DNA of 64,000 nucleotides, taken from assembly GCF_025628885.1 (NCBI RefSeq), contig NZ_JAOTIF010000004.1:62001-126000 (forward strand), given 5' to 3'. Both the position numbers and the translations under genes were made by a program. This document shows, piece by piece, positions 1 through 64,000 of the stretch; the stretch's first letter is position 1; each line of letters opens with the position of its first letter. The notes beneath the pieces were generated by a model. That model had not been told where the DNA came from and did no database searches. It saw only the letters and a list, made by a program, of their open reading frames with translations. Source of the DNA: Paraflavisolibacter caeni (GTDB taxonomy: Bacteria > Bacteroidota > Bacteroidia > Chitinophagales > Chitinophagaceae).

Positions 1-198
1 ACAGCAGCCAAAAGCAGGCATTTCCTTTAAAAACGTGGATTTGGGAGGTTAAAAGCCGGGCTGGATTGTCAGAATATCTTAAAAAGATTGGTAACGAGGT
101 TATAAAATTCAATAAAATGCGGAATTTTCGCTTAGATTTTAGGAATTTCGCGTAAAATTTTAAAAATTCAGTAAAGAAACCCCTTAAAGTATTTAAGT
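1..198. other. Upstream edge of the leucine operon; no gene assigned
   Basis: The first 198 bases precede leuC. Two plus-strand frames enter from the left edge. One closes at 50-52 after 16 codons and one at 153-155 after about 50 codons. Either could be the 3' end of an upstream gene cut by the window edge, but neither tail shows a recognisable family signature. The rest is AT-rich with runs of A and T, and I see no clear promoter or terminator. Confidence 0.3.
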
Positions 199-1602
199 AT
201 GAGCAACACGCCAAGCACCTTGTTTGATAAAGTGTGGGATGCACACGTGGTTCGAAAAATAGAAGATGGGCCAGATGTATTTTTCATTGACAGGCATTTT
301 ATCCATGAAGTTACCAGCCCAGTGGCTTTTCTTGGTCTGCAAAACAGGGGTATCAATGTAATGTTTTCTGAACGCACATTTGCTACCGCCGATCACAACA
401 CACCAACTATTAACCAGCACCTTCCGGTAGAGGATCCGCTTTCTGCCAACCAGTTGAAAGCCCTGGAGCAGAATTCTGCAAAATATGGTATTTCGCATTG
501 GGGTCTTGGTAATCCTAAAAACGGTATTGTGCACGTTGTAGGACCTGAAAATGGTATTACGCTCCCTGGTATGACCATTGTTTGTGGTGATTCTCATACA
601 TCTACGCACGGCGCTTTTGGCGCTATTGCTTTTGGTATTGGTACTTCTGAGGTAGAGATGGTACTTTCTTCCCAGTGTATCATGCAGCCTAAGCCCAAGA
701 AAATGCGTATTAATGTGAATGGTGCTTTAAACAAGGGTGTTACTCCTAAAGATGTTATTCTTTACATTATTTCAAAATTGACTACGGCAGGTGCTACCGG
801 ATATTTTGTTGAATATGCAGGTGATGTTTTCGAGAACATGAGCATGGAAGGTCGTATGACTGTATGTAACATGAGTATCGAAATGGGTGCACGCGGTGGT
901 ATGATTGCTCCGGACGAAACAACATACGCTTACATTAAGGGTCGTGAGAAAGCTCCTCAAGGTGAAGCCTGGGATAAGGCGTTGGCATACTGGAAAACCT
1001 TGAAAACGGATGAAGGTGCTTCTTTTGATGTTGAATATAATTATAATGCAGCTGATATCGAACCCATGATCACTTATGGTACCAATCCAGGTATGGGTAT
1101 CGGCATCACCAAGAATATTCCCCTGTCTACAGAAGTAGAAGGTGGTAAATCCACTTATGAGAAATCATTGAATTACATGGGCTTCCATGAAGGAGAGCAG
1201 ATGCTTGGTAAAAAAGTTGACTATGTGTTCATTGGAAGTTGCACCAATGGCCGTATAGAAGACTTCAGGGCTTTTGCTTCAATTATTAAAGGCCGTAAGA
1301 AGGCTGATAATGTAACAGCATGGATCGTTCCTGGTTCTCATATTGTTGAACGTCAAATTAGAGAAGAAGGCATTTTGGATGTTCTCACTGAAGCTGGATT
1401 CCAATTACGTCAGCCTGGTTGCTCAGCTTGCCTGGCTATGAATGATGATAAAATTCCAGCCGGCAAATATGCAGTAAGTACCAGCAACCGCAACTTCGAA
1501 GGCCGCCAGGGTCCCGGAGCCCGCACATTGCTGGCAAGCCCATTAGTTGCTGCTGCAGCTGCTGTAACAGGCGTTGTAACTGATCCAAGAGAATTCATCT
1601 AA
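199..1602 (+). CDS. leuC: 3-isopropylmalate dehydratase, large subunit
   Basis: This is the large subunit of isopropylmalate isomerase, which converts 2-isopropylmalate to 3-isopropylmalate in leucine synthesis together with LeuD. The 467 residues match the usual bacterial LeuC length. Aconitase-family features are visible: an N-terminal '[11 protein letters not shown]' start, '[14 protein letters not shown]' near residue 130, and the three cysteines of the [4Fe-4S] cluster in 'GSCTNGR' near residue 348 and 'GCSACLAMN' near residue 411. The protein ends in a conserved '[20 protein letters not shown]' region. leuD follows after 40 bp in the same orientation, so the two subunits are very probably co-transcribed. 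Confidence 0.97.
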
Positions 1603-1642
1603 ATTTCAAACAATTATCCTTCTCACTCTAACAAAATAAATA

Positions 1643-2239
1643 ATGGCTTACGATAAATTCACAGTTCTTAAAAGTACGGCAGTGCCGATGCCGATTGAAA
1701 ATGTTGACACTGACCAGATCATTCCAGCTCGCTTTTTAAAAGCGACTAAGCGTGAAGGGTTTGGTGATAACCTTTTCAGAGACTGGCGTTATAATGTGGA
1801 CAATACACCCAAACAGGATTTTGTGTTGAACAATCCTATCTATTCGGGTGAAATTTTAGTTGGTGGTAAGAACTTTGGTAGTGGTAGCAGCCGCGAACAT
1901 GCCGCCTGGGCTATTTATGACTATGGTTTTCGTTGCGTAGTATCCAGCTTTTTTGCTGATATCTTCAAGAACAACTCATTAAATATTGGCATTTTACCAG
2001 TACAGGTTAGTCCGGAGTTTTTGGACAAGATCTTTACTGCCATTGAAGCAGATCCTAAAACTGAACTGGAAGTAAACCTGCCAGAACAAACCATTACCAT
2101 TGTAGCTACTGGTGAAAAAGAGTCTTTTGATATCAATGGTTATAAAAAGCATAACCTGATGAATGGTTTTGATGACATTGATTATTTGCAATCAATGAAG
2201 GCTGAAATCGAAACATTCGCAGCAGGCCGATTATATTAA
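1643..2239 (+). CDS. leuD: 3-isopropylmalate dehydratase, small subunit
   Basis: This is the small (swivelling-domain) subunit of isopropylmalate isomerase, the cytosolic partner of LeuC. At 198 residues it has the normal length. Diagnostic motifs are '[14 protein letters not shown]' near residue 20 and '[16 protein letters not shown]' near residue 75, which contribute to substrate binding. It lies 40 bp downstream of leuC and is followed by an intercistronic hairpin before the synthase gene. There is no sign of truncation. Confidence 0.97.
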
Positions 2240-2252
2240 GAATTCAAATTCT

Positions 2253-2317
2253 GCCACGGTTACATAGACTTCTTTTCCACTTTGGGAATAGAAATCATTG
2301 TATCCGTGGCTTTTTTT
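2253..2317 (+). terminator. Terminator-like hairpin between leuD and the leuA/cimA-like gene
   Basis: A 12-base arm at 2253-2264 pairs with 2299-2310 with one mismatch and is followed directly by seven T residues. The loop is about 34 nt. Its position inside an otherwise continuous leucine operon suggests partial termination or an attenuator-like step, though no leader peptide was identified. Confidence 0.65.
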
Positions 2318-2353
2318 AACACCCTCATCATTTCGTAAAATATTTTAGGTTCT

Positions 2354-3931
2354 ATGCAAGCAGTTATTCAACTGGATAGCAAACAACAACCTGTTCAGCG
2401 TAATTCTAACACAAAGTCGCCACGCCATATTGAAATTATGGATACCACCCTGCGTGATGGCGAGCAAACCAGTGGTGTGTCTTTTTCTGCCTCCGAAAAG
2501 CTCACCATTGCACAACTGTTGTTAACGGAAGTAAAGGTTGACCGCATCGAAATAGCCTCTGCCCGGGTGTCGGAGGGAGAATTCAAAGCTGTTAAGAAAA
2601 TTACGGAATGGGCTTCAGCAAATGGGCACCTTGACCGCATAGAAGTACTCACATTTGTGGATGGTGATACCTCTGTAAACTGGATGTTGCAGGCTGGAGC
2701 AAAAGTAATGAACCTGCTTACCAAAGGTTCGCTGAATCACCTGACCCACCAACTAAAGAAAACTCCTGAACAACATTTTGAAGACATTGCTAAGGTAATT
2801 GCGCTTGCCACATCCAAAGGATTGCAGTGTAATGTTTACCTCGAAGACTGGAGCAATGGAATGCGCAATTCGAAGGAATATGTGCTTCAGTTTATCGACT
2901 TTTTGCAAACACAACCAATCAAGCGGGTCTTGCTCCCCGATACACTGGGTGTATTGATACCTTCCGAAGTATATCAATATATCCTGGAATTAACTTCTGC
3001 TTACCCGAATCTTCATTTTGATTTTCATGCTCATAATGATTATGACCTTGGTACGGCCAATGTTCTTGAAGCTGTAAAGGCTGGAGCGCACGGTTTGCAC
3101 CTGACCATTAATGGTATGGGGGAAAGAGCCGGAAATGCACCTTTGGCGAGTGCGATTGCAGTGTTGAATGATTATGTAAAAGAGGTAAAAACGTCGGTTG
3201 TTGAAAAGTCGTTGTATTCGGTCAGCAAACTGGTAGAAACCTTTTCCGGATTCCGGATTTCTGCCAATAAGCCAATTGTAGGCGAAAATGTTTTTACACA
3301 AACAGCTGGAATTCATGCAGATGGCGATAAAAAGAACAAATTATACTTTAATGACCTGATGCCCGAACGTTTTGGAAGGGAACGGAAATATGCACTGGGC
3401 AAAACGAGTGGTAAAGCAAATATTGAAAATAATTTGCAACAGCTCGGCATTCAACTTTCTGGAGAAGATCTTAAAAAGGTTACTCAGCGTATTATTGAAC
3501 TGGGTGACAGGAAAGAAGCAGTTACCCAGGCAGATCTTCCTTACATTATCTCAGATGTTCTAGATAGCGATACCATTAGAGAGAAAGTGCATGTAGAAAA
3601 TTATGTGCTGACACACTCTAAAAATCTAAGACCTTCTGTTACGCTGAAAATCAGCATTGAAGGCGAGTCATTTGAAGAGCATGCACAAGGTGACGGTCAA
3701 TATGATGCCTTTATGAATGCCCTGAAAAAGGTGTATACACAAAAAGGCCTGGAATTGCCCACACTTACGGATTACGAAGTGCGCATACCTCCTGGTGGTA
3801 AATCTGACGCACTTTGTGAAACCATTATAACCTGGAGTTTCAGTGGTAGAGAATTCAAAACAAGAGGACTCGATAGCGACCAGACAGTTTCTGCGATTCA
3901 AGCGACACAGAAGATGCTGAATCTGATATAA
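2354..3931 (+). CDS. 2-isopropylmalate/citramalate synthase family protein
   Basis: The protein is a DRE-TIM metallolyase-like Claisen condensation enzyme that joins acetyl-CoA to a 2-oxo acid, either at the entry to leucine synthesis (LeuA) or to make citramalate (CimA). At 525 residues it fits a catalytic barrel plus a C-terminal LeuA allosteric domain. Visible motifs are 'MDTTLRDGEQTSGVSF' near residue 29, 'HFDFHAHNDYDLGTAN' near 222 carrying the metal-binding HxH, and 'NGMGERAGNAPLAS' near 254. The C-terminal third resembles the regulatory domain for end-product inhibition. Its place between leuD and leuB favours LeuA. However, the slightly divergent sequence, typical of Bacteroidota, leaves CimA-like specificity possible, so I give no symbol. 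Confidence 0.88.
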   Translation: MQAVIQLDSKQQPVQRNSNTKSPRHIEIMDTTLRDGEQTSGVSFSASEKLTIAQLLLTEVKVDRIEIASARVSEGEFKAVKKITEWASANGHLDRIEVLTFVDGDTSVNWMLQAGAKVMNLLTKGSLNHLTHQLKKTPEQHFEDIAKVIALATSKGLQCNVYLEDWSNGMRNSKEYVLQFIDFLQTQPIKRVLLPDTLGVLIPSEVYQYILELTSAYPNLHFDFHAHNDYDLGTANVLEAVKAGAHGLHLTINGMGERAGNAPLASAIAVLNDYVKEVKTSVVEKSLYSVSKLVETFSGFRISANKPIVGENVFTQTAGIHADGDKKNKLYFNDLMPERFGRERKYALGKTSGKANIENNLQQLGIQLSGEDLKKVTQRIIELGDRKEAVTQADLPYIISDVLDSDTIREKVHVENYVLTHSKNLRPSVTLKISIEGESFEEHAQGDGQYDAFMNALKKVYTQKGLELPTLTDYEVRIPPGGKSDALCETIITWSFSGREFKTRGLDSDQTVSAIQATQKMLNLI

Positions 3932-3975
3932 GCAACATTGTTTAATCATAAAACCAAATCAACAAATAAATATTA

Positions 3976-5049
3976 ATGGCTAAAAAACACATTCTGATCG
4001 TTCCTGGGGATGGAATAGGACAAGAGGTAACTGCAGTAGGAAAAAAAGTTCTGGACAAGATCGCTACCAAATTTGGACATGAGTTTACTTATGATGAGGC
4101 TTTGATTGGGCATGTGGCCATCGAAGCAACAGGTAATCCATTGCCAGATGAATCATTGGAAAAAATGAAGGCTTCTGATGCTGTTTTATTTGGCGCAGTA
4201 GGTCATCCGAAATATGATAATGACCCAAGTGCTAAAGTACGTCCTGAGCAGGGATTATTGAAAATGCGTAAAGAGTTGGGATTGTATGCCAACCTGCGTC
4301 CAATTAAACTGTTTGATGAATTATTGGGTGCTTCCAGCATTAAACCTGAAATCCTGAAGGGAGCTGATATCCTGTTTTTCCGTGAATTAACCGGTGATAT
4401 TTATTTTGGTGAGAAAGGGCGCAAGAATAATGGTGATACGGCTTATGATATTGCAGAATACAGCCGTTTTGAGGTTGAGCGGATTGCCCGCAAAGCCTTC
4501 GAAGCTGCCCGTACCCGTCGCAAGAAACTTTGTTCAGTAGATAAAGCCAACGTAATAGAAACCAGCCGTTTGTGGCGTGAAGTGGTGCAAAAGGTAGCTA
4601 CCGAATATCCTGATGTTGAAGTGGAACACCAGTTTGTGGATGCCACTGCCATGTTGCTGATCAAAGATCCGCGTCGTTTTGATGTGGTGGTAACTGCCAA
4701 TCTTTTTGGAGATATCCTGACTGATGAAGCTTCCCAGATTGCAGGATCTATGGGCATGTTGGCATCTGCTTCTATCGGTGATGGTACGGGAGTTTATGAG
4801 CCTATCCACGGTTCTGCCCATGATATTACTGGTAAAGGTGTGGCAAACCCACTGGCATCCATTCTGTCTGCAGCACTGTTGCTTGATATTTCTTTTGGCA
4901 TGAAGGCTGAATCTGAAGCAGTTATCAATGCTGTTGATAAAGTATTGAAAGCTGGCTTCCGCACAAGAGATATTGCTGATGCCCAAACACCAGCTGATAA
5001 AATCCTCGGTACAGATGCCATCGGTGAAGAAGTATTGAAGAATTTATAA
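3976..5049 (+). CDS. leuB: 3-isopropylmalate dehydrogenase
   Basis: LeuB oxidatively decarboxylates 3-isopropylmalate to 2-oxoisocaproate using NAD+. At 357 residues it is full length. It shows the beta-decarboxylating dehydrogenase signatures: 'VPGDGIGQEV' at the N-terminus, the arginine-rich substrate segment 'RKELGLYANLRPIK' near residue 95, 'NLFGDILTDEASQIAGSMG' near 242 with the metal-binding aspartates, and 'EPIHGSAHDITGKGVANP' near 275. It is the last gene of the leucine operon (45 bp after the synthase) and is closed by a hairpin terminator. Confidence 0.97.
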   Translation: MAKKHILIVPGDGIGQEVTAVGKKVLDKIATKFGHEFTYDEALIGHVAIEATGNPLPDESLEKMKASDAVLFGAVGHPKYDNDPSAKVRPEQGLLKMRKELGLYANLRPIKLFDELLGASSIKPEILKGADILFFRELTGDIYFGEKGRKNNGDTAYDIAEYSRFEVERIARKAFEAARTRRKKLCSVDKANVIETSRLWREVVQKVATEYPDVEVEHQFVDATAMLLIKDPRRFDVVVTANLFGDILTDEASQIAGSMGMLASASIGDGTGVYEPIHGSAHDITGKGVANPLASILSAALLLDISFGMKAESEAVINAVDKVLKAGFRTRDIADAQTPADKILGTDAIGEEVLKNL

Positions 5050-5082
5050 ACGTAATTAGCTTCATTACTCATCTTAATAGGG

Positions 5083-5118
5083 AAAGGCTCCTGGGAATAC
5101 CGCCCGGTGAGCCTTTTT
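5083..5118 (+). terminator. Intrinsic terminator after leuB
   Basis: The arm 5083-5090 pairs perfectly with 5109-5116 across an 18-nt loop, and the 3' arm runs into a T-rich stretch. It lies 34 bp past the leuB stop codon and marks the end of the leucine operon. Confidence 0.8.
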
Positions 5119-5220
5119 ATTTTAAAACAGATTGGTGATTGATAACTAATTATTAATGTTTCAGGGTTTATTTTTGCCGCCCCGATAAGATCGGTTCAAC
5201 TATATCTATAAACAGAATAT

Positions 5221-7488
5221 ATGGATCAGAAGTATATCCAAAAAATCTCAGAGAAACTAGGACTAACGTTAAAACAAGTCACCAATGTTGACAGCCTTCA
5301 TAGTGAAGGGGCAACTATTCCCTTTATGGCCCGCTATCGTAAAGAGGCTACAAATAACCTGGATGAAGTTGCCATTGGAAATATTGTAGAGGAGATCAAG
5401 TACTTTACAGAACTGGACAAGCGTAAAGAGACCGTGATCAAAACCATTGAAGATGCAGGCAAGATGACGGATGATCTGAAGAAAAGGATCGAAGAATGTT
5501 ACAGTGCAACAGAGTTGGAAGACATTTACCTCCCTTACAAACCAAAGCGTAAAACAAGAGCTACCCAGGCCATTGAAAAAGGGCTGGAACCATTGGCAAA
5601 GTTGCTTTTTGAACAGGCGGAGATGAATTTAGACGAAGAAACAGCTAAATATATTAATGAACAGGTAAAAGATAGCAAGGATGCCCTGCAGGGAGCCAGG
5701 GATATTATTGCTGAATGGATCAGTGAACATGAGCAGGCCCGGAATAAAGTGCGCCAATTGTTTACAGAAACGGCAGCTTTATCATCCAAAATATTGCCGT
5801 CGAAAAAAGATGATCCTGAGGCCCAGAAATATCGTGACTATTTCGAATTCGATGAGCCTTTATCTCAATGTCCTTCACACAGGATACTGGCTATTCGCCG
5901 GGGTGAAAAAGAAGGGTTCCTCGCAATGGATCTGAATGTAGACAAACAGACAGCAGTTGAAGATTTAGAACGCATCTTTATCAAAGCTTCGAATCCATCT
6001 GCAACAGAAGTCAAAAAAGCAATTGAAGACAGCTTTGGCCGCCTTTTGAAATCATCTATCGAAAATGAGTACCGTTTATTAAGTAAAGGCAAGGCTGATG
6101 AAGAGGCGATCCATGTATTTACAGAGAACTTGCGCCAGCTTTTACTCGCTTCGCCACTAGGTTCCAAGAAGATCCTGGCTCTTGATCCGGGATACCGTAC
6201 CGGGTGTAAGGTGGTATGCCTGGATGCACAGGGTAATCTTGTGTATAATACAGCTATTTACCCGCATCCACCGCAAAACCAATGGCAGGAAAGTATTGCT
6301 GCTTTAAAACAAATGGTAGAAAAGTTTGATATTGAGGCGATTGGTGTCGGTAATGGAACTGCAGGCAGGGAATCAGAGCAACTGGTCAGGAGTATAGATT
6401 TCGGTAAGCATGTTAGTATATTCCAGGTAAACGAAAGTGGTGCCTCCATTTATTCGGCATCAGAAGTAGCCAGGGAAGAATTTCCGGATCATGATGTGAC
6501 TGTACGTGGTGCTATCAGCATTGGCAGAAGATTGCTTGATCCATTGAGTGAATTGGTGAAGATCGATCCTAAGTCAATTGGCGTTGGACAATATCAACAC
6601 GATGTGAATCAATTGAAGTTGAAGGACGCTTTGGATAGGGTAGTGGAGAGTGCTGTGAACTTTGTAGGTGTTGATGTAAACACGGCCAGCAAACATTTAT
6701 TACAATATGTTTCTGGTATCAATGCAACACTGGCCAACAACATTGTTCAGTACCGTGCACAAAACGGAGCTTTCAAGAGCCGGAATGATCTGAAAAAGGT
6801 GTCTTTGATGGGACCAAAGACCTTTGAGCAATGCGCTGGCTTTTTGAGAATTCCGGGAGCAGAAAATCCCCTGGATAATTCTTCTGTGCATCCTGAAAGT
6901 TATGGAGTGGTGGAGCAAATGGCTAAAGACGTTCAGGCTTCTTTGGAAGAACTGATCAAGCAATCGGAGTTACGCAAAAAGGTAGTCAAGAAAAAATATA
7001 TAACGGAGACAGTAGGTGAGTTTACGATTGATGATATTTTGAAGGAACTGGAAAAGCCTGGTCGTGACCCTCGTTCTCCGATTGAAGAATTCCAGTTTGA
7101 TGAAACTATCAAGACTATTGAAGATGTAAAGCCTGGTATGACTGTTCCGGGTATTGTTACCAATATTACAGCCTTTGGTGCTTTTGTAGACATTGGCGTT
7201 AAACAGGATGGGCTGGTACACCTTTCACAACTCAGCAACCGTTATGTTACGGATCCAAACGAAGTGGTTAAGCTGAATCAAAAAGTTATGGTTACCGTTA
7301 CCGAGGTTGATGTGGCCAGGAAGCGCATTGCTTTGAGCATGAAAGACCAGGCTCCAAGAGAAAGGGAACAAATGAGTAGACCAAAAGGTCAAGGCGCCCC
7401 TGCACAAAAATCATTTCAAAAGAAGCAAGAGCCGCAAAATGATTTCCAAAGCAAGCTGATGGAACTGAAGAAGAAGTTTAAGGACTGA
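5221..7488 (+). CDS. tex: Tex-family RNA-binding transcription accessory protein
   Basis: Tex/YqgF-type nucleic-acid-binding protein of 755 residues, the usual family length. The order is the N-terminal Tex helical domain ('IPFMARYRKEATNNLDEVA' near residue 33), the YqgF/RNase H-like domain ('ILALDPGYRTGCKVVCLD' near 317), helix-hairpin-helix segments ('LLQYVSGINATLANNIV' near 495), and a C-terminal S1 RNA-binding domain ('VTNITAFGAFVDIGVKQDG' near 645). A charged, disordered tail with Q, K and P follows. The protein binds RNA in the cytoplasm and is linked to transcription and ribosome function. It stands alone, with a TAnnTTTG-type box at 5169-5176 about 45 bp before the start and a terminator shared with the convergent queA. 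Confidence 0.95.
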   Translation: MDQKYIQKISEKLGLTLKQVTNVDSLHSEGATIPFMARYRKEATNNLDEVAIGNIVEEIKYFTELDKRKETVIKTIEDAGKMTDDLKKRIEECYSATELEDIYLPYKPKRKTRATQAIEKGLEPLAKLLFEQAEMNLDEETAKYINEQVKDSKDALQGARDIIAEWISEHEQARNKVRQLFTETAALSSKILPSKKDDPEAQKYRDYFEFDEPLSQCPSHRILAIRRGEKEGFLAMDLNVDKQTAVEDLERIFIKASNPSATEVKKAIEDSFGRLLKSSIENEYRLLSKGKADEEAIHVFTENLRQLLLASPLGSKKILALDPGYRTGCKVVCLDAQGNLVYNTAIYPHPPQNQWQESIAALKQMVEKFDIEAIGVGNGTAGRESEQLVRSIDFGKHVSIFQVNESGASIYSASEVAREEFPDHDVTVRGAISIGRRLLDPLSELVKIDPKSIGVGQYQHDVNQLKLKDALDRVVESAVNFVGVDVNTASKHLLQYVSGINATLANNIVQYRAQNGAFKSRNDLKKVSLMGPKTFEQCAGFLRIPGAENPLDNSSVHPESYGVVEQMAKDVQASLEELIKQSELRKKVVKKKYITETVGEFTIDDILKELEKPGRDPRSPIEEFQFDETIKTIEDVKPGMTVPGIVTNITAFGAFVDIGVKQDGLVHLSQLSNRYVTDPNEVVKLNQKVMVTVTEVDVARKRIALSMKDQAPREREQMSRPKGQGAPAQKSFQKKQEPQNDFQSKLMELKKKFKD

Positions 7489-7514
7489 GGGGAGTGAATG
7501 GTCAATTGAAAATT

Positions 7515-7548
7515 AAAAAGGTTATCTGCCGTGGCGGATAACCTTTTT
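7515..7548. terminator. Bidirectional terminator between tex and queA
   Basis: A 16-base arm at 7515-7530 pairs with 7533-7548 (one G-U wobble, 2-nt turn). It has an A-run at the left end and a T-run at the right end, so it can terminate both converging genes. Confidence 0.85.
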
Positions 7549-7585
7549 AACTATTTACTATTTGTCTTATTTCTAATGCTTCATA

Positions 7586-8635
7586 CTATACGATCAGCAT
7601 TGCATCGCCATAGCTGAAGAAGCGATATTTATCCTTGATCGCTTTTTTATAAGCTTCCATGATTAAATCATAACCAGCAAAAGCGCAAGTCATAATCAGT
7701 AAGCTTGTTTTCGGCAGGTGGAAGTTTGTCACTAAAGAATCCGCGATGCTAAAATCGTAAGGAGGATGAATAAACATATTCGTCCAGCCTTCTGATGGCT
7801 TCAACAAGCGTTGAGCCGTAAAAGAAGACTCTAAAGCACGCATTGAAGTGGTACCAATAGAGCAAATACGGTGATTTGTTTCTTTGGCCTTGTTTACAAT
7901 TTTGCAGCAGGTTTCATCAATGCGGTAATATTCTGCATCCATTTTGTGCTTGCTCAGGTCTTCCACTTCAATAGGACGGAAGGTGCCTAAACCAGTATGA
8001 AGGGTTACTTCGGCAAAACGGATACCTTTGATCTCGCAGCGTTTGATCAATTCGCGGCTGAAGTGCAGACCTGCAGTTGGAGCTGCTACAGCGCCTTCGT
8101 GCTTTGCATATACAGTCTGGTAACGCTCACGGTCTTCTTCATCCGGTTTGCGTTTAATGTATTTGGGAAGAGGCGTTTCTCCGTGTTTTTCAAGTATTTC
8201 GCGGAACTCATCTTCAGATCCTTCGAATAAGAATTTGATGGTACGTCCACGTGAGGTAGTGTTATCGATTACCTCTGCTACCAGGTCCTCACTATCTCCG
8301 AAGTACAATTTGTTGCCCACACGTATTTTTCTTGCGGGATCAACGATCACATCCCAAAGGCGGTGTTCCTTGTTTAATTCACGAAGTAGAAAAACTTCAA
8401 TCTTAGCACCTGTTTTTTCCTTGCGTCCATACATGCGGGCAGGGAAAACTTTGGTATTGTTTACAGCAAAAACGTCTTTGTCATCAAAGTAATCAAGGAT
8501 GTCGCGGAAGTGTTTGTTTTCAATTTGTCCGGTTTTGCGGTGAATCACCATCATACGGGCATCTTCGCGTTTTTTGGCCGGATTTTGAGCAATAAGATTT
8601 AAGGGGAGGTCAAATTTAAACTGTGAAAGCTTCAT
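7586..8635 (-). CDS. queA: S-adenosylmethionine:tRNA ribosyltransferase-isomerase
   Basis: QueA transfers and isomerises the ribosyl moiety of SAM onto 7-aminomethyl-deazaguanine in tRNA, giving epoxyqueuosine in queuosine synthesis. The 349 residues are the normal length. Signature segments are '[20 protein letters not shown]' at the N-terminus, '[13 protein letters not shown]' near residue 180, '[12 protein letters not shown]' near 205 and '[12 protein letters not shown]' near 305. It is convergent with tex. The roughly 200 bp upstream are unusually structured and are described separately. Confidence 0.97.
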
Positions 8636-8715
8636 GGGCTGTTTAGTTATTTATTTTGAGGCCTCATGACACAAATCCTGTGAAGTAAGAGCCAAGGGTA
8701 AAAAGAGGAAAAATG

Positions 8716-8803
8716 TTCACTCTTCGACCCTCAGCAAGTTGCCAAAAGCCACGGTCTTACGGCACCGGGTTTGGTCATTAAGCTTATAAGGTCGGCAAAG
8801 GTA
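8716..8803 (-). promoter_or_regulatory. Structured leader and promoter box upstream of queA
   Basis: Read on the minus strand, a TACCTTTG box (8803-8796) matches the Bacteroidota -7 consensus TAnnTTTG. About 70 nt of GC-richer sequence in an AT-rich gap follows. It contains an outer CGACC/GGTCG pairing and an inner CGGT/ACCG pairing that competes with a TGCC/GGCA pairing. This could be a folded 5' leader of queA. It does not match any riboswitch consensus I can recall with confidence. Confidence 0.35.
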
Positions 8804-8857
8804 GTGAAAAAGCTAATTTAGGATCCTATAATTTAGAAAAATTTAGCAGTCAATCGG

Positions 8858-10609
8858 TTACAATTTTATTTTAGGAATTGCTGAGAGCAACTGTTTTGTA
8901 TAATCATGCTTTGGGTTTCTGTATATTTCTTCAGAATCACCACGCTCTACAATTTTTCCTGCCTTCATTACCATTAATCGGTCGCTCATGTAGCGTATTA
9001 CAGATAAATCATGAGAGATGAATAACATCGTTAAGCCCAGTTCACTTTTCAAATTGTTCAGTAAATTCAATATTTGTGCCTGGACACTCACATCCAAAGC
9101 TGATACTGATTCATCACACACAAGAAATGTTGGATTTAAGGCAAGTGCACGGGCTATGACGATGCGTTGTCTTTGGCCGCCTGAAAATTCATGTGGATAA
9201 CGGCTGGCGAACTTTGGTGACAATTGCACTTGTTCCAGGAGTTTAGATATACTACTTCTTCGCTGAGTTTTTGTTTCATCTGAAAACAGGCGCATTGGTT
9301 CTGCGAGTGCTTCACCTATGGTTAAACGGGGATTTAAAGAAGAAAAAGGATCCTGGAAAACCAATTGTACTTCCTTACGGAAGTGCTGCAAATTGCTTTC
9401 CGGAGTTTGTGTAATTGAACTACCCTGAAATAAGATATCACCCCCTGATGGTTCAATAAGCCTTAGTAATGCTCTTCCCAGGGTTGTTTTACCGCAACCT
9501 GATTCACCTACCAGGCCCAGGGTTTCGCCTCTATAAATTTCAAAGCTTGTATTATCGACTGCTGTAAAGTAATGCGTAGCCTTTCCCAATAAGTTTCGTT
9601 TGACAGGAAACCGGACACTTAAATTTTCTACTTTGACCAGGACTTCATTAAGATGCGGGATCATTGGTGGTGAAGAAGTTGCTGCTACTGCCGGATTTTG
9701 CCCTGGTTGAAGAAAATCATCTACCACAGGCAGCCTTTCTCCCTTTGCATGCAAGGCAGGGCGGCAGGCGATCAATGCTTTTGTATAAGGATGTTGCGGG
9801 TGGCGGAAAATTTCAATTGTACTGTTTTGTTCCAAAATGACACCTTTAAACATAATGGCTACGCGATCCGCAATTTCTGCTACTATTCCCAGGTCATGCG
9901 TAATCAACAAAACGCCCATGTTTTGTTCCTGCTGCAATTGCTTTATTAATAGCAATATTTTTTTCTGGACTGTAACATCCAGTGCTGTTGTAGGTTCATC
10001 ACAAATCAATAATGCCGGCTGGCAACACATTGCCATGGCAATCATCACCCTTTGCTTTTGTCCCCCGCTGATCTGGTGGGGATATTTATGAAACGTTTTT
10101 TCAGGATCCGGGATATCAACTTTTTCGAACCATTTCAATGTTTCTTTCTTCGCTTCTGCCCTGGAAATCCTTTTATGCCTGACCAGTGCTTCAGCGATTT
10201 GTTTACCGCATTTCATAACGGGATTTAAAGAAGTCATTGGCTCCTGGAAAATCATTGCAATTTGAGAGCCTCGTAAATCACTGATTTCCTTTATCTCAGG
10301 ATTGTTGATTGATGCAATTTTTGAATTGGAAGTTGAAGTTCTTTTTTTATTAACTAGTGAAATGAGATCTAAGTGAGATACACCTGAATCCGAGAAAAGT
10401 ATTTTGCCTCCAGCATATATTGCAGGAGGAGTAGGGAGTAATTGCAACAAGGAAAGAGCGGTGACTGACTTTCCTGAACCAGATTCACCCACCAGTGCCA
10501 CAATTTCTCCGCGTTTGATCTGCAGTGACAAATTCTCTACTGCAGATATCTTTTCATTTTCTGTAGTAAAATCTATTGAAAGGTTTTGTATGTCTAGTAA
10601 CGGTTGCAG
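8858..10609 (-). CDS. Double-ATPase oligopeptide/nickel-type ABC transporter protein
   Basis: Two ABC ATPase modules of the Opp/Dpp class are fused in one cytoplasmic protein, as in YejF or GsiA, to power a peptide importer whose permeases are not in this window. Module 1 has Walker A 'GESGSGKS', signature 'ISGGQKQR' and Walker B '[12 protein letters not shown]'. Module 2 has 'GESGCGKTT', 'FSGGQRQR' and '[12 protein letters not shown]'. Each module ends in an Opp-type C-terminal segment. The start is a problem. The first usual start codon (TTG at 10531) lies inside the first beta-sheet of module 1. The frame stays open upstream with family-like sequence ('[12 protein letters not shown]') to about 10609, where only a CTG is available before a TAA. 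I extend the gene to that CTG, but the true start is unproven. Confidence 0.85.
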
Positions 10610-10630
10610 GTGGCAGCTATTTTATTGATC

Positions 10631-11005
10631 CTATTTACATTTTGGTACAACCTTAATGGCCAGCTTTTTACCAGGCGTTGGATAATAGGCCAGACAAACA
10701 TTACAAAGCTGTTTGGATGTATCCATCATAAAATAAAATTCATCTCCTTCATTAATACTTGGAGGGAAAGTGCATGGACTACCTAATCCAAAAACATTCG
10801 TATAAGACTTGCCCGTATTTTCATCCGTCCAATTAGCAGCTATTTGTGCGGTGTCCAGGCTGCCCTCTAATAACTTGATTGTATAATTGGAACAAATGCC
10901 TTTGATCTCGAGCCTTCCTTTATAGCAGCCTGTCTTAGTGTTTTTGTTACAAGCAGGTTTACCTGCTACTAATGCAACAAAAAACATCATGACTACAAGT
11001 TTCAT
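10631..11005 (-). CDS. Small secreted cysteine-containing protein
   Basis: The 124-residue product begins with a hydrophobic signal-like segment ('MKLVVMMFFVALVAG'), so it is probably exported. Cysteine 19 follows it, but the preceding residues (K-P-A) do not make a good lipobox. Seven cysteines in the mature part suggest disulfides or metal binding. I do not recognise a family. It lies between AMP nucleosidase (11 bp upstream) and the peptide ABC gene on the same strand, so it may be co-transcribed. There is no functional clue beyond export. Confidence 0.7.
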   Translation of the reverse strand: MKLVVMMFFVALVAGKPACNKNTKTGCYKGRLEIKGICSNYTIKLLEGSLDTAQIAANWTDENTGKSYTNVFGLGSPCTFPPSINEGDEFYFMMDTSKQLCNVCLAYYPTPGKKLAIKVVPKCK

Positions 11006-11016
11006 AACAACAATTT

Positions 11017-11787
11017 TTAAAACCTCAAATGTCTTACTGTTTGTCCATTATTGATCAATTGTTTCAGAGAGTCAATACCGATTTTAAGGTGTCGCTCAAC
11101 ATAAATTTCGGTGACTTTTTTATCACTTTCCTCAGTTTTAACGCCTTCCGGTACCATTGGCTGATCACTTACCAATAGCAAGGCGCCAGTTGGGATCCGG
11201 TTGGCAAACCCAACCATAAAAATGGTCGCGGTTTCCATATCAATGGCATAAGCTCTGACCTTTTGCAGGTATTCCTTAAATTCTTCATCATGTTCCCATA
11301 CACGCCGGTTGGTAGTATAAACTGTTCCTGTCCAATAATCAACCTCGTAATCTCTAATCGTTGTAGAAATTGCTTTTTGTAATGCGAATGCGGGTAATGC
11401 CGGAACTTCTGCAGGGAAGTAATCATCTGAAGTACCCTCGCCTCTGATAGCTGCTATGGGTAAAATCAAATCACCGAGCTTGTTCCGCTTTTTTAAGCCT
11501 CCACATTTACCCAAGAATAAAACGGCTTGCGGATGAATAGCAGTCAATAGATCCATGATGGTTGCGGCGGTTGGACTGCCCATTCCAAAGTTGATAATTG
11601 TAATACCGTTACTTGTTGCGCATTGCATTGGCCTGTTTAAACCTACAACCTCAACATTATTCCAGGAAGCGAAGAAGTTTACATAGTTACTAAAGTTGGT
11701 TAAAAGAATGTACTTACCAAAATTTTCAAGTTGCTCACCTGTATACCGTGGCAGCCAATTGTGAACAATCTCGTCTTTTGTCTTCAT
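11017..11787 (-). CDS. amn: AMP nucleosidase, short Bacteroidota type
   Basis: A phosphorylase-superfamily enzyme expected to cleave AMP to adenine and ribose 5-phosphate. At 256 residues it is the short form found in Bacteroidota, lacking the N-terminal regulatory domain of the enterobacterial enzyme. Characteristic segments are 'IINFGMGSPTAATIMDLL' near residue 67, 'VLFLGKCGGLK' near 92, and 'YAIDMETATIFMVGFAN' near 178, which holds the ribose and base contacts of this superfamily. 'ALLLVSDQPM' follows. Uridine-phosphorylase-like activity cannot be excluded from sequence alone. It is the first gene of a probable three-gene minus-strand unit. Confidence 0.85.
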   Translation of the reverse strand: MKTKDEIVHNWLPRYTGEQLENFGKYILLTNFSNYVNFFASWNNVEVVGLNRPMQCATSNGITIINFGMGSPTAATIMDLLTAIHPQAVLFLGKCGGLKKRNKLGDLILPIAAIRGEGTSDDYFPAEVPALPAFALQKAISTTIRDYEVDYWTGTVYTTNRRVWEHDEEFKEYLQKVRAYAIDMETATIFMVGFANRIPTGALLLVSDQPMVPEGVKTEESDKKVTEIYVERHLKIGIDSLKQLINNGQTVRHLRF

Positions 11788-11956
11788 CTTGTAGGGGTTT
11801 AAGTATTGGGCTTATCTTTTCATTTGGAAAAGCAACAAATCTGACCATGAATCCGAATATAAGCAGTAATTGACAAGAACGCTAACCTTGAAAGGAAATA
11901 TTCTCTGGCATGAATTTATTATACCTGTTTTCGTCTAATCATTAAAAACATCCATT

Positions 11957-12202
11957 ATGAAAGATACTCACAACCAACAAGGTCAAAACAGTCCTGGTCG
12001 TTCTTACGAAAGGGGAGCGGCTTCTGAAGGCTCCAATGCCAATAAAGTACCAGGCAGTGAGCGAATTCCACAAAGTGAAGAAGATGATGTGGAATCATCT
12101 CAAAGTATCAGCTTAGAGCAGCAGGAATTGTTCAAAGGGAAGAAAGTAGATGAAGATATCGAATCTGAAGATGACCTGCCAATGGAGCAGAAGGATTTGT
12201 AG
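11957..12202 (+). CDS. Small acidic hydrophilic protein, unknown function
   Basis: This encodes 81 residues of strongly hydrophilic, Ser/Glu/Asp/Gln-rich sequence with no hydrophobic core, membrane segment or cysteine, so it is probably intrinsically disordered. 'LEQQELFKGKKVDEDIESED' shows its character. It starts at a well-placed ATG in a region without competing minus-strand genes and ends 50 bp before the endonuclease gene. I recognise no family. Similar short acidic proteins are common in Chitinophagaceae genomes, but no role can be assigned. Confidence 0.6.
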   Translation: MKDTHNQQGQNSPGRSYERGAASEGSNANKVPGSERIPQSEEDDVESSQSISLEQQELFKGKKVDEDIESEDDLPMEQKDL

Positions 12203-12252
12203 CAATTTCCAAGGTCTGTAACAAACTGCTTACCAATCGTATAACGGCGATT

Positions 12253-12915
12253 ATGAAACTGCCATTTAATTTATCTGTTGTACTAAAACGGATAGAAAAG
12301 GTAATTGCGCCTTTTCCGAAAGCAGCCATGTTTGAGTTATATGAAAGGGGATATACCACTTTGTTTGAACAATTGATTTCCTGTATTATTTCAATCCGGA
12401 CACTTGATGAAACGACGATACCAGTTTCATTGCGGTTATTTGAAAAAGGACGTACCCCCGGGGAAATCTTACAACTTTCACCACAAAAGTTAGAGGAACT
12501 TTTGTATGGCTGCACATTTCCCGGGCAGAAGGCGTATACTATTCTTGGTATTGCAAAAGCTGCGCATGAAAAATGGAATGGAGAACTGCCTGCAGATTTC
12601 AATTTACTGACCGAGTTAAAAGGAGTGGGGCCGAAATGCGCGAATCTTGCATTAGGAGTTACCGGCAAGGATGCTGGCATAAGTGTGGATGTTCATGTGC
12701 ATCGTATTACCAACAGGTGGGGTTGGATACAAACTGCATCCCCGGAACAAACAATGGTTGAATTGGAAGAGAAAGTGCCGCATGATAAATGGATAGATAT
12801 CAACCGTTTATTGGTGCCATTTGGTAAGCATATCTGTACAGGTCGATTGCCAAATTGTTCCACCTGCCCTGTATTGGAATACTGTCAACAGGTTGGAGTG
12901 GGGAAACACAGGTAA
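12253..12915 (+). CDS. nth: Endonuclease III-like DNA glycosylase (HhH-GPD)
   Basis: Bifunctional DNA glycosylase/AP lyase for oxidised pyrimidines in base-excision repair. The 220 residues match Nth. The helix-hairpin-helix 'LKGVGPKCANLAL' contains the catalytic lysine (K128). The aspartate (D146) in 'SVDVHVHRITNRWGW' lies 18 residues later, as in E. coli Nth. The C-terminus has the Cys-x6-Cys-x2-Cys-x5-Cys motif of the [4Fe-4S] cluster ('CTGRLPNCSTCPVLEYC'). The sequence is more divergent than housekeeping Nth, so a specialised paralogue is possible. It converges on lepA across a strong terminator. Confidence 0.9.
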   Translation: MKLPFNLSVVLKRIEKVIAPFPKAAMFELYERGYTTLFEQLISCIISIRTLDETTIPVSLRLFEKGRTPGEILQLSPQKLEELLYGCTFPGQKAYTILGIAKAAHEKWNGELPADFNLLTELKGVGPKCANLALGVTGKDAGISVDVHVHRITNRWGWIQTASPEQTMVELEEKVPHDKWIDINRLLVPFGKHICTGRLPNCSTCPVLEYCQQVGVGKHR

Positions 12916-12920
12916 AAAGA

Positions 12921-12967
12921 TAATGGCTTCTCAATTTTTGGTTTTCAACCTAATTGAGAAGCCATTA
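12921..12967. terminator. Bidirectional terminator between nth and lepA
   Basis: The 16-bp arms 12921-12936 and 12952-12967 are perfect inverted repeats around a 15-nt loop, lying between the stop codons of two convergent genes. The symmetry suits termination in both directions. Confidence 0.85.
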
Positions 12968-12991
12968 ATATTCTATTATTAAAATTCTATT

Positions 12992-14782
12992 CTAATCTTC
13001 CAGCTTCAACACTGCCAGGAATGCTTCCTGTGGAACTTCTACATTACCAATCTGGCGCATACGCTTTTTACCTTCTTTCTGTTTCTCAAGAAGCTTCCGT
13101 TTACGGCTGATATCACCACCATAACATTTAGCCGTTACGTCTTTACGCATAGCTGAAATGTTTTCACGGGCAATGACTTTTGCACCAATAGCCGCCTGAA
13201 TAGCAATCTGGAATTGCTGGCGTGGTAATAATTCCTTTAACTTTTCACAAAGCTTACGCCCAAAATCCTGTGCACGACCACGGTGAATCAATGCACTCAA
13301 AGCATCCACCTTATCACTATTCAGCAGAATATCCATTTTTACAATATCTGCTTCCCTGTAGCCAATAGGATGGTAGTCGAATGATGCATAACCACGTGTC
13401 TGGCTTTTTAATTTATCGTAAAAGTCGAATACAATTTCGGTCAATGGCATTTCAAAGATCAATTCTACACGAGTTTGGGTCAGGTAACTTTGGTTCAACA
13501 AGATTCCTCGTTTACCCAAACATAAAGTCATGATATTACCGATATATTCTGGTTTTGTAATGATCTGAGCTTTAATAAAAGGTTCTTCAATACGATCTGT
13601 TTTAACTGCATCCGGCATTTCTGTAGGATTGTTAACTATAATCTTTTCCCCCCTGGTGGTATATGCAATAAAGCTAACGTTGGGTACAGTAGTAATTACA
13701 GTTTGATTGAACTCCCTTTCCAGGCGCTCCTGGATGATCTCCATGTGCAGTAGTCCAAGGAAACCGCAACGGAATCCAAAGCCCAGGGCTTGCGAGGTTT
13801 CCAATTCATAAGAAAGTGAAGCATCATTTAACTGCAATTTGTCCATGCATTCCCGGAGTTCCTCAAATTCATCAGTATTTACAGGGAAAATACCAGCAAA
13901 CACCATCGCTTTTACTTCTTCAAAACCTTTGATCATTTCCGGGTTAGGATTTGAAGCTATGGTGATGGTATCACCTACTTTTACTTCTTTGGCATTTTTA
14001 ATACCCGTAATCAGGTAGCCCACATCGCCTGTGGTCACTTCCTGCTTTGGCTCAGGTTTTAATTTTAAAATACCCACTTCATCTGCCTCGTATTCCTGGC
14101 CGGTAGAAACGAATTTTACCTTATCTCCTTTGCGCAGTGTTCCATTTAATATACGGAAATAAACAATGATACCGCGGAAGCTATTGAACACACTATCGAA
14201 TATCAGGGCCTGAAGGGGGGCATCCGGATTTCCTTTTGGAGCGGGAATCCTTTCCACGATAGCTTCTAAAATAGCCTCCACACCCAACCCAGTACGGCCA
14301 CTGGCCAGCAGGATTTCTTCCGGTTTGCAGCCTATGAGTTCAATGATCTGGTCTTTCACTTCTTCGATCATGGCCCCATCCATATCGATTTTATTAATAA
14401 CAGGAATGATCTCCAGGTCGTTATCAATCGCTAAGTAAAGGTTTGAAATGGTTTGAGCCTGGATACCCTGTGTTGCATCAACTAATAATAGGGCGCCCTC
14501 ACAAGCAGCTAAGGCACGGCTCACTTCATAGCTGAAATCCACGTGACCAGGGGTGTCAATAAGATTCAACGTATAGTTTTCGCCTTTGTGAGCGTGATTG
14601 ATCTGGATCGCGTGGCTTTTGATGGTAATTCCTTTTTCGCGTTCAAGGTCCATATCATCAAGCACCTGGTCCATCATGTCACGGTCACTAATCGTATTGG
14701 TTGCCTGTAAAAGACGATCAGCTAAAGTGCTTTTGCCATGGTCAATATGGGCAATGATGCAGAAATTACGAATATTTTTCAT
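12992..14782 (-). CDS. lepA: Elongation factor 4 (ribosomal back-translocase)
   Basis: LepA is a ribosome-associated GTPase that remodels stalled post-translocation ribosomes. The 596 residues are the standard length. G-domain motifs are present: '[14 protein letters not shown]' (P-loop) near residue 10, 'DTPGHVDF' (G3) near 78 and 'NKIDMDGA' (G4) near 132. EF-G-like domains II, III and V follow, with the LepA-specific C-terminal domain ('[20 protein letters not shown]' near 462). It is the distal gene of the minus-strand run that starts at the dihydroorotase-like gene. Confidence 0.97.
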
Positions 14783-14831
14783 GTATATACCTCAGAAATT
14801 AGCGTGCAAAGATAAGAAAGGAGATCGTAGT

Positions 14832-15755
14832 TTAAGGTTTTTGCTGTGGCTGTAATGGTTCTTTCTCAAGAATAGGTTTTGGAACCGGGGCTTGGCCATC
14901 TTCCAATTTTTGGTGAAATACCTTATCAATGTGGGTCCATTTACCTCCTTTCCATTCGAAGCCTTCATAATCACCATCCGGAATAAAGGTATAAGGTTTA
15001 TCAGGTTCATCAGTTTCAGAAATCAAGTGGTCCACTAAAATGAGTTTTAAATCCTCATCGTAATTAACAAAAGTGCTGGCTTCTTTTTTATATTCAATAC
15101 TATAGCGGTATTGGACTGGCCGTTTTACGCTATCTTTTTCAAATGTAAAATAGGGTCCTCCAAAAACAGGTTGGTTCTTTTCATTGATGGTCATCACCTC
15201 AATCCATTTCTTATTACTGCGTACACTGTTATTATCAAAACCAAACAGCGTATAGTAGTTTTTCTGATTGAACTGGGTCTTAATAATTTTATAATAAACA
15301 GCACCAATCCAGGTATCTTTTGTTCTCACTGAATCAGTAGGGTCGGATGTGAATTCTGAAAAGTCTCTTAAAGGCACTAATCTTAAAGATCCATCCGGGG
15401 TCCGGAACTGAATAGCACCTCTTTGTCTTGAATAGTAATCATCAAATGAAAGAGACCAGCTAAAGATCCGGAATGTGCTATCAGGAGCATATACATTAGA
15501 AATGCCCTGTACGGAATCAAAAGGATAATAAAAAGAGTTCTTCACTTGCAGGCCCCTGATCAATGTGCGGACAAAGAAGCTATCGTTACGCATCCGGCCT
15601 GCAGTCAAACTATCTACGATCAGGTTTTTGGCTAAAGCTTTCAATGAATCTTCCTTTTTTGTTAAAAGCTTTAGATCAGAAGGCGTAATTTTTTGTGCTG
15701 TAACAATACTATTAAAAACAAAAATTACTAATATAAAGAGAACGGTTTTTTTCAC
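14832..15755 (-). CDS. Secreted protein of unknown function
   Basis: A protein of about 307 residues conserved in type with Bacteroidota envelope proteins. A GTG at 15755 gives a textbook signal peptide ('KKTVLFILVIFVFNSIVTAQ'). A longer reading from an ATG at 15800 adds 15 residues before it and looks less natural. The mature part is rich in Tyr, Phe and Asp with beta-strand-like spacing, and the C-terminus is proline-rich. I see no catalytic motif or lipobox. It sits 49 bp upstream of lepA and just below gmhA. Its role is unknown, with the periplasm the likely location. Confidence 0.75.
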   Translation of the reverse strand: MKKTVLFILVIFVFNSIVTAQKITPSDLKLLTKKEDSLKALAKNLIVDSLTAGRMRNDSFFVRTLIRGLQVKNSFYYPFDSVQGISNVYAPDSTFRIFSWSLSFDDYYSRQRGAIQFRTPDGSLRLVPLRDFSEFTSDPTDSVRTKDTWIGAVYYKIIKTQFNQKNYYTLFGFDNNSVRSNKKWIEVMTINEKNQPVFGGPYFTFEKDSVKRPVQYRYSIEYKKEASTFVNYDEDLKLILVDHLISETDEPDKPYTFIPDGDYEGFEWKGGKWTHIDKVFHQKLEDGQAPVPKPILEKEPLQPQQKP

Positions 15756-15814
15756 AAGAACGTTTTTAAGCCAAACGCTAAATTGCCCAAAAAAGTACAA
15801 AAATTATCCTAAGA

Positions 15815-16384
15815 TTAAATACATTGTTCCTCCACCAACTGACAAATGATATGCCCGATCAGGATATGACTTTCCTGGATACGAGGCGTATCAGTAGAAG
15901 GTACATTGAACAAATAGTCACTTAGTTCCTTCATAACTCCTCCGCTCCAGCCTGTAAATCCTACTGTAATGATCCCATTGGCTTTTGCTGATTCAAAGGC
16001 TTTCACAATATTAGCTGAGTTGCCCGAGGTGGAAAGGCCAACTAAAATATCGCCGGGATTTAAAATGCCCTCAACCAACCTTGCATAAATAGCGTCGTAA
16101 CCATAATCATTGGCAACAGCGGTCAGGTAAGAAGTGTTCGTATGGAAAGCCTCTGCTGGTAAAGCTTTTCTTTCTAAATAAAATCTTCCGGAAAGTTCTG
16201 CAGCGAGATGCTGGGCATCGGCTGCACTGCCACCATTCCCGCAAAAGTAGATCCTGCCACCTTTTTTCAACGCTTCTACGATTACTTTCACAACAGCATC
16301 AATTTTGCTGAGTAATTCTTCATTTTCTAACAATTGTTGCTTTACATCAATAGATGCCTGTATGATCGATTTAATGCTTTCCAT
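15815..16384 (-). CDS. gmhA: Phosphoheptose isomerase-like SIS-domain protein
   Basis: A SIS-domain sugar isomerase related to GmhA, which converts sedoheptulose 7-phosphate to D-glycero-D-manno-heptose 7-phosphate for LPS core synthesis. At 189 residues it has the family length. The phosphate-binding segment 'FCGNGGSAADAQHLAAELSG' lies near residue 47 and the second SIS motif 'GLSTSGNSANIV' near 117. A glutamate-bearing 'QESHILIGHIICQLVE' end matches GmhA. The adjacent glycosyltransferases support a role in LPS or capsule sugar assembly. Confidence 0.9.
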   Translation of the reverse strand: MESIKSIIQASIDVKQQLLENEELLSKIDAVVKVIVEALKKGGRIYFCGNGGSAADAQHLAAELSGRFYLERKALPAEAFHTNTSYLTAVANDYGYDAIYARLVEGILNPGDILVGLSTSGNSANIVKAFESAKANGIITVGFTGWSGGVMKELSDYLFNVPSTDTPRIQESHILIGHIICQLVEEQCI

Positions 16385-16445
16385 GAAATATAATTACAAA
16401 GATTGTTTTTAAAATAGGAGCTTTTGTTTAATGATGACTCCTCTT

Positions 16446-17567
16446 TTATGCCATTTGAAGAATGGCTTCTGTCATCCGGCTCCACTCGTATTTTTTCTTT
16501 TCGATTTGAAGTTGAGGGATAAAATATGCTTCCCCTAATTGATAATAATTTATAATGGCATCAGCAATAGCTTTTGGCTCTGGTTCGCAAACCAATCCCA
16601 CTTTTTGATGAGGCACCAGGTCGGGTAGACCACCAACATTGGTCACAATCATTGGTTTTTCAAAATGGTAAGCTACAGGAGTTACTCCGCTCTGGGTTGC
16701 ATTCCGGTAAGGCTGCACGATACAATCTGCCGCACATATATAATATTTTACTTCGCTATCAGGAATAAAATCATTATGAAGCAATACAGAATTCGAAAGG
16801 TTATTGTCTTCAATCAATTGTCTATAAGGCTTTTCATCTTCATAAAACTCACCAGCAACCAGTAGCTTGATCTTTGCTTCTTTGATGCGGCTGTCCGACA
16901 TTGCCTTTAGCAATAAATCAAGGCCTTTGTATTTACGGATAAAACCAAAAAACACGATGATCTTTTCTTCTTCCTGTAATCCTAAATGTTTACGGGCTGT
17001 TTCTTTGGAAATTTGTTCGCCGAAATTATCATAAAGAGGATGCGGAATTAACTGTGCCGGCTTAGTTTTTACGAATGAACGAAGGTCATTCAAAACCTTT
17101 TCACTCATGACAACAAAAGCATCACAAGCTTTCATAAAATATTCTGTGAACTGTTTATCACCAGCTCTCTTTTCATGTGGTACAACATTATCAGCAAGGC
17201 AAATGACTTTGGTATGCCTATTCTTTTTGACCTGGCGTAAAATAGTGCCTAAGGCAGGGCCCATAAAGGGAAGCCAAAATCTTACCAGTACGATATCAGG
17301 CTTTTTATTCCTGATTTTTCTACCTGTAGAAAGCCAGTTGATTGGATTAATAGAGTTGATCCAGGAATGAATCGATACTCCTTTAGGAGGAGGATCGCTT
17401 GAGAATTGTGTTTTACCGGGAAACAGGAGAGAAGGGTATTGAAGTGAAAAGGAAATGATTTCACATTCATAGCCTTCCTGAATAAATTGCTGTGCCAGTC
17501 GCTGATTAAACGTCGCAATACCTCCACGTAAAGGGTGGGCAGGCCCTATGATAATAATCCGCTTCAT
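16446..17567 (-). CDS. Glycosyltransferase, GT4-like (GT-B fold)
   Basis: This is a retaining-type GT-B glycosyltransferase of 373 residues. The N-terminal domain begins with 'IIIGPAHPLRGGIATFNQRL', the glycine-rich acceptor-side loop. The C-terminal glycosyltransferase-1 domain is visible from 'IIVFFGFIRKYKGLDLLLKA' near residue 205 to 'NATQSGVTPVAYHFEKPM' near 293, which carries the nucleotide-sugar contact region. No membrane segments are evident, so it probably acts at the cytoplasmic membrane face. It overlaps the upstream GT2 gene by 4 bp, indicating translational coupling. Donor and acceptor sugars cannot be told from sequence. Confidence 0.9.
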   Translation of the reverse strand: MKRIIIIGPAHPLRGGIATFNQRLAQQFIQEGYECEIISFSLQYPSLLFPGKTQFSSDPPPKGVSIHSWINSINPINWLSTGRKIRNKKPDIVLVRFWLPFMGPALGTILRQVKKNRHTKVICLADNVVPHEKRAGDKQFTEYFMKACDAFVVMSEKVLNDLRSFVKTKPAQLIPHPLYDNFGEQISKETARKHLGLQEEEKIIVFFGFIRKYKGLDLLLKAMSDSRIKEAKIKLLVAGEFYEDEKPYRQLIEDNNLSNSVLLHNDFIPDSEVKYYICAADCIVQPYRNATQSGVTPVAYHFEKPMIVTNVGGLPDLVPHQKVGLVCEPEPKAIADAIINYYQLGEAYFIPQLQIEKKKYEWSRMTEAILQMA

Positions 17568-18514
17568 TTTTCTTGAAAGCCTGTCTTTTCCTCTATAAGG
17601 TAATTATTCCTGCCAGGAGCATTCCGGGCAATCAGTTCTGAAATAAATCCAGCTAAAAATAGCTGCATGCCAATAATGATGGCGGTTAATGATAAATAAA
17701 AAGAAGGCCGGTTGGTGATGAAAGTGTCAGCATCTATAAATTTCGAAACAATCAAAAAAAGAGCTATGATGAAACCAATGATGAAAAAAAGCGTTCCCCA
17801 TAATCCAAAAAAGTGCATAGGGCGCTTAGAAAATTTACCTACAAACGTGATGGATAGAATATCGAGAAATCCATTTACAAACCTCTCCCAGCCAAATTTG
17901 GTAACACCATACTTACGAGCGCGGTGTTCCACTATTTTCTCGCCAATCTTTTTAAATCCTGCCCACTTTGCCAGTACCGGGATATAACGGTGCATTTCAC
18001 CGTATACTTCAATACTCTTAACCACTTTCTTGCGATATACTTTTAACCCGCAGTTGAAATCGTGAAGGTGGATACCTGAAACTTTTCTGGTTACGGCATT
18101 AAAAAATTTGGAAGGTATATTTTTCGTTAAAGTGTTATCAAAACGAACTTTTTTCCAACCACTCACCAGGTCATAACCCTGTTCAATAATCATGCTTCTC
18201 AGTTCAGGAATTTCATCGGGACTATCCTGTAGGTCTGCATCCATCGTAATCACAACATCGCCCTGTGCTGCTTTAAATCCTTCGTTCAAAGCAGCAGATT
18301 TGCCATAGTTGCGCTGGAACTTTATTCCCTTGATCCTTTGATTTTCCTGTCTTAGCTGTTGCACGACCTGCCATGAATTATCATTACTGCCATCGTCCAC
18401 CAATATTACTTCATAAGAGAAGAAATGCTTGGTACATACACGATGTATCCAGTCACATAATTCTGGCAAAGATTCTTCTTCGTTAAAAAGTGGAACTACT
18501 ATTGATAAATCCAT
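17564..18514 (-). CDS. Glycosyltransferase, GT2 family, membrane-anchored
   Basis: A polyprenyl-phosphate-type family 2 glycosyltransferase of 316 residues. The GT-A core has 'LSIVVPLFNEEESLPEL' at the N-terminus, 'VILVDDGSNDNS' near residue 37 and the DxD motif in 'MDADLQDSPDE' near 92. Two transmembrane helices lie near 235-260 and 275-300, as in dolichol/undecaprenyl-phosphate sugar synthases and GtrB-like proteins. It would load a sugar onto a lipid carrier at the inner membrane. Its start shares bases with the stop of the DUF4199 gene and its end overlaps the GT4 gene, so the cluster is tightly coupled. Confidence 0.92.
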   Translation of the reverse strand: MDLSIVVPLFNEEESLPELCDWIHRVCTKHFFSYEVILVDDGSNDNSWQVVQQLRQENQRIKGIKFQRNYGKSAALNEGFKAAQGDVVITMDADLQDSPDEIPELRSMIIEQGYDLVSGWKKVRFDNTLTKNIPSKFFNAVTRKVSGIHLHDFNCGLKVYRKKVVKSIEVYGEMHRYIPVLAKWAGFKKIGEKIVEHRARKYGVTKFGWERFVNGFLDILSITFVGKFSKRPMHFFGLWGTLFFIIGFIIALFLIVSKFIDADTFITNRPSFYLSLTAIIIGMQLFLAGFISELIARNAPGRNNYLIEEKTGFQEK

Positions 18515-19035
18515 TATGCTGATTGTTGTTCAAAAGGGTTTTGCGGACGTTTTTTCGTAAATGCTGCACCTAGTAAGGAGCCGATAGCACCTATCAGGAC
18601 CATAAAAAACATAGAGCCGCCAACAACGCCTACCCAAAAGAAACGGCGGGACATTTCGATTGCCTGGTCTATCTGCTCTTCAGTTATTTTGTCATTCTTT
18701 TCCATTTCAGCCCTGGCTAATTCAAATGTTTTTTCTTTTAAATCAGGAAAGAGCAAAAAGAAAATAACTGTGAATGCCACAAAAATCAGGGTAAAAACAG
18801 TTGTTGTTTTAAAGCCAAATGTAAAAAGGTTTCCAAAGCTAAGCTGGTAATTGTTGTCCTTGCCGTGCTGATTAACAACAAAGATCAATCCTCCAATGAT
18901 AATTGCATATTGTAAAAGGCTGATCCCAGGGTTAGATGTAACCCCCATGAAATTGACAATTATGGAATATAAAACCAGGAAGGCTGCAATCAACAATCCT
19001 GCATTTATATGTGTTAACGGTTTCTTTTGTTTCAT
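18514..19035 (-). CDS. DUF4199 family membrane protein
   Basis: A 173-residue integral membrane protein with four hydrophobic segments: near residues 12-31 and 35-55, near 75-97, and near 132-155 with a glycine-rich 'VGVVGGSMFFMVLIGAIGSL'. The pattern and length match the DUF4199 family, which is widespread in Bacteroidota and often sits beside a GT2 gene, as here. Function is unknown. Coupling to the glycosyltransferase suggests a role with lipid-linked sugars. Confidence 0.8.
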   Translation of the reverse strand: MKQKKPLTHINAGLLIAAFLVLYSIIVNFMGVTSNPGISLLQYAIIIGGLIFVVNQHGKDNNYQLSFGNLFTFGFKTTTVFTLIFVAFTVIFFLLFPDLKEKTFELARAEMEKNDKITEEQIDQAIEMSRRFFWVGVVGGSMFFMVLIGAIGSLLGAAFTKKRPQNPFEQQSA

Positions 19036-19044
19036 AGTGAATGA

Positions 19045-20313
19045 TTACGAATTCAAAAATAGTCTGTCTTTAGTTATGATACCTAAAGGCTTACCAGTTA
19101 GTTCCTTACCAATGAAAGGTGAGTTTTCTGACCTTGAACGTATATCCTTATTGTTCAAGACCCATTTTTGGTCTTCAAGGAAGAGTGACAAACAAGCTTC
19201 TTCTTTTTCATTGATCCTTGGAACGGGAAGATTGAAGATTTTCCTGGGTTGTGTACTGAATAATTCAACCAGTCTTTCTGTCGAGATGGAAGGCAGGCAG
19301 TTTTTAACAACACCAAAAGCAGATTCCAGCCCTATGATTCCATTTTTTGCATATTCAAACTCAACTATTTTACTGTCTTTTTCATGGGGCAGATGATGCG
19401 TTGCAATGCAATCAATGACACCTGATAAAACCGCTTCGCGCAAAGCCTCTCTATCTTCTTTTGTACGAAGAGGAGGATTTACTTTCAGGTTTGTGTCATA
19501 GTTGACCAGGTCTTCATCACAAAAACACAGGTGATGAGGAGTCACTGAACAGGTAACATTGATACCTTCAGCTTTTGCCTGTTGGATCAACGCAATTGAC
19601 TTTGCCGTTGAAACACCTGTAAAATGAATTTTTGAACCGGTATATTTTACCAGCTCGATGTCTCTTGAAATGAGCAACTCTTCGGCTATAGCCGGTTTGC
19701 CAGGTAAGCCCAACTGTGTTGAAACAATACCTTCATGCATCAATCCATGGTTGCTGATCGATTTGTCATCCGGCAATTGGATCAAAACACCGTCAATAGC
19801 TTTCAGGTATTGCAGGGCCTTCAGGAGAATACCAGCCGATTGAATGGGAGTAATGCCATCACCAAAGGCTACTGCGCCACTCCTGTACATGTCGTACATT
19901 TCGGCTAGTTCTTTGCCTTCCAGGTTTTTAGATACGGCGCCTATAGGGTGAATGGTTGCTGGTAATATCTTGCTTTTCTGGACTATGTATTCAACAGCTG
20001 CCTTATTATGGATCACTGGTGAGGTTGCCGGAATGACAAAGACGTCTGTAAAACCTCCGGCTGCGGCAGCCAAGGAGCCTGTTTCTAACGTTTCTTTGTA
20101 TTCGAAACCCGGATCACAAAAATTAGCGAAAACATCAATCCAGCCCGGAGATACATGCAAACCAGGAATATCTATGATCTTATCAACATCTTCTTGTAGA
20201 TCGTTGCCTATAGAGCTAATAATTCCATTGTGAATAAAAATATCAGCCTTCTGCTGGTGGAAAGGCGATGATGAATCAATGATTCTTGCCTGCCTGATAA
20301 GTATTTTCATCAA
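19045..20313 (-). CDS. Dihydroorotase-like protein, probably catalytically inactive
   Basis: A 422-residue amidohydrolase-fold protein clearly related to type I dihydroorotase (pyrimidine synthesis) but without its catalytic groups. The metal-binding HxH of 'DVHVHLREPG' is replaced by 'DVFANFCDPG'. The substrate-contact Asn of 'PNTxP' is Ala ('IPATSP'). The 'HVST' metal His is Gly ('FTGVST'). The catalytic Asp of 'ATDHAPH' is His ('IATHHLPHE'). The flanking fold landmarks remain ('YKETLETGSLAAAAGGFT', 'VTPHHL', 'KVNPPLR'). Such pseudo-dihydroorotases are known as structural partners of aspartate transcarbamoylase in some bacteria. A true pyrC should exist elsewhere. It heads a cluster with DUF4199 (9 bp downstream) and glycosyltransferases. 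Confidence 0.88.
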   Translation of the reverse strand: MMKILIRQARIIDSSSPFHQQKADIFIHNGIISSIGNDLQEDVDKIIDIPGLHVSPGWIDVFANFCDPGFEYKETLETGSLAAAAGGFTDVFVIPATSPVIHNKAAVEYIVQKSKILPATIHPIGAVSKNLEGKELAEMYDMYRSGAVAFGDGITPIQSAGILLKALQYLKAIDGVLIQLPDDKSISNHGLMHEGIVSTQLGLPGKPAIAEELLISRDIELVKYTGSKIHFTGVSTAKSIALIQQAKAEGINVTCSVTPHHLCFCDEDLVNYDTNLKVNPPLRTKEDREALREAVLSGVIDCIATHHLPHEKDSKIVEFEYAKNGIIGLESAFGVVKNCLPSISTERLVELFSTQPRKIFNLPVPRINEKEEACLSLFLEDQKWVLNNKDIRSRSENSPFIGKELTGKPLGIITKDRLFLNS

Positions 20314-20366
20314 GGCGCAAAAGTAGAGGAAAGTTTGGAGTTTCTAAAGGCGGATTTATGGATTGC

Positions 20367-20795
20367 TTATTCCTTTTTCAGACCGCAAAGCTGTAGCATG
20401 ATTCTTGCAATTTTTTCAATGCCATAAAAATCGGTAGGTTTTACAAAGTAGGCTTTTGCACCAAGTTCGGTACAGATTTTTTCATAAACGGGAGAGTTCG
20501 AAGTACTCCAGATAACTTTGGTTACCGGGTGGAGTTTTTCAATAGTATTGATGCGGTTAAGAATATCCGCACCATTCATCTCTGGTAAATTGTAATCCAA
20601 TACGATAAGGCAAGGTTTCTTATTATCGGGAAGTTCCTCAAGGTAGCTCACTGCTTTTTTACCATTATTCACCACGTGTACTTCAATCGTATCATCAAGA
20701 CTGGTTAGGGCTTCAATTAACAATTCCTGATCATCAATGTCATCTTCGGCTAAAAAAATAAAATTACTCTTGTTATTCGTTAAGATCATACTCAA
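20367..20795 (-). CDS. Single-domain response regulator (CheY-like receiver)
   Basis: A 142-residue stand-alone receiver domain with no output domain. It has the acidic pocket 'AEDDIDDQELLIEAL', the phospho-acceptor Asp in 'VLDYNLPEMNGAD' near residue 68, the conserved Ser/Thr of 'IWSTSNS' and the Lys-Pro pair 'FVKPTDF'. The DIDDQE-type start matches the Rcp1-like family that pairs with phytochrome and hybrid kinases. It is divergent from the giant hybrid kinase across a 277-bp gap, so it is a candidate phosphorelay partner. Confidence 0.92.
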   Translation of the reverse strand: MSMILTNNKSNFIFLAEDDIDDQELLIEALTSLDDTIEVHVVNNGKKAVSYLEELPDNKKPCLIVLDYNLPEMNGADILNRINTIEKLHPVTKVIWSTSNSPVYEKICTELGAKAYFVKPTDFYGIEKIARIMLQLCGLKKE

Positions 20796-21045
20796 GTGAA
20801 ACTGGTAAAATTATGTGGTTTACTTTTTACAAAGAAAAAATTAAAAATAATATCAATAAAAATTGTTTTAAAAGGCTAATCAAATCAAAATGTACATATT
20901 TAACATTCTGAAAATTTAAGTAATTCCACCTGCTGCTTACATTGTATAAATATGTATATAAAATTATATGTTAATATTTGATAAGCATTTGCTTAAAAAT
21001 CAAAAAAAAATAATTGCCAAGATTTTAAAAACGCATCATTTTATG

Positions 21046-21053
21046 TAGGTTTG
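21046..21053 (+). promoter_or_regulatory. TAnnTTTG promoter box upstream of the giant kinase
   Basis: TAGGTTTG lies 20 bp before the ATG in an AT-rich divergent intergenic region and matches the Bacteroidota -7 element. I do not find a convincing TTG -33 element at the usual spacing, so the call rests on one box. Confidence 0.35.
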
Positions 21054-21072
21054 AAAATCCAAGATTTCATTT

Positions 21073-24000
21073 ATGAATAAACGTAACGAAGCCAACGGCT
21101 CAGAACATGAGCTGACCTCTAGCGCCATTACTGGTAACAAGTCCCCAGGGCCGGTTTCAAGCAAACAGACAAGCCGGAAAAAGCAATCTGAAAAAATAAA
21201 TGCAGCAAATACTTTAGCTTATAACGATGCTTTGGATAGTAGGGAATTATTACGCATTCTCTGCGAGGTGCGCAGTGGGAATTTTAGTGTACGAATGCCG
21301 GTAGATAAAACTGGTATTGATGGAAAAATTTGTGATACACTTAATGAAATTATTTCATTAAATGAGATTTTGATGCAGGAGCTTACCAAGGCCGGCATTG
21401 AAATTGGCAAGAAGGGAAAACTAGTGCACCGGGTAGAGATTCCCAGGTTTGCTTCAGGTGCATGGAGTGCAGGAGTGGATGCCATAAATGGTCTTATTTC
21501 TGACCTTGTACATCCGACTACAGAGATAGCGCATGTGATTTCTTCTGTTGCGAAGGGAAATTTATCACAGGAAATGCCTTTGCAGATAGGTGACCATTTA
21601 TTACAGGGTGAATTTGCACGTATTGCAAGAGAGGTGAATGACATGGTAAAGCAGCTGAATTTGTTTTCCATGGAAGTAACCCGTGTTGCACGTGAAGTAG
21701 GTTCTGAAGGTAAACTAGGGGGACAGGCTCGCGTTAAAGGTGTAGCAGGTGTTTGGAAAGACTTAACAGACTCCGTAAACCAAATGGCCGGAAACCTGAC
21801 GGCCCAGGTACGGAATATCGCCGAAGTAACAACGGCTGTTGCGAAAGGTGACTTGTCAAAGAAAATTACGGTGGATGTACAAGGAGAGATCCTGGAATTG
21901 AAAAACACCATCAATACGATGGTGGACCAGCTCAATTCATTTTCATCGGAGGTAACCCGTGTGGCCCGTGAAGTAGGTACGGAAGGTAAGCTGGGTGGCC
22001 AGGCCGAAGTGCAAGGTGTAGGTGGAACCTGGAAGGATTTGACAGATTCTGTAAATGGTATGGCTTCCAACCTTACCGGTCAGGTACGTAATATCGCGGA
22101 AGTAACTACGGCGGTGGCCCGTGGTGACCTTTCCCGCAAGATCACGGTGGATGTAAAGGGAGAGATCCTGGAATTGAAAAACACCATCAATACGATGGTG
22201 GACCAGCTCAATTCATTTTCATCGGAGGTAACCCGTGTGGCCCGTGAAGTAGGTTCAGAAGGTAAGCTGGGTGGCCAGGCAACCGTAAAAGGAGTAGGTG
22301 GTGTATGGAAAGATCTGACCGATTCGGTAAACCAGATGGCTGGTAACCTGACAGCCCAGGTACGGAACATTGCGGATGTGACTACAGCCGTTGCAAATGG
22401 TGACCTGTCACGTAAGATCACAGTGGATGTAAAAGGGGAGATCCTGGAATTGAAAAATACCATCAATACGATGGTGGACCAGCTGAACTCATTTGCTTCC
22501 GAGGTAACGCGTGTGGCCCTTGAGGTGGGTACGGAAGGTAAACTGGGTGGCCAGGCCAAGGTACAAGGGGTTGGTGGTACCTGGAAGGATCTGACTGACT
22601 CCGTAAACCAAATGGCCTCTAACCTGACAGCGCAGGTGCGGAACATTGCCGAAGTGACCACAGCCGTTGCAAATGGTGACCTGTCTAAAAAAATCACAGT
22701 AAATGTTGAAGGCGAAATATTAGAGCTGAAGAAAACCATCAATACGATGGTGGACCAGCTGAACTCATTTGCTTCCGAGGTAACGCGTGTGGCCCTTGAG
22801 GTGGGTACGGAAGGTAAACTGGGTGGCCAGGCCAAGGTACAAGGGGTTGGTGGTACCTGGAAGGATCTGACCGATTCAGTAAATGGTATGGCTTCCAACC
22901 TAACCGGGCAAGTTCGGAACATTGCGGAAGTAACAACAGCGGTGGCAAAAGGAGATCTTTCCCGTAAGATTACGGTGGATGTGCGCGGTGAAATCCTTGA
23001 ATTGAAAAATACCATCAATACGATGGTGGACCAGCTGAACTCATTTGGATCAGAGGTAACGCGTGTGGCTCGTGAAGTAGGTAGTGAGGGTAAGCTGGGT
23101 GGACAAGCAGATGTACCGGGCGTGGAAGGGCTTTGGAAAGATCTTACAGACTCCGTGAATAAAATGGCCTCTAACCTTACTTCCCAGGTACGGAACATCG
23201 CCGAAGTAACAACTGCTGTTGCGAATGGTGACCTGTCCCGTAAAATTGAAGTGGATGTAAAAGGGGAGATCCTGGAGCTGAAAAATACCATCAATACGAT
23301 GGTGGAACAGTTGCGTGGGTTTGCTTCCGAGGTAACGCGTGTGGCCCGCGAGGTGGGTACGGAAGGTAAACTGGGTGGCCAGGCGAATGTGCCTGGTGTT
23401 GCTGGTACCTGGAAAGATTTGACTGACTCTGTAAACCAGATGGCTGGTAACCTGACAGCCCAGGTACGGAACATTGCTGAAGTAGCCATTGCAGTGGCTA
23501 ACGGTGACATGTCCCGGAAAATTACGGTGGACGTACGTGGTGAGATCCTGCAATTAAAGGAAACACTGAATACGATGGTGGATCAGTTGCGCGCCTTTGC
23601 TTCGGAAGTGACTCGTGTGGCTCGTGAAGTAGGTAGTGAAGGTAAACTGGGTGGACAGGCATTTGTGCCAGGGGTTGCAGGAACTTGGAAGGATCTGACC
23701 GATTCTGTGAACCAGATGACAGGTAACCTGACATCACAGGTACGTAACATCGCAGAAGTAACCAAAGCGGTTGCATCAGGTGACTTGACCAAAAAAGTAA
23801 CCATCGATGTAAAAGGTGAAATCTTTGACCTTAAGAATACTATCAATACGATGGTGGACCAGCTGAACTCCTTTGCCTTCGAGGTAACCCGTGTGGCCCG
23901 TGAAGTAGGTACGGAAGGTAAACTGGGAGGCCAGGCTGAAGTACAGGGTGTTGCTGGTACCTGGAAAGATTTGACTGACTCTGTAAATATGATGGCCTCC

Positions 24001-27000
24001 AACCTGACAAACCAGGTGCGGGGTATTGCGAAAGTAGTGACTGCCGTTGCGACAGGTAATTTGAAACAAAAACTTTCAATTGTTTCCCGTGGCGAGGTGG
24101 CACAGTTAATTGAAACGATCAATGAAATGATCGATACCCTGGCCGTATTTGCTGACCAGGTTACCAACGTGGCCCGGGAAGTAGGTGTGGATGGTAGACT
24201 GGGAGGTCAGGCCAGCGTACCAGGTGCATCGGGCATCTGGAAAAACCTGACAGAAAACGTTAACCAGCTAGCGGAAAATCTTACCATACAGGTGCGTGCG
24301 ATCTCTGAGGTGGCTTCATCGGTAACAAAAGGAGATTTGACAAGAACGATCCGCGTAGAAGCAAAGGGAGAGGTGGAAGAATTGAAAGACACCATCAACC
24401 AGATGATCGCTAACCTGAAAGAAACCACACTTCGTAACCAGGAACAGGACTGGCTGAAATCAAACCTCGCTAAGTTTACACAAATGCTGCAAGGCCAGAA
24501 AGACCTGAATACGGTAACTCGCCGTATCCTTTCAGAATTAGCACAGGTCGTAAATGCACAACAGGGCATGTTCTACATTTTTGAACAGGATGATGACTTA
24601 CAAAATAAGAGATTAAAACTCTTTTCTGCTTACGCTTACAATAGAGAATTAGAGATGAGCCGCGAAATCGCTTTGGGTGAGGGACTGGTTGGACAGGTTG
24701 CTTTATCGAAAGAAAGGATATTATTGACCAATGTGCCACAGAGCTATTTTAAAATTGCTTCCGGTTTAGGTGAAGCTGCTCCTGTAAGTGTCATTGTACT
24801 TCCGGTATTGTTTGAAAACCAGATCAAAGCAGTTATTGAGTTGGCTTCCTTTGAGACTTTCAGTGAGATTCACCTCGACTTCTTAAGTCAGTTGACAGAA
24901 AGTATCGGTATTGTATTGAATACGATTGAGGCTAACTCTAGAACTGAGGACCTGTTAGCACAATCACAGTCATTGGCAGAGGAACTAAGAAGGACAAACG
25001 AAGAATTGCAGGATAAGGCGCATTTGCTGGTAAAACAAAAAGAAGAAGTTGAAGCTAAGAATAAGGAAGTTGAGGAAGCGAGAAGGTCGCTGGAAGAAAA
25101 GGCTGAGCAGCTGCAATTAACTTCTAAATACAAATCAGAGTTTTTGGCCAATATGTCGCACGAGTTGCGTACTCCTTTGAATTCGCTGCTCATCCTGGCG
25201 CAACAGCTTTATGAAAATAATGATGGCAACCTGAATGAGAAGCAGGTTCGTTACGCAAAAACCATACATTCCTGCGGTGATGACCTGATTCAATTAATCA
25301 ATGATATCCTTGACTTATCTAAAATTGAATCTGGTTATATATCAACAGACTTCATCAATGTTAGGATCAGTGAGATTGCAGCATTTGTTGAATCTACCTT
25401 CAAACACGTATCTGAAAATAAAAACCTTCGATTTAGCATTGAGGTAGATGAACGTTTGCCCGATACTTTAGAAACTGACTTGCAACGTTTAAACCAGATA
25501 TTGAAAAACCTGCTCTCAAATGCCTTTAAGTTCACGGAAAAAGGAGAGGTTAAGTTTAGAATTTATGAAGCGACAAAGAACTGGAAGCAATATCATCCGG
25601 AGTTGAATAATGCTGACAAGGTTGTAGCATTTGAGATAATAGATACTGGAATAGGCATATCCAGGGATAAGCAAAATATCATTTTTGAAGCATTCCAACA
25701 GGCAGAAGGATCTACCAGCCGTAAGTATGGAGGAACTGGCCTTGGGTTGTCCATCAGTCGCGGGCTAGCCGAATTGCTAGGCGGCTCTATTGAACTAGAG
25801 AGTGAGCCCGGGTTTGGAAGCACATTTACTTTGTTTTTACCGATAGAATACAATCCTGTTATTGTTAAGAAAGAAAAACAAAGTACGCTGACCACCCTTA
25901 ACGAATTCAATGTAGCGTCAAAGAGTGCTACCAGTGCCTTTTTGCCTCAACCGCAGACGGTTAAGCGATCTGAATCAAGAGAAATTGAAAGTATCAAGGA
26001 GATTATTAATGAAACAGGTGATGATCGAAATATAGTAACAGTCAATGATAAGGTGGTTTTGGTGGTAGAGGATGACTTGCGTTTTGCAAAGATCATGATT
26101 GAAAAGGCCCATGAAGTTGAGCTGAAGGTGGTTGTTGCAACAAGTTTTGGCGAAGTACTTGATCTTGCTAATAAATATAATCCCATAGCGGTAACACTCG
26201 ATGTGAAGCTTCCGGATGCAAGTGGTTGGCGTATACTCGACCTGTTTAAAAACGATATCAATTTCAGGCATATACCAGTACATCTGATTTCAGGTGAAGA
26301 AAACCGCTTACTTGCTATGCAACGTTGTGCCAGGAGCTTTAATTTAAAACCATTGAAGACGGAGGCACTTACCATATTATTTAGAGACATCGTTCTATTC
26401 GGCGAGCAGAAGCAAAAGCGGTTATTGATTGTAGAAGACAATGAAATTGAATCTTCTCAAATTGCTAAAATGCTTGATAATGGAGATGTTATTCAAATTG
26501 AGATCGCGTCGACTGGAAGGGAAGCGATAGAACTAGTCTCCAATTATTATTATGATTGTGTGATTGTTGACTTTATGTTGCCTGATATTGCCGGAATGGA
26601 ATTTGTAGCAGAAATCAATTCATTGAAAAAGTTGCAAATGGCACCTGTCATTATTTACTCGGCTAAAGATTTTTCTTCAAGGGAGAAAACGCAATTAAAG
26701 CAATATGCCAATCGTATTTTACTGAAAAGCGTCAATTCGTTGGAGCAGTTACTTGAAGAGGCCGTAATGCACCTGCATATTAACCATAAGGAACTTTTAC
26801 CTGAGAAAAGGAGGATCATTGAGAACCTTCGGTCGCAGGAAGATGTTTTGGCCGGTAAAACAATACTGGTAGTGGATGATGACGTGAGAAACCTTTTTGC
26901 GCTCACGGCAGCTTTTGAAAAATATCACATTAAAGCTATAACTGCAGAAAGTGGACAAGAAGCGATATCAATTTTAAATGAAAATAATAAAATTGATATG

Positions 27001-27222
27001 GTACTTATGGATATCATGATGCCTGAAATGGATGGGTATGAAACGATGCAGAAGATCAGAAGGGAGCATAAGAACAACAATTTGCCCATTATTGCCGTTA
27101 CGGCAAAGGCTATGAAAGGAGACAGGGAAAAATGTATTGAAGCAGGCGCATCAGATTATATTACTAAACCAGTAAAAATTGACCAATTAATGTCTCTGAT
27201 GAGAGTCTGGCTTTATAAGTAA
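21073..27222 (+). CDS. Giant cytoplasmic hybrid histidine kinase with tandem HAMP array and three receivers
   Basis: This 2049-residue sensor kinase has no signal peptide or membrane helix. Residues 40-245 hold diverged HAMP-like units. From residue 246, nine full 92-residue repeats follow, each beginning near '[12 protein letters not shown]' and ending 'LTDSVN.MASNLT.Q', then a tenth half repeat to about 1117. This is the architecture of fungal Nik1/group III kinases. Next come a GAF domain (about 1135-1285), a Glu/Lys-rich coiled coil, a HisKA domain with His1363 in 'MSHELRTP', an HATPase domain (about 1479-1590, '[10 protein letters not shown]'), and three receivers with Asp1710, Asp1833 and Asp1980. 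The HAMP array probably relays or integrates a soluble signal. A REC-kinase gene follows 36 bp downstream. Confidence 0.93.
21808..24291 (+). repeat. Nine tandem 276-bp repeats encoding 92-residue HAMP units
   Basis: Repeat starts fall exactly every 276 bp at 21808, 22084, 22360, 22636, 22912, 23188, 23464, 23740 and 24016, with a partial tenth unit from 24292. The DNA identity between neighbours is high. Units 3 and 4 are identical over roughly 135 bases (about 22459-22596 and 22735-22872) and share an Arg-to-Leu change ('RVALEVG') seen in no other unit, which points to recent duplication or gene conversion. Confidence 0.92.
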
Positions 27223-27258
27223 TGTGATAATATGTCAACATTATTATTAAACTAAGAA

Positions 27259-28593
27259 ATGATGGACGTGACGAGTATCGATAAAAATTTTGCTAGATCT
27301 GAGATGAAAATATTAGTGGTTGACGATAGGGAGGATAATCTTTTCTCTATTGAAACCATCCTTGAGAAAGATGGCTATACCATTGTCAAGGCTCTTTCCG
27401 GTCGTGCTGCCCTAAAGATTCTTTTGAATCAGCATGATTTTACCTTGATTTTGATGGATGTGCAAATGCCGGATATGAATGGCTTTGAGACAGCTTCCCT
27501 TATTTATCAACGGGATAAATTAAAACATATTCCTATTATATTTATTACTGCCCATAATTATGAAGAAGAGAAAATGTTTGAAGGATATAAAATGGGTGGT
27601 GTTGATTTTATATATAAGCCGATTAATCCCGAGTTAATGCGGTTTAAAGTAAGTGTGTTTGCTGAAATCTTTCAGAAAAATGCACAATTACTGCAACAGG
27701 AGAAAAAATTAATAGCTGCGAATGCAAATCTCGCTCGGGAAATTGAAGAGAGAAAACTAAGTGAGGAAAAGGTAAAACAGCTCAATCTTCAATTATTGAA
27801 AAATAATGAACAATTAAAAAACACTGTTGAAGAACTTGACCGGTTTGCATATGTAGCTTCGCATGATCTGCAGGAGCCTCTGAGAAAGATCATGTTATTC
27901 AGTAACAAGGTGACAGTTCAGTATAAGGATAAAGTGGATAAGGAAATTGAGGCGCAACTACAAAAAATTGCAAAAGCTTCTAGCCGGATGCAGCAATTGG
28001 TTAATGACCTTCTTAAGTTCTCGCGGCATACACAGGATATTGAAGGTTTTGAAGAAACCAGCCTTGACCTTTTATTGCAGGAAGTACTTTCTGATATTGA
28101 ACATGAAATCATTCACAAGCAAGCTAAACTGGAAGTAAAGGAACTTCCAACTGTGTGGGGGATCCCATCCCAGATCAGGCAATTGTTCCAGAACATTATT
28201 AGCAACTCGCTTAAGTTTAGTAAACCGGACTGTGCTCCTGAAATAACGATTTATAGCGAAAAAATACCTGCTTCTAAATTGATCCGTGATGTTACAGCTC
28301 CATTAAATATTTATTACCATAGGATCTATTTCAAAGATAACGGTATTGGCTTTGATCCGAAATATGCAAAGGAAATTTTTGTAGTCTTCAAGCGTTTACA
28401 CAGTTATCATGAGTTTGAAGGAACTGGTATTGGATTATCCATTTGCAAAAAGATCGTTGACCGGCATAATGGATTTATAGAAGCAGATAGCAAACCTGGT
28501 GAAGGCACAACGTTTATCATAACGCTTCCTGAATTTATGCTACAAAAGGAAGTTGAATTCAAACCAATTGGGGTGATCGAAAATAATATGTAA
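27259..28593 (+). CDS. Receiver-histidine kinase hybrid (REC-HisKA-HATPase)
   Basis: A 444-residue soluble signalling protein. The N-terminal receiver ('ILVVDDREDNLFSIETIL') has phospho-acceptor Asp67 in 'LILMDVQMPDMNG' and the Lys of 'FIYKPINPE'. A coiled-coil linker covers residues 140-190. The HisKA domain carries His202 in 'YVASHDLQEPLRK', a phytochrome-type phosphoacceptor motif. The HATPase domain ends with 'GTGIGLSICKKIVDRHNG'. There is no sensor domain, so its kinase activity is probably set by phosphorylation of its own receiver. It lies 36 bp after the giant HAMP kinase in the same direction, so the two probably form one relay. Confidence 0.93.
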   Translation: MMDVTSIDKNFARSEMKILVVDDREDNLFSIETILEKDGYTIVKALSGRAALKILLNQHDFTLILMDVQMPDMNGFETASLIYQRDKLKHIPIIFITAHNYEEEKMFEGYKMGGVDFIYKPINPELMRFKVSVFAEIFQKNAQLLQQEKKLIAANANLAREIEERKLSEEKVKQLNLQLLKNNEQLKNTVEELDRFAYVASHDLQEPLRKIMLFSNKVTVQYKDKVDKEIEAQLQKIAKASSRMQQLVNDLLKFSRHTQDIEGFEETSLDLLLQEVLSDIEHEIIHKQAKLEVKELPTVWGIPSQIRQLFQNIISNSLKFSKPDCAPEITIYSEKIPASKLIRDVTAPLNIYYHRIYFKDNGIGFDPKYAKEIFVVFKRLHSYHEFEGTGIGLSICKKIVDRHNGFIEADSKPGEGTTFIITLPEFMLQKEVEFKPIGVIENNM

Positions 28594-28996
28594 TTGACTT
28601 CTACTATTATGGATGAGCTCAATATTTCAATTATTAATAGTTGGAATATTGAGCATATTTGAAATGCAATCATGTAAATATTCTTTTTTTTCTATTCATG
28701 TTTTATTAAATTTGAATAAGATTCTTGCCTGGATTTTTGATTTATGAATTTGCCCGGCCCATACTTTGAAAGATTTTAGTTGATATTTTTCCGCATTTAT
28801 TGTAATCGTCATTCGCCTTATTTGTTAGGTTTCCATCTTACTTGTATAAACAACGGTTTTTATAAGTTGTTTTTTATAATTATTTATTGTTTGTATATAT
28901 TGTAATAGTTACATTTTTAATACAGGTAAGGATTAAAGGAGGTATTCACCCGGCATGGTTTTGAAATTGAAGAATATATAACCCAAACCATTTTTT
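28594..28996. other. AT-rich intergenic region with one hairpin
   Basis: The 403-bp gap after the REC-kinase is very AT-rich and has no credible reading frame. Its only clear structure is the inverted repeat at 28617-28654. A purine-rich AAGGAGG-like stretch at about 28936-28942 lies 55 bp before the next start codon, too far to be its ribosome site. Confidence 0.5.
28617..28654. terminator. Inverted repeat downstream of the signalling genes
   Basis: The arms 28617-28626 and 28645-28654 (GCTCAATATT and its complement) are perfect, and the pairing can extend inward with a mismatch around an AT loop. It lies 24 bp after the kinase stop. No proper T-run follows, so it may be a weak terminator or an mRNA-end stabiliser. 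Confidence 0.5.
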
Positions 28997-29620
28997 ATGA
29001 AACCCCTAGTGCTAACCTTCCTGCTAATGCCGGTTATTTGGGCATTTACTTCTACCAAACCAATTCCGATAGGCTCAGAAATTCCAATGGGTGATGTTGC
29101 GATCAAAGACATCAGTGGTAATGAGATCACTTTGAATAACATGATCAAGGTCAATGGGCTGCTCATCATGTTTAGCAGCAATACCTGCCCATATGTAAAG
29201 CGGAATGAAGAAAGAATCGAAGCTATTTCAAATTATTCTTTCAAAAACCAGGTAGGATTTGTAATGATTAACTCCAATGAAGGCGAAAGAAAAGGTGAAG
29301 AATCCTTTTTTTTCATGCAAAAACATGCCCGGGAAAAATCCTGGAATTGGTACTATGCTTTAGATGAAAATGCAGTAATTGCCAATGCATTTGGCGCAGA
29401 AAAAACGCCTGAATGCTTCCTTTTTGATAAAAATGGTAAACTTGTTTACCACGGATCAATCAATGACAACCCAGGTAATTCAACTGCTGTCACCAGGGAA
29501 CATCTCATCATTGCTATGGAAGAAATGCTTGAAGGTAAGGATATAACTGTTAAGGAAACAAGGTCTGTAGGATGTAGGATTAAAACGATGAACGACGACC
29601 TGGCACTTAGAAACGAATAA
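28997..29620 (+). CDS. Exported thioredoxin-fold (AhpC/redoxin-like) protein
   Basis: The 207-residue protein has a signal peptide ('KPLVLTFLLMPVIWAFTSTK') and an AhpC/TSA-Redoxin fold: 'GNEITLNNMIKVNGLLIMF', then a single active-site-like cysteine in 'SSNTCPYVKRNEER' near residue 72, and 'TPECFLFDKNGKLVYHG' near 137. It lacks a CxxC pair. A second cysteine in the C-terminal 'SVGCRIK' is typical of this Bacteroidota subfamily. It probably works in the periplasm in thiol redox or peroxide handling. It is convergent with a TlpA-like gene. Confidence 0.82.
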   Translation: MKPLVLTFLLMPVIWAFTSTKPIPIGSEIPMGDVAIKDISGNEITLNNMIKVNGLLIMFSSNTCPYVKRNEERIEAISNYSFKNQVGFVMINSNEGERKGEESFFFMQKHAREKSWNWYYALDENAVIANAFGAEKTPECFLFDKNGKLVYHGSINDNPGNSTAVTREHLIIAMEEMLEGKDITVKETRSVGCRIKTMNDDLALRNE

Positions 29621-29623
29621 TCA

Positions 29624-30103
29624 TCATTTTTTAATAGTTGCCTCAATTTGGGCTTCTACTTTTTCTTTCGACAACTCATTTTCAAAGAATGCCCTGTAAC
29701 CCGTTGCCGGGTTGAAAAATAAACTTGCGGGAATAGAGCCGCTCCAGCTTTCATCAATCCTGGGGCAAAATTTATCAGCGTTGGTCTCGTCTAAATAGAC
29801 AATTGGCGCTGTAATACTTCTTTTTGAAGCAAACGGCCTTATTTTATGGTAGGCTTCCGGCAAATCCAGGCTGACCAGTAACAATTCGATGCCTGAGCTT
29901 TTATATTGATTAGCCAGTTTCTGGAAATAGGGAAGCTCTTCTATACAAGGCTTGCAAAAGGTAGCCCAAAAGTTGACAATGATTGGTTTATTTGCATTTT
30001 TGATATAGGTTTCCAATTGTTCAATCTTCCATTTGGGTATTTCCTGTGCAGCAGCAAAGAAATGAATGGTTAATAAAATGAGTAGGCTATAAAGTTTTTT
30101 CAT
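29624..30103 (-). CDS. TlpA/ResA-like thioredoxin, exported
   Basis: A 159-residue thioredoxin-fold protein with an N-terminal signal peptide ('KKLYSLLILLTIHFFAAAQ') and a redox CxxC motif, Cys-Lys-Pro-Cys, in 'WATFCKPCIEELPYF' near residue 50. The cis-Pro region is less clear ('GSIPASLFFNPATGYR'). Periplasmic TlpA/ResA proteins reduce disulfides, often during cytochrome c maturation. Its start lies 17 bp inside the 3' end of the upstream methyltransferase gene, so translation is probably coupled. Confidence 0.88.
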   Translation of the reverse strand: MKKLYSLLILLTIHFFAAAQEIPKWKIEQLETYIKNANKPIIVNFWATFCKPCIEELPYFQKLANQYKSSGIELLLVSLDLPEAYHKIRPFASKRSITAPIVYLDETNADKFCPRIDESWSGSIPASLFFNPATGYRAFFENELSKEKVEAQIEATIKK

Positions 30104-30695
30104 ATTCTAGTCCCCATTGTTTACCAATACTTGCAAATTCAAATTCGGATAATTTCTGATTCCCAAAATGTCCCGCCTTTTCTTTCTGACGGTATGCCTC
30201 ATAAAGGGTTACTGCACAAGCTACACTTATATTCAGGGAATGGATCATGCCCACCTGGGGAATGACAAAGTTGCCATCCGCCATGCTGATGACTTCATCA
30301 CTAACTCCATATTGTTCATTTCCAAAAACCAGGGCCGTTTTCTGTGTAAGATCCAGGTCATACAGGTTTTCTGCTTTTTCAGATAAATGTGTAGCCAGTA
30401 TTCTGGGGTACTTTGCTCTTACCGCTGCAAAACATTGATGAACATCATCAAATTGCAACACGGTAATCCATTTTGAAGCACTTCTACTGCTGTGAAAGCC
30501 CCAGTTTTTGTGAAAAGGTATCCTCGTGTTCAAAACATAGATCTCTTGTATCCCTACAGCATCACAACTGCGCATAATGGCGGATATGTTATGCGGGTCA
30601 AATACATTTTCCAAAACCACAGCAAGATCATTTTGCCTCTTTGACAACACCGATTCAATTTTATTTCTCCTTTCTTCAGTCATTTTTCTTTGCAA
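30087..30695 (-). CDS. trmH: SpoU/TrmH-type RNA 2'-O-methyltransferase
   Basis: A SPOUT-fold methyltransferase of 202 residues, close to tRNA (guanosine-18-2'-O)-methyltransferase. Motif 1 is 'VLENVFDPHNISAIMRSCDA' with the conserved Asn and Arg. Motif 2 is 'ALVFGNEQYGVSDEV' near residue 137, and motif 3 is 'IPQVGMIHSLNISVACAVTL' near 160, forming the knotted SAM site. There is no N-terminal substrate-binding extension of the rRNA type, which favours TrmH over RlmB. The assignment to G18 is by similarity only. Confidence 0.88.
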   Translation of the reverse strand: MQRKMTEERRNKIESVLSKRQNDLAVVLENVFDPHNISAIMRSCDAVGIQEIYVLNTRIPFHKNWGFHSSRSASKWITVLQFDDVHQCFAAVRAKYPRILATHLSEKAENLYDLDLTQKTALVFGNEQYGVSDEVISMADGNFVIPQVGMIHSLNISVACAVTLYEAYRQKEKAGHFGNQKLSEFEFASIGKQWGLEYEKTL

Positions 30696-30796
30696 GCTAC
30701 ATGTTTAAATTAGCGTTTTTATATTTTTTGCTTTACATTTGCAACCCGTTTCGGAATTGTATTACTTATGTAATAATTTTGAAATGGTCTCATGTT

Positions 30797-30870
30797 CGGG
30801 AAGTGGCGCAGCCCGGTAGCGCACTTGTATGGGGTGCAAGGGGTCGCTGGTTCGAATCCAGTCTTCCCGA
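30797..30870 (+). tRNA. tRNA-Pro (anticodon GGG)
   Basis: A complete 74-nt cloverleaf: acceptor arms CGGGAAG/CTTCCCG, a D arm with AGCCCGGTA, an anticodon stem CTTGT/GCAAG closing a loop with U33 and anticodon GGG, and a T arm GCTGG-TTCGAAT-CCAGT. The CCA end is not encoded. A TACATTTG promoter-like box lies at 30734-30741. A terminator follows at once. Confidence 0.97.
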
Positions 30871-30876
30871 CCCGTC

Positions 30877-30916
30877 AAGCTCTGGTTTTCAACGACCAGA
30901 GCTTTTTTATTTTTTA
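30877..30916 (+). terminator. Terminator after tRNA-Pro(GGG)
   Basis: The 10-bp perfect stem 30877-30886/30895-30904 is followed by a T-rich tract. An almost identical hairpin with two compensating wobble changes follows the second tRNA-Pro gene. Confidence 0.88.
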
Positions 30917-30952
30917 TAATACGACTTAGTGTGATCCGCTGGACTGTGCTTT

Positions 30953-32341
30953 TCATCTTTTGAAATGTAGCTTTTGCGCAATGTTCTGTCCGATCTTCCT
31001 TCCCTGCTCACATCCCTTTTCACAGGAATAGCGGTAATGAATGCCGGCATACACCCGGGAATCGCAGATCTCCTTTGTCAACTCATCAAAAGAATTGTAT
31101 GAACGTGGTGCCATGCCGAGATAATCATAAGTGTGATCGGTAAAATGATAATTGTTTCCGAAAAAACCTTTGAGTATTTCTCCAAACGATCCAGCAATAG
31201 TGGAATGGCCAGAGGGAAAATCAGGGAAAGGCGGCGTATCGAACAAAGTATTCCATTCAGGATGACCCAATACCTCTCTTATATACTTTATGGGACGTTG
31301 CTGGTTGTGTTGAAATTTTGTTCTCCAGCAACCAATGCCTGCATCCACACAGGCAATGCCTGCTTTTGCAAGAACGACTGCAGTAATATCAAGTTTTGGT
31401 TTCTCCTGTTCCAGTATCTGTTTTAATATCGACAGGTAATGCCCGTCGCCAAAACCGGGATTGTCACGATAGAACAAAGCCAATGCGGTTTGATCAGCCG
31501 TTAAAGTTTGTGAAATATCATAAACTTCTTTTACCATCTGATAATAATCAGAAGCAGGATCTGTGGAATAGGTTGGCGGAGCAGTCGGCTCACTGCCATC
31601 CAAACTACCTGCCACCATCAGCCGGTTATTTCCCCAATAAGGTCCGAAAGCCGGTGCAAGAGCGGGAGGGGTAGGCGCCCAGAGGCCGGGACCCACAGGC
31701 GGAGTATATGGTGCATTGGCATTGGCTGCTCCATCGGTTTTCGACCAGTCGAAAATCAGTAGGGCAACCGCCTTACCAAATTGTACGGAGCGTTGAAATA
31801 CCTCCTCGCCTGCTTCAGTCTTATACACTGCATTCAGCTCATTTTCCAGCGCATCTATTGTCGCTTTATTGGCATTAGAGGTATTAGGAAAAAAGTTGCG
31901 GTTCATCGCCGCTAATGCCGCATTGGCGCAGGTAGGCCAGTGGTAGGCAAAACCCGGATCAGTTTCAGGCATGGCAGGCATATCGGTTAATTGTCCCGAC
32001 AATGTTTGGTAAGCAGGCATGCCGGGCACCACCGCTTCATACAATGCTATGCTGGTATAGGCAAAAGGCCGTGACGGCGGTAATCCGCCGATAAAAGGCG
32101 AACTGGTACGCATCAGTTCCAGTTGCATATCTATCCATTTAAAAGCAACTTCGGATGAATAAGTATTAGTCTGAACTGAGCGGCTTCCATTGATGACGGA
32201 TACAGGTGAATGCATTTTATTATTCTTTCCTTTGCTCCCGGTTTGCTTCTGTACTGAAAAAATAAAAACCAGGATAATGAATAATAAAACCGAATATAGA
32301 TTTTGCTTTTTCATATACAGGTTTTTTAATGACGAAATCAT
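30953..32341 (-). CDS. Vanadium-dependent haloperoxidase-like PAP2 protein
   Basis: A 462-residue exported protein of the PAP2/vanadium haloperoxidase superfamily. A signal-like hydrophobic segment follows a short N-terminal extension, near residues 14-30. The three vanadate/phosphate-binding motifs are in the C-terminal third: 'QQRPIKYIREVLG', 'FPDFPSGHSTIAGS' and 'SRVYAGIHYRYSCEKG'. The mature protein is secreted or periplasmic. It may act as a haloperoxidase or as an acid phosphatase, since the two cannot be separated by sequence. It lies 97 bp downstream of an AraC-type regulator gene on the same strand. Confidence 0.9.
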   Translation of the reverse strand: MISSLKNLYMKKQNLYSVLLFIILVFIFSVQKQTGSKGKNNKMHSPVSVINGSRSVQTNTYSSEVAFKWIDMQLELMRTSSPFIGGLPPSRPFAYTSIALYEAVVPGMPAYQTLSGQLTDMPAMPETDPGFAYHWPTCANAALAAMNRNFFPNTSNANKATIDALENELNAVYKTEAGEEVFQRSVQFGKAVALLIFDWSKTDGAANANAPYTPPVGPGLWAPTPPALAPAFGPYWGNNRLMVAGSLDGSEPTAPPTYSTDPASDYYQMVKEVYDISQTLTADQTALALFYRDNPGFGDGHYLSILKQILEQEKPKLDITAVVLAKAGIACVDAGIGCWRTKFQHNQQRPIKYIREVLGHPEWNTLFDTPPFPDFPSGHSTIAGSFGEILKGFFGNNYHFTDHTYDYLGMAPRSYNSFDELTKEICDSRVYAGIHYRYSCEKGCEQGRKIGQNIAQKLHFKR

Positions 32342-32438
32342 TTTATGACCGGCTGTAGAAAGCCTGTAACAAAATTAAATCCGCCCTTTTCCTAAGGCCT
32401 GTTTATAAAGTTCAATTTGCTGTCAGAAAAGTTCAATT

Positions 32439-33320
32439 TCAGGAAACCCGGGAGGCTTCGTTTTCCTTACGGTATTTTAATGGGGAAAGGCCAAATTGTT
32501 TTTTAAAAAGATGGCTGAAGTGAGTGCTGTTTTCAAATCCGCTTTCAAAAGAAATATCATTTATCGGTTTAGCGGTGCTCACAAGAAGGTGGTAGGCATG
32601 ATTCAGTTTTTGCTCCTGCAGCCAGTGACCAGGTGTGGTTTTATACACAGAAATAAAATGCCGCTTAAACGATGATAAACTAAGGTTGAGCATTTTGGCA
32701 TAATCCTGAAGCGAAAGATTATAAAGACAGTTGGCCCCCATCACCTGCTGAAAAGATTCGTGCTGCGGTGAAAGAAGATGCAGCATGTAGTTTTTCAGCT
32801 CACCGTTTTCAGGATTGTCAAGAATGTTCAGCAACAGTTCACGGAATTTCAGTTCCAGCAGATCTTCCGATGGTTTTGTGTCCGAATAAAAATAAGGAAT
32901 GAGTGAATCGAAATAAGCGGTCATGATGCTGTTCACACGCAGTGGTATCAGCAATCCATTTTTCTGGGGTTCTGCCTGGCCAGCCTGTCTCGATGAATTA
33001 TTTTCCCGCATAAAAGACTGCAGGTAGGAATCGGGAATAAAAAAGGTCATGATGCAGAGAGGTTCTTCAAAAAACTTTTCGACGATGTAGGCGCCTTTCT
33101 TTACAAAAAAAGCATCCCCGCCTTTCATCAGCCAGGAGCGGCCGGGAGTGTGATATGCTTTTTTACCACTTAATATATACTGGATATAATTATGCTGCGA
33201 CCAGCTATCCTGGATGTTCACCTCCATCGGGCATTTATAATGAACAAACAGGAGCTCTTTGCAGGCAAGCTGGTTATAAATTTCCGGGCGGGATTTTACC
33301 CTTTCAAAATAATTATACAA
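32439..33320 (-). CDS. AraC-family transcriptional regulator
   Basis: The 293-residue protein has an N-terminal cupin-like sensing half ('YHTPGRSWLMKGGDAFFVKK' near residue 55) and a C-terminal double helix-turn-helix ('LSLQDYAKMLNLSLSSFKRH' near 203 and 'INDISFESGFENSTHFSHLF' near 252), with the typical 'FKKQFGLSPLKYRK' end. It probably regulates the neighbouring haloperoxidase-like gene. The effector is unknown. Confidence 0.92.
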   Translation of the reverse strand: MYNYFERVKSRPEIYNQLACKELLFVHYKCPMEVNIQDSWSQHNYIQYILSGKKAYHTPGRSWLMKGGDAFFVKKGAYIVEKFFEEPLCIMTFFIPDSYLQSFMRENNSSRQAGQAEPQKNGLLIPLRVNSIMTAYFDSLIPYFYSDTKPSEDLLELKFRELLLNILDNPENGELKNYMLHLLSPQHESFQQVMGANCLYNLSLQDYAKMLNLSLSSFKRHFISVYKTTPGHWLQEQKLNHAYHLLVSTAKPINDISFESGFENSTHFSHLFKKQFGLSPLKYRKENEASRVS

Positions 33321-33581
33321 GCACTGAATTTTTGCTTTCTAAATTTACCATTTTAAAATATAGTATGTCTGTAAAGTCGTAATAATATGATAATCAATAT
33401 TCTCTTCAATGTGCTCGCAAACAGCTGTGTTTCAGCACTGGCAGCCCTATTCCTGTAACAATCTTGTGAATGACTATAAAGCACCATATCTTTAAACAGG
33501 CAGTATTACCACCGACTATCGCCAGTGAAAGAAACACCTAAGAAGCATTATACATCAATTTGAAAAATCAATCTTAATAAA

Positions 33582-34541
33582 TTGAAGGCTATCATCTATA
33601 CAAAATACGGAGGGCCTGAAGTTCTGCAGATACAGGAAATAGAAAAACCATCTCCTAAGGACGATGAAATCTTGATAAAAAATTATGCAGTAGCAATAAA
33701 TGATTGGGATTTTGGCCTGCTACAAGGCGACTTCATCAATCGCTTGCTAAACGGTCTTCTAAGACCGAAGAAAAAAATACTCGGTTCCGATATTGCAGGC
33801 AGAATTGAAGCAATTGGCAAAAATGTAACCCAGTTTAAAATTGGTGATGATGTGTATGGTGATTTGAGTGGGCAGTGGGGAGGTTTTGCTGAGTATAGCT
33901 GTGCGCCTGAAAAGGCGATAGCACCGAAACCGGCCAGTATGAGCTTTAGTGAAGCAGCGGCAATACCACAGGCGGCAATGCTGGCTGTACAGGGGCTTAT
34001 TGATAAAGGAAAAATTCAACCGGGACAAAAGCTATTGATTAATGGTGCAGGCGGCGGTGTTGGCACTTTTGCCGTCCAGATTGCCAAACTATACGGCGTG
34101 GAAGTAACCGGTGTTGACAGTACTGGTAAACTGGACATGCTGCGTTCAATGGGCTTTGATCATGTCATTGATTATACCCGGGAAGACTTCACTAAAAATG
34201 GCCAGTGTTATGACCTGATTCTTGATGTTAAGACGAGTCGTTCGATGTTCGATTATGCCCGCGCATTATGTCCCAATGGAACTTATGTTACAGTTGGTGG
34301 TTCGCTGGGCCGACTTTTCCAGGCTTTATTACTAGGGCCGTGGATTTCAATGATCGCTAAAAAGCACATACGTATCGTTGCATTGAAACCAAACAAGGAT
34401 TTATTATATATGAACGAGCTTTTCGAAGCTGGCAAAGTCAAACCTGTGATCGATGGACCTTACGATATAAACCAGTTCCCTGAAGCATTCAGTATTTTTG
34501 GTAAAGGAGAGCACAAAGGAAAAGTAGTAATAATTATGTGA
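33582..34541 (+). CDS. MDR-family NAD(P)-dependent alcohol dehydrogenase/quinone oxidoreductase
   Basis: A zinc-independent medium-chain reductase of 319 residues. The GroES-like domain starts 'KAIIYTKYGGPEVLQIQEI', the Rossmann site is 'LLINGAGGGVGTFAVQIAKL' near residue 148, and there is no catalytic zinc cysteine/histidine set. The start is a TTG at 33582, chosen because it gives the standard N-terminus and no ATG is nearby. It resembles NADPH:quinone reductases and reticulon-4-interacting-like proteins. The substrate is unknown. Confidence 0.9.
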   Translation: MKAIIYTKYGGPEVLQIQEIEKPSPKDDEILIKNYAVAINDWDFGLLQGDFINRLLNGLLRPKKKILGSDIAGRIEAIGKNVTQFKIGDDVYGDLSGQWGGFAEYSCAPEKAIAPKPASMSFSEAAAIPQAAMLAVQGLIDKGKIQPGQKLLINGAGGGVGTFAVQIAKLYGVEVTGVDSTGKLDMLRSMGFDHVIDYTREDFTKNGQCYDLILDVKTSRSMFDYARALCPNGTYVTVGGSLGRLFQALLLGPWISMIAKKHIRIVALKPNKDLLYMNELFEAGKVKPVIDGPYDINQFPEAFSIFGKGEHKGKVVIIM

Positions 34542-34733
34542 AGAAAATTGATGCTTTCATTGCTTTATTATGCGATTCGAAAAATCAAGTATTAATATTA
34601 TTAAATTATTAATACACACCAACAACTAATAAATATCTCAAATCTGTCCTATTTTGGTCAAAATGAGCGATTTAAACACTTTTTAGGAGGTTAAAAATGA
34701 ACGGTTTAGTCAACTTTTAAATATTTAATCCAA

Positions 34734-34760
34734 TTGATGGGTTACTTTTTTTTAATTTTG
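34734..34760 (+). promoter_or_regulatory. Candidate Bacteroidota promoter for the CBM48 gene
   Basis: TTG at 34734-34736 and TAATTTTG at 34753-34760 are separated by 16 bp, just below the 17-23 bp usually given for this promoter class. The box lies 40 bp before the start codon. Confidence 0.4.
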
Positions 34761-34800
34761 GTATTAAACCTTAACAAACTCCTTAATTAAAAAGTCACAA

Positions 34801-35091
34801 ATGGTACAAAAAACATACTTTAAAACCAAGGATTACTGCAAAGTAAAATTCACATTTAGCCTCGAGAATGCTGAAACCGTTGAAATCTTAGGCTTGAATA
34901 GTGATTGGGAAAATTCAGTCATTATGAGCAAGAAAAAAGACGGCACTTTTACTTCTGAGCTTTCGTTGCCTAAAAACACGCAGCATGAATTTAAATACAG
35001 GGTCAACGGAAGTTTATGGATCAATGAGCCTGAAGCTGACAGCCAAAATCCAAATGGATTAGGTGGTATCAACAGCGTAATCATACTATAA
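34801..35091 (+). CDS. Stand-alone CBM48/isoamylase N-terminal-like domain protein
   Basis: The 96-residue protein is essentially one early-set (CBM48/AMPK-beta glycogen-binding type) domain: 'KVKFTFSLENAETVEILGLN', 'WENSVIMSKKKDGTFTSEL' and 'HEFKYRVNGSLWINEPEAD' give the typical strand order, with aromatic residues for glycan contact. There is no signal peptide and no attached catalytic domain. Such short proteins are common in Bacteroidota, and a role in glycogen binding or regulation is inference. It has its own promoter-like region and a hairpin downstream. Confidence 0.88.
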   Translation: MVQKTYFKTKDYCKVKFTFSLENAETVEILGLNSDWENSVIMSKKKDGTFTSELSLPKNTQHEFKYRVNGSLWINEPEADSQNPNGLGGINSVIIL

Positions 35092-35130
35092 GTCTGAATA
35101 GGATAACCATCTACGGATCTTAATAATCGA

Positions 35131-35180
35131 TTAACCGGCTCTAAGGCGTGTTCTACTTTCAATGCGTCAAAGCCGGTTAA
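35131..35180. terminator. Inverted repeat after the CBM48 gene
   Basis: The arms 35131-35140 and 35171-35180 are perfect 10-bp complements around a 30-nt loop, followed by an AT-rich stretch with several T residues. It is probably a weak terminator separating this gene from the helicase gene. Confidence 0.5.
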
Positions 35181-35262
35181 ATGATTTTATAATTGTTTGT
35201 GTTTTACACGAAAAAGGAATTTTTTGCCTATTGAAGAACGAAATTCCTTTTTATTTTAGAGG

Positions 35263-37032
35263 ATGAATCTTACTCCGGAGCAACTGGCCATTCTTTCCAC
35301 AAACCATGATATGGTGATCAATGCTGTGGCCGGTAGTGGTAAGACGACCACGCTTATTGAATACGCCAAAAGAAAACCTTCTACTGCCCGGATCTTATAC
35401 CTTGCCTTTAATAAAACTGTAAAAAATGAGGCTGAACTTAAGTTCAATGCTGCAGGCCTTAACAATGTTAAGGTCGAAACTGCTCATTCCCTTGCTTTTG
35501 ACAGGATAGTGAAAAGAAGTAGGTATAATGTGGTGGTTGAATATAAATCCTACGAGTGGATAGACTTACTGAACATCAATACTGGTGACCTTCACACAGA
35601 TTATATGATCAGCAATCATATAAGCAAGTTTATCAGCTACTTCTGCAACAGCACAGCCACCAAAGTCCAGGATCTGAACTACACAGATACAGTTCAGGAC
35701 CAGCAGGCACGCCAGTTCGTACACCACTACTATGACCTTATTGAAAAGTTTACCCGCTTGGCACTGGCCAAAATGGATAAAGCCGAAATCAGCATCACAC
35801 ATGATTTCTACTTAAAGAAATTCCAGTTAAGCAATCCGAAGCTGGCTTATGATTATATCCTGTTCGACGAAGGACAGGATGCAAGTGGCGCTATGTTGCA
35901 GGTATTTCTAGAACAACCTGCAGTGAAGATAATAGTGGGTGATATGCATCAGCAGATCTATGGGTGGCGTTATGCGATCAATAGTTTGCAAAAAGTTGAC
36001 TTCTCTTTTTACCCCTTAAGCCATAGTTTCAGGTTTGATGACGAAATAGCTTTTGTTGCCAATAAAGTTTTGAGTTGGAAAAGACATTTGGACCAACAGC
36101 CAGCAGTCCAGGTTATTGGCGATGGAGTGAGAAGCCCGGTCATCTTTAGTAAAGCGACATTAGCCCGCACCAACGTTAGCCTGATGGTCAATGCAATCAA
36201 CCTATGGCAGTCAGGTAAAATCAAGAAAGTGTTTTTCGAAGGGAATATCAACAGTTACGTTTTTGCTGATGAAGGAGCTTCGTTATATGATGTATTGAAT
36301 TTGTACAATGGTAAGTTGGATAAGATCAAGGACAAGGTGATCAAGAGTGTGAATAGCATCAAAGCGCTTGAAGAATATATCGAGAAGACGGAAGATAACA
36401 GCCTTCGTTCCATTGTAGAAGTAGTAAAGCAATATGGCAATGATCTTCCCTGGCTAATAAAAGATCTCAAAGAAAATCATGCTGCTTCAAAAGAGGAAGC
36501 TGATATGGTATTCAGTACCATTCATCGTTGCAAAGGGCTTGAATATGATGAAGTTACCCTGCTCAACGACTTTATTACCGAAGAGAAGCTGTTAAAGAAT
36601 ATTGCTGATTCAGGCGATAAAAAGATGAGAGATATAGATAAAGAACGTCTGACCGAAGAAGTAAACATTTTATATGTAGCCATAACCCGTGCCAAAAACA
36701 GGTTGATCATTCCTCCTGAGTTAAATCCCATGCAAAGTGTACAGGTGCAAATTCAGGATACGCCAACGTATAAAAGGAAATACACTCGGGAAGTGGATGA
36801 ATTTGAAACGTTGAGAAATAACCGGTTGGGTTTTTCAGAAAAAGGAAACAGCAGAACAGCTTCAAATCATGGGAAGAGTTGGAAGCACCAGGAAGAACAG
36901 GATTTAATCGATCTATACCAGCAAGGATTGTCACTGGAAGAAATTGCGAAGAAATTAAAGCGCGGTGCAAATGGTGTCAGATTTAAACTGATAGGGTTGG
37001 GGCTTGTCGATGATTATGATACCAGCTTTTAA
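35263..37032 (+). CDS. UvrD/Rep-like superfamily 1 helicase with C-terminal HTH
   Basis: A 589-residue SF1A helicase, shorter than UvrD. Motifs: Walker A 'NAVAGSGKTTTLIEYAKR' near residue 24, 'LFDEGQDASGAM' (II) near 204, 'VGDMHQQIYGWR' (III) near 225, 'STIHRCKGLEYDEV' (V) near 415 and 'LYVAITRAKNRL' (VI) near 469. After residue about 530 a compact helical tail ('DLIDLYQQGLSLEEIAKKLK') looks like a helix-turn-helix DNA-binding unit not usual for UvrD. It may act in repair or recombination, and the tail suggests a particular DNA target. A regulator gene follows 36 bp later. Confidence 0.9.
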   Translation: MNLTPEQLAILSTNHDMVINAVAGSGKTTTLIEYAKRKPSTARILYLAFNKTVKNEAELKFNAAGLNNVKVETAHSLAFDRIVKRSRYNVVVEYKSYEWIDLLNINTGDLHTDYMISNHISKFISYFCNSTATKVQDLNYTDTVQDQQARQFVHHYYDLIEKFTRLALAKMDKAEISITHDFYLKKFQLSNPKLAYDYILFDEGQDASGAMLQVFLEQPAVKIIVGDMHQQIYGWRYAINSLQKVDFSFYPLSHSFRFDDEIAFVANKVLSWKRHLDQQPAVQVIGDGVRSPVIFSKATLARTNVSLMVNAINLWQSGKIKKVFFEGNINSYVFADEGASLYDVLNLYNGKLDKIKDKVIKSVNSIKALEEYIEKTEDNSLRSIVEVVKQYGNDLPWLIKDLKENHAASKEEADMVFSTIHRCKGLEYDEVTLLNDFITEEKLLKNIADSGDKKMRDIDKERLTEEVNILYVAITRAKNRLIIPPELNPMQSVQVQIQDTPTYKRKYTREVDEFETLRNNRLGFSEKGNSRTASNHGKSWKHQEEQDLIDLYQQGLSLEEIAKKLKRGANGVRFKLIGLGLVDDYDTSF

Positions 37033-37068
37033 CACTATACGGTCCATTTCTATCTTTGCAGCTCAATC

Positions 37069-37977
37069 ATGGCGAAACCTGTTATACCCAACTATTCCAT
37101 TGATCATGTCAGAGAACTGAATCCGGGACCTCAGAACCTGGTGGCCATGCGTTTGGAAGAATACCTTGCAACACGCCACTTTTTATTGACACCGCACCGG
37201 CATTCATTCTATCATATAGTGTACTTTATAAAAGGAAAGGGTGATCACTTTATCGACTTCGTGAACTTTCCGATCAGGAATCATCAGGTTTATTTTATGA
37301 TTCCCGGCCAGGTACACAATTGGAAGTATAATGGAGATGTCAAAGGCTATGTGATCAATTTCACGGATAGCTTTTTTCTTACACATAGTACCGATATCAA
37401 TTTCCTGGAACAGTTTCCTTTTTTTAGTGGCTATTGCGAGGATCAGGTGATACTTTTAAAGGGAACCGTTAAGGAGGAAGTGGTAAGCCTTTTTGAAAAA
37501 ATATTGGATGAGAAATGCCAGCCGGACAGCTTCGCCTCTGAAATGATCCGCACCCTTTTGATGCAACTCTTTATCACCGTAAGCCGCAATAAACCCCAAG
37601 CCATTAAACTACCGGAAAACAGGCAAGGGCAGAAGATGCTGCGTAACTTTAAAAAATTGGTGGATGAGCAGTTTACATTGCATATGCTTCCACGTGATTA
37701 TGCGCGGCAATTGAATGTAACACCCAATTATTTAAATAGCCTTACCAATACCCAGATGGGAAAATCGGCTGGCGAAGTCATCCGGGACCGCATAATCCTG
37801 GAGGCAAAGCGGCTACTGGTAAATGCCGATTTAACGATTGCCGAAATTGCCTCCCGGCTGTATTTTGAGGATAATTCCTACTTTACAAAATTCTTCAAAA
37901 AACATGTTCAGCTAACTCCTGAGCAATTCCGGATCGAATACCAGGTACCGGCTTCTTCCGGATCACCAGGCCCATAG
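37069..37977 (+). CDS. AraC-family transcriptional regulator
   Basis: A 302-residue regulator with an N-terminal cupin sensor half ('TPHRHSFYHIVYFIKGKGDH' near residue 43 carries the metal or ligand-binding His pattern) and a C-terminal AraC DNA-binding domain ('MLPRDYARQLNVTPNYLNSL' near 205, 'TIAEIASRLYFEDNSYFTKF' near 260, then 'FKKHVQLTPEQFR'). It lies between two helicase genes on the same strand. Targets are unknown. Confidence 0.92.
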   Translation: MAKPVIPNYSIDHVRELNPGPQNLVAMRLEEYLATRHFLLTPHRHSFYHIVYFIKGKGDHFIDFVNFPIRNHQVYFMIPGQVHNWKYNGDVKGYVINFTDSFFLTHSTDINFLEQFPFFSGYCEDQVILLKGTVKEEVVSLFEKILDEKCQPDSFASEMIRTLLMQLFITVSRNKPQAIKLPENRQGQKMLRNFKKLVDEQFTLHMLPRDYARQLNVTPNYLNSLTNTQMGKSAGEVIRDRIILEAKRLLVNADLTIAEIASRLYFEDNSYFTKFFKKHVQLTPEQFRIEYQVPASSGSPGP

Positions 37978-38043
37978 TAACAACACCTTGTGTCAACCTA
38001 TTTCCGCTTACTAATTTATCTTTGGCGTTAACTATCCTGAAAA

Positions 38044-40539
38044 ATGCCAGCCCTTGACAATCAATCTTTAGCTGAATTAGAAAAACTATCCGGTATCGTC
38101 AATCGCATTACATTCCATAGTGCGGAAACCGGGTATACTGTACTCAAGGTAAGTAGCTTTCAAAAGCCTCAGGAAGAGATCGCAGTCATCGTTCATCAAT
38201 CCAAAGTATTTGCCGGTGCTACGCTTGATTTTTATGGCACCTGGACTAATCATCCCAGCTACGGTCTCCAATTTAAAGCCACCAAAGTCATCGAAAGAAA
38301 GCCGGCTACTGTCCATGCGCTGGAAAAATATTTAGGTTCTGGCTTGATTAAAGGAGTTGGCCCGGTTATAGCCAAAAGAATTGTCAAGCATTTTGGAAAT
38401 AAAACCCTGGATGTTTTTGAGACCAGCATTGAAAAACTGATAGAAGTAGAAGGCATCGCCAAACGCAAGCTGGAAATGATCAGCGAAGCCTGGGTAGAAC
38501 ACCAGGAAATAAGGAATGTAATGCTGTTTTTACAATCCCATAATATTTCTACGCTGTTTGCAGTCAAGATCTATAAAACCTATGGCAATGAGGCTATTGA
38601 AATTGTCCAAAACAATCCTTACCGCTTAGCCTCAGACATCTATGGAATTGGCTTTTTCTCCGCAGACAAAGTAGCCTTAAGCCTGGGCCTTGCGCTGAAT
38701 TCCCCTCAACGGATCCAGGCAGCCATTGAGCATGTGCTGCAAAATGCCCGGCAGGATGGACATTGTTACCTAAGCCAGGAGCAAATCATCCAGGCGGTAG
38801 TCGAATTGATATCCTTGGAAGATCCCTCAGCCATTGAATCCATGCTCCAAACGATGGAGCAAAAAGAAGAATTGAAAACCAGGCTGCTCCCCGATGAGAA
38901 AGGGTTGTTACAAAAATGTTTTTATGCACACTCCTTATTCTATGATGAGCAATACATAGCGACAAAGGTCAAACAATTAGCCACCCAACGCATCAATGTA
39001 AACCGGGAACAATTGCTGCAGAACCTTTCGTTATACTGCAAATTACACCATATTACCCTGAGTGATGAGCAGTTACAAAGTGTATTGCATATAGCTAATG
39101 AGCGCCTTTCAATTCTTACTGGTGGACCAGGTTGTGGTAAAACGACGACTACCCGTGCCCTGGTTGGATTACTGCAAAGCATGGGTAGGAAAGTAATGCT
39201 CGCTGCTCCCACAGGAAGAGCGGCTCAGCGCATGAGTGAGGTCATTGGGCTGGAAGCCAAAACAATTCACCGGTTATTGGAATGGGATCCTGCCAAAGGA
39301 GGGTTCAAACGCAATGATACCGATCCTTTGCAAACAGATATCCTCATTATTGATGAATGCTCCATGCTGGATGTTCATTTGGCGGCAGCACTGCTCAGAG
39401 CAGTGCCTGTTCATTGCCAATTGGTGCTGATAGGTGATGCGGACCAGCTTCCGGCAGTGGGAGCCGGCAATGTGTTAAAAGATATGATCGCTTCAGGCGT
39501 AGTGCCTTGTATGAAGCTGACCAAAGTATTCCGGCAAGCCGCGGAATCCCTGGTCATTTCTTTCGCCCATCAGATCAACCGGGGCGCAGTACCGAAGATA
39601 GAATCCCCTTTTCACAAGCCGCATGTATGGCAGGAGCAAAAAGATTGTTTGTTTATTGATTCAGAAGAGGCAACCAACGAACAGTTAAAGTTCATTTCCA
39701 AAGTAAAGAGAATGACTGTTGATCCGGGAAGCAATGCCTCGAATGAATCCATCGTATCCGAAGAGGCAGCTGCGGATCTCTATAACCAGGGCAGCAGCTT
39801 ATCGATTCCTGATAAATTCAGCCATGTCGATATAGATGCATTGCTAAAAGCCCGCACTTATAGTGAGGAATTAAAAGAAGTCATCAGGCGGGTCCATCCA
39901 TGGTCCTCTTTGCATTACGGACTTTCTGCAGGGGCGATGATCGAAAAATTGTACGAGGCCATCATCCCGAAATATTTTGGCAGGGAAACGGAAATACAGA
40001 TTCTTTCTCCTATGACCAAGGGCAGCTTGGGAACAAACAATCTCAATAAAGTAATACAGGAAAAGATCAATCCCTCAAAGGCAGGAAAAGCCCAGGTAAT
40101 AGTAGGAGGGAGGATCTTTCGCCAGGGCGACAGGGTGATCCAGAAGCGAAACAACTATGACCTGAATGTATTCAATGGCGACATTGGTTCGATCACCGCT
40201 GTAGATAATGAAGAAATGGAATTGTCAGTGAGTTTCAAAGTAGGAAAGGAGGTAAAAGATGTGAGGTATAAAAGGGAGCATATGCTGGAACTGGATCTGG
40301 CCTATGCCATTACGATTCATAAGTCGCAAGGCAGCGAGTTTGAAACCATCATTATCCCCCTGGTCACACAGCATTTTGGCATGTTATTCCGGAATCTTGT
40401 GTATACGGGTATTACCAGGGCAAAGAAATTGGCAGTATTTGTAGGAACAAGAAAAGCACTGGCCTTGGCTGTGAACAAACAAGATACCGCCACCAGGCAA
40501 ACCGCTTTAGAATACCTACTGAAAAATAATGTTCAGTAA
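38044..40539 (+). CDS. recD2: RecD2-like ATP-dependent DNA helicase
   Basis: A SF1B 5'-3' helicase of 831 residues, longer than typical RecD2. Order: an N-terminal OB-like domain ('SGIVNRITFHSAETGYTVLK'), helix-hairpin-helix segments (residues 95-150 and 185-225), then the helicase core with Walker A 'LTGGPGCGKTTTTRALVG' near 359, 'LIIDECSMLD' near 437, 'IGDADQLPAVGAG' near 462, 'QVIVGGRIFRQGDRVIQKRN' near 683, and 'AYAITIHKSQGSEFETIIIP' near 755. About 95 extra residues sit between 540 and 635 and replace the short linker normally found there. It functions in repair or recombination without RecBC. Confidence 0.92.
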   Translation: MPALDNQSLAELEKLSGIVNRITFHSAETGYTVLKVSSFQKPQEEIAVIVHQSKVFAGATLDFYGTWTNHPSYGLQFKATKVIERKPATVHALEKYLGSGLIKGVGPVIAKRIVKHFGNKTLDVFETSIEKLIEVEGIAKRKLEMISEAWVEHQEIRNVMLFLQSHNISTLFAVKIYKTYGNEAIEIVQNNPYRLASDIYGIGFFSADKVALSLGLALNSPQRIQAAIEHVLQNARQDGHCYLSQEQIIQAVVELISLEDPSAIESMLQTMEQKEELKTRLLPDEKGLLQKCFYAHSLFYDEQYIATKVKQLATQRINVNREQLLQNLSLYCKLHHITLSDEQLQSVLHIANERLSILTGGPGCGKTTTTRALVGLLQSMGRKVMLAAPTGRAAQRMSEVIGLEAKTIHRLLEWDPAKGGFKRNDTDPLQTDILIIDECSMLDVHLAAALLRAVPVHCQLVLIGDADQLPAVGAGNVLKDMIASGVVPCMKLTKVFRQAAESLVISFAHQINRGAVPKIESPFHKPHVWQEQKDCLFIDSEEATNEQLKFISKVKRMTVDPGSNASNESIVSEEAAADLYNQGSSLSIPDKFSHVDIDALLKARTYSEELKEVIRRVHPWSSLHYGLSAGAMIEKLYEAIIPKYFGRETEIQILSPMTKGSLGTNNLNKVIQEKINPSKAGKAQVIVGGRIFRQGDRVIQKRNNYDLNVFNGDIGSITAVDNEEMELSVSFKVGKEVKDVRYKREHMLELDLAYAITIHKSQGSEFETIIIPLVTQHFGMLFRNLVYTGITRAKKLAVFVGTRKALALAVNKQDTATRQTALEYLLKNNVQ

Positions 40540-40547
40540 TTCATCTT

Positions 40548-41699
40548 TTATGGGTGCTTCTTTTGAAAAGAATAAACCACTCTTAAATCAACATAGTCTG
40601 CTACTTGTCGATGTGCCTGTAGGTTAAATCCAACTCCTATATGTTGATTAATGCGGTATTGTAGACCCCAGCGATGGTACAACTGGTCATAGTAAGGCGT
40701 CTGGTCAAAAACATAAATACCCAGGCGTTGACTGAACAGGAACTTACCTAGTATAAACTCATGTCCCACAAGCAGTCCGGCTTTAACAGGACTGGCATTT
40801 AGGGAGTCTCTTAATAATTTCACCTTTAGTTCTTGATCCTGGTATACTTCTGCTCCCAATGTTAAGTTATTGATCCGGCCAACTTGTTTACCTGCCTGGA
40901 AGGTTAAACCAAGGAGAAGCAACCTTGCACGATTACCGTTTTCATCCAACGATCTTCTAGGAAGACCAAATACACCAATATCAAAACGGGGAGCATACTG
41001 CTTCCAGAATTTATCCTTCATTTTGATACCGGTATAAAAAGGCCGTGAATTCTTTTGATAACTTAAAGCAATGCCCCCTGTAGGCCAGTTAATTCCCTTG
41101 TTAGGTTGTTTGATCCCTCCATTCGATTCATGCTGGTAGTTAATGGAAGTATTGATCCACCAATGCTTGTTTAAATTGAACCATAGACCCATTCCAACAA
41201 GTAAATAGCCACTGAATTGGGTACTGTAAGACTGGTTAGTTGGATTATGAATGCTGTCAAAAGGGTTAGAAAGATAAGAAAGGCCAGCAACACCTTTGAG
41301 AGAGAAAAAAATATTGTGGCTTAGTCGATAAGTGGGCTCTAAAAAATAGGCAGCAGAAGAACCTGCACCAAGAATCTTAGTATCATAATCATAATAGGAA
41401 AGCAATAGTCCATTGCGAGGATAGCAGTGGCATAAATTCCAGGTAGCGGCATCGTTTCTTTGCCAGCTTAGAAAAAGCTCAACTCCTGTGGGATGAGCGC
41501 CTTTTGTATTTTGAACCGCTTGAGAATGGGCAAAGATAAATCCATGCTGCACGCCTGCACCAATAGAGAAAAGGCTTTTTTGCTTGTCCTTGCTTTGAAG
41601 ATGATCAATAGAGTCATATTGTGCACTTGCAGTGATGGAATGTATAATAACAATGATTCCAACTGTTAGAAGCTTATTAAATTGCATTGTACACTCCAT
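40548..41699 (-). CDS. PagL-like lipid A deacylase / acyloxyacyl hydrolase, outer membrane
   Basis: The 383-residue protein has a signal peptide ('QFNKLLTVGIIVIIHSITASA') and alternating aromatic/hydrophobic strands of an outer-membrane barrel. 'INYQHESNGGIKQPNKGIN' near residue 190 matches the PagL active-site pattern (catalytic His-x-Ser-Asn). Upstream 'FLSWQRNDAATWNLC' and 'GVAGLSYLSNPFD' match the same family. It is nearly twice the length of PagL, because a C-terminal barrel half follows, as is common in Bacteroidota. It is expected to remove 3-O-acyl chains from lipid A. It converges on recD2 with 8 bp between the stops. Confidence 0.85.
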   Translation of the reverse strand: MECTMQFNKLLTVGIIVIIHSITASAQYDSIDHLQSKDKQKSLFSIGAGVQHGFIFAHSQAVQNTKGAHPTGVELFLSWQRNDAATWNLCHCYPRNGLLLSYYDYDTKILGAGSSAAYFLEPTYRLSHNIFFSLKGVAGLSYLSNPFDSIHNPTNQSYSTQFSGYLLVGMGLWFNLNKHWWINTSINYQHESNGGIKQPNKGINWPTGGIALSYQKNSRPFYTGIKMKDKFWKQYAPRFDIGVFGLPRRSLDENGNRARLLLLGLTFQAGKQVGRINNLTLGAEVYQDQELKVKLLRDSLNASPVKAGLLVGHEFILGKFLFSQRLGIYVFDQTPYYDQLYHRWGLQYRINQHIGVGFNLQAHRQVADYVDLRVVYSFQKKHP

Positions 41700-41807
41700 T
41701 GATGTTTTTTGACAGGTTTGTGGAATGTTTGTATATTATACACAGCAAAAGTAAATTGAATTGGATTTTTCCTTTTTACACTTACATTTTACATTCGCAA
41801 TATCAAA

Positions 41808-41851
41808 TTTCGGGATGTAGCGCAGCCCGGTAGCGCGCTTCGTTCGGGACG
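41808..41851 (+). repeat. Left direct repeat (attL-like): 5' fragment of tRNA-Pro(CGG)
   Basis: This 44-bp segment is identical to 47442-47485. It comprises three T residues plus nucleotides 1-41 of tRNA-Pro(CGG), stopping just after the anticodon loop, after which the sequences diverge. The fragment keeps a promoter-like upstream (TTG at 41761, TACATTTT at 41783), as if it had been the original tRNA gene start. It lacks the T arm and 3' acceptor half, so it cannot give a functional tRNA. Confidence 0.92.
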
Positions 41852-41867
41852 TAGCTACTGCCTCTTA

Positions 41868-44800
41868 TTACCGCATCTTGATCATTTGTATTGAAGCCAC
41901 AGTAGTTGTGTCGTTGAAAATAACAAGATGATACAGACCGGCGGCAAGTGCATTTAGTTCTATCGTTTCAATTTCATTCTTTGTCAGGATTTTTTTTACC
42001 AATTTGCCTGCGGCATTATAGATCCAGATGGTTTCTTTACCGGTAAGCCCCTGCACCCTGACAAAATCTTTTGCCGGGTTAGGATATATGCTCACCTGCT
42101 GCTCTTTGTCCAACCGCACCATTTTTACATGGCTGTATTCAGACCTGCCATCTTTATCAACCTGGCGAAGGCGATAATAGTTGGTGCCGGCTGAAGGCGT
42201 TAAGTGTAAAAACTGGTATTGCAATAATGCCACGCTGTTTCCCTGATCAGCTTTTGTTTGAACAAAGCCTATTTTTACCCAGACTGATCCATTGGCACTA
42301 TACTGCACTTCGAAGCCTGTGTTATTTTGTTCAGTATAAGTTGTCCAATACAGCCTGACTGTGTTCCCAACAGGAGTGGCAGTGAACTCGCCAAACGTTA
42401 CAGGTAGTGGTGGTGGTTCAATGACCGCTTGAATCAATACCGTGACAGTAGCTACACCACATTGCGATGCATGTTGAGGGCATACTGATGCTGATGGTGA
42501 CAGTGAATCGCAAACCCTGTACTGGAACTGGTCTGTACCCGTGAAAGTGCCATCAGGCTTATATAAAATGGTTCCGTTTGGAAGTACGCTAACCGTGCCA
42601 TGCGCCGGCGCCAGCAAACCGCTGTTGAGGCTCACTACCAGCTGGTCGCCTTCAGGATCGCTGTCGTTAAACAATACGTCAACATACAAATCCTGGTTGG
42701 TATAGCCCACACCGTCACCTGTAGTTGTATTGTACGGGTCATCCACAACACTGGGGGCCTGGTTGGCAGCAGGTACAATTATGTTGAAAGTAATGGTTTT
42801 AATCTCGCTTGACAAACCACCAGGGTCTGTCACATGGTATTGAACGGAAATAATGCCGGTGAATCCATTTTCAGGTGTATACGTATAAGTGCCGTCAGGA
42901 TTAGAACTAAGCGTGCCATGCGAAACTGTTCCGTCAAAAACAATTGTAGACTTCTCTCCTTCAGGGTCGGTGTATGAAATAACGGAAAAGTTCAGTGGCC
43001 TGCATTCATTAACCTGAAGCGTTGTATCCCTGGCTACCGGCGGCTGGTTTAACACCGTAAATACAACCAGGGCCGTATCGCTAAGACCGGGGTCGCAGCC
43101 TGGAGGTACCTGGGTGCGCTGGTATATCATGGTATCCTTACCATACCAGCCTGCATTGGGTGTATAAGTAAGCGTATTGCCGCTTAAAGTATAGGTGCCA
43201 TTAGCAGGAGATTGCATAACCACGGCATCCGCCAGTGTGTAGTTATTTAGATCGTTGTCAGCACCTGCAGGGTTGGTGTTATTTTGCAGGTCTATTACCT
43301 GTTGGGTACCGCTCAGGGCTTGGCTATAATCAGCATTAACCTGTGGTGCGGCAGCGCCGACGTTCACATAAACATAAGCGACATCCGTGAGACTTCCGTC
43401 ACTCACAACATATTGTATAGTATCTACCCGTGGAATCAATGAACTATTGTTAGGAGTATAAATAAGGGTTGTACCACTCACAACCAATGTGCCATTCAAC
43501 GGCCTAAGCATACTGGCCGATTGAATGGCAAGTGTAGCGCCAGCATCAGCATCATGGTCATTGTTTAATACACTAATAGTTACTGGCTGTGCTACAACAG
43601 TAGAAGCTGTATTGGGGTTGGCCAAGGGCGCCCGGTTGGGTATGGCAGTGCAGGGAAGCGGTAATACATAGGTAATGGTAAACAGAGGATTGTTAGCTGC
43701 CGTACCATTTTCAGAAGTACCGAAAATAAGACGCTTATCCACTTGGGTGCTATCCACCGACTGGCCAATCATGATACCGCGGTTGGAGGCAATATTATTT
43801 TGCCATTGGACGACGGCGCTTGTTATATCAAAAGTATGCTGGCTGCCATTGCCGCCGTTATTGGGGGCTGTACCGCGGGCAATGTACAAGGAAGACAAAG
43901 CGCCGGGAGCAAAGTCGCTACCCTGGGTAGTCCAGTTGGAACCCGTAGCACGAATACGCCAGGTTACTTGCCCTTCATTCCACATGGGGTCGCCAATAAT
44001 GCGGTAGGCACTCATTTTATATTTTGCATTATCACCCCCGGTTACGGTAAGACGCACAGTAGCACTTTGTATGATGGCATCGGCTGGTATCTTGGCCTGG
44101 TATTGAAGATCGGGGATGGCTAACAGGAAACGGCGACGGCTGCCTATTTTTTTACCAATTTCGGTAGTAGTAACATTACCATAGTTAGTAGTGGCGTTTC
44201 CGCCATCCTCCCTTATCTGGGCATCAATGGTTTCCGTTATTCCTGTAAAAGTCTTAGTAACCGGGCTGCTTATATCAATTGGTCTATACTGGCCACTACC
44301 AGCACAACCATCATCTTTAATGTTGATGGTTACCGTGGCAGAGGAGCAGCTGCCTTGTGTATTACATACCTGGTAAGTAAACTGGTCGGTAGCGTTGCCT
44401 CCGGAAGGATAGTCAGTATTATTTAAATACGTAATCGTATTATCTGTATTGATGCTCACTATTCCATTGGCAGGTTGGCTTATAATAGTCAATGTAAGCG
44501 GTAAGTTGCCGGGATTATTGTCATTAGCAGTAACATCAATCGTTGCCGGCAGATCTTCTAATACAGACGCATTAACCTGATTTGCTGTAAGCTTCGCCGG
44601 TGTACAATCCCAGTTTTCCAATTCGGCAGCATCTACCCATATTGATGCAGTACCGGCAGAGCGTTGAATTCTTATATAGCGTAAGCCACCGGAAGGCAAT
44701 ACCAAACGTACGGATGTACCGACATTAGAGCTGGTGGAGAAAGCTCCTGCCGGAGTAAAGTTGACGCCATCGGCACTATATGAAATGGCGGCAGTAACGG

Positions 44801-47039
44801 AAATGCCTGTGCTGCTGGCAAAATACACGACAGCCGTATCGTAATTGGTTGGTGTAAACGTACTACCAAAATCGAGAGTGAAGACGTCGGTGTTGGAAGA
44901 TATTATTGCATAGGTTGCGCTACTTGCCGGGTCATAATCCGGAGATCCAAGTGCATTAGCCGGGTTGGTAACACCGGAACTGGTTTGTGCTATAGCATTG
45001 GCTGTACCCGTTATATCCCAGGCGCTGCCCGGGAAACAGCCATGTACATCGGGAGAACCCACGCTTACAGTCACTTTGGCTGTAGCACAGAGGGGCCCAA
45101 GGAAAGGTGCTGTACCTGTATTGGGTGTATGATCACAGATTTGATAGGTAATGCTTGCTGCACCATAGAAATTTTGAGCCGGCATAAAGGTTACTTTGGT
45201 GCCATCGGTAGTCCAGGTCCCCACATCCGTTACAGTAAAGGATGTTCCATATTGACCTGGAACCGCCGGGTTTTGCAGCAATACTGAACTTGTATTCAAA
45301 TTACCTTCCGGGTCTGAATCGTTTGTAGTAACATTTATCGTAGTGATCATTCCTGGTTTAATACATTGAGTCTGTATAGTTGCAATATCATCTTGTGGTG
45401 TTGGTGAATGGGGCGGAGGCATAATTGTAGAGGTGTGAACTGAGGTTGTGCTGCGGCCGCAAGCGTCCGTTACGGTCACATTAAAAATAACGGGCGTAGG
45501 TGCTGCAACGGCCCCTGGTGTAAACACCGTGTTAGACGCATTACCGCTGTTATTGGGCGAGAAAGACCCAATGACAGAGCCGTCACTGACTTTCACGCAA
45601 GTCCATGCATAGGTAACCAGGTTGCTTCCTACCGGTGAAGATGCACTTAGCGAAAGTTGGGTGCTGGTATACACTTTGCCATCTGCGGGTATGCCTTGTA
45701 TATCGCTAACCTGTACGGCTTTTTCTTTAACGGCAACAAAACTCCAGTTAAAGAAAGCCCTTTGAGCCGCCACATCGCCAACTGTTCCTTTATTGAGTGA
45801 GTGCCCCGCTTCATACATTACAAGACCGCGATTGGGGTCGCTCAAACTACGGCCATAAGCAATGACTACCGCTGCACCTGGCGATTTGCCGGGTACATCG
45901 GCCTGAGTGGGGTCGTATGTAATAATTTGGGTAGTAGATAACCAACTTCCACCCAATACCGGCATGTATATCTGCTCGCCACCATTTTGTGTGGCTGCAT
46001 CCGGCAGACCGATAAACTGGGATACCCAGTCATCAGGCGGAGCTACATTGCCCGTTTGCGACGAAGGCACTGGACTTACATTGGTGTTGTATGGACTAGT
46101 ACCATTTCCATGATTTTTCCACAACACAAGTGAATTCTGTGCGTAGTTGGTTGAACCTGGCACAGGGGCGATATAGTTGCCACCGGAAGTAACTTTGTTA
46201 ACCAGGAAATTGGATTGTTGGCTAATGTTGGCAGGGTTATACATATTTGCCAAAGCGCTACCGGCATGGCAACCAGTCCAGATTGCTCCTTTATAGGTAA
46301 GGTTCCAGTTATAGAGATTGCCATGCGTTGACCAAACGGGGTCAGCATGCGGCAATACAAAAATATCGTTACATGCCCCTAGTTGTGCCGGGGCAACCGA
46401 GTTGTATTGAGAAGACGGTATACCTGCATTAGTAAAAAAAGGTTGTGCAAGACTTCCATTTTGAAAGTCAAGCGTCCACACAGGCGCTACATTGAGTGTG
46501 TCAACATTGGCGCCTCTAAAAGTGTATGGTGATGTAATTGCATTGGCAGTAACCAAACCACGGGTATAACCATTGCTGCTTGTTACAGATGTAGTACCCG
46601 TCCATTGTGTAATTGCTGTTTGTACCGGTCCGGTAACATATATGGACGGGATGACAAACAAACCGCCCCTGTAAGCCACCCCGTTAATAGTGTAGTCCAC
46701 TTCGTCTTTTCCTTTATTATCCCGAACAATCCACAACACAGGAACCTTATAATACTTAACCAACTCATGCACCATGCCATAAGGCCTTAGGCCCCCACTG
46801 GTAACTGAGTTAAGGTTGGCGTCCATCTTAATAATGTAGGACCCCGCAGAGATCGTTACCTGCGACTGGGCTTTTTCAAAACTGAGCAACACAGTCCATA
46901 TAAATATTACAGGAAAGACAATACGCCGCTTCAAAAGCAGCCACCCGTCATGTAAAGGGTGTGAAGGTTGTATAAATCCGTTCAATGATCTTAGACGCAC
47001 ATTAAAGCAATATGCTTCAAAGCAATCCCCACATTTCAT
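41868..47039 (-). CDS. Giant multidomain secreted surface protein with T9SS sorting domain
   Basis: The reading frame gives 1723 residues, but the signal peptide ('KRRIVFPVIFIWTVLLSFEK') begins near residue 37, so the true start is probably an internal TTG (about 46930). Regions: an unrecognised N-terminal domain to about 435; PKD/Ig-like modules to 660; a discoidin-like region (about 666-813, 'TNPANALGSPDYDP'); an Ig/cadherin-like repeat ('VLEDLPATIDVTANDNN'); a DNRLRE-type domain (about 925-1125); several 'VLNNDHDAD'-type cadherin-like repeats to 1570; a strand-rich module ('VRLYWTTYTEQNNTGFEV'); and a type A T9SS C-terminal signal from about 1650 ('VSIYPNPAKDFVRVQG'). It is exported through T9SS to the cell surface or medium, probably for adhesion or glycan binding. 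It fills the interval between the tRNA-Pro repeats. Confidence 0.9.
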   Translation of the reverse strand: MKCGDCFEAYCFNVRLRSLNGFIQPSHPLHDGWLLLKRRIVFPVIFIWTVLLSFEKAQSQVTISAGSYIIKMDANLNSVTSGGLRPYGMVHELVKYYKVPVLWIVRDNKGKDEVDYTINGVAYRGGLFVIPSIYVTGPVQTAITQWTGTTSVTSSNGYTRGLVTANAITSPYTFRGANVDTLNVAPVWTLDFQNGSLAQPFFTNAGIPSSQYNSVAPAQLGACNDIFVLPHADPVWSTHGNLYNWNLTYKGAIWTGCHAGSALANMYNPANISQQSNFLVNKVTSGGNYIAPVPGSTNYAQNSLVLWKNHGNGTSPYNTNVSPVPSSQTGNVAPPDDWVSQFIGLPDAATQNGGEQIYMPVLGGSWLSTTQIITYDPTQADVPGKSPGAAVVIAYGRSLSDPNRGLVMYEAGHSLNKGTVGDVAAQRAFFNWSFVAVKEKAVQVSDIQGIPADGKVYTSTQLSLSASSPVGSNLVTYAWTCVKVSDGSVIGSFSPNNSGNASNTVFTPGAVAAPTPVIFNVTVTDACGRSTTSVHTSTIMPPPHSPTPQDDIATIQTQCIKPGMITTINVTTNDSDPEGNLNTSSVLLQNPAVPGQYGTSFTVTDVGTWTTDGTKVTFMPAQNFYGAASITYQICDHTPNTGTAPFLGPLCATAKVTVSVGSPDVHGCFPGSAWDITGTANAIAQTSSGVTNPANALGSPDYDPASSATYAIISSNTDVFTLDFGSTFTPTNYDTAVVYFASSTGISVTAAISYSADGVNFTPAGAFSTSSNVGTSVRLVLPSGGLRYIRIQRSAGTASIWVDAAELENWDCTPAKLTANQVNASVLEDLPATIDVTANDNNPGNLPLTLTIISQPANGIVSINTDNTITYLNNTDYPSGGNATDQFTYQVCNTQGSCSSATVTINIKDDGCAGSGQYRPIDISSPVTKTFTGITETIDAQIREDGGNATTNYGNVTTTEIGKKIGSRRRFLLAIPDLQYQAKIPADAIIQSATVRLTVTGGDNAKYKMSAYRIIGDPMWNEGQVTWRIRATGSNWTTQGSDFAPGALSSLYIARGTAPNNGGNGSQHTFDITSAVVQWQNNIASNRGIMIGQSVDSTQVDKRLIFGTSENGTAANNPLFTITYVLPLPCTAIPNRAPLANPNTASTVVAQPVTISVLNNDHDADAGATLAIQSASMLRPLNGTLVVSGTTLIYTPNNSSLIPRVDTIQYVVSDGSLTDVAYVYVNVGAAAPQVNADYSQALSGTQQVIDLQNNTNPAGADNDLNNYTLADAVVMQSPANGTYTLSGNTLTYTPNAGWYGKDTMIYQRTQVPPGCDPGLSDTALVVFTVLNQPPVARDTTLQVNECRPLNFSVISYTDPEGEKSTIVFDGTVSHGTLSSNPDGTYTYTPENGFTGIISVQYHVTDPGGLSSEIKTITFNIIVPAANQAPSVVDDPYNTTTGDGVGYTNQDLYVDVLFNDSDPEGDQLVVSLNSGLLAPAHGTVSVLPNGTILYKPDGTFTGTDQFQYRVCDSLSPSASVCPQHASQCGVATVTVLIQAVIEPPPLPVTFGEFTATPVGNTVRLYWTTYTEQNNTGFEVQYSANGSVWVKIGFVQTKADQGNSVALLQYQFLHLTPSAGTNYYRLRQVDKDGRSEYSHVKMVRLDKEQQVSIYPNPAKDFVRVQGLTGKETIWIYNAAGKLVKKILTKNEIETIELNALAAGLYHLVIFNDTTTVASIQMIKMR

Positions 47040-47103
47040 TTGCAGATATTATTTGCAAAGCTATATGATATCTTCTGATAAAAAGAATCTGGAATTCAAA
47101 ACC

Positions 47104-47304
47104 CCTCCTCGTGGCATCAAACATACTTTTAAAATATCCAACTTTATCTCTGCAGCTTGGATAGATAATGCAGATTTTCAGGTTTGTAACTGTAAGGAAT
47201 ATTCAATGAAAGAACCTTACTCTTTCATATCTCCATCTTAATCGAATTATTCCTTTGTTATTTTCGATACTGATTTCTACCTTTCGGTTTTTATTGGAAC
47301 CCAT
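47104..47304 (-). pseudogene. Degenerate N-terminal fragment of a tyrosine integrase
   Basis: Minus strand from an ATG at 47304: 'MGSNKNRKVEISIENNKGII' then 'RLRWRYERVRFFH' and a stop. This is the N-terminal arm-binding pattern ('SIEN..G.LRLRWRY.G.RY') of phage-type integrases. The family match continues in other frames: 'LNIPYSYKPENLHYLS', 'IQAAEIKLDILK', then 'SMFDATRR' (family pattern 'IE.DI..G.FD.TL'). At least three frameshifts have occurred and the whole catalytic domain is missing. It lies 137 bp from the intact tRNA-Pro gene, where an integrase would be expected beside its attachment site. Confidence 0.72.
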
Positions 47305-47441
47305 TTTGAACCCAAATTTTAGTTATAGGGCCACTTAAGGCATAAGCTCAATAAACAGAACAAAGAAAAGGAAAGATGAAAGTGTTTGATATAGTGGTGG
47401 CTAATAATGATTTTGGTTCATTTGCAACCAGGTTCATAATG

Positions 47442-47485
47442 TTTCGGGATGTAGCGCAGCCCGGTAGCGCGCTTCGTTCGGGACG
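47442..47485 (+). repeat. Right direct repeat (attR-like) within intact tRNA-Pro(CGG)
   Basis: This copy is identical to 41808-41851 and forms the 5' part of the complete tRNA-Pro gene. The repeats are 5634 bp apart. Recombination between them would remove the giant surface-protein gene and the integrase remnant and leave one intact tRNA gene. Confidence 0.9.
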
Positions 47486-47518
47486 AAGAGGCCGCTGGTT
47501 CGAATCCAGTCATCCCGA
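47445..47518 (+). tRNA. tRNA-Pro (anticodon CGG)
   Basis: A complete 74-nt cloverleaf: acceptor CGGGATG/CATCCCG, a D arm identical in its loop to that of tRNA-Pro(GGG), anticodon stem CTTCG/CGAAG closing loop TTCGGGA with anticodon CGG, and T arm GCTGG-TTCGAAT-CCAGT. CCA is not encoded. A CATTTGCAACC promoter-like stretch lies about 25 bp upstream, and a terminator follows. Confidence 0.97.
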
Positions 47519-47524
47519 CGCATA

Positions 47525-47558
47525 AAGCTCTGGTTTTCAATGATCAGGGCTTTTTTAT
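47525..47558 (+). terminator. Terminator after tRNA-Pro(CGG)
   Basis: The arm 47525-47534 pairs with 47543-47552 using two G-U wobbles and is followed by a T-run. It is the diverged twin of the hairpin after tRNA-Pro(GGG), with changes that keep pairing. Confidence 0.82.
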
Positions 47559-47623
47559 TTTAAGTAATGTGATCTGAATCTGACGATGAATTATTAATAA
47601 TTGGGTCAGAAATGGTATAATGC

Positions 47624-47652
47624 AAAAAAAGCCACCCATAAGAGTGGCTTTC
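47624..47652 (-). terminator. Terminator after the repeat lipoprotein gene
   Basis: On the minus strand a stem with AAGCCACT-type arms is followed by a run of seven T residues (A-run at 47624-47630). It lies about 30 bp past the lipoprotein stop codon. Confidence 0.82.
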
Positions 47653-47683
47653 CTCGAAATCAGTAATTGAAACTAAATAGAGA

Positions 47684-49264
47684 TTAAGGTTTTAATTTCA
47701 TTAACCAAACATCGTAATCTCCATGGTTACCATTGAAATCGCCATCATTACTTTTAGATTCTCCAGCTATAACATAACTACCGGCAGCTGCGATGATAGG
47801 ATAACTAACATCATCCTGAGTTCCACCAAAAAGCTTGCCCCATTGTTTATTGCCGTTTGCATCCACCTTTATAATCAGAGCATCACTATTCCCCTTATTG
47901 CCACTTATATCACCATCATTACTGTAAGTAAATCCAGTCATTACATATCCACCATCAGCAGTTGCTGTAATGAATGATGCTCCATCGTGCTGAGTTCCTC
48001 CAAATAGTTTACTCCATTGTTTATTTCCATTTGCATCGAGCTTTACAAGCCAGGCATCATAATAACTTCCGTGATTACCATTGACGTCGCCATCATTGCT
48101 ATTAGAAGATCCGGCCATTAAATAACCACCATCAGGAGCTGCAATAATGGATGTATTTGAGTCATATAATGTTCCTCCAAATAGTTTAATCCATTTTTTG
48201 TTGCCACTTGCATCCAGCTTCATTACCCAAGTATCACTTTCACCATGATTACCACTGAAATCGCCATTGTTGCTACTTGTAGATCCGGCAATTACAAAAC
48301 CACCGTCAGTAGTTACAATAATGGTTGAGGCACCTTCATTTTGTGTTCCTCCATATAATTTACTCCATTGTTTATTGCCATTAGCATCGAGCTTTATAAC
48401 CCAGGCATCATTCCCTCCATTATTGCCGCTGACGTCGTCATTGTTACTATAAGAGTATCCTGACATTACATAACCACCATCATTTGTTGCAGCAATAGAA
48501 GTAAGGGCATCCGATGCAGTCCCTCCAAATAGTTTACTCCATTGTTTATTTCCATTTGCATCCATTTTTAAAACCCATGCATCACTACTTCCATGATTAC
48601 CATTAACATCAACATCATGACTATTAGTTGATCCTGCCATTAAATAACCACCTTCAGAAGTCGCAAAAATGGCAAAGAAAGCATCATTTATAGTTCCTCC
48701 AAAAAGTTTGCTCCATTGTTTATTTCCATTAGCATCTAATTTCATAACCCAGCCATCACCCCCTCCATAACTGCCACTAACATCGCCATTGTTGCTACCG
48801 CTACTACCTGCAATTATATAACCACCATCAGCAGTTTTTACCATCTCAGAAATCGCCTCAAACGATGTTCCACCGAAAAGTTTACTCCATAAAACATTGG
48901 GAATAGAAGACTTCTGTGTAACAGTAATGACTACTGGTTGGAGAGACGAATTTCCTAATGGAGATATGGTAATAGTTGCAGTCCTTACGGTTGCACCTAA
49001 ATTATTTTCCAGTGCTGTTACCAATACTTTGTTGTTGCCATTGCCACTTGTAATACTGGTTTTGATCCAAGTTGCAGTTGATGGTGAAACAGAAATGGTC
49101 CATTTAACAGAGGATTGAATCATGAAAGAATCAACACCTCCCACATCACCACTTAGGGTTACGGATGTTGTACTTGTATTTAATTGGGGGGTGTCACTGG
49201 ATTTTTGGCAGGAAATCAACAGTAATAAGAATGAGGGTATGATCAAATAAAGCAGTTGTTTCAT
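47684..49264 (-). CDS. Surface lipoprotein with BACON domain and seven tandem propeller-like repeats
   Basis: The start at 49264 gives 'MKQLLYLIIPSFLLLLISCQ', a lipoprotein signal with Cys in a L-I-S-C lipobox. A longer reading from 49288 adds eight unlikely residues. A BACON-type Ig domain follows (about 25-120, 'VKWTISVSPSTATWIKTS'). Then come seven repeats of about 58 residues, each reading 'WSKLFGGT....DGGY..AGS' then 'GD..GNHG..DAWV.KLD.NGNKQ'. The pattern suggests a seven-bladed beta-propeller. It is probably anchored at the cell surface. The substrate or partner is unknown. It lies just right of the tRNA-Pro site. Confidence 0.9.
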   Translation of the reverse strand: MKQLLYLIIPSFLLLLISCQKSSDTPQLNTSTTSVTLSGDVGGVDSFMIQSSVKWTISVSPSTATWIKTSITSGNGNNKVLVTALENNLGATVRTATITISPLGNSSLQPVVITVTQKSSIPNVLWSKLFGGTSFEAISEMVKTADGGYIIAGSSGSNNGDVSGSYGGGDGWVMKLDANGNKQWSKLFGGTINDAFFAIFATSEGGYLMAGSTNSHDVDVNGNHGSSDAWVLKMDANGNKQWSKLFGGTASDALTSIAATNDGGYVMSGYSYSNNDDVSGNNGGNDAWVIKLDANGNKQWSKLYGGTQNEGASTIIVTTDGGFVIAGSTSSNNGDFSGNHGESDTWVMKLDASGNKKWIKLFGGTLYDSNTSIIAAPDGGYLMAGSSNSNDGDVNGNHGSYYDAWLVKLDANGNKQWSKLFGGTQHDGASFITATADGGYVMTGFTYSNDGDISGNKGNSDALIIKVDANGNKQWGKLFGGTQDDVSYPIIAAAGSYVIAGESKSNDGDFNGNHGDYDVWLMKLKP

Positions 49265-49416
49265 AATGGTTGCTAATTTTGGAAACAAATATATTTACGA
49301 GTTTTTAATACCTTTTATGAGTGTAATCAATTTCAATGACTTTAACCTTTTGCCTGATAGTATTATCGGTTTGCTTTTGCATAAGAGTTAAACGTAACCT
49401 TTTATGAGTTTCCCTT

Positions 49417-49653
49417 TCATTTGTTACGATAATCAATAAAGTCCCAAGGAATTTCTTTTTTGAAAATTCCTATGCATTCTTCCATCAACTCCAAAGAAAC
49501 TTCCTTCTGAAACACAGTAATTGTCCTGGTTCTTTTTGTATCGTCGCGAAATATCTCCACAATCAGTTGGTTGTCCCTGTAGATTTCCACGCCGATTCCG
49601 TCCCTTTCGTTTACGTCGCTTGCAATGATCACTCTGTCTTTTCGTAGTTCCAT
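49417..49653 (-). CDS. Small unknown protein
   Basis: A 78-residue soluble protein ('ELRKDRVIIASDVNERDGIG', then 'EIYRDNQLIVEIFRDDTKR') with a mixed beta then C-terminal helical pattern ('SLELMEECIGIFKKEIPWDF'). It has no signal peptide, membrane segment or cysteine cluster beyond one Cys. It starts 6 bp after a broken upstream gene in the same direction, so the three small genes 49417-50147 look like one unit. I recognise no family. Its size and acidic nature would fit an immunity-type or accessory protein, but nothing shows that. Confidence 0.65.
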   Translation of the reverse strand: MELRKDRVIIASDVNERDGIGVEIYRDNQLIVEIFRDDTKRTRTITVFQKEVSLELMEECIGIFKKEIPWDFIDYRNK

Positions 49654-49659
49654 GATGGG

Positions 49660-49980
49660 TTATTGTAGTTTAAAGATCTGAAAGAACTCATCTGCTTCGA
49701 TTAGGTGGTTGATGACCTGGTGAATGCTTTCTCGGCTGATAGTATCTACGAGCACCATATTTCTGGTCCAGAAGTACTTGCCTTTGAGGCATTCTCCAGT
49801 TTGGCTGTTCTTCTGTCTCAAGGTCTACAGGTTGACATAAGTAAAGAAGGTGGCCACATAGTTGCTGTCATCCTCAAAGGTGACAATGACAACACTGTTG
49901 TCATCATAAACAGGCTGTCCTCCAACAATTGCAACCTTTTGCTTACTTTCGATCCAAAGCGACTTTATCTTCTTTTTCAT
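49660..49980 (-). pseudogene. Small unknown gene interrupted by an in-frame amber codon
   Basis: From ATG at 49980 the frame encodes 106 amino acids if one TAG (codon 52, at 49827-49825) is ignored. The first part reads 'MKKKIKSLWIESKQKVAIVG' and the continuation 'EADEFFQIFKLQ' ends at TAA 6 bp before the next gene. Codon use and residue pattern are equally protein-like on both sides of the TAG, suggesting a recent nonsense mutation, or a sequencing error. The opposite-strand frame over the same DNA looks like a shadow. Confidence 0.6.
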
Positions 49981-49994
49981 AAAGTCATTTTGTA

Positions 49995-50147
49995 TTACTC
50001 TTCATATGTGATGTAATTGATTATGGCTTGGCCTTCCCCAGCAGCTTTGACATAGAAGGCTTTCAGATCGTTAAAGTTGTGCACCAAGTAATCTTTTTCA
50101 TCTTCATTATCATCCCAAATGTAGGGGTAGACTTCCAGTTCGTTCAT
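49995..50147 (-). CDS. Very small acidic protein, unknown
   Basis: A 50-residue frame from ATG 50147 to TAA at 49995: 'MNELEVYPYIWDDNEDEKDY' followed by 'LVHNFNDLKAFYVKAAGEG'. It is acidic and soluble, with several aromatic residues. It begins just downstream of the DUF4349 stop (50158) and ends 14 bp before the broken 106-codon gene, so it is probably the first member of the small-gene unit. No family is recognised. Confidence 0.5.
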   Translation of the reverse strand: MNELEVYPYIWDDNEDEKDYLVHNFNDLKAFYVKAAGEGQAIINYITYEE

Positions 50148-50157
50148 TTTCTGGTTA

Positions 50158-51024
50158 TTATGGCTTCACCGTCACATCTGATAGCTTTCCTTTATGTTTC
50201 CAATACCTGAAAGAAATATAAATAACTATGGCTGTCAAGATGAACATCCACAGGTTTGCCATTATAAGTACAAAAGCCTGGAAATACTGCCAACCATCAC
50301 TGATAGCGTTACTGAATCGTTTACCGAAGGAAAGCTGATAATCTGCAATGATATAGTTAGCAATAACTTCTTTTCTAACCAGGGAGTTTTGAAAGAGGTG
50401 CAGATTTACAGGGCTATATTTAACATCCGCATCAATTGCTCTATTCTGAATTTGTTGTTCAATGGCTTCATCCTTGAGGGCGATGGTTTTGATATTTTCA
50501 GAAGGCTTGTTCTTTTGAATGGCAGTCTGTGATAACACCGCTGTTCTTGCCTTTTCCTTTAAAGCATTTTCAAGGTAGGAAAGGCTTCTGTCATCAATAT
50601 TCAGTTGGCTGCTACCTGTGAAATATCCAAGGTCTGCAACGCTGTACATAAAGGCTTCAAGATTTTCGGATGGAATACGGGCGGTAATATCTGCCTGAGG
50701 CGCAACGGTTGAGATGACAAGCAGCGAATCGGTTGAAATTTTTAGTTCCTTTCTTTCACCTTCTACAGATTCAAAACTCTGGTTGAAAATCATACCTCCC
50801 AGCTTTTGAACAAGCCTTGATATGGCTCTTGTGCCTTGCTCAACATCTTTTACCTTGAAGTTGATGCTGGCAGTCTTTACCAGTTTTACGGAATCCCCCG
50901 TTAGGCCTGTTATGGAAGTGGTATCACTTAAGGAGGTAAGGACATCATTTTCTTTTGAACTATTTTGGCAGCCGAAGATTAGTACTAAAAAGAAAAGGGT
51001 AAACAGTGAAAGGGTAGGTTTCAT
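50158..51024 (-). CDS. DUF4349 family lipoprotein
   Basis: The 288-residue protein starts with a lipoprotein signal ('KPTLSLFTLFFLVLIFGCQN', Cys in I-F-G-C). The DUF4349 core follows: 'ASINFKVKDVEQGTRAISRL' near residue 52, 'ADITARIPSENLEAFMYSV' near 112, and a coiled region with 'LSYLENALKEKARTAVL'. One transmembrane helix lies near 245-270 ('FQAFVLIMANLWMFILTAIV'), so it is anchored at both ends. The function of this family is unknown, and membrane-stress roles have been suggested for relatives. Confidence 0.87.
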   Translation of the reverse strand: MKPTLSLFTLFFLVLIFGCQNSSKENDVLTSLSDTTSITGLTGDSVKLVKTASINFKVKDVEQGTRAISRLVQKLGGMIFNQSFESVEGERKELKISTDSLLVISTVAPQADITARIPSENLEAFMYSVADLGYFTGSSQLNIDDRSLSYLENALKEKARTAVLSQTAIQKNKPSENIKTIALKDEAIEQQIQNRAIDADVKYSPVNLHLFQNSLVRKEVIANYIIADYQLSFGKRFSNAISDGWQYFQAFVLIMANLWMFILTAIVIYISFRYWKHKGKLSDVTVKP

Positions 51025-51108
51025 AACATTCTGTTTGTCTACATTGATTCCTTTTTATTTGAAAATGTAACCCAATCAATCTTGTAAATTTCTTTTACAG
51101 CTATCAAT

Positions 51109-51200
51109 ATTCTAAAGGTTAAACCGTAATCATCCTTTCCAAAACCTACGTCCACTCCAATATTGACTTTCATTGAAGGTATCATTCGACATCGCAGTCC
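51109..51200 (-). pseudogene. C-terminal fragment of a BamA/D15-like outer-membrane protein gene
   Basis: On the minus strand this encodes 'MIPSMKVNIGVDVGFGKDDY' followed by 'GLTFRI', almost identical to the C-terminus of the intact barrel gene at 55869-56951 ('IPSMKVNVGVDVGFGKDDYS'). The rest of the gene is missing, and the frame runs into unrelated sequence where the last beta-strand should end. Confidence 0.8.
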
Positions 51201-51444
51201 CATTGAACATCACAATTAGCCGAAAATGCAACTTTTAACCGGCCCAGGAATTGGTGAAGAGCACAAGTTGGTTTAAAAGGGCAAAATACACCGGAGGGAA
51301 GCGCCGACAGTTGTACCGATAACTGTAAAGTAGAAGCTGCGTCCTTACTAATGTCAACAATTGATGCTTCTATCGAAAGCCATCTCATGGGTTTTGCAGT
51401 AGTGCAAATCAGAAAGGAAAATAAAGTTGTGGATATAAAATTAT

Positions 51445-51552
51445 GAATCTGCTGGTAAATGCTATTACCGGGAAACTCCGCCCGGTTATGCAATCCTGGA
51501 TTTATATGGGGATGGAAGGTTGGATAATCAATACATCCCACATGCATTTTAA
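51445..51552 (+). pseudogene. 3' fragment of a calcineurin-like phosphoesterase gene (left copy)
   Basis: The last 35 codons plus stop ('ESAGKCYYRETPPGYAILDL') match 54644-54751 at nearly every base. A stop codon lies just upstream in the frame, so only this piece survives. With the right copy it forms direct repeats flanking the mscS gene. Confidence 0.85.
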
Positions 51553-51729
51553 TTCTTAGAGGGCACGCACATCAACTCAAAATTTTGCATCCATCTTGCT
51601 GTATTTCTTTCAATGTGCCATCACAGGCATGATCATTATCGAGTTAGTGTTCAAAGTTCAACTTCCATAGAATTCAAATCTGTCAGCTACATAAAAATAT
51701 TTTTTTGCATGAATTGTTATTAAATTTAA

Positions 51730-54312
51730 GTGACAAATAATATCAGAAAATTAATGATTATAACAATGCTGCCTGCTTTAATCATATTGTCGGATATTAT
51801 TGAAACGCTTAATAATTATGTTACCAAGGTCCGGCTTTCTTTAAAACTCATTAAAAATCTGGGATTGGCAATTTGCATTTCATTGATGCATATTACCTCA
51901 TTTGCACAACACGATACTGCTCAGTATAAACTCGATTTCGATTCAGTAAAAAATACTCTTGCTTTTGACACATTAAAAAGTAATGGTGACTCGGCAACTA
52001 TTAAACTAATTAGGTCCTTTAAACAATTTGCAGTTGATGAGGAAAGAAAAAATAATATTGAGTATTTTGAAGACACGATTGCAACAAAACAGGATGAAAT
52101 AATAGAAGAAGTAAAAAGGCTGACTTTAGAGGCCAAAAACTATTTAAAGAACGGTCTTGATACAAATGGATTGAGTACAGAAATAATTAAAATTGAAAAT
52201 TGGTATGATGTTTCAGCTGAGGGAGTTTTTACCAACACAGGTACAATACAAACAAGACTGAATCTTGAAACTTCCTCCAAGATATTAAAGGAATTATTGG
52301 CAAGAGCATTGGCTAGAAAATCATCACTGGATTTTTATTACAAAAATCTTGTTGGTTTCAGAAATAAAATTGATTCTCTTAGTAGAGATAGTGTATTATA
52401 TAAGCTTTCTTCCGATTCTACAGTATTGATGCGTTATGTTGAAAAACTGATTGTTGTGTCACAGGAAATTGCACCAGCTGACAGTGCTTTTAAAAAGACC
52501 TTGGAGAGCGTATCAGAGTTACAGCCGACCTTAAACAGGCTTGTAAATAAATTAAACGCTAGTATAGAGCAGATTGATTTTTTTCAAAGAGAACTTTCAA
52601 ATAAGGCATTTAAAAGGGAAATAGTTAATATAGGCGGCCCGGTGCGATTCAAACGTTCCTTAACTGAGATCATTAATTTTTCAAAGATCAAAGGAGGGCT
52701 GGCTTTTGTTTTTTATTTAAGAAATAACTATGGCAAAACAATATTGTTATTGATCCTTATATTAATATCTGTTGTTTTCCTGGTAAGCATTAAAAGGAAC
52801 CTGCAAGTACAAAACTTGCTGAATGATGGTATACATAGGCAATATGTGTTGAAATACCCTGCATTATCTGCACTTGTAATCATTTTGAACATTTCCCAGT
52901 TTATCTTCATCGACCCGCCTTTTATTTTTAATGTCTTAATCTGGGTCACCTCAGCCATATCCTTAACAATTATATTAAGAAAATCCATTGCTAGGCATTG
53001 GATGTTCGCCTGGCAAACCATGTTTTTTCTTTTTCTGTTTGCTTGTGCAGATAATCTTATTCTCCAGGTTTCAAGAACAGAACGATGGATCATGTTTGCT
53101 TTGTCAATTGCTGGCATACTTTCGGGTTCGATCATAATTCTGATGGGCTACCTGATGAAGCGAATAGATAAAATCATCATTTACAGTACAGGATTTGTAG
53201 TCATAATGCAAATTGCATCGTTGGTTGCCAATATATATGGTCGTTATAATTTATCTAAATCATTTCTTTCCAGTGGTTTTATAAATGTCATTATAGCGAT
53301 ATTATTTCTCTGGACAATACGATTAATCAATGAAGCCCTTTCGCTATCAAAAGAGGTTTATAATAATCCTGAGGAAAAATTGTTCTATATCGATTTTAAA
53401 CGTGTGGGTAGCAAGGCTCCGCCAATATTATATGTGTTTCTTATTATAGGATGGTTCGTTTTATTTGCCCGGAATTTTTATGCATACAGGTATATTATAG
53501 ATCCGATTAAGAATTTTATCTATCAAAAGAAAACTATTGGATCTTTTTCGTTTACAATTGAAAATTTGCTTGAGTTTTTCCTGATTCTTTATATAGCAGG
53601 GCTCACCTCAAGAATTGTTTCATTTTTTGCTTCTGATACTTATATCGGGCAAGACGGTACTATAAAAAGAGGTGGAATTGGCAGTAAGTTGCTTTTAATA
53701 CGCATTGCTATTTTCTGCATAGGCTTGTTACTTGCATTTGCCGCAACAGGCATTCCTATGGACAGGGCTACAATCATTTTAAGCGCATTAGGTGTTGGTA
53801 TTGGCTTCGGTCTTCAAACACTGATTAATAATCTGGTAAGTGGTCTTATTATTTCATTTGAAAAACCTGTGAATGTTGGTGACATAGTTGAAATAAATGG
53901 ACAGTTAGGAACTGTAAAATCAATTGGTTTTCGCAGTAGCATCATCTCTACTTCAGATGGGTCTGTTGTAGTGATACCAAACGGAGATTTGCTCAATCGA
54001 CACTTGATCAATTGGACGCACAGCAACTCCGCAAGAAGAGTAGAGATAATAGTAGGTGTTGCGAATGGAACTGACCTGGAAAAAGTAATCCAAATACTTA
54101 AGGACTTGCCAGTTAAGGATGAAAGAATTCTTTCAAATCCTGAGCCTAATGTGATCATTAAAGAAATGAACAACAACATCATCAACTTGCAATTATTCTT
54201 CTGGGTACAAGATATTAGAAAATGGACCGCGGTAAAAAGCGATTTTATCTTAGCTATGGATAGTGCTTTCAAAGAAAATGAGATAGCGATAGCTTTTTCC
54301 CAACAGAATTAA
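51730..54312 (+). CDS. Large MscS-family mechanosensitive channel
   Basis: The reading frame gives 860 residues from a GTG at 51730. An ATG at 51754 is an alternative start, and the signal-like segment 'LGLAICISLMHITSFAQHD' lies near residue 45. A periplasmic helical domain follows (about 60-320, 'KEEVKRLTLEAKNYL'-type coiled coil). Then come many transmembrane helices (about 335-640). The MscS core has a pore helix 'GVGIGFGLQTLINNLVSGLI' near residue 690, a beta domain 'EKPVNVGDIVEINGQLG' and an alpha/beta C-terminus. This resembles the MscK/YbdG-like long class. It should open under membrane tension during hypo-osmotic shock. It is flanked by 108-bp duplicated phosphoesterase 3' ends. Confidence 0.92.
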   Translation: MTNNIRKLMIITMLPALIILSDIIETLNNYVTKVRLSLKLIKNLGLAICISLMHITSFAQHDTAQYKLDFDSVKNTLAFDTLKSNGDSATIKLIRSFKQFAVDEERKNNIEYFEDTIATKQDEIIEEVKRLTLEAKNYLKNGLDTNGLSTEIIKIENWYDVSAEGVFTNTGTIQTRLNLETSSKILKELLARALARKSSLDFYYKNLVGFRNKIDSLSRDSVLYKLSSDSTVLMRYVEKLIVVSQEIAPADSAFKKTLESVSELQPTLNRLVNKLNASIEQIDFFQRELSNKAFKREIVNIGGPVRFKRSLTEIINFSKIKGGLAFVFYLRNNYGKTILLLILILISVVFLVSIKRNLQVQNLLNDGIHRQYVLKYPALSALVIILNISQFIFIDPPFIFNVLIWVTSAISLTIILRKSIARHWMFAWQTMFFLFLFACADNLILQVSRTERWIMFALSIAGILSGSIIILMGYLMKRIDKIIIYSTGFVVIMQIASLVANIYGRYNLSKSFLSSGFINVIIAILFLWTIRLINEALSLSKEVYNNPEEKLFYIDFKRVGSKAPPILYVFLIIGWFVLFARNFYAYRYIIDPIKNFIYQKKTIGSFSFTIENLLEFFLILYIAGLTSRIVSFFASDTYIGQDGTIKRGGIGSKLLLIRIAIFCIGLLLAFAATGIPMDRATIILSALGVGIGFGLQTLINNLVSGLIISFEKPVNVGDIVEINGQLGTVKSIGFRSSIISTSDGSVVVIPNGDLLNRHLINWTHSNSARRVEIIVGVANGTDLEKVIQILKDLPVKDERILSNPEPNVIIKEMNNNIINLQLFFWVQDIRKWTAVKSDFILAMDSAFKENEIAIAFSQQN

Positions 54313-54313
54313 C

Positions 54314-54751
54314 ATATTTGTAGTACTTGATAGCAATAACAAAAATGCGGGTGCTCTTGATGATGAGCAGCGTGTCTGGCTAGAAGCCGATCTTGAAAAA
54401 TTGCCAAAGAATACTCCGGTATTGTGTATGAGCCATTATCCCATTTTGGGCGTTAGTACAATCATGGAAGGCGGTAACCATACTGATGCCCGCTATCTCA
54501 CCGACTTGTTCAGTCGTCATGCTGATAAAAAAATAACCTGTATTAGCGGGCATATACATTTACAGGATGCGGCTGTTTATAATAATGTGCATTATTACTG
54601 CAACGGGGCATTGAGTGGTTTCTGGTGGGAAGACGGTAATAAAGAATCCGCCGGTAAATGCTATTACCGGGAAACTCCGCCCGGTTATGCAATCCTGGAT
54701 TTATATGAGGATGGAAGGGTAAATAATCAATACATACCACATGCTTTTTAA
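54314..54751 (+). pseudogene. Calcineurin-like phosphoesterase, N-terminally truncated
   Basis: The frame continues open from the mscS 3' end and reads 'FVVLDSNNKNAGALDDEQRV', 'LEKLPKNTPVLCMSHYPIL' and 'ITCISGHIHLQDAAVYNNVH', ending at 54751. These are the C-terminal half motifs of calcineurin-like phosphoesterases (the SHYP and GHxH metal-binding segments). The N-terminal metal-binding motifs (DxH, GDxxD, GNHD) are absent and are replaced by mscS sequence. An internal ATG at 54401 could start a 116-residue product, but it would lack half of the active site. Confidence 0.8.
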
Positions 54752-54782
54752 TACTGCTTAGATAGCCAACCATTCCCACGCT

Positions 54783-55820
54783 TCATTTAATATTGGGAGC
54801 AATAAAAAAGCCTAACGCAATTCCTGTCCTGAAATAGAAATAACTATTTCCGTAATAGATATTGTAAGGATCACTTCCATAATACCCTGTACTTGCAAAT
54901 AAAGAGGAATTGGGAGATCCTTTGATGCGCCAATAATAACTGATCTCCGCATTGATCCTTTTTTCAAAACCAGATAATCCTTTATCTCGAGACCCAGTAA
55001 TATAGGTGGCATTAAAAACAACTCGGTATTGTTCACCGTAATAATAATTGCTTAATCTGCGTCCCAGGTATTCATTCCAATAATTGATCACACTGATATA
55101 TCCCAATTGCAAATTGATTCTTTTCTTTCCATAGCTTGATTTTAATGAATCGGCTGTGCCAAAATGGAATGCCAATCCGGCTCTTCCATAAAACTCTTTG
55201 TAATTACGATCAGGGTTTTGCTGTTTGGCAGAAACCGGTTCCATCAAATACTTTCTTCTTCGGAAGTGATAAGACGGTTCGATATAATTGGTCGAAAAGT
55301 TGCCATTATATAAATTAAAACTTCCATCGCTTTTAAATTCAGGTCCATCCTGGCCGTTAGAATGATGAAAAAGGGAGATACCCATGTAACTGATATTGGG
55401 ACTTTCCGCATCAGAATAATCCAGGGGAATATAGACCACTGCACCAGGCATAAAGCTCGGTGTGCGCACGGCAAAAGACGAATCGCCTTCAGCTTCATTA
55501 TCATGCAGGATCCTTACCATATACCTGGTTACCAAATGAACCGTTAGAGGGATCCGCTCGCTGCCAATAATAAATTCCGGGATAATATCCGCTGAAAGTA
55601 TGTACCATTTTTTAGGAGAGCCCAGGTCAAAAAACGGGGGGCATGCATAACTCCGCTGCGAATAATTCTGTGTCTGGTAAGCAAAAGTCAGGTCTCTTCT
55701 TCTTCTGGCATCTACCTTTTCAAACTTTTCTTGTTCCTCCTTTGAAGGCAATGTATCCTTTTGGGCCTTTACTTCCTGTAGCAAACAGGCAATCAATAAC
55801 AAAACACTCAATGGTTTCAT
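54783..55820 (-). CDS. Outer-membrane phospholipase A1-like protein
   Basis: The 345-residue protein has a signal peptide ('KPLSVLLLIACLLQEVKAQ') and a barrel-like pattern of alternating aromatic residues. 'ISLFHHSNGQDGPEF' near residue 150 matches the OMPLA active-site pattern His-x-Ser-Asn-Gly, and 'NLYNGNFSTNYIEPSYHF' follows where the third catalytic residue is expected. PagL-like activity is an alternative. It is located in the outer membrane and acts in phospholipid or lipid A hydrolysis. It lies 48 bp downstream of a BamA/D15-like barrel gene on the same strand. Confidence 0.78.
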   Translation of the reverse strand: MKPLSVLLLIACLLQEVKAQKDTLPSKEEQEKFEKVDARRRRDLTFAYQTQNYSQRSYACPPFFDLGSPKKWYILSADIIPEFIIGSERIPLTVHLVTRYMVRILHDNEAEGDSSFAVRTPSFMPGAVVYIPLDYSDAESPNISYMGISLFHHSNGQDGPEFKSDGSFNLYNGNFSTNYIEPSYHFRRRKYLMEPVSAKQQNPDRNYKEFYGRAGLAFHFGTADSLKSSYGKKRINLQLGYISVINYWNEYLGRRLSNYYYGEQYRVVFNATYITGSRDKGLSGFEKRINAEISYYWRIKGSPNSSLFASTGYYGSDPYNIYYGNSYFYFRTGIALGFFIAPNIK

Positions 55821-55868
55821 ATTATTTCCTCCCTAGACCTTCGCAGGGTATTCTTTGTCTATATATTA

Positions 55869-56951
55869 CTACCTTGCAAATGACTCCCCAATTCTAAAGG
55901 TTAAGCTGTAATCATCCTTTCCAAAACCTACGTCCACTCCAACATTTACTTTCATTGATGGAATGATCCGATAACGAAGTCCGGCGCCGACACCTGGTAA
56001 TAATGATGTATTAAAAATATCAGAAAATGATTCTACTGCCGAAGCAACTCCAAGAAAACCCACCATTCCAAATTTTGAATTACTAAACATCCACCGGTAT
56101 TCCGATTGCAGAGCATATACCTGGTTACCGCGGTATTTGCCCTGCGAATAACCTCTTACATCATCCCTGCCTACAATACCCTGTCCCTGGAACGGAATAT
56201 CGCCGGTAGCAATGTCAAAATTTAGGCGTGCTATCATTATGTGCCTTTGGTCTTTAAGCACGTCAAAAAAATGGTTATAATTGATTTGAAAGCGTGTAAA
56301 ATTATTGTCACTTCCTGTCCAGTCTCGATGAAACTGGTTCCTGAAATTCATAAATATACCTGTGGTGGGGAAGTAAACATTGTCCCTGCTATCCTGGCTA
56401 AAGACATACCCGATATTACTCATGTTTCGTTCATCCAATGAATCGCCTTTCGAAGTAAAATAAGTTTTAGTGTTATTGTATTCTCCGAACAGCCCTCCGT
56501 ATAACCGCTTCCAGATTTTGCGCTGGATCTGCATCATCGCGATGACAACATCATTAGCGTAATCTTCAAATTGTCCTACATTGTCATTTGCATCTTCATT
56601 GAAAAATTGATAATTAACGTCCCCCTTGATGAGGTATGCTCGAACGCGCCACTTATCTTCCTTTAAATAAAATTGTTGTCCAATGCCGGCTACCCAACTC
56701 TTCTCGGCTGTGTAAATACCCATCAATCCTGTATAGGAGGGCGGCGATACTGTATCTTCTTTGTTTACCTTATAAAAAGCTGAGGTAGAAGCACCAATAC
56801 AAATTCCCTGCGTTCTGTTATAGGTAATAATGGGAATAGCTGCAAATTTCACAGGTTTTTTAGTGGAATCAGGTTTGAGCTGTCCAAAGGCGAATTGCGT
56901 AGCAATCAGTAATGCAATCACTATGTTAAACCGCTTCAATTGATTTATCAT
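55869..56951 (-). CDS. BamA/TamA-family (surface antigen D15-like) outer-membrane barrel
   Basis: The 360-residue protein starts with a signal peptide ('FNIVIALLIATQFAFGQLK') and consists of the 16-strand Omp85-type barrel alone, without POTRA domains. The Omp85 landmark 'GQGIVGRDDVRGYSQGKYRG' near residue 255 includes the conserved RGY-like motif, and the end 'DDYSLTFRIGESFAR' is the last strand. It is probably a surface-exposed barrel linked with the adjacent OMPLA-like protein. A fragment of a paralogue remains at 51109-51200. Confidence 0.88.
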   Translation of the reverse strand: MINQLKRFNIVIALLIATQFAFGQLKPDSTKKPVKFAAIPIITYNRTQGICIGASTSAFYKVNKEDTVSPPSYTGLMGIYTAEKSWVAGIGQQFYLKEDKWRVRAYLIKGDVNYQFFNEDANDNVGQFEDYANDVVIAMMQIQRKIWKRLYGGLFGEYNNTKTYFTSKGDSLDERNMSNIGYVFSQDSRDNVYFPTTGIFMNFRNQFHRDWTGSDNNFTRFQINYNHFFDVLKDQRHIMIARLNFDIATGDIPFQGQGIVGRDDVRGYSQGKYRGNQVYALQSEYRWMFSNSKFGMVGFLGVASAVESFSDIFNTSLLPGVGAGLRYRIIPSMKVNVGVDVGFGKDDYSLTFRIGESFAR

Positions 56952-57258
56952 AGTCAGTTTGTTTTTCCCAGTATTACGCAGCTTTAACTGTAACGCTTGA
57001 TATGCGCATTGTCGTTAAATAATATCAGCCAAATTGTATAGATATTGAAATTAATATTTATTTGTGAAATTATAACCAGTTCTTTCCTTTCTGAACAATG
57101 TGAATTTGCTGTCTTTTCAGAAAAATTCGTGTGGAAAATGTCAAATGGGAAGGAAGCAATTATAACGAGCAAGAATGAACGCACCGCCCGCAAGATCATT
57201 GCCCTGATCCTCCGCAGGTATAACAAAATGTCCGGAGATATGACTGGTAATTCTTACA
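56952..57258. other. Intergenic gap with a weak small reading frame
   Basis: The 307-bp gap between ppk and the barrel gene is AT-rich on its left. From about 57120 to 57245 it is richer in GC and looks mildly coding on the plus strand: from ATG 57138 or 57045 to a stop at 57275, 'MSNGKEAIITSKNERTARKI'. The frame would overlap the 3' end of ppk. I recognise no family, and this may be a remnant. Confidence 0.25.
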
Positions 57259-59343
57259 CTATTTACCAGAAGTGACAGAGCTGAAGTTTGTTTTGGTATT
57301 CAAATATTTATAAGTTTCCAATTGAGAGCTTATTTTTTCACTTTCATTAGAAATTACATAGTGATTGGATAATTCTTTATCGAGAATTCTGGCCTTTACA
57401 TTATCCTGTAACTGCATGTTGATAATATCTTGAATTTCGTTACAGATATCCTTATCAAACATTGGTACGGCTGCTTCCACCCGGTGGTCAAGGTTGCGAA
57501 CCATCCAGTCTGCAGAAGAAATATATACCTTTTGTTTTCCATCATTATAAAATATCATTACACGGGCATGTTCCAGGTATTCATCCACAATACTGATGGC
57601 TGTAATTCTGTTTGAAAATTTTTCTCTATCAATTACTGCACAAAAAATGCCTCGGACAATCAGCTTTATTGCTACACCGGCGTAAGCTGCTTCATATAAC
57701 TTTCCAATCAACGCGTGGTCACTTAAAGAATTTACTTTCAGAATGATAGATGCTGTTTTTTTTTGCTTTGCGCTTTTAATTTCCTTGTTTATCAAATGTG
57801 TTATCTGGCTCCTCATATTGTTGGGGCAAACCATTAAAGTCTTACAGTTATCTAAAAGAGAAAAATCTGTTTTCACGCCTTCCAAAAAATCAAATATACG
57901 GTTGATGTCTGCCATCACTTTCCGGTTACTGGTAAGGAGGCAATGGTCTGCATAAACCCTTGCTGTCCGTTCGTTGATATTGCCTGTGCTGATAAAGCCA
58001 TATTGTAAAATCTTCTTCCCCGCACGTTTTCTGATGATACAGGTTTTTGCATGCACTTTCATATTATGAAATCCAATGAACACTTTTACTCCTTCCAACT
58101 CTAATCGTTCTTTCCATTCCAGGTTGGCTTCTTCGTCAAAACGAGCCTTCAGTTCGAGCACTACAGTCACATCTTTTCCATTACGGGCTGCATTGACAAG
58201 TGCATTGATTACTTTAGAATCAAAAGCCAGGCGATACAAAGTGATTTTTATGAGCACAACCTCAGGATCCATGGCTGATTCACGAAGCAGGTCAATTAGT
58301 GGATTGAAGGAATGGTAAGGAAAATGAAGCATGATATCCTTTTGCAAAATTACATCTGTTACTCGTGCCTGTTCAAGTAGTAATGGATGTAGGATGGGAG
58401 CCCGGCGATTCTCTTTGGCATTGAAGACATCGGGAAAATCCATAAAGTGCCTGAAATTATGAATACGTCCTCCCGGAATAATATTATCCCTTCTGGATAA
58501 GCATAATTTACGGATCAGGTATTCCAGTAAACCGGCATCCATTTCTTTATCGTATGTCAAACGAACAGTTTTGCCCTTCCTTCGATTCTTCAAACCCTTC
58601 TCTATCTTTTGAATCAGGGAAGTGGAAAGATCATCGTCGAGATCAATTTCTGCATCTTTGGTTACTTTAATGATATGAGCAGAGAATTGCGTGTAGCCAA
58701 AATAAGAAAAGATGGAAGGCAGATTGTATCGTATCACGTCTTCTAATAACATAATATATTGCTTCTCACCTTCGGAAGGCAGTAGTACAAATCTGCTGCC
58801 TACGGCCCTGGCCGGTACTTCTATTAAAGCAAATTTTTGATCATAAGCAGTATCCTGCTTTTTCATTACTACACCTAAATAAAGTGATTTTTCCCTTAGG
58901 TACGGGAATTGGGGAATGCTTTCAATTAGCAGCGGAATGATATTATTGCGCACTTCTTCATCAAAAAACTTTTTTACATATTGTTGTTGCGACTCGTTTA
59001 ATTGAGTATCATCAACGAAGAAGATTTGTTCCATTTCTAACTCTTGCAAAATATTCTCCCAAATTCTGTTGAATTCACTTTGCTGTTTGAGCACAATCAT
59101 TTGGATGTCATCCAAAATTTGTTGAGGGTTCTCTTCCAGGTGCATATTCTTTTTACCCAATAAGGTCATGCGCTTTAAAGTGGCCACTCTGACTCTGAAG
59201 AACTCATCCAAATTGTTCGAGAAAATGCCCAGGAACCTGATTCTTTGTTTTAATGGAACAGCTGGATCATTGGCTTCCTGCAACACCCTGGCGTTAAAAC
59301 TCAACCAGCTAATATCCCGTGGAATAAAATTATGTTTGTTCAT
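57259..59343 (-). CDS. ppk1: Polyphosphate kinase 1
   Basis: PPK1 reversibly polymerises the gamma-phosphate of ATP into polyphosphate at the membrane. The start at 59343 ('MNKHNFIPRDISWLSFNARV') gives 694 residues, the family length. A reading from 59385 adds 14 residues that look spurious. Visible features are the N-domain 'RDISWLSFN', 'FRVRVATLKRMT' near residue 50, the catalytic histidine in 'NMKVHAKTCIIRKR' (His431 from the chosen start), and 'QYGFISTGNINERTARVYAD' near 446, a nucleotide-binding segment. The sequence is intact and it stands alone. Confidence 0.96.
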   Translation of the reverse strand: MNKHNFIPRDISWLSFNARVLQEANDPAVPLKQRIRFLGIFSNNLDEFFRVRVATLKRMTLLGKKNMHLEENPQQILDDIQMIVLKQQSEFNRIWENILQELEMEQIFFVDDTQLNESQQQYVKKFFDEEVRNNIIPLLIESIPQFPYLREKSLYLGVVMKKQDTAYDQKFALIEVPARAVGSRFVLLPSEGEKQYIMLLEDVIRYNLPSIFSYFGYTQFSAHIIKVTKDAEIDLDDDLSTSLIQKIEKGLKNRRKGKTVRLTYDKEMDAGLLEYLIRKLCLSRRDNIIPGGRIHNFRHFMDFPDVFNAKENRRAPILHPLLLEQARVTDVILQKDIMLHFPYHSFNPLIDLLRESAMDPEVVLIKITLYRLAFDSKVINALVNAARNGKDVTVVLELKARFDEEANLEWKERLELEGVKVFIGFHNMKVHAKTCIIRKRAGKKILQYGFISTGNINERTARVYADHCLLTSNRKVMADINRIFDFLEGVKTDFSLLDNCKTLMVCPNNMRSQITHLINKEIKSAKQKKTASIILKVNSLSDHALIGKLYEAAYAGVAIKLIVRGIFCAVIDREKFSNRITAISIVDEYLEHARVMIFYNDGKQKVYISSADWMVRNLDHRVEAAVPMFDKDICNEIQDIINMQLQDNVKARILDKELSNHYVISNESEKISSQLETYKYLNTKTNFSSVTSGK

Positions 59344-59866
59344 ATAAAGCAAAACCAGAAGGTGAAATAGAAATTTGTTTTTCAATATTATGTTCAGAAA
59401 GGCGCTGTTATTTTCTGGTTCGGATTCCTTGATTTCAACAATACAAGATAATATAAAGTTGTTTATTCTGATGCGGCAAATGGGGTCAACTTACAATGCA
59501 AACTTATCCTCTCACATATTTTCTATTCATTTAATAATTGACTGGGCAATATCAATTTGTTCAAAATAGGGAAGTAGTTCATCTGTATTCTGAAAACTCT
59601 AGAGTTGCGTTTAATTCCATTAAATAGTAATTGTATGTAAGTATAAGGGATATATCATTACGCTAAATGGAGCTTGAAAAAAAGCTCTCCGTAGAAACGG
59701 AGAGCCAAATTCATTTAAGAGTTCTATCTATGAATAGCTAAGGTATAAACCCATTGTTAAGACATCATTAATCCAATATGAAATAAATGTTCTGACTGAC
59801 ATTTCCAACCTGTCCTGATTGATAAAAGCACCTTTACTTCTATGTTACCGTTTGTAAAATCTATGG
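59344..59866. other. Intergenic region between ppk1 and the hydrolase gene
   Basis: The 523-bp gap is AT-rich. It contains the probable ppk1 promoter region on the right side of that gene and a strong hairpin at 59684-59705. I see no supported gene. Confidence 0.5.
59676..59705 (-). terminator. Terminator for the alpha/beta hydrolase gene group
   Basis: The perfect 9-bp stem 59684-59692/59697-59705 (GCTCTCCGT and its complement) with a 4-nt loop is followed on the minus strand by a T-rich run. It lies about 160 bp beyond the hydrolase stop codon. Confidence 0.8.
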
Positions 59867-60760
59867 CTATTGCTTTAGAAAAGGAACCATGCTTGTCCAC
59901 ACAGCTGGAAAGTTCTCTAAGAAAACACCGTGGGTAGCATTAGGTATGATGCTTAACTGGCTGTTGAGTATCATATGGTAAGCGTTCACAACCGTTGGCA
60001 AGGATGCGTTTTGATCAAGTTCGCCAGCCATTAAGAGTACTGGACACTTAATCGTTGCAAACAATGCTTTGCCCACCGTAAGATGACTGTAAAAGTCAGC
60101 GAGTTTAGTAAACCACTCTTGCAACTTCCCAGGGTCAGGCATCAAAGCCAGTTGTTGTTTCCAATACAGGCTATCCAGGCTAAACGCTTCTTTTGTGGAG
60201 AAATGAAATGATCTCGGTCCAGGGTACATTTCCCCTGCACCAATGGCAATCAGCTTCTTCACCCGCTCTGGGTACATGCTTGCTAGCTTGTAGCCTGTGT
60301 ACGCTCCGTCGCTGAAGCCCAGCACTAAAACGCTGTCCTTGGTTACGGCCTGAATAACCGCATAAACGTCATTTGCTTTCTGTTCAAAGGTAAGCGGTGC
60401 CGAGCCGATTTCAGACTTACCATGCCCTCTTGTAGATACAGCAATTACCTGGTAATCTTTCTTCAGGCTATCAATAAACTCGGCCATTTCATAGGTAGAG
60501 CCATAAACACCGCCATGTAGGATCACAAGTGGCTGTCCCTTCCCATACACTTCATAGTAGATTCTGGCATCACCAGCACTTACATAATGCTCAGCCTTGG
60601 GGTTGTTACCGTATGGGATTTCACCAGCTCGTGAAGGCGCGGTTTGCATGAACCGTCTTAGGTGCGTGGGTGTTTGTGCCTGACTGTAAGTGTGTAAAAA
60701 CAGGAACGTAATTAGGGAAAACAGTATAGTCTTTATGTGAAAATTTGTGTTGATTGACAT
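59867..60760 (-). CDS. Exported alpha/beta hydrolase
   Basis: The 297-residue protein has an N-terminal signal peptide ('KTILFSLITFLFLHTYSQAQ'). The alpha/beta hydrolase fold shows 'QPLVILHGGVYGSTYEMAEF' (oxyanion HG) near residue 76, the nucleophile elbow 'VLGFSDGAYTG' (Ser in G-F-S-D-G) near 146, an Asp in 'MAGELDQNASLP' near 244, and the catalytic His in 'IPNATHGVFLE' near 275. It is probably a periplasmic esterase or lactonase of unknown substrate. It lies 94 bp after the F420-reductase-like gene. Confidence 0.9.
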   Translation of the reverse strand: MSINTNFHIKTILFSLITFLFLHTYSQAQTPTHLRRFMQTAPSRAGEIPYGNNPKAEHYVSAGDARIYYEVYGKGQPLVILHGGVYGSTYEMAEFIDSLKKDYQVIAVSTRGHGKSEIGSAPLTFEQKANDVYAVIQAVTKDSVLVLGFSDGAYTGYKLASMYPERVKKLIAIGAGEMYPGPRSFHFSTKEAFSLDSLYWKQQLALMPDPGKLQEWFTKLADFYSHLTVGKALFATIKCPVLLMAGELDQNASLPTVVNAYHMILNSQLSIIPNATHGVFLENFPAVWTSMVPFLKQ

Positions 60761-60854
60761 TGGACTTCGTTGTTACAAGGATTTATAAATGGTAGTTGGT
60801 AACTGAGTGACAGGATCGCTTTTACCCTGTCACTCAATATTGGTTGCTGTTTAG

Positions 60855-61511
60855 CTACAGTTTTTCGTTTGCTTCAGTTACAGTAACAGTTTTTCCGAGC
60901 GCACCGAACTCATGTAGATCGCCAAACACTTCGAGACGTATGGATTGGTCAAGACCACCCACACGCACAGGCTCAAAACCGCTGTCACGAATTAATTGCT
61001 CTATTTCTCCGTTGATGCTGGTATCATCTGTAGCATAAAACAAAACCGCTTGTTCTTGTTGCTGGAACGCAGCACTGGCGAGAGAAGCAACACCTAATGA
61101 ACCTAAAGCTTTGGCCAGCTTTGCACCCTTGGGAAGCTGGGTGGAAAGAATCTGTCCTGCTGATTCGTTTTCATCGATGATCTTTTTGAACCCACCATTC
61201 TCAGCTGGAGCAATGGGGTTAGATGGATCAACAATGATCTTACCCTCAAGTTCAGTAGCATATTGCTTTAAAAACTCTTTAATTGGATCAAAATAGATGG
61301 CCAGCACGACAATGTCGGCTTCTTTGATGGCTGCTGAAATTTCTGATGGCTGTGCTAAGCTTCCTAACTTCTGAGCAAGTGTTTCTGCTTTTGCCAGTTT
61401 ACGATCAGCTACAATTACAGGACGATTACCTTTTACAAGGTTAGTGGCAACGGCACTACCGATATTACCTATTCCAATAACTGCTACTTTCAATTTGTTT
61501 GCTTGTGACAT
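60855..61511 (-). CDS. NADP-binding F420-dependent oxidoreductase-like protein
   Basis: A 218-residue Rossmann-fold protein of the F420_oxidored/NADPH-dependent F420 reductase-like family. It begins 'LKVAVIGIGNIGSAVATNLV' with the dinucleotide glycine motif, then 'VIVADRKLAKAETLAQKLG', where the basic residues suit NADP, and 'KIIVDPSNPIAP' near residue 90. Bacteroidota generally lack F420, so it probably works as a NADPH-dependent reductase on another substrate. It is on the same strand as the Crp/Fnr gene 105 bp upstream and the hydrolase gene downstream, possibly one unit. Confidence 0.88.
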   Translation of the reverse strand: MSQANKLKVAVIGIGNIGSAVATNLVKGNRPVIVADRKLAKAETLAQKLGSLAQPSEISAAIKEADIVVLAIYFDPIKEFLKQYATELEGKIIVDPSNPIAPAENGGFKKIIDENESAGQILSTQLPKGAKLAKALGSLGVASLASAAFQQQEQAVLFYATDDTSINGEIEQLIRDSGFEPVRVGGLDQSIRLEVFGDLHEFGALGKTVTVTEANEKL

Positions 61512-61616
61512 AACTATTTCTTTTTTGATGGTTAATGATTGATTTGTCAGTGCAAATCTCCGTCACCAATACAAGGTCGTCCAATGACCTGGTTTAAGAA
61601 ATAGGCTTGATGTAGT

Positions 61617-62234
61617 TTAAGATTTTGGCTTTGGTGCCTTGCTCAGGCGGTTCCGCAAACGGCTTAAAAACTCTGGAGTAATGCCCAAAAAAGAAGCAAT
61701 TTGAACTTGCGATAGGCGGTTAACCAGGTGTGGGTAGATTTCCAAAAAGGTCTGATAACGCTCTTCCGCGGTGGAACTGATATTTTGCAATAGCCGCTCT
61801 TGCAAGCGAACAAAGCTGTTTTCCAGGAGTACCCGGAATATACGATCAAATTTTGGAGCCTGGATGTACAGGGAGATGAGATCGTCACGGCTAATCTGTA
61901 GTACAACAGTGTCTTCCAGCGCATCGATATTCAGGGCCGAAGGTTTTACCCCATGAAAACTGCCCAAGTCATTGATCCAATAGTTTTCAGCTGCAAATTG
62001 CAGGATATGTGTGCTGCCCTTTTCATCAATTTTATACATTCGGAGACAACCACGAACAACGAAATAGAATTGGGTACAGATGTTACCTTCTTGTAAAACA
62101 TACTGTCGCTTTCGAAACAGACGTGGATGAAATTTTGTCCTGACTAATTCCTTTTCCTCTTTGTTTAAAGAAATCAGGCAATCAAAATAGGCGAGCAGCG
62201 GTTCAAGCGAAGCCTCTTGGTTATCAGGTTTCAT
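61617..62234 (-). CDS. Crp/Fnr-family transcriptional regulator
   Basis: The 205-residue regulator has an N-terminal cyclic-nucleotide-binding-like beta barrel ('RKRQYVLQEGNICTQFYFVV' near residue 35) and a C-terminal helix-turn-helix ('LSQVQIASFLGITPEFLSRL' near 175). There are no cysteines in an Fnr Fe-S arrangement. The Arg-Glu phosphate-binding pair of true Crp is not evident, so the ligand is unknown. It is the first gene of the group leading to the reductase and hydrolase and may regulate them. Confidence 0.92.
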   Translation of the reverse strand: MKPDNQEASLEPLLAYFDCLISLNKEEKELVRTKFHPRLFRKRQYVLQEGNICTQFYFVVRGCLRMYKIDEKGSTHILQFAAENYWINDLGSFHGVKPSALNIDALEDTVVLQISRDDLISLYIQAPKFDRIFRVLLENSFVRLQERLLQNISSTAEERYQTFLEIYPHLVNRLSQVQIASFLGITPEFLSRLRNRLSKAPKPKS

Positions 62235-62412
62235 TTTAAATGGTGTCTAATAAACTACAAAAATCACCAAATCCCTCAATTTGATTATGGTAATTTTATT
62301 GAACTATACATACAGCTGAAGCAGCATTGCCTACAACACGTAAATTACCGAACCTTAGTGCTCATCTGAAAACAATAAACAAATCCAACTCTCTATGCCT
62401 CAACACACCTCT

Positions 62413-63054
62413 CTAAATCCGCAATACTGCTAAACAATCATCCTTCATCATACAACCTTCTTCAGCTTCAAGACCCACTGCCTCTTCTTTCTGCCAAAAC
62501 ACCTGCCAGGCTCCCCTCTGCTCATAAGCATTCAACCCACCAGCATGCACACCTGTCATCGCTCCATGCACTCCACCAGCATGCCCCATGAACAATTCCC
62601 CCTTCACCACCCTCACATCAGCTATTTCCCTTCTGCCCGTGCTCATCATGCCCCTCACCGCCAGCTGCTTCCTCAGCCACTGCTTGTCCCCCTGCATCCC
62701 CATATACAACCGGATGGCCGCCTGGTAGACATGCTTCCGCTTCTTTCGGGGCAGGGTCTTTCGGAAGGCCTTCTTTTGTTCCGGATCCGAGAGGATCCAC
62801 TGGGCATACACCACTGCCTCCTTAAACAGATCCCTCCTTACCCTTTGCTTTTCAGAGGCTACTATTCTGCTCATGTCTGGGTACTTGGTGATCACGATCC
62901 TTTTCTTCCACTTCTTTTTCTTGTTCCCCCTATAATGCTTCACCACAAAACACTTCCCAATCGAGCCCCGGATCATGCCCAACAAAAGTCTAGGTATCTG
63001 CTTGCCTTCCTTGATCACCACCCTTTGTTTACTGTTGATATAGACCTGTTTCAT
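62413..63054 (-). CDS. Unknown basic protein with 'GSIGK' N-terminal region
   Basis: The 213-residue protein is soluble and strongly basic in its first two thirds. 'LLLGMIRGSIGKCFVVKHYR' lies near residue 23, 'ITKYPDMSRIVASEKQRVRR' near 55, then a Lys-rich helix 'AFRKTLPRKKRKHVYQAAIR'. The last third is rich in Gly, His and Glu. I recall similar unnamed proteins in Chitinophagaceae but no function. The gene's DNA is very G-rich and C-poor on its coding strand compared with neighbours, a sign of foreign origin or special codon pressure. Its 5' region carries the 11-bp periodic repeats. No signal peptide or membrane segment is seen. Confidence 0.72.
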   Translation of the reverse strand: MKQVYINSKQRVVIKEGKQIPRLLLGMIRGSIGKCFVVKHYRGNKKKKWKKRIVITKYPDMSRIVASEKQRVRRDLFKEAVVYAQWILSDPEQKKAFRKTLPRKKRKHVYQAAIRLYMGMQGDKQWLRKQLAVRGMMSTGRREIADVRVVKGELFMGHAGGVHGAMTGVHAGGLNAYEQRGAWQVFWQKEEAVGLEAEEGCMMKDDCLAVLRI

Positions 63055-63175
63055 CTTTTGGATTCATTTACCCCCTAAAGCTACTCCGCCCCACCCACAA
63101 GCAAAAACCTTCTGGCCGCTTTGGCATGAAATGGCAGGAAATGGCCGCTTTTGTCCGCTTCCCCTTCAGCTTTCA

Positions 63176-63263
63176 AGTAGGGATCCTTCGTACCTCAAGT
63201 ATACCTGAAGCAGACCATCAGTATACCTAGAGTAGGGCAACAGTATGCCACCTTCGTTCCTAA
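63176..63263. repeat. Degenerate 11/22-bp periodic repeat cluster A
   Basis: AGTA-type units start every 22 bp at 63176, 63198, 63220 and 63242. The best pair are AGTATACCTGA and AGTATACCTAG. Intervening 11-mers such as AGCAGACCATC and AGTAGGGCAAC keep an 11-bp phase. The spacing equals about one or two helical turns, as for arrays of a DNA-binding protein. Confidence 0.6.
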
Positions 63264-63385
63264 ACCTCTAAAAAGCATCTTTTCTTCCCCTTTCTCAATC
63301 TCCAATAAAACCCGGACTCCTCCATCAAAAAATCCTATTCCTCCCTTTCTAATCGTGCAAATCCGCGGTTCATCTTTCGTTGCTC

Positions 63386-63440
63386 AGCCCTACCTGAGCC
63401 CTACTGAATCCATAGCTAAGCCTAGGAAAAGCCTAGAAAA
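63386..63440. repeat. Degenerate 11-bp tandem repeat cluster B
   Basis: Five consecutive 11-mers from 63386 read AGCCCTACCTG, AGCCCTACTGA, ATCCATAGCTA, AGCCTAGGAAA and AGCCTAGAAAA. A further AGCCTAGGATA occurs at 63526. The motif resembles that of cluster A about 200 bp away. Confidence 0.65.
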
Positions 63441-63731
63441 CCACTTTTATCTCCCATATCATGCCATTCCAATACCCCAATACCTCATTTCACCTTTCCC
63501 CAGCTCCCAGGATACTCCCTACCAAAGCCTAGGATAAAGCATGAAAATGGTAAAAGCAATATTCAACAGATATCGAAGACTACTGAAGCCAAAAAAAGAC
63601 CATCGGATCCATACCGGCGGATCATATTGTCGTAGTCATGCTTCCTGGTCAGGTTACTGATGTACAAGACTTCACAGAACTACAAGATCAACGTAGATAC
63701 ATATGCGAAAGAGTTTGTAAGTTAAAGTCCT

Positions 63732-63983
63732 TTATGCCTCATGATGATTACTGCTATTAAAGTTTTCAATTTCACTGACAAGTGCATTGACCAGCTCCTC
63801 ATGGTCTTCTACATCACTCACCCATAGCTTTCCTTTGCGCCTGATGACGATCTTCTCTGGAATATACTCCAAACGGGTTCCCCTTTGCTCATGCAGACGG
63901 AAAATGTAAACGTCTTCTTCTTCAACCGTAATCTCATAAGTGAGTGGTTGGTTTCGGTATTTTATCGCAGTTTGTAATGCCAT
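63732..63983 (-). CDS. Small unknown protein
   Basis: An 83-residue soluble protein: 'LQTAIKYRNQPLTYEITVEE' then 'VYIFRLHEQRGTRLEYIPEK' and 'IVIRRKGKLWVSDVEDHEEL'. It looks like a four-strand beta sheet followed by a C-terminal helix, acidic overall. There is no signal peptide, cysteine or catalytic motif. It begins 17 bp from the window edge, so its promoter and any upstream partner are not visible. No family is assigned. Confidence 0.65.
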   Translation of the reverse strand: MALQTAIKYRNQPLTYEITVEEEDVYIFRLHEQRGTRLEYIPEKIVIRRKGKLWVSDVEDHEELVNALVSEIENFNSSNHHEA

Positions 63984-64000
63984 AATTTTGTAATTAAGTA

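Follow-up and report, generated by a model that had tools for sequence, protein, structure and literature searches.

The segment at 41808–47485 of the window (the 64,000-nt stretch of the Paraflavisolibacter caeni genome analysed here) is, with a probability of roughly 0.86, what is left of an integrative element whose attachment gene was tRNA-Pro(CGG) and which recombined within the anticodon loop and then decayed. The case is carried by the direct repeats that bound the segment, the stump of an integrase gene beside the intact tRNA, a crossover core in common with related islands, and the link between this clade of integrases and tRNA-Pro genes.

Direct repeats and an integrase stump

The two copies of the repeat are identical at all 44 positions, lie 5634 bp apart and extend to 47 bases with one mismatch, the bases flanking each copy being different. 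A chance origin is ruled out by the 44/44 identity, which also establishes the claim of the sequence-only reading that the 5' 41 nt of the tRNA and three preceding T residues are present twice at this spacing. Its description of the left copy as a fragment, with only the right copy running into a whole tRNA, agrees with ARAGORN, which calls the right-hand gene alone. The anticodon loop (nt 33–39) occupies 41843–41849 in the left copy and 47477–47483 in the right one; divergence had been said to begin exactly at the 3' side of this loop, and it does begin near there, but the identity ends at nt 41, two bases past the loop. The arrangement is that of an intact tRNA with a displaced 5' fragment upstream in the identical orientation, the fragment ending (nt 41) at a known integrase subsite, the anticodon loop. 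The promoter-like sequence reported upstream of the left copy did not withstand analysis: five of the six positions of TAnnTTTG are matched, a score reached by 1138 of 2000 shuffles too, and a tRNA promoter was rejected as indistinguishable from shuffles or intergenic background, a result that counts against the island reading.

Across the genome (7.0 Mb), the sequences similar to the tRNA at E < 0.01 are the three intact tRNA-Pro genes (CGG, GGG and TGG) and two partial copies: the left copy and, on contig C1, a 3' fragment of 44 nt. The exact 5'-half pattern matches 158 of 394 genomes of the family, with two copies only in this genome and in G190. The latter was rejected as a second two-copy case: its copies lie at the end and the start of two contigs with overlapping sequence and are most simply one gene split by an assembly break.

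No integrase was found by Pfam among the 27 window ORFs, nor did the PF00589 search of the genome give a match on this contig, but the idea of an island devoid of an integrase was dropped once tblastn with the clade integrases (14 from the family and one from a phage contig, described below) revealed a stump. Twelve of these 15 queries match the window at 47112–47334 on the minus strand at E ≤ 0.05 (best E 4.6e-9), one matches there at E 0.61 and two have no match there. Among 300 shuffled control queries, 78 gave any match at E ≤ 1 and three at 0.01, the best being 7.7e-4; five of the real queries score below that value. The stump consists of three pieces in three frames, with the ATG at 47304–47302, 140 nt from the tRNA, and reads from the tRNA into the island interior. 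It stops at about residue 68, frameshifted and devoid of a complete catalytic domain, and is counted as a remnant only; because the C-terminal domain is absent, the specificity is not readable, which counts against the island reading. Conversely, an integrase trace is what the element model predicts, and the stump at this position supports it. Tandem TGGGTCA repeats are present at the starts of related integrases, and these, like the similar tandem repeat at the start of the stump (Table 1), are candidate arm-type sites.

Table 1. Coordinates of the features discussed (window positions, except for the arrays, which are given by fetched locus)
Feature	Position	Strand	Basis or remark
Displaced 5' half of tRNA-Pro(CGG): TTT + nt 1–41	41808..41851	+	Far island junction; no ARAGORN call
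Cargo: intact 1723-codon ORF, Big_9/cadherin-like repeats, C-terminal Por_Secre_tail (type IX secretion)	41868..47039	-	Pfam
Integrase pseudogene stump, tyrosine integrase N-terminus, ~68 residues	47112..47316 (about)	-	tblastn
Tandem TTGGGTTCAAAATGGGTTC overlapping integrase start	47297..47315	-	Resembles TGGGTCA tandem repeats of relatives
Restoring copy of 5' half, near junction	47442..47485	+	Repeat comparison
Complete tRNA-Pro(CGG)	47445..47519	+	ARAGORN
TTGGGTCAGAAATGG, 82 nt past tRNA end, putative second-element footprint	47601..47615	+	Motif search
Pseudo-tRNA-Pro arrays	L067 3541–3900; L074 8309–8700; L076 318–1259		
Pseudo-tRNA-Pro arrays	L093 5900–7100; L094 7300–7900	- (both)	

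Under the proposed mechanism, a tyrosine integrase would have recombined attP with attB within the 7-bp anticodon loop, the stem providing the core arms. The attP of the element would have carried upstream DNA and a tRNA 5' half between the integrase start and the core, the working tRNA would combine, at the loop, a 5' half supplied by the element with the 3' half of the host gene, and the host's original 5' half would have been displaced 5.6 kb leftward, where it borders the opposite end of the element. Subsequently, the integrase gene would have been frameshifted and mostly deleted, with the cargo ORF staying open; an element with such an integrase is probably fixed. The earlier suggestion that the element brought its own 5' tRNA half gains support from the stump, from the relatives located at tRNA-Pro and from the crossover in the anticodon loop.

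Related integrases and attachment sites with a tRNA-Pro 5' half

The exact 5'-half pattern picked up a 32.9-kb viral contig (IMGVR_UViG_2757320416_000001) that contains nt 1–42 of tRNA-Pro(CGG) with no further match to the tRNA, encodes a portal, a large terminase and a holin, and has a 401-aa tyrosine integrase starting 111 nt beyond the 5' half. With this integrase as the query, 14 matches were obtained at E ≤ 1e-40 in the 394 family genomes. ARAGORN places a tRNA at 12 of the 14 loci, always upstream of the integrase and on the same strand: Pro-TGG in five, Pro-GGG in three, Pro-CGG in one, Ala-GGC in two and His-GTG in one, so that tRNA-Pro accounts for 9 of the 12, with the integrase directly downstream of the intact tRNA.

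The displaced 3' fragment was located in 6 of 11 islands, each time running to the tRNA 3' end; in the other five, it was not found within the stretches fetched. These fragments start at nt 21 (G254, CGG), 27 (G126, Ala), 8 (G364, His), 33 (G008, GGG), 30 (G014, TGG) and 31 (the TGG island of the same genome as the window). Of the two 5' fragments, the left copy in the window extends to nt 41 and that in the phage contig to nt 42. All eight have in common only nt 33–41, that is, the anticodon loop and two more bases, which substantiates the assignment of this loop as the integrase crossover site. An anticodon loop with its palindromic stem fits the usual organization of a 7-bp overlap and core, according to PMC8371274.

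Two islands of the same clade, in G254 (tRNA-Pro CGG, ~8 kb) and G008 (tRNA-Pro GGG, ~5.4 kb), are canonical, and the window island resembles them in the tRNA-Pro family, the anticodon-loop core and an integrase that adjoins the intact tRNA and reads inward. They differ in having the integrase 3' of the tRNA and a displaced 3' half, whereas in the window the integrase lies 5' of the tRNA and it is the 5' half that is displaced. The window island is a mirror image of its relatives, the integrase and the restored tRNA being together but on the 5' side of the tRNA. That the 12 tRNA-linked relatives are all oriented the other way counts against the island reading.

The genome that contains the window also harbors a 21-kb island of the ordinary orientation in its tRNA-Pro(TGG) gene (G000:C1:809919–831011; L091, L092), with ORFs that, judged by eye, resemble a type I restriction-modification system and with a 43-residue integrase remnant just past the distal 3' half. 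At tRNA-Pro(TGG) in G014, the island measures 16.5 kb and its integrase is intact.

On the other side of the CGG gene, the 15-base motif TTGGGTCAGAAATGG (Table 1), searched with one variable base in 222 loci, was found nowhere but here and where the integrase genes begin in six genomes (G008, G063, G177, G184, G375 and G376; 6 of the 14 integrase loci). It may be the trace of a second integrase element, in the normal orientation, that formerly occupied the 3' side of the same tRNA; this footprint is less certain because it comprises only 15 bases. We entertain, at somewhat less than even odds, the idea that, for a single integrase clade, the quasi-palindromic anticodon arm works in both directions, attP bearing on its integrase side one or the other half of the tRNA, 3' or 5'. 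If so, elements can switch which tRNA end gets rebuilt, the mirror form also swaps the upstream region of the tRNA for the element's own, and the footprints at 47112–47316 (minus) and 47601–47615 (plus) record both directions at the CGG gene.

The viral contig resembles the window in combining a tRNA-Pro(CGG) 5' half that lacks the 3' half with an integrase of the clade, and differs from it in that the integrase lies across the core from the 5' half. The half in this contig is either phage attP or host DNA; the contig's first ORF, on the other side of the half, gave no match. A more general pattern in viral contigs retrieved only the same contig again, and patterns for other tRNA-Pro halves found none. 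Among 11 phage records similar to the 44-mer, 5 have a tRNA-Pro annotated at the match; in the other six, ARAGORN finds a whole tRNA-Pro in four and none in two, Sphingopyxis phage VSN-002 (MZ127829.1) and Rhizobium phage RHph_I3_18 (MN988542.1). The tRNA-Pro 5' halves of these two stop where the anticodon loop ends (~15835–15886 and ~24141–24219, respectively), and the 3' end of a PF00589 gene lies 13 and 48 nt away. Both records are circular, so an attP made of a tRNA-Pro 5' half exists elsewhere. They resemble the window in the 5' half that reaches to the anticodon loop and in the nearby PF00589 integrase, and differ from it in belonging to another host phylum; the 3' end of their integrase faces the core from the side devoid of a tRNA half. 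Given that the phage integrases lie across the core from the 5' half, these cases back the type of site, a core with a 5' half, rather than the exact layout proposed for the window element. The VSN-002 integrase is annotated as a 'telomere resolvase', yet matches PF00589. In a set of 111 IMG/VR contigs that match a tRNA-Pro pattern, 80 were examined (L223–L302), and all 80 continue into the tRNA 3' half; many viral contigs contain a whole tRNA-Pro(GGG), often close to the contig end, and these are perhaps prophages integrated there.

Cargo, locus and alternative origins

The cargo ORF contains, according to Pfam, six Big_9 stretches, cadherin-like domains, a CshA repeat, a CBM96 match and the Por_Secre_tail, a domain composition suggestive of a large protein that is secreted or located at the cell surface; translation may begin at a site internal to the ORF. 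With at most the best 8 candidates per genome considered, none of the 17 congeners has a match at E ≤ 1e-30, and G025, from another genus, encodes a homologue that is 70% identical over residues 32–1721. This patchy distribution counts for the island reading. The G+C content of the gene is 46.9% vs 41.1% for the window, and that of the G025 homologue is 46.8%. In G025, at ~18–28 kb from the homologue, TraG, TraJ, TraK and TraM score above the cut-off and TraN just below it; these are families of Bacteroidetes conjugative transposons. The cargo gene may have a mobile history. Searches with the cargo protein gave only two partial matches among genome contigs (30% and 23% identity) and two among plasmids (<60% identity). 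Nothing marks the segment as a prophage or a conjugative element: between the repeats, there are no structural, packaging or transfer genes, only the 1723-codon ORF and the stump. The description of the island as decayed, accordingly, holds for the frameshifted integrase but not for the cargo, whose ORF is intact.

The cargo probably arrived with the element. It is unlikely, albeit considerably less so than the other alternatives weighed here, that the island was made by an integrase and the gene either arrived later or came to adjoin the att site when the integrase was deleted. The gene borders are indeed suggestive of a heavily cut element, with the stop codon <20 bases from the left junction and the 5' end within ~75 bases of the stump, and no clade integrase (E ≤ 0.001) was found in the 99.5 kb around the G025 homologue. 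Against this, no part of the gene extends past the junctions, no homologue turned up in the congeners, and among the listed repeats of at least 14 nt at 36000–53000, only the 44-bp repeat pairs the gene borders.

The locus itself is a rearrangement hotspot. In G012, a SpoU-methylase-type gene, tRNA-Pro(GGG), tRNA-Pro(CGG) and an amidohydrolase block are adjacent to one another, and the distance between the GGG and CGG genes is ~57–130 bp in G001, G003 and G012, with the order and orientation varying among the congeners; in the window, the amidohydrolase block lies at ~16–20.8 kb and the two tRNAs are 16.6 kb apart (30796–47519). This rearrangement relative to G012 counts against the island reading, and it favors, together with the frequent partial tRNA-Pro copies near the tRNA-Pro genes of relatives, an origin of the left copy by template switching or break repair that duplicated part of the tRNA in the course of rearrangement, the end near the loop being coincidental; past the break, moreover, the left copy continues as TTCGGGACGTAGC, resembling a second tRNA 5' end. 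We nevertheless consider such integrase-free copying improbable, given the integrase stump inside the interval and a breakpoint that differs by at most one base from the one in the phage contig and lies across from where the six 3' fragments begin. An empty site was not seen among the genomes compared, the nearest of which are other species of the genus (18 genomes with this one), and this too counts against the island reading. Nor can such a site be placed, because the flanking genes are present in too few of the 18: one has RecD2 (38044–40539; no match at E ≤ 1e-60 in the 17 congeners) and three have the MscS-type gene.

Far less probable still is that the left copy belongs to the pseudo-tRNA units, often found beside a small GIY-YIG ORF, in which a palindrome stands for the anticodon arm. 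Such units adjoin tRNA-Pro genes in several relatives, but they depart from the tRNA after ~nt 26, whereas the left copy has no palindrome and retains the anticodon arm to nt 41, and on this difference in the breakpoint the explanation was rejected; furthermore, the CCCGCCNNNGGCGGG palindrome occurs in the window at chance level, and none of the GIY-YIG matches in the same genome is on this contig. The units form tandem arrays adjoining the real tRNA-Pro (Table 1), with a palindrome such as TCCCGCCTGTGGCGGGA in place of the anticodon arm and, in many of them, a terminator-like hairpin of their own. Small GIY-YIG ORFs are found among the arrays, with 8 of 22 loci within 115 nt of a tRNA (30 loci were fetched and 8 of UvrC size left out). 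Our literature searches found nothing on pseudo-tRNA-Pro arrays with GIY-YIG ORFs; PMC13096335 deals with SegB, a GIY-YIG enzyme of phage, and with segmental amplification.

Other repetitive sequences occur in the window. Immediately to the right of the tRNA lies a gene for a 534-aa BACON-domain protein with repeats of ~174 nt (47684–49288). Farther on, two pairs of exact repeats, one of 55 bp (51454/54653) and one of 35 bp (51126/55908), have similar flanks, and in the regions involved (51126–51547 and 54653–55942) the gene region at ~54783–56951 is present a second time in shortened form. A 2049-aa histidine kinase (21073–27222) comprises about ten HAMP stretches and internal exact DNA repeats of up to 135 bp.

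Comparison with known systems

The preferred reading, a real, integrase-made and decayed island of a known minority type, is supported. The 5' orientation had been called the less common one, and so it is in Islander (PMC4383910), with 159 islands containing a 5' tDNA fragment vs 3760 with a 3' fragment, and 2083 islands at the anticodon site. Our searches of the open-licence literature found no account of this integrase clade or of a switch of sides. An island that has lost almost all of its integrase, and that an integrase filter would discard, can still be traced from a 44-bp repeat. With both a mirror-image island and relatives of the normal orientation in the clade, the choice of the side on which the tRNA is rebuilt becomes testable, and so does the effect of the exchanged upstream region on tRNA expression.

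Fragments of tRNA genes left by integration, including one archaeal island with 44-bp repeats, are described in PMC9897764. A further comparison concerns the pTN3-like integrases (PMC8371274), which differ in being archaeal. Like the 5'-fragment islands of Islander (PMC4383910), the window element is bounded by an intact tRNA and a 5' fragment in the same orientation and uses the anticodon-loop subsite (A); unlike that set, in which an integrase ORF is required, it retains a stump only.
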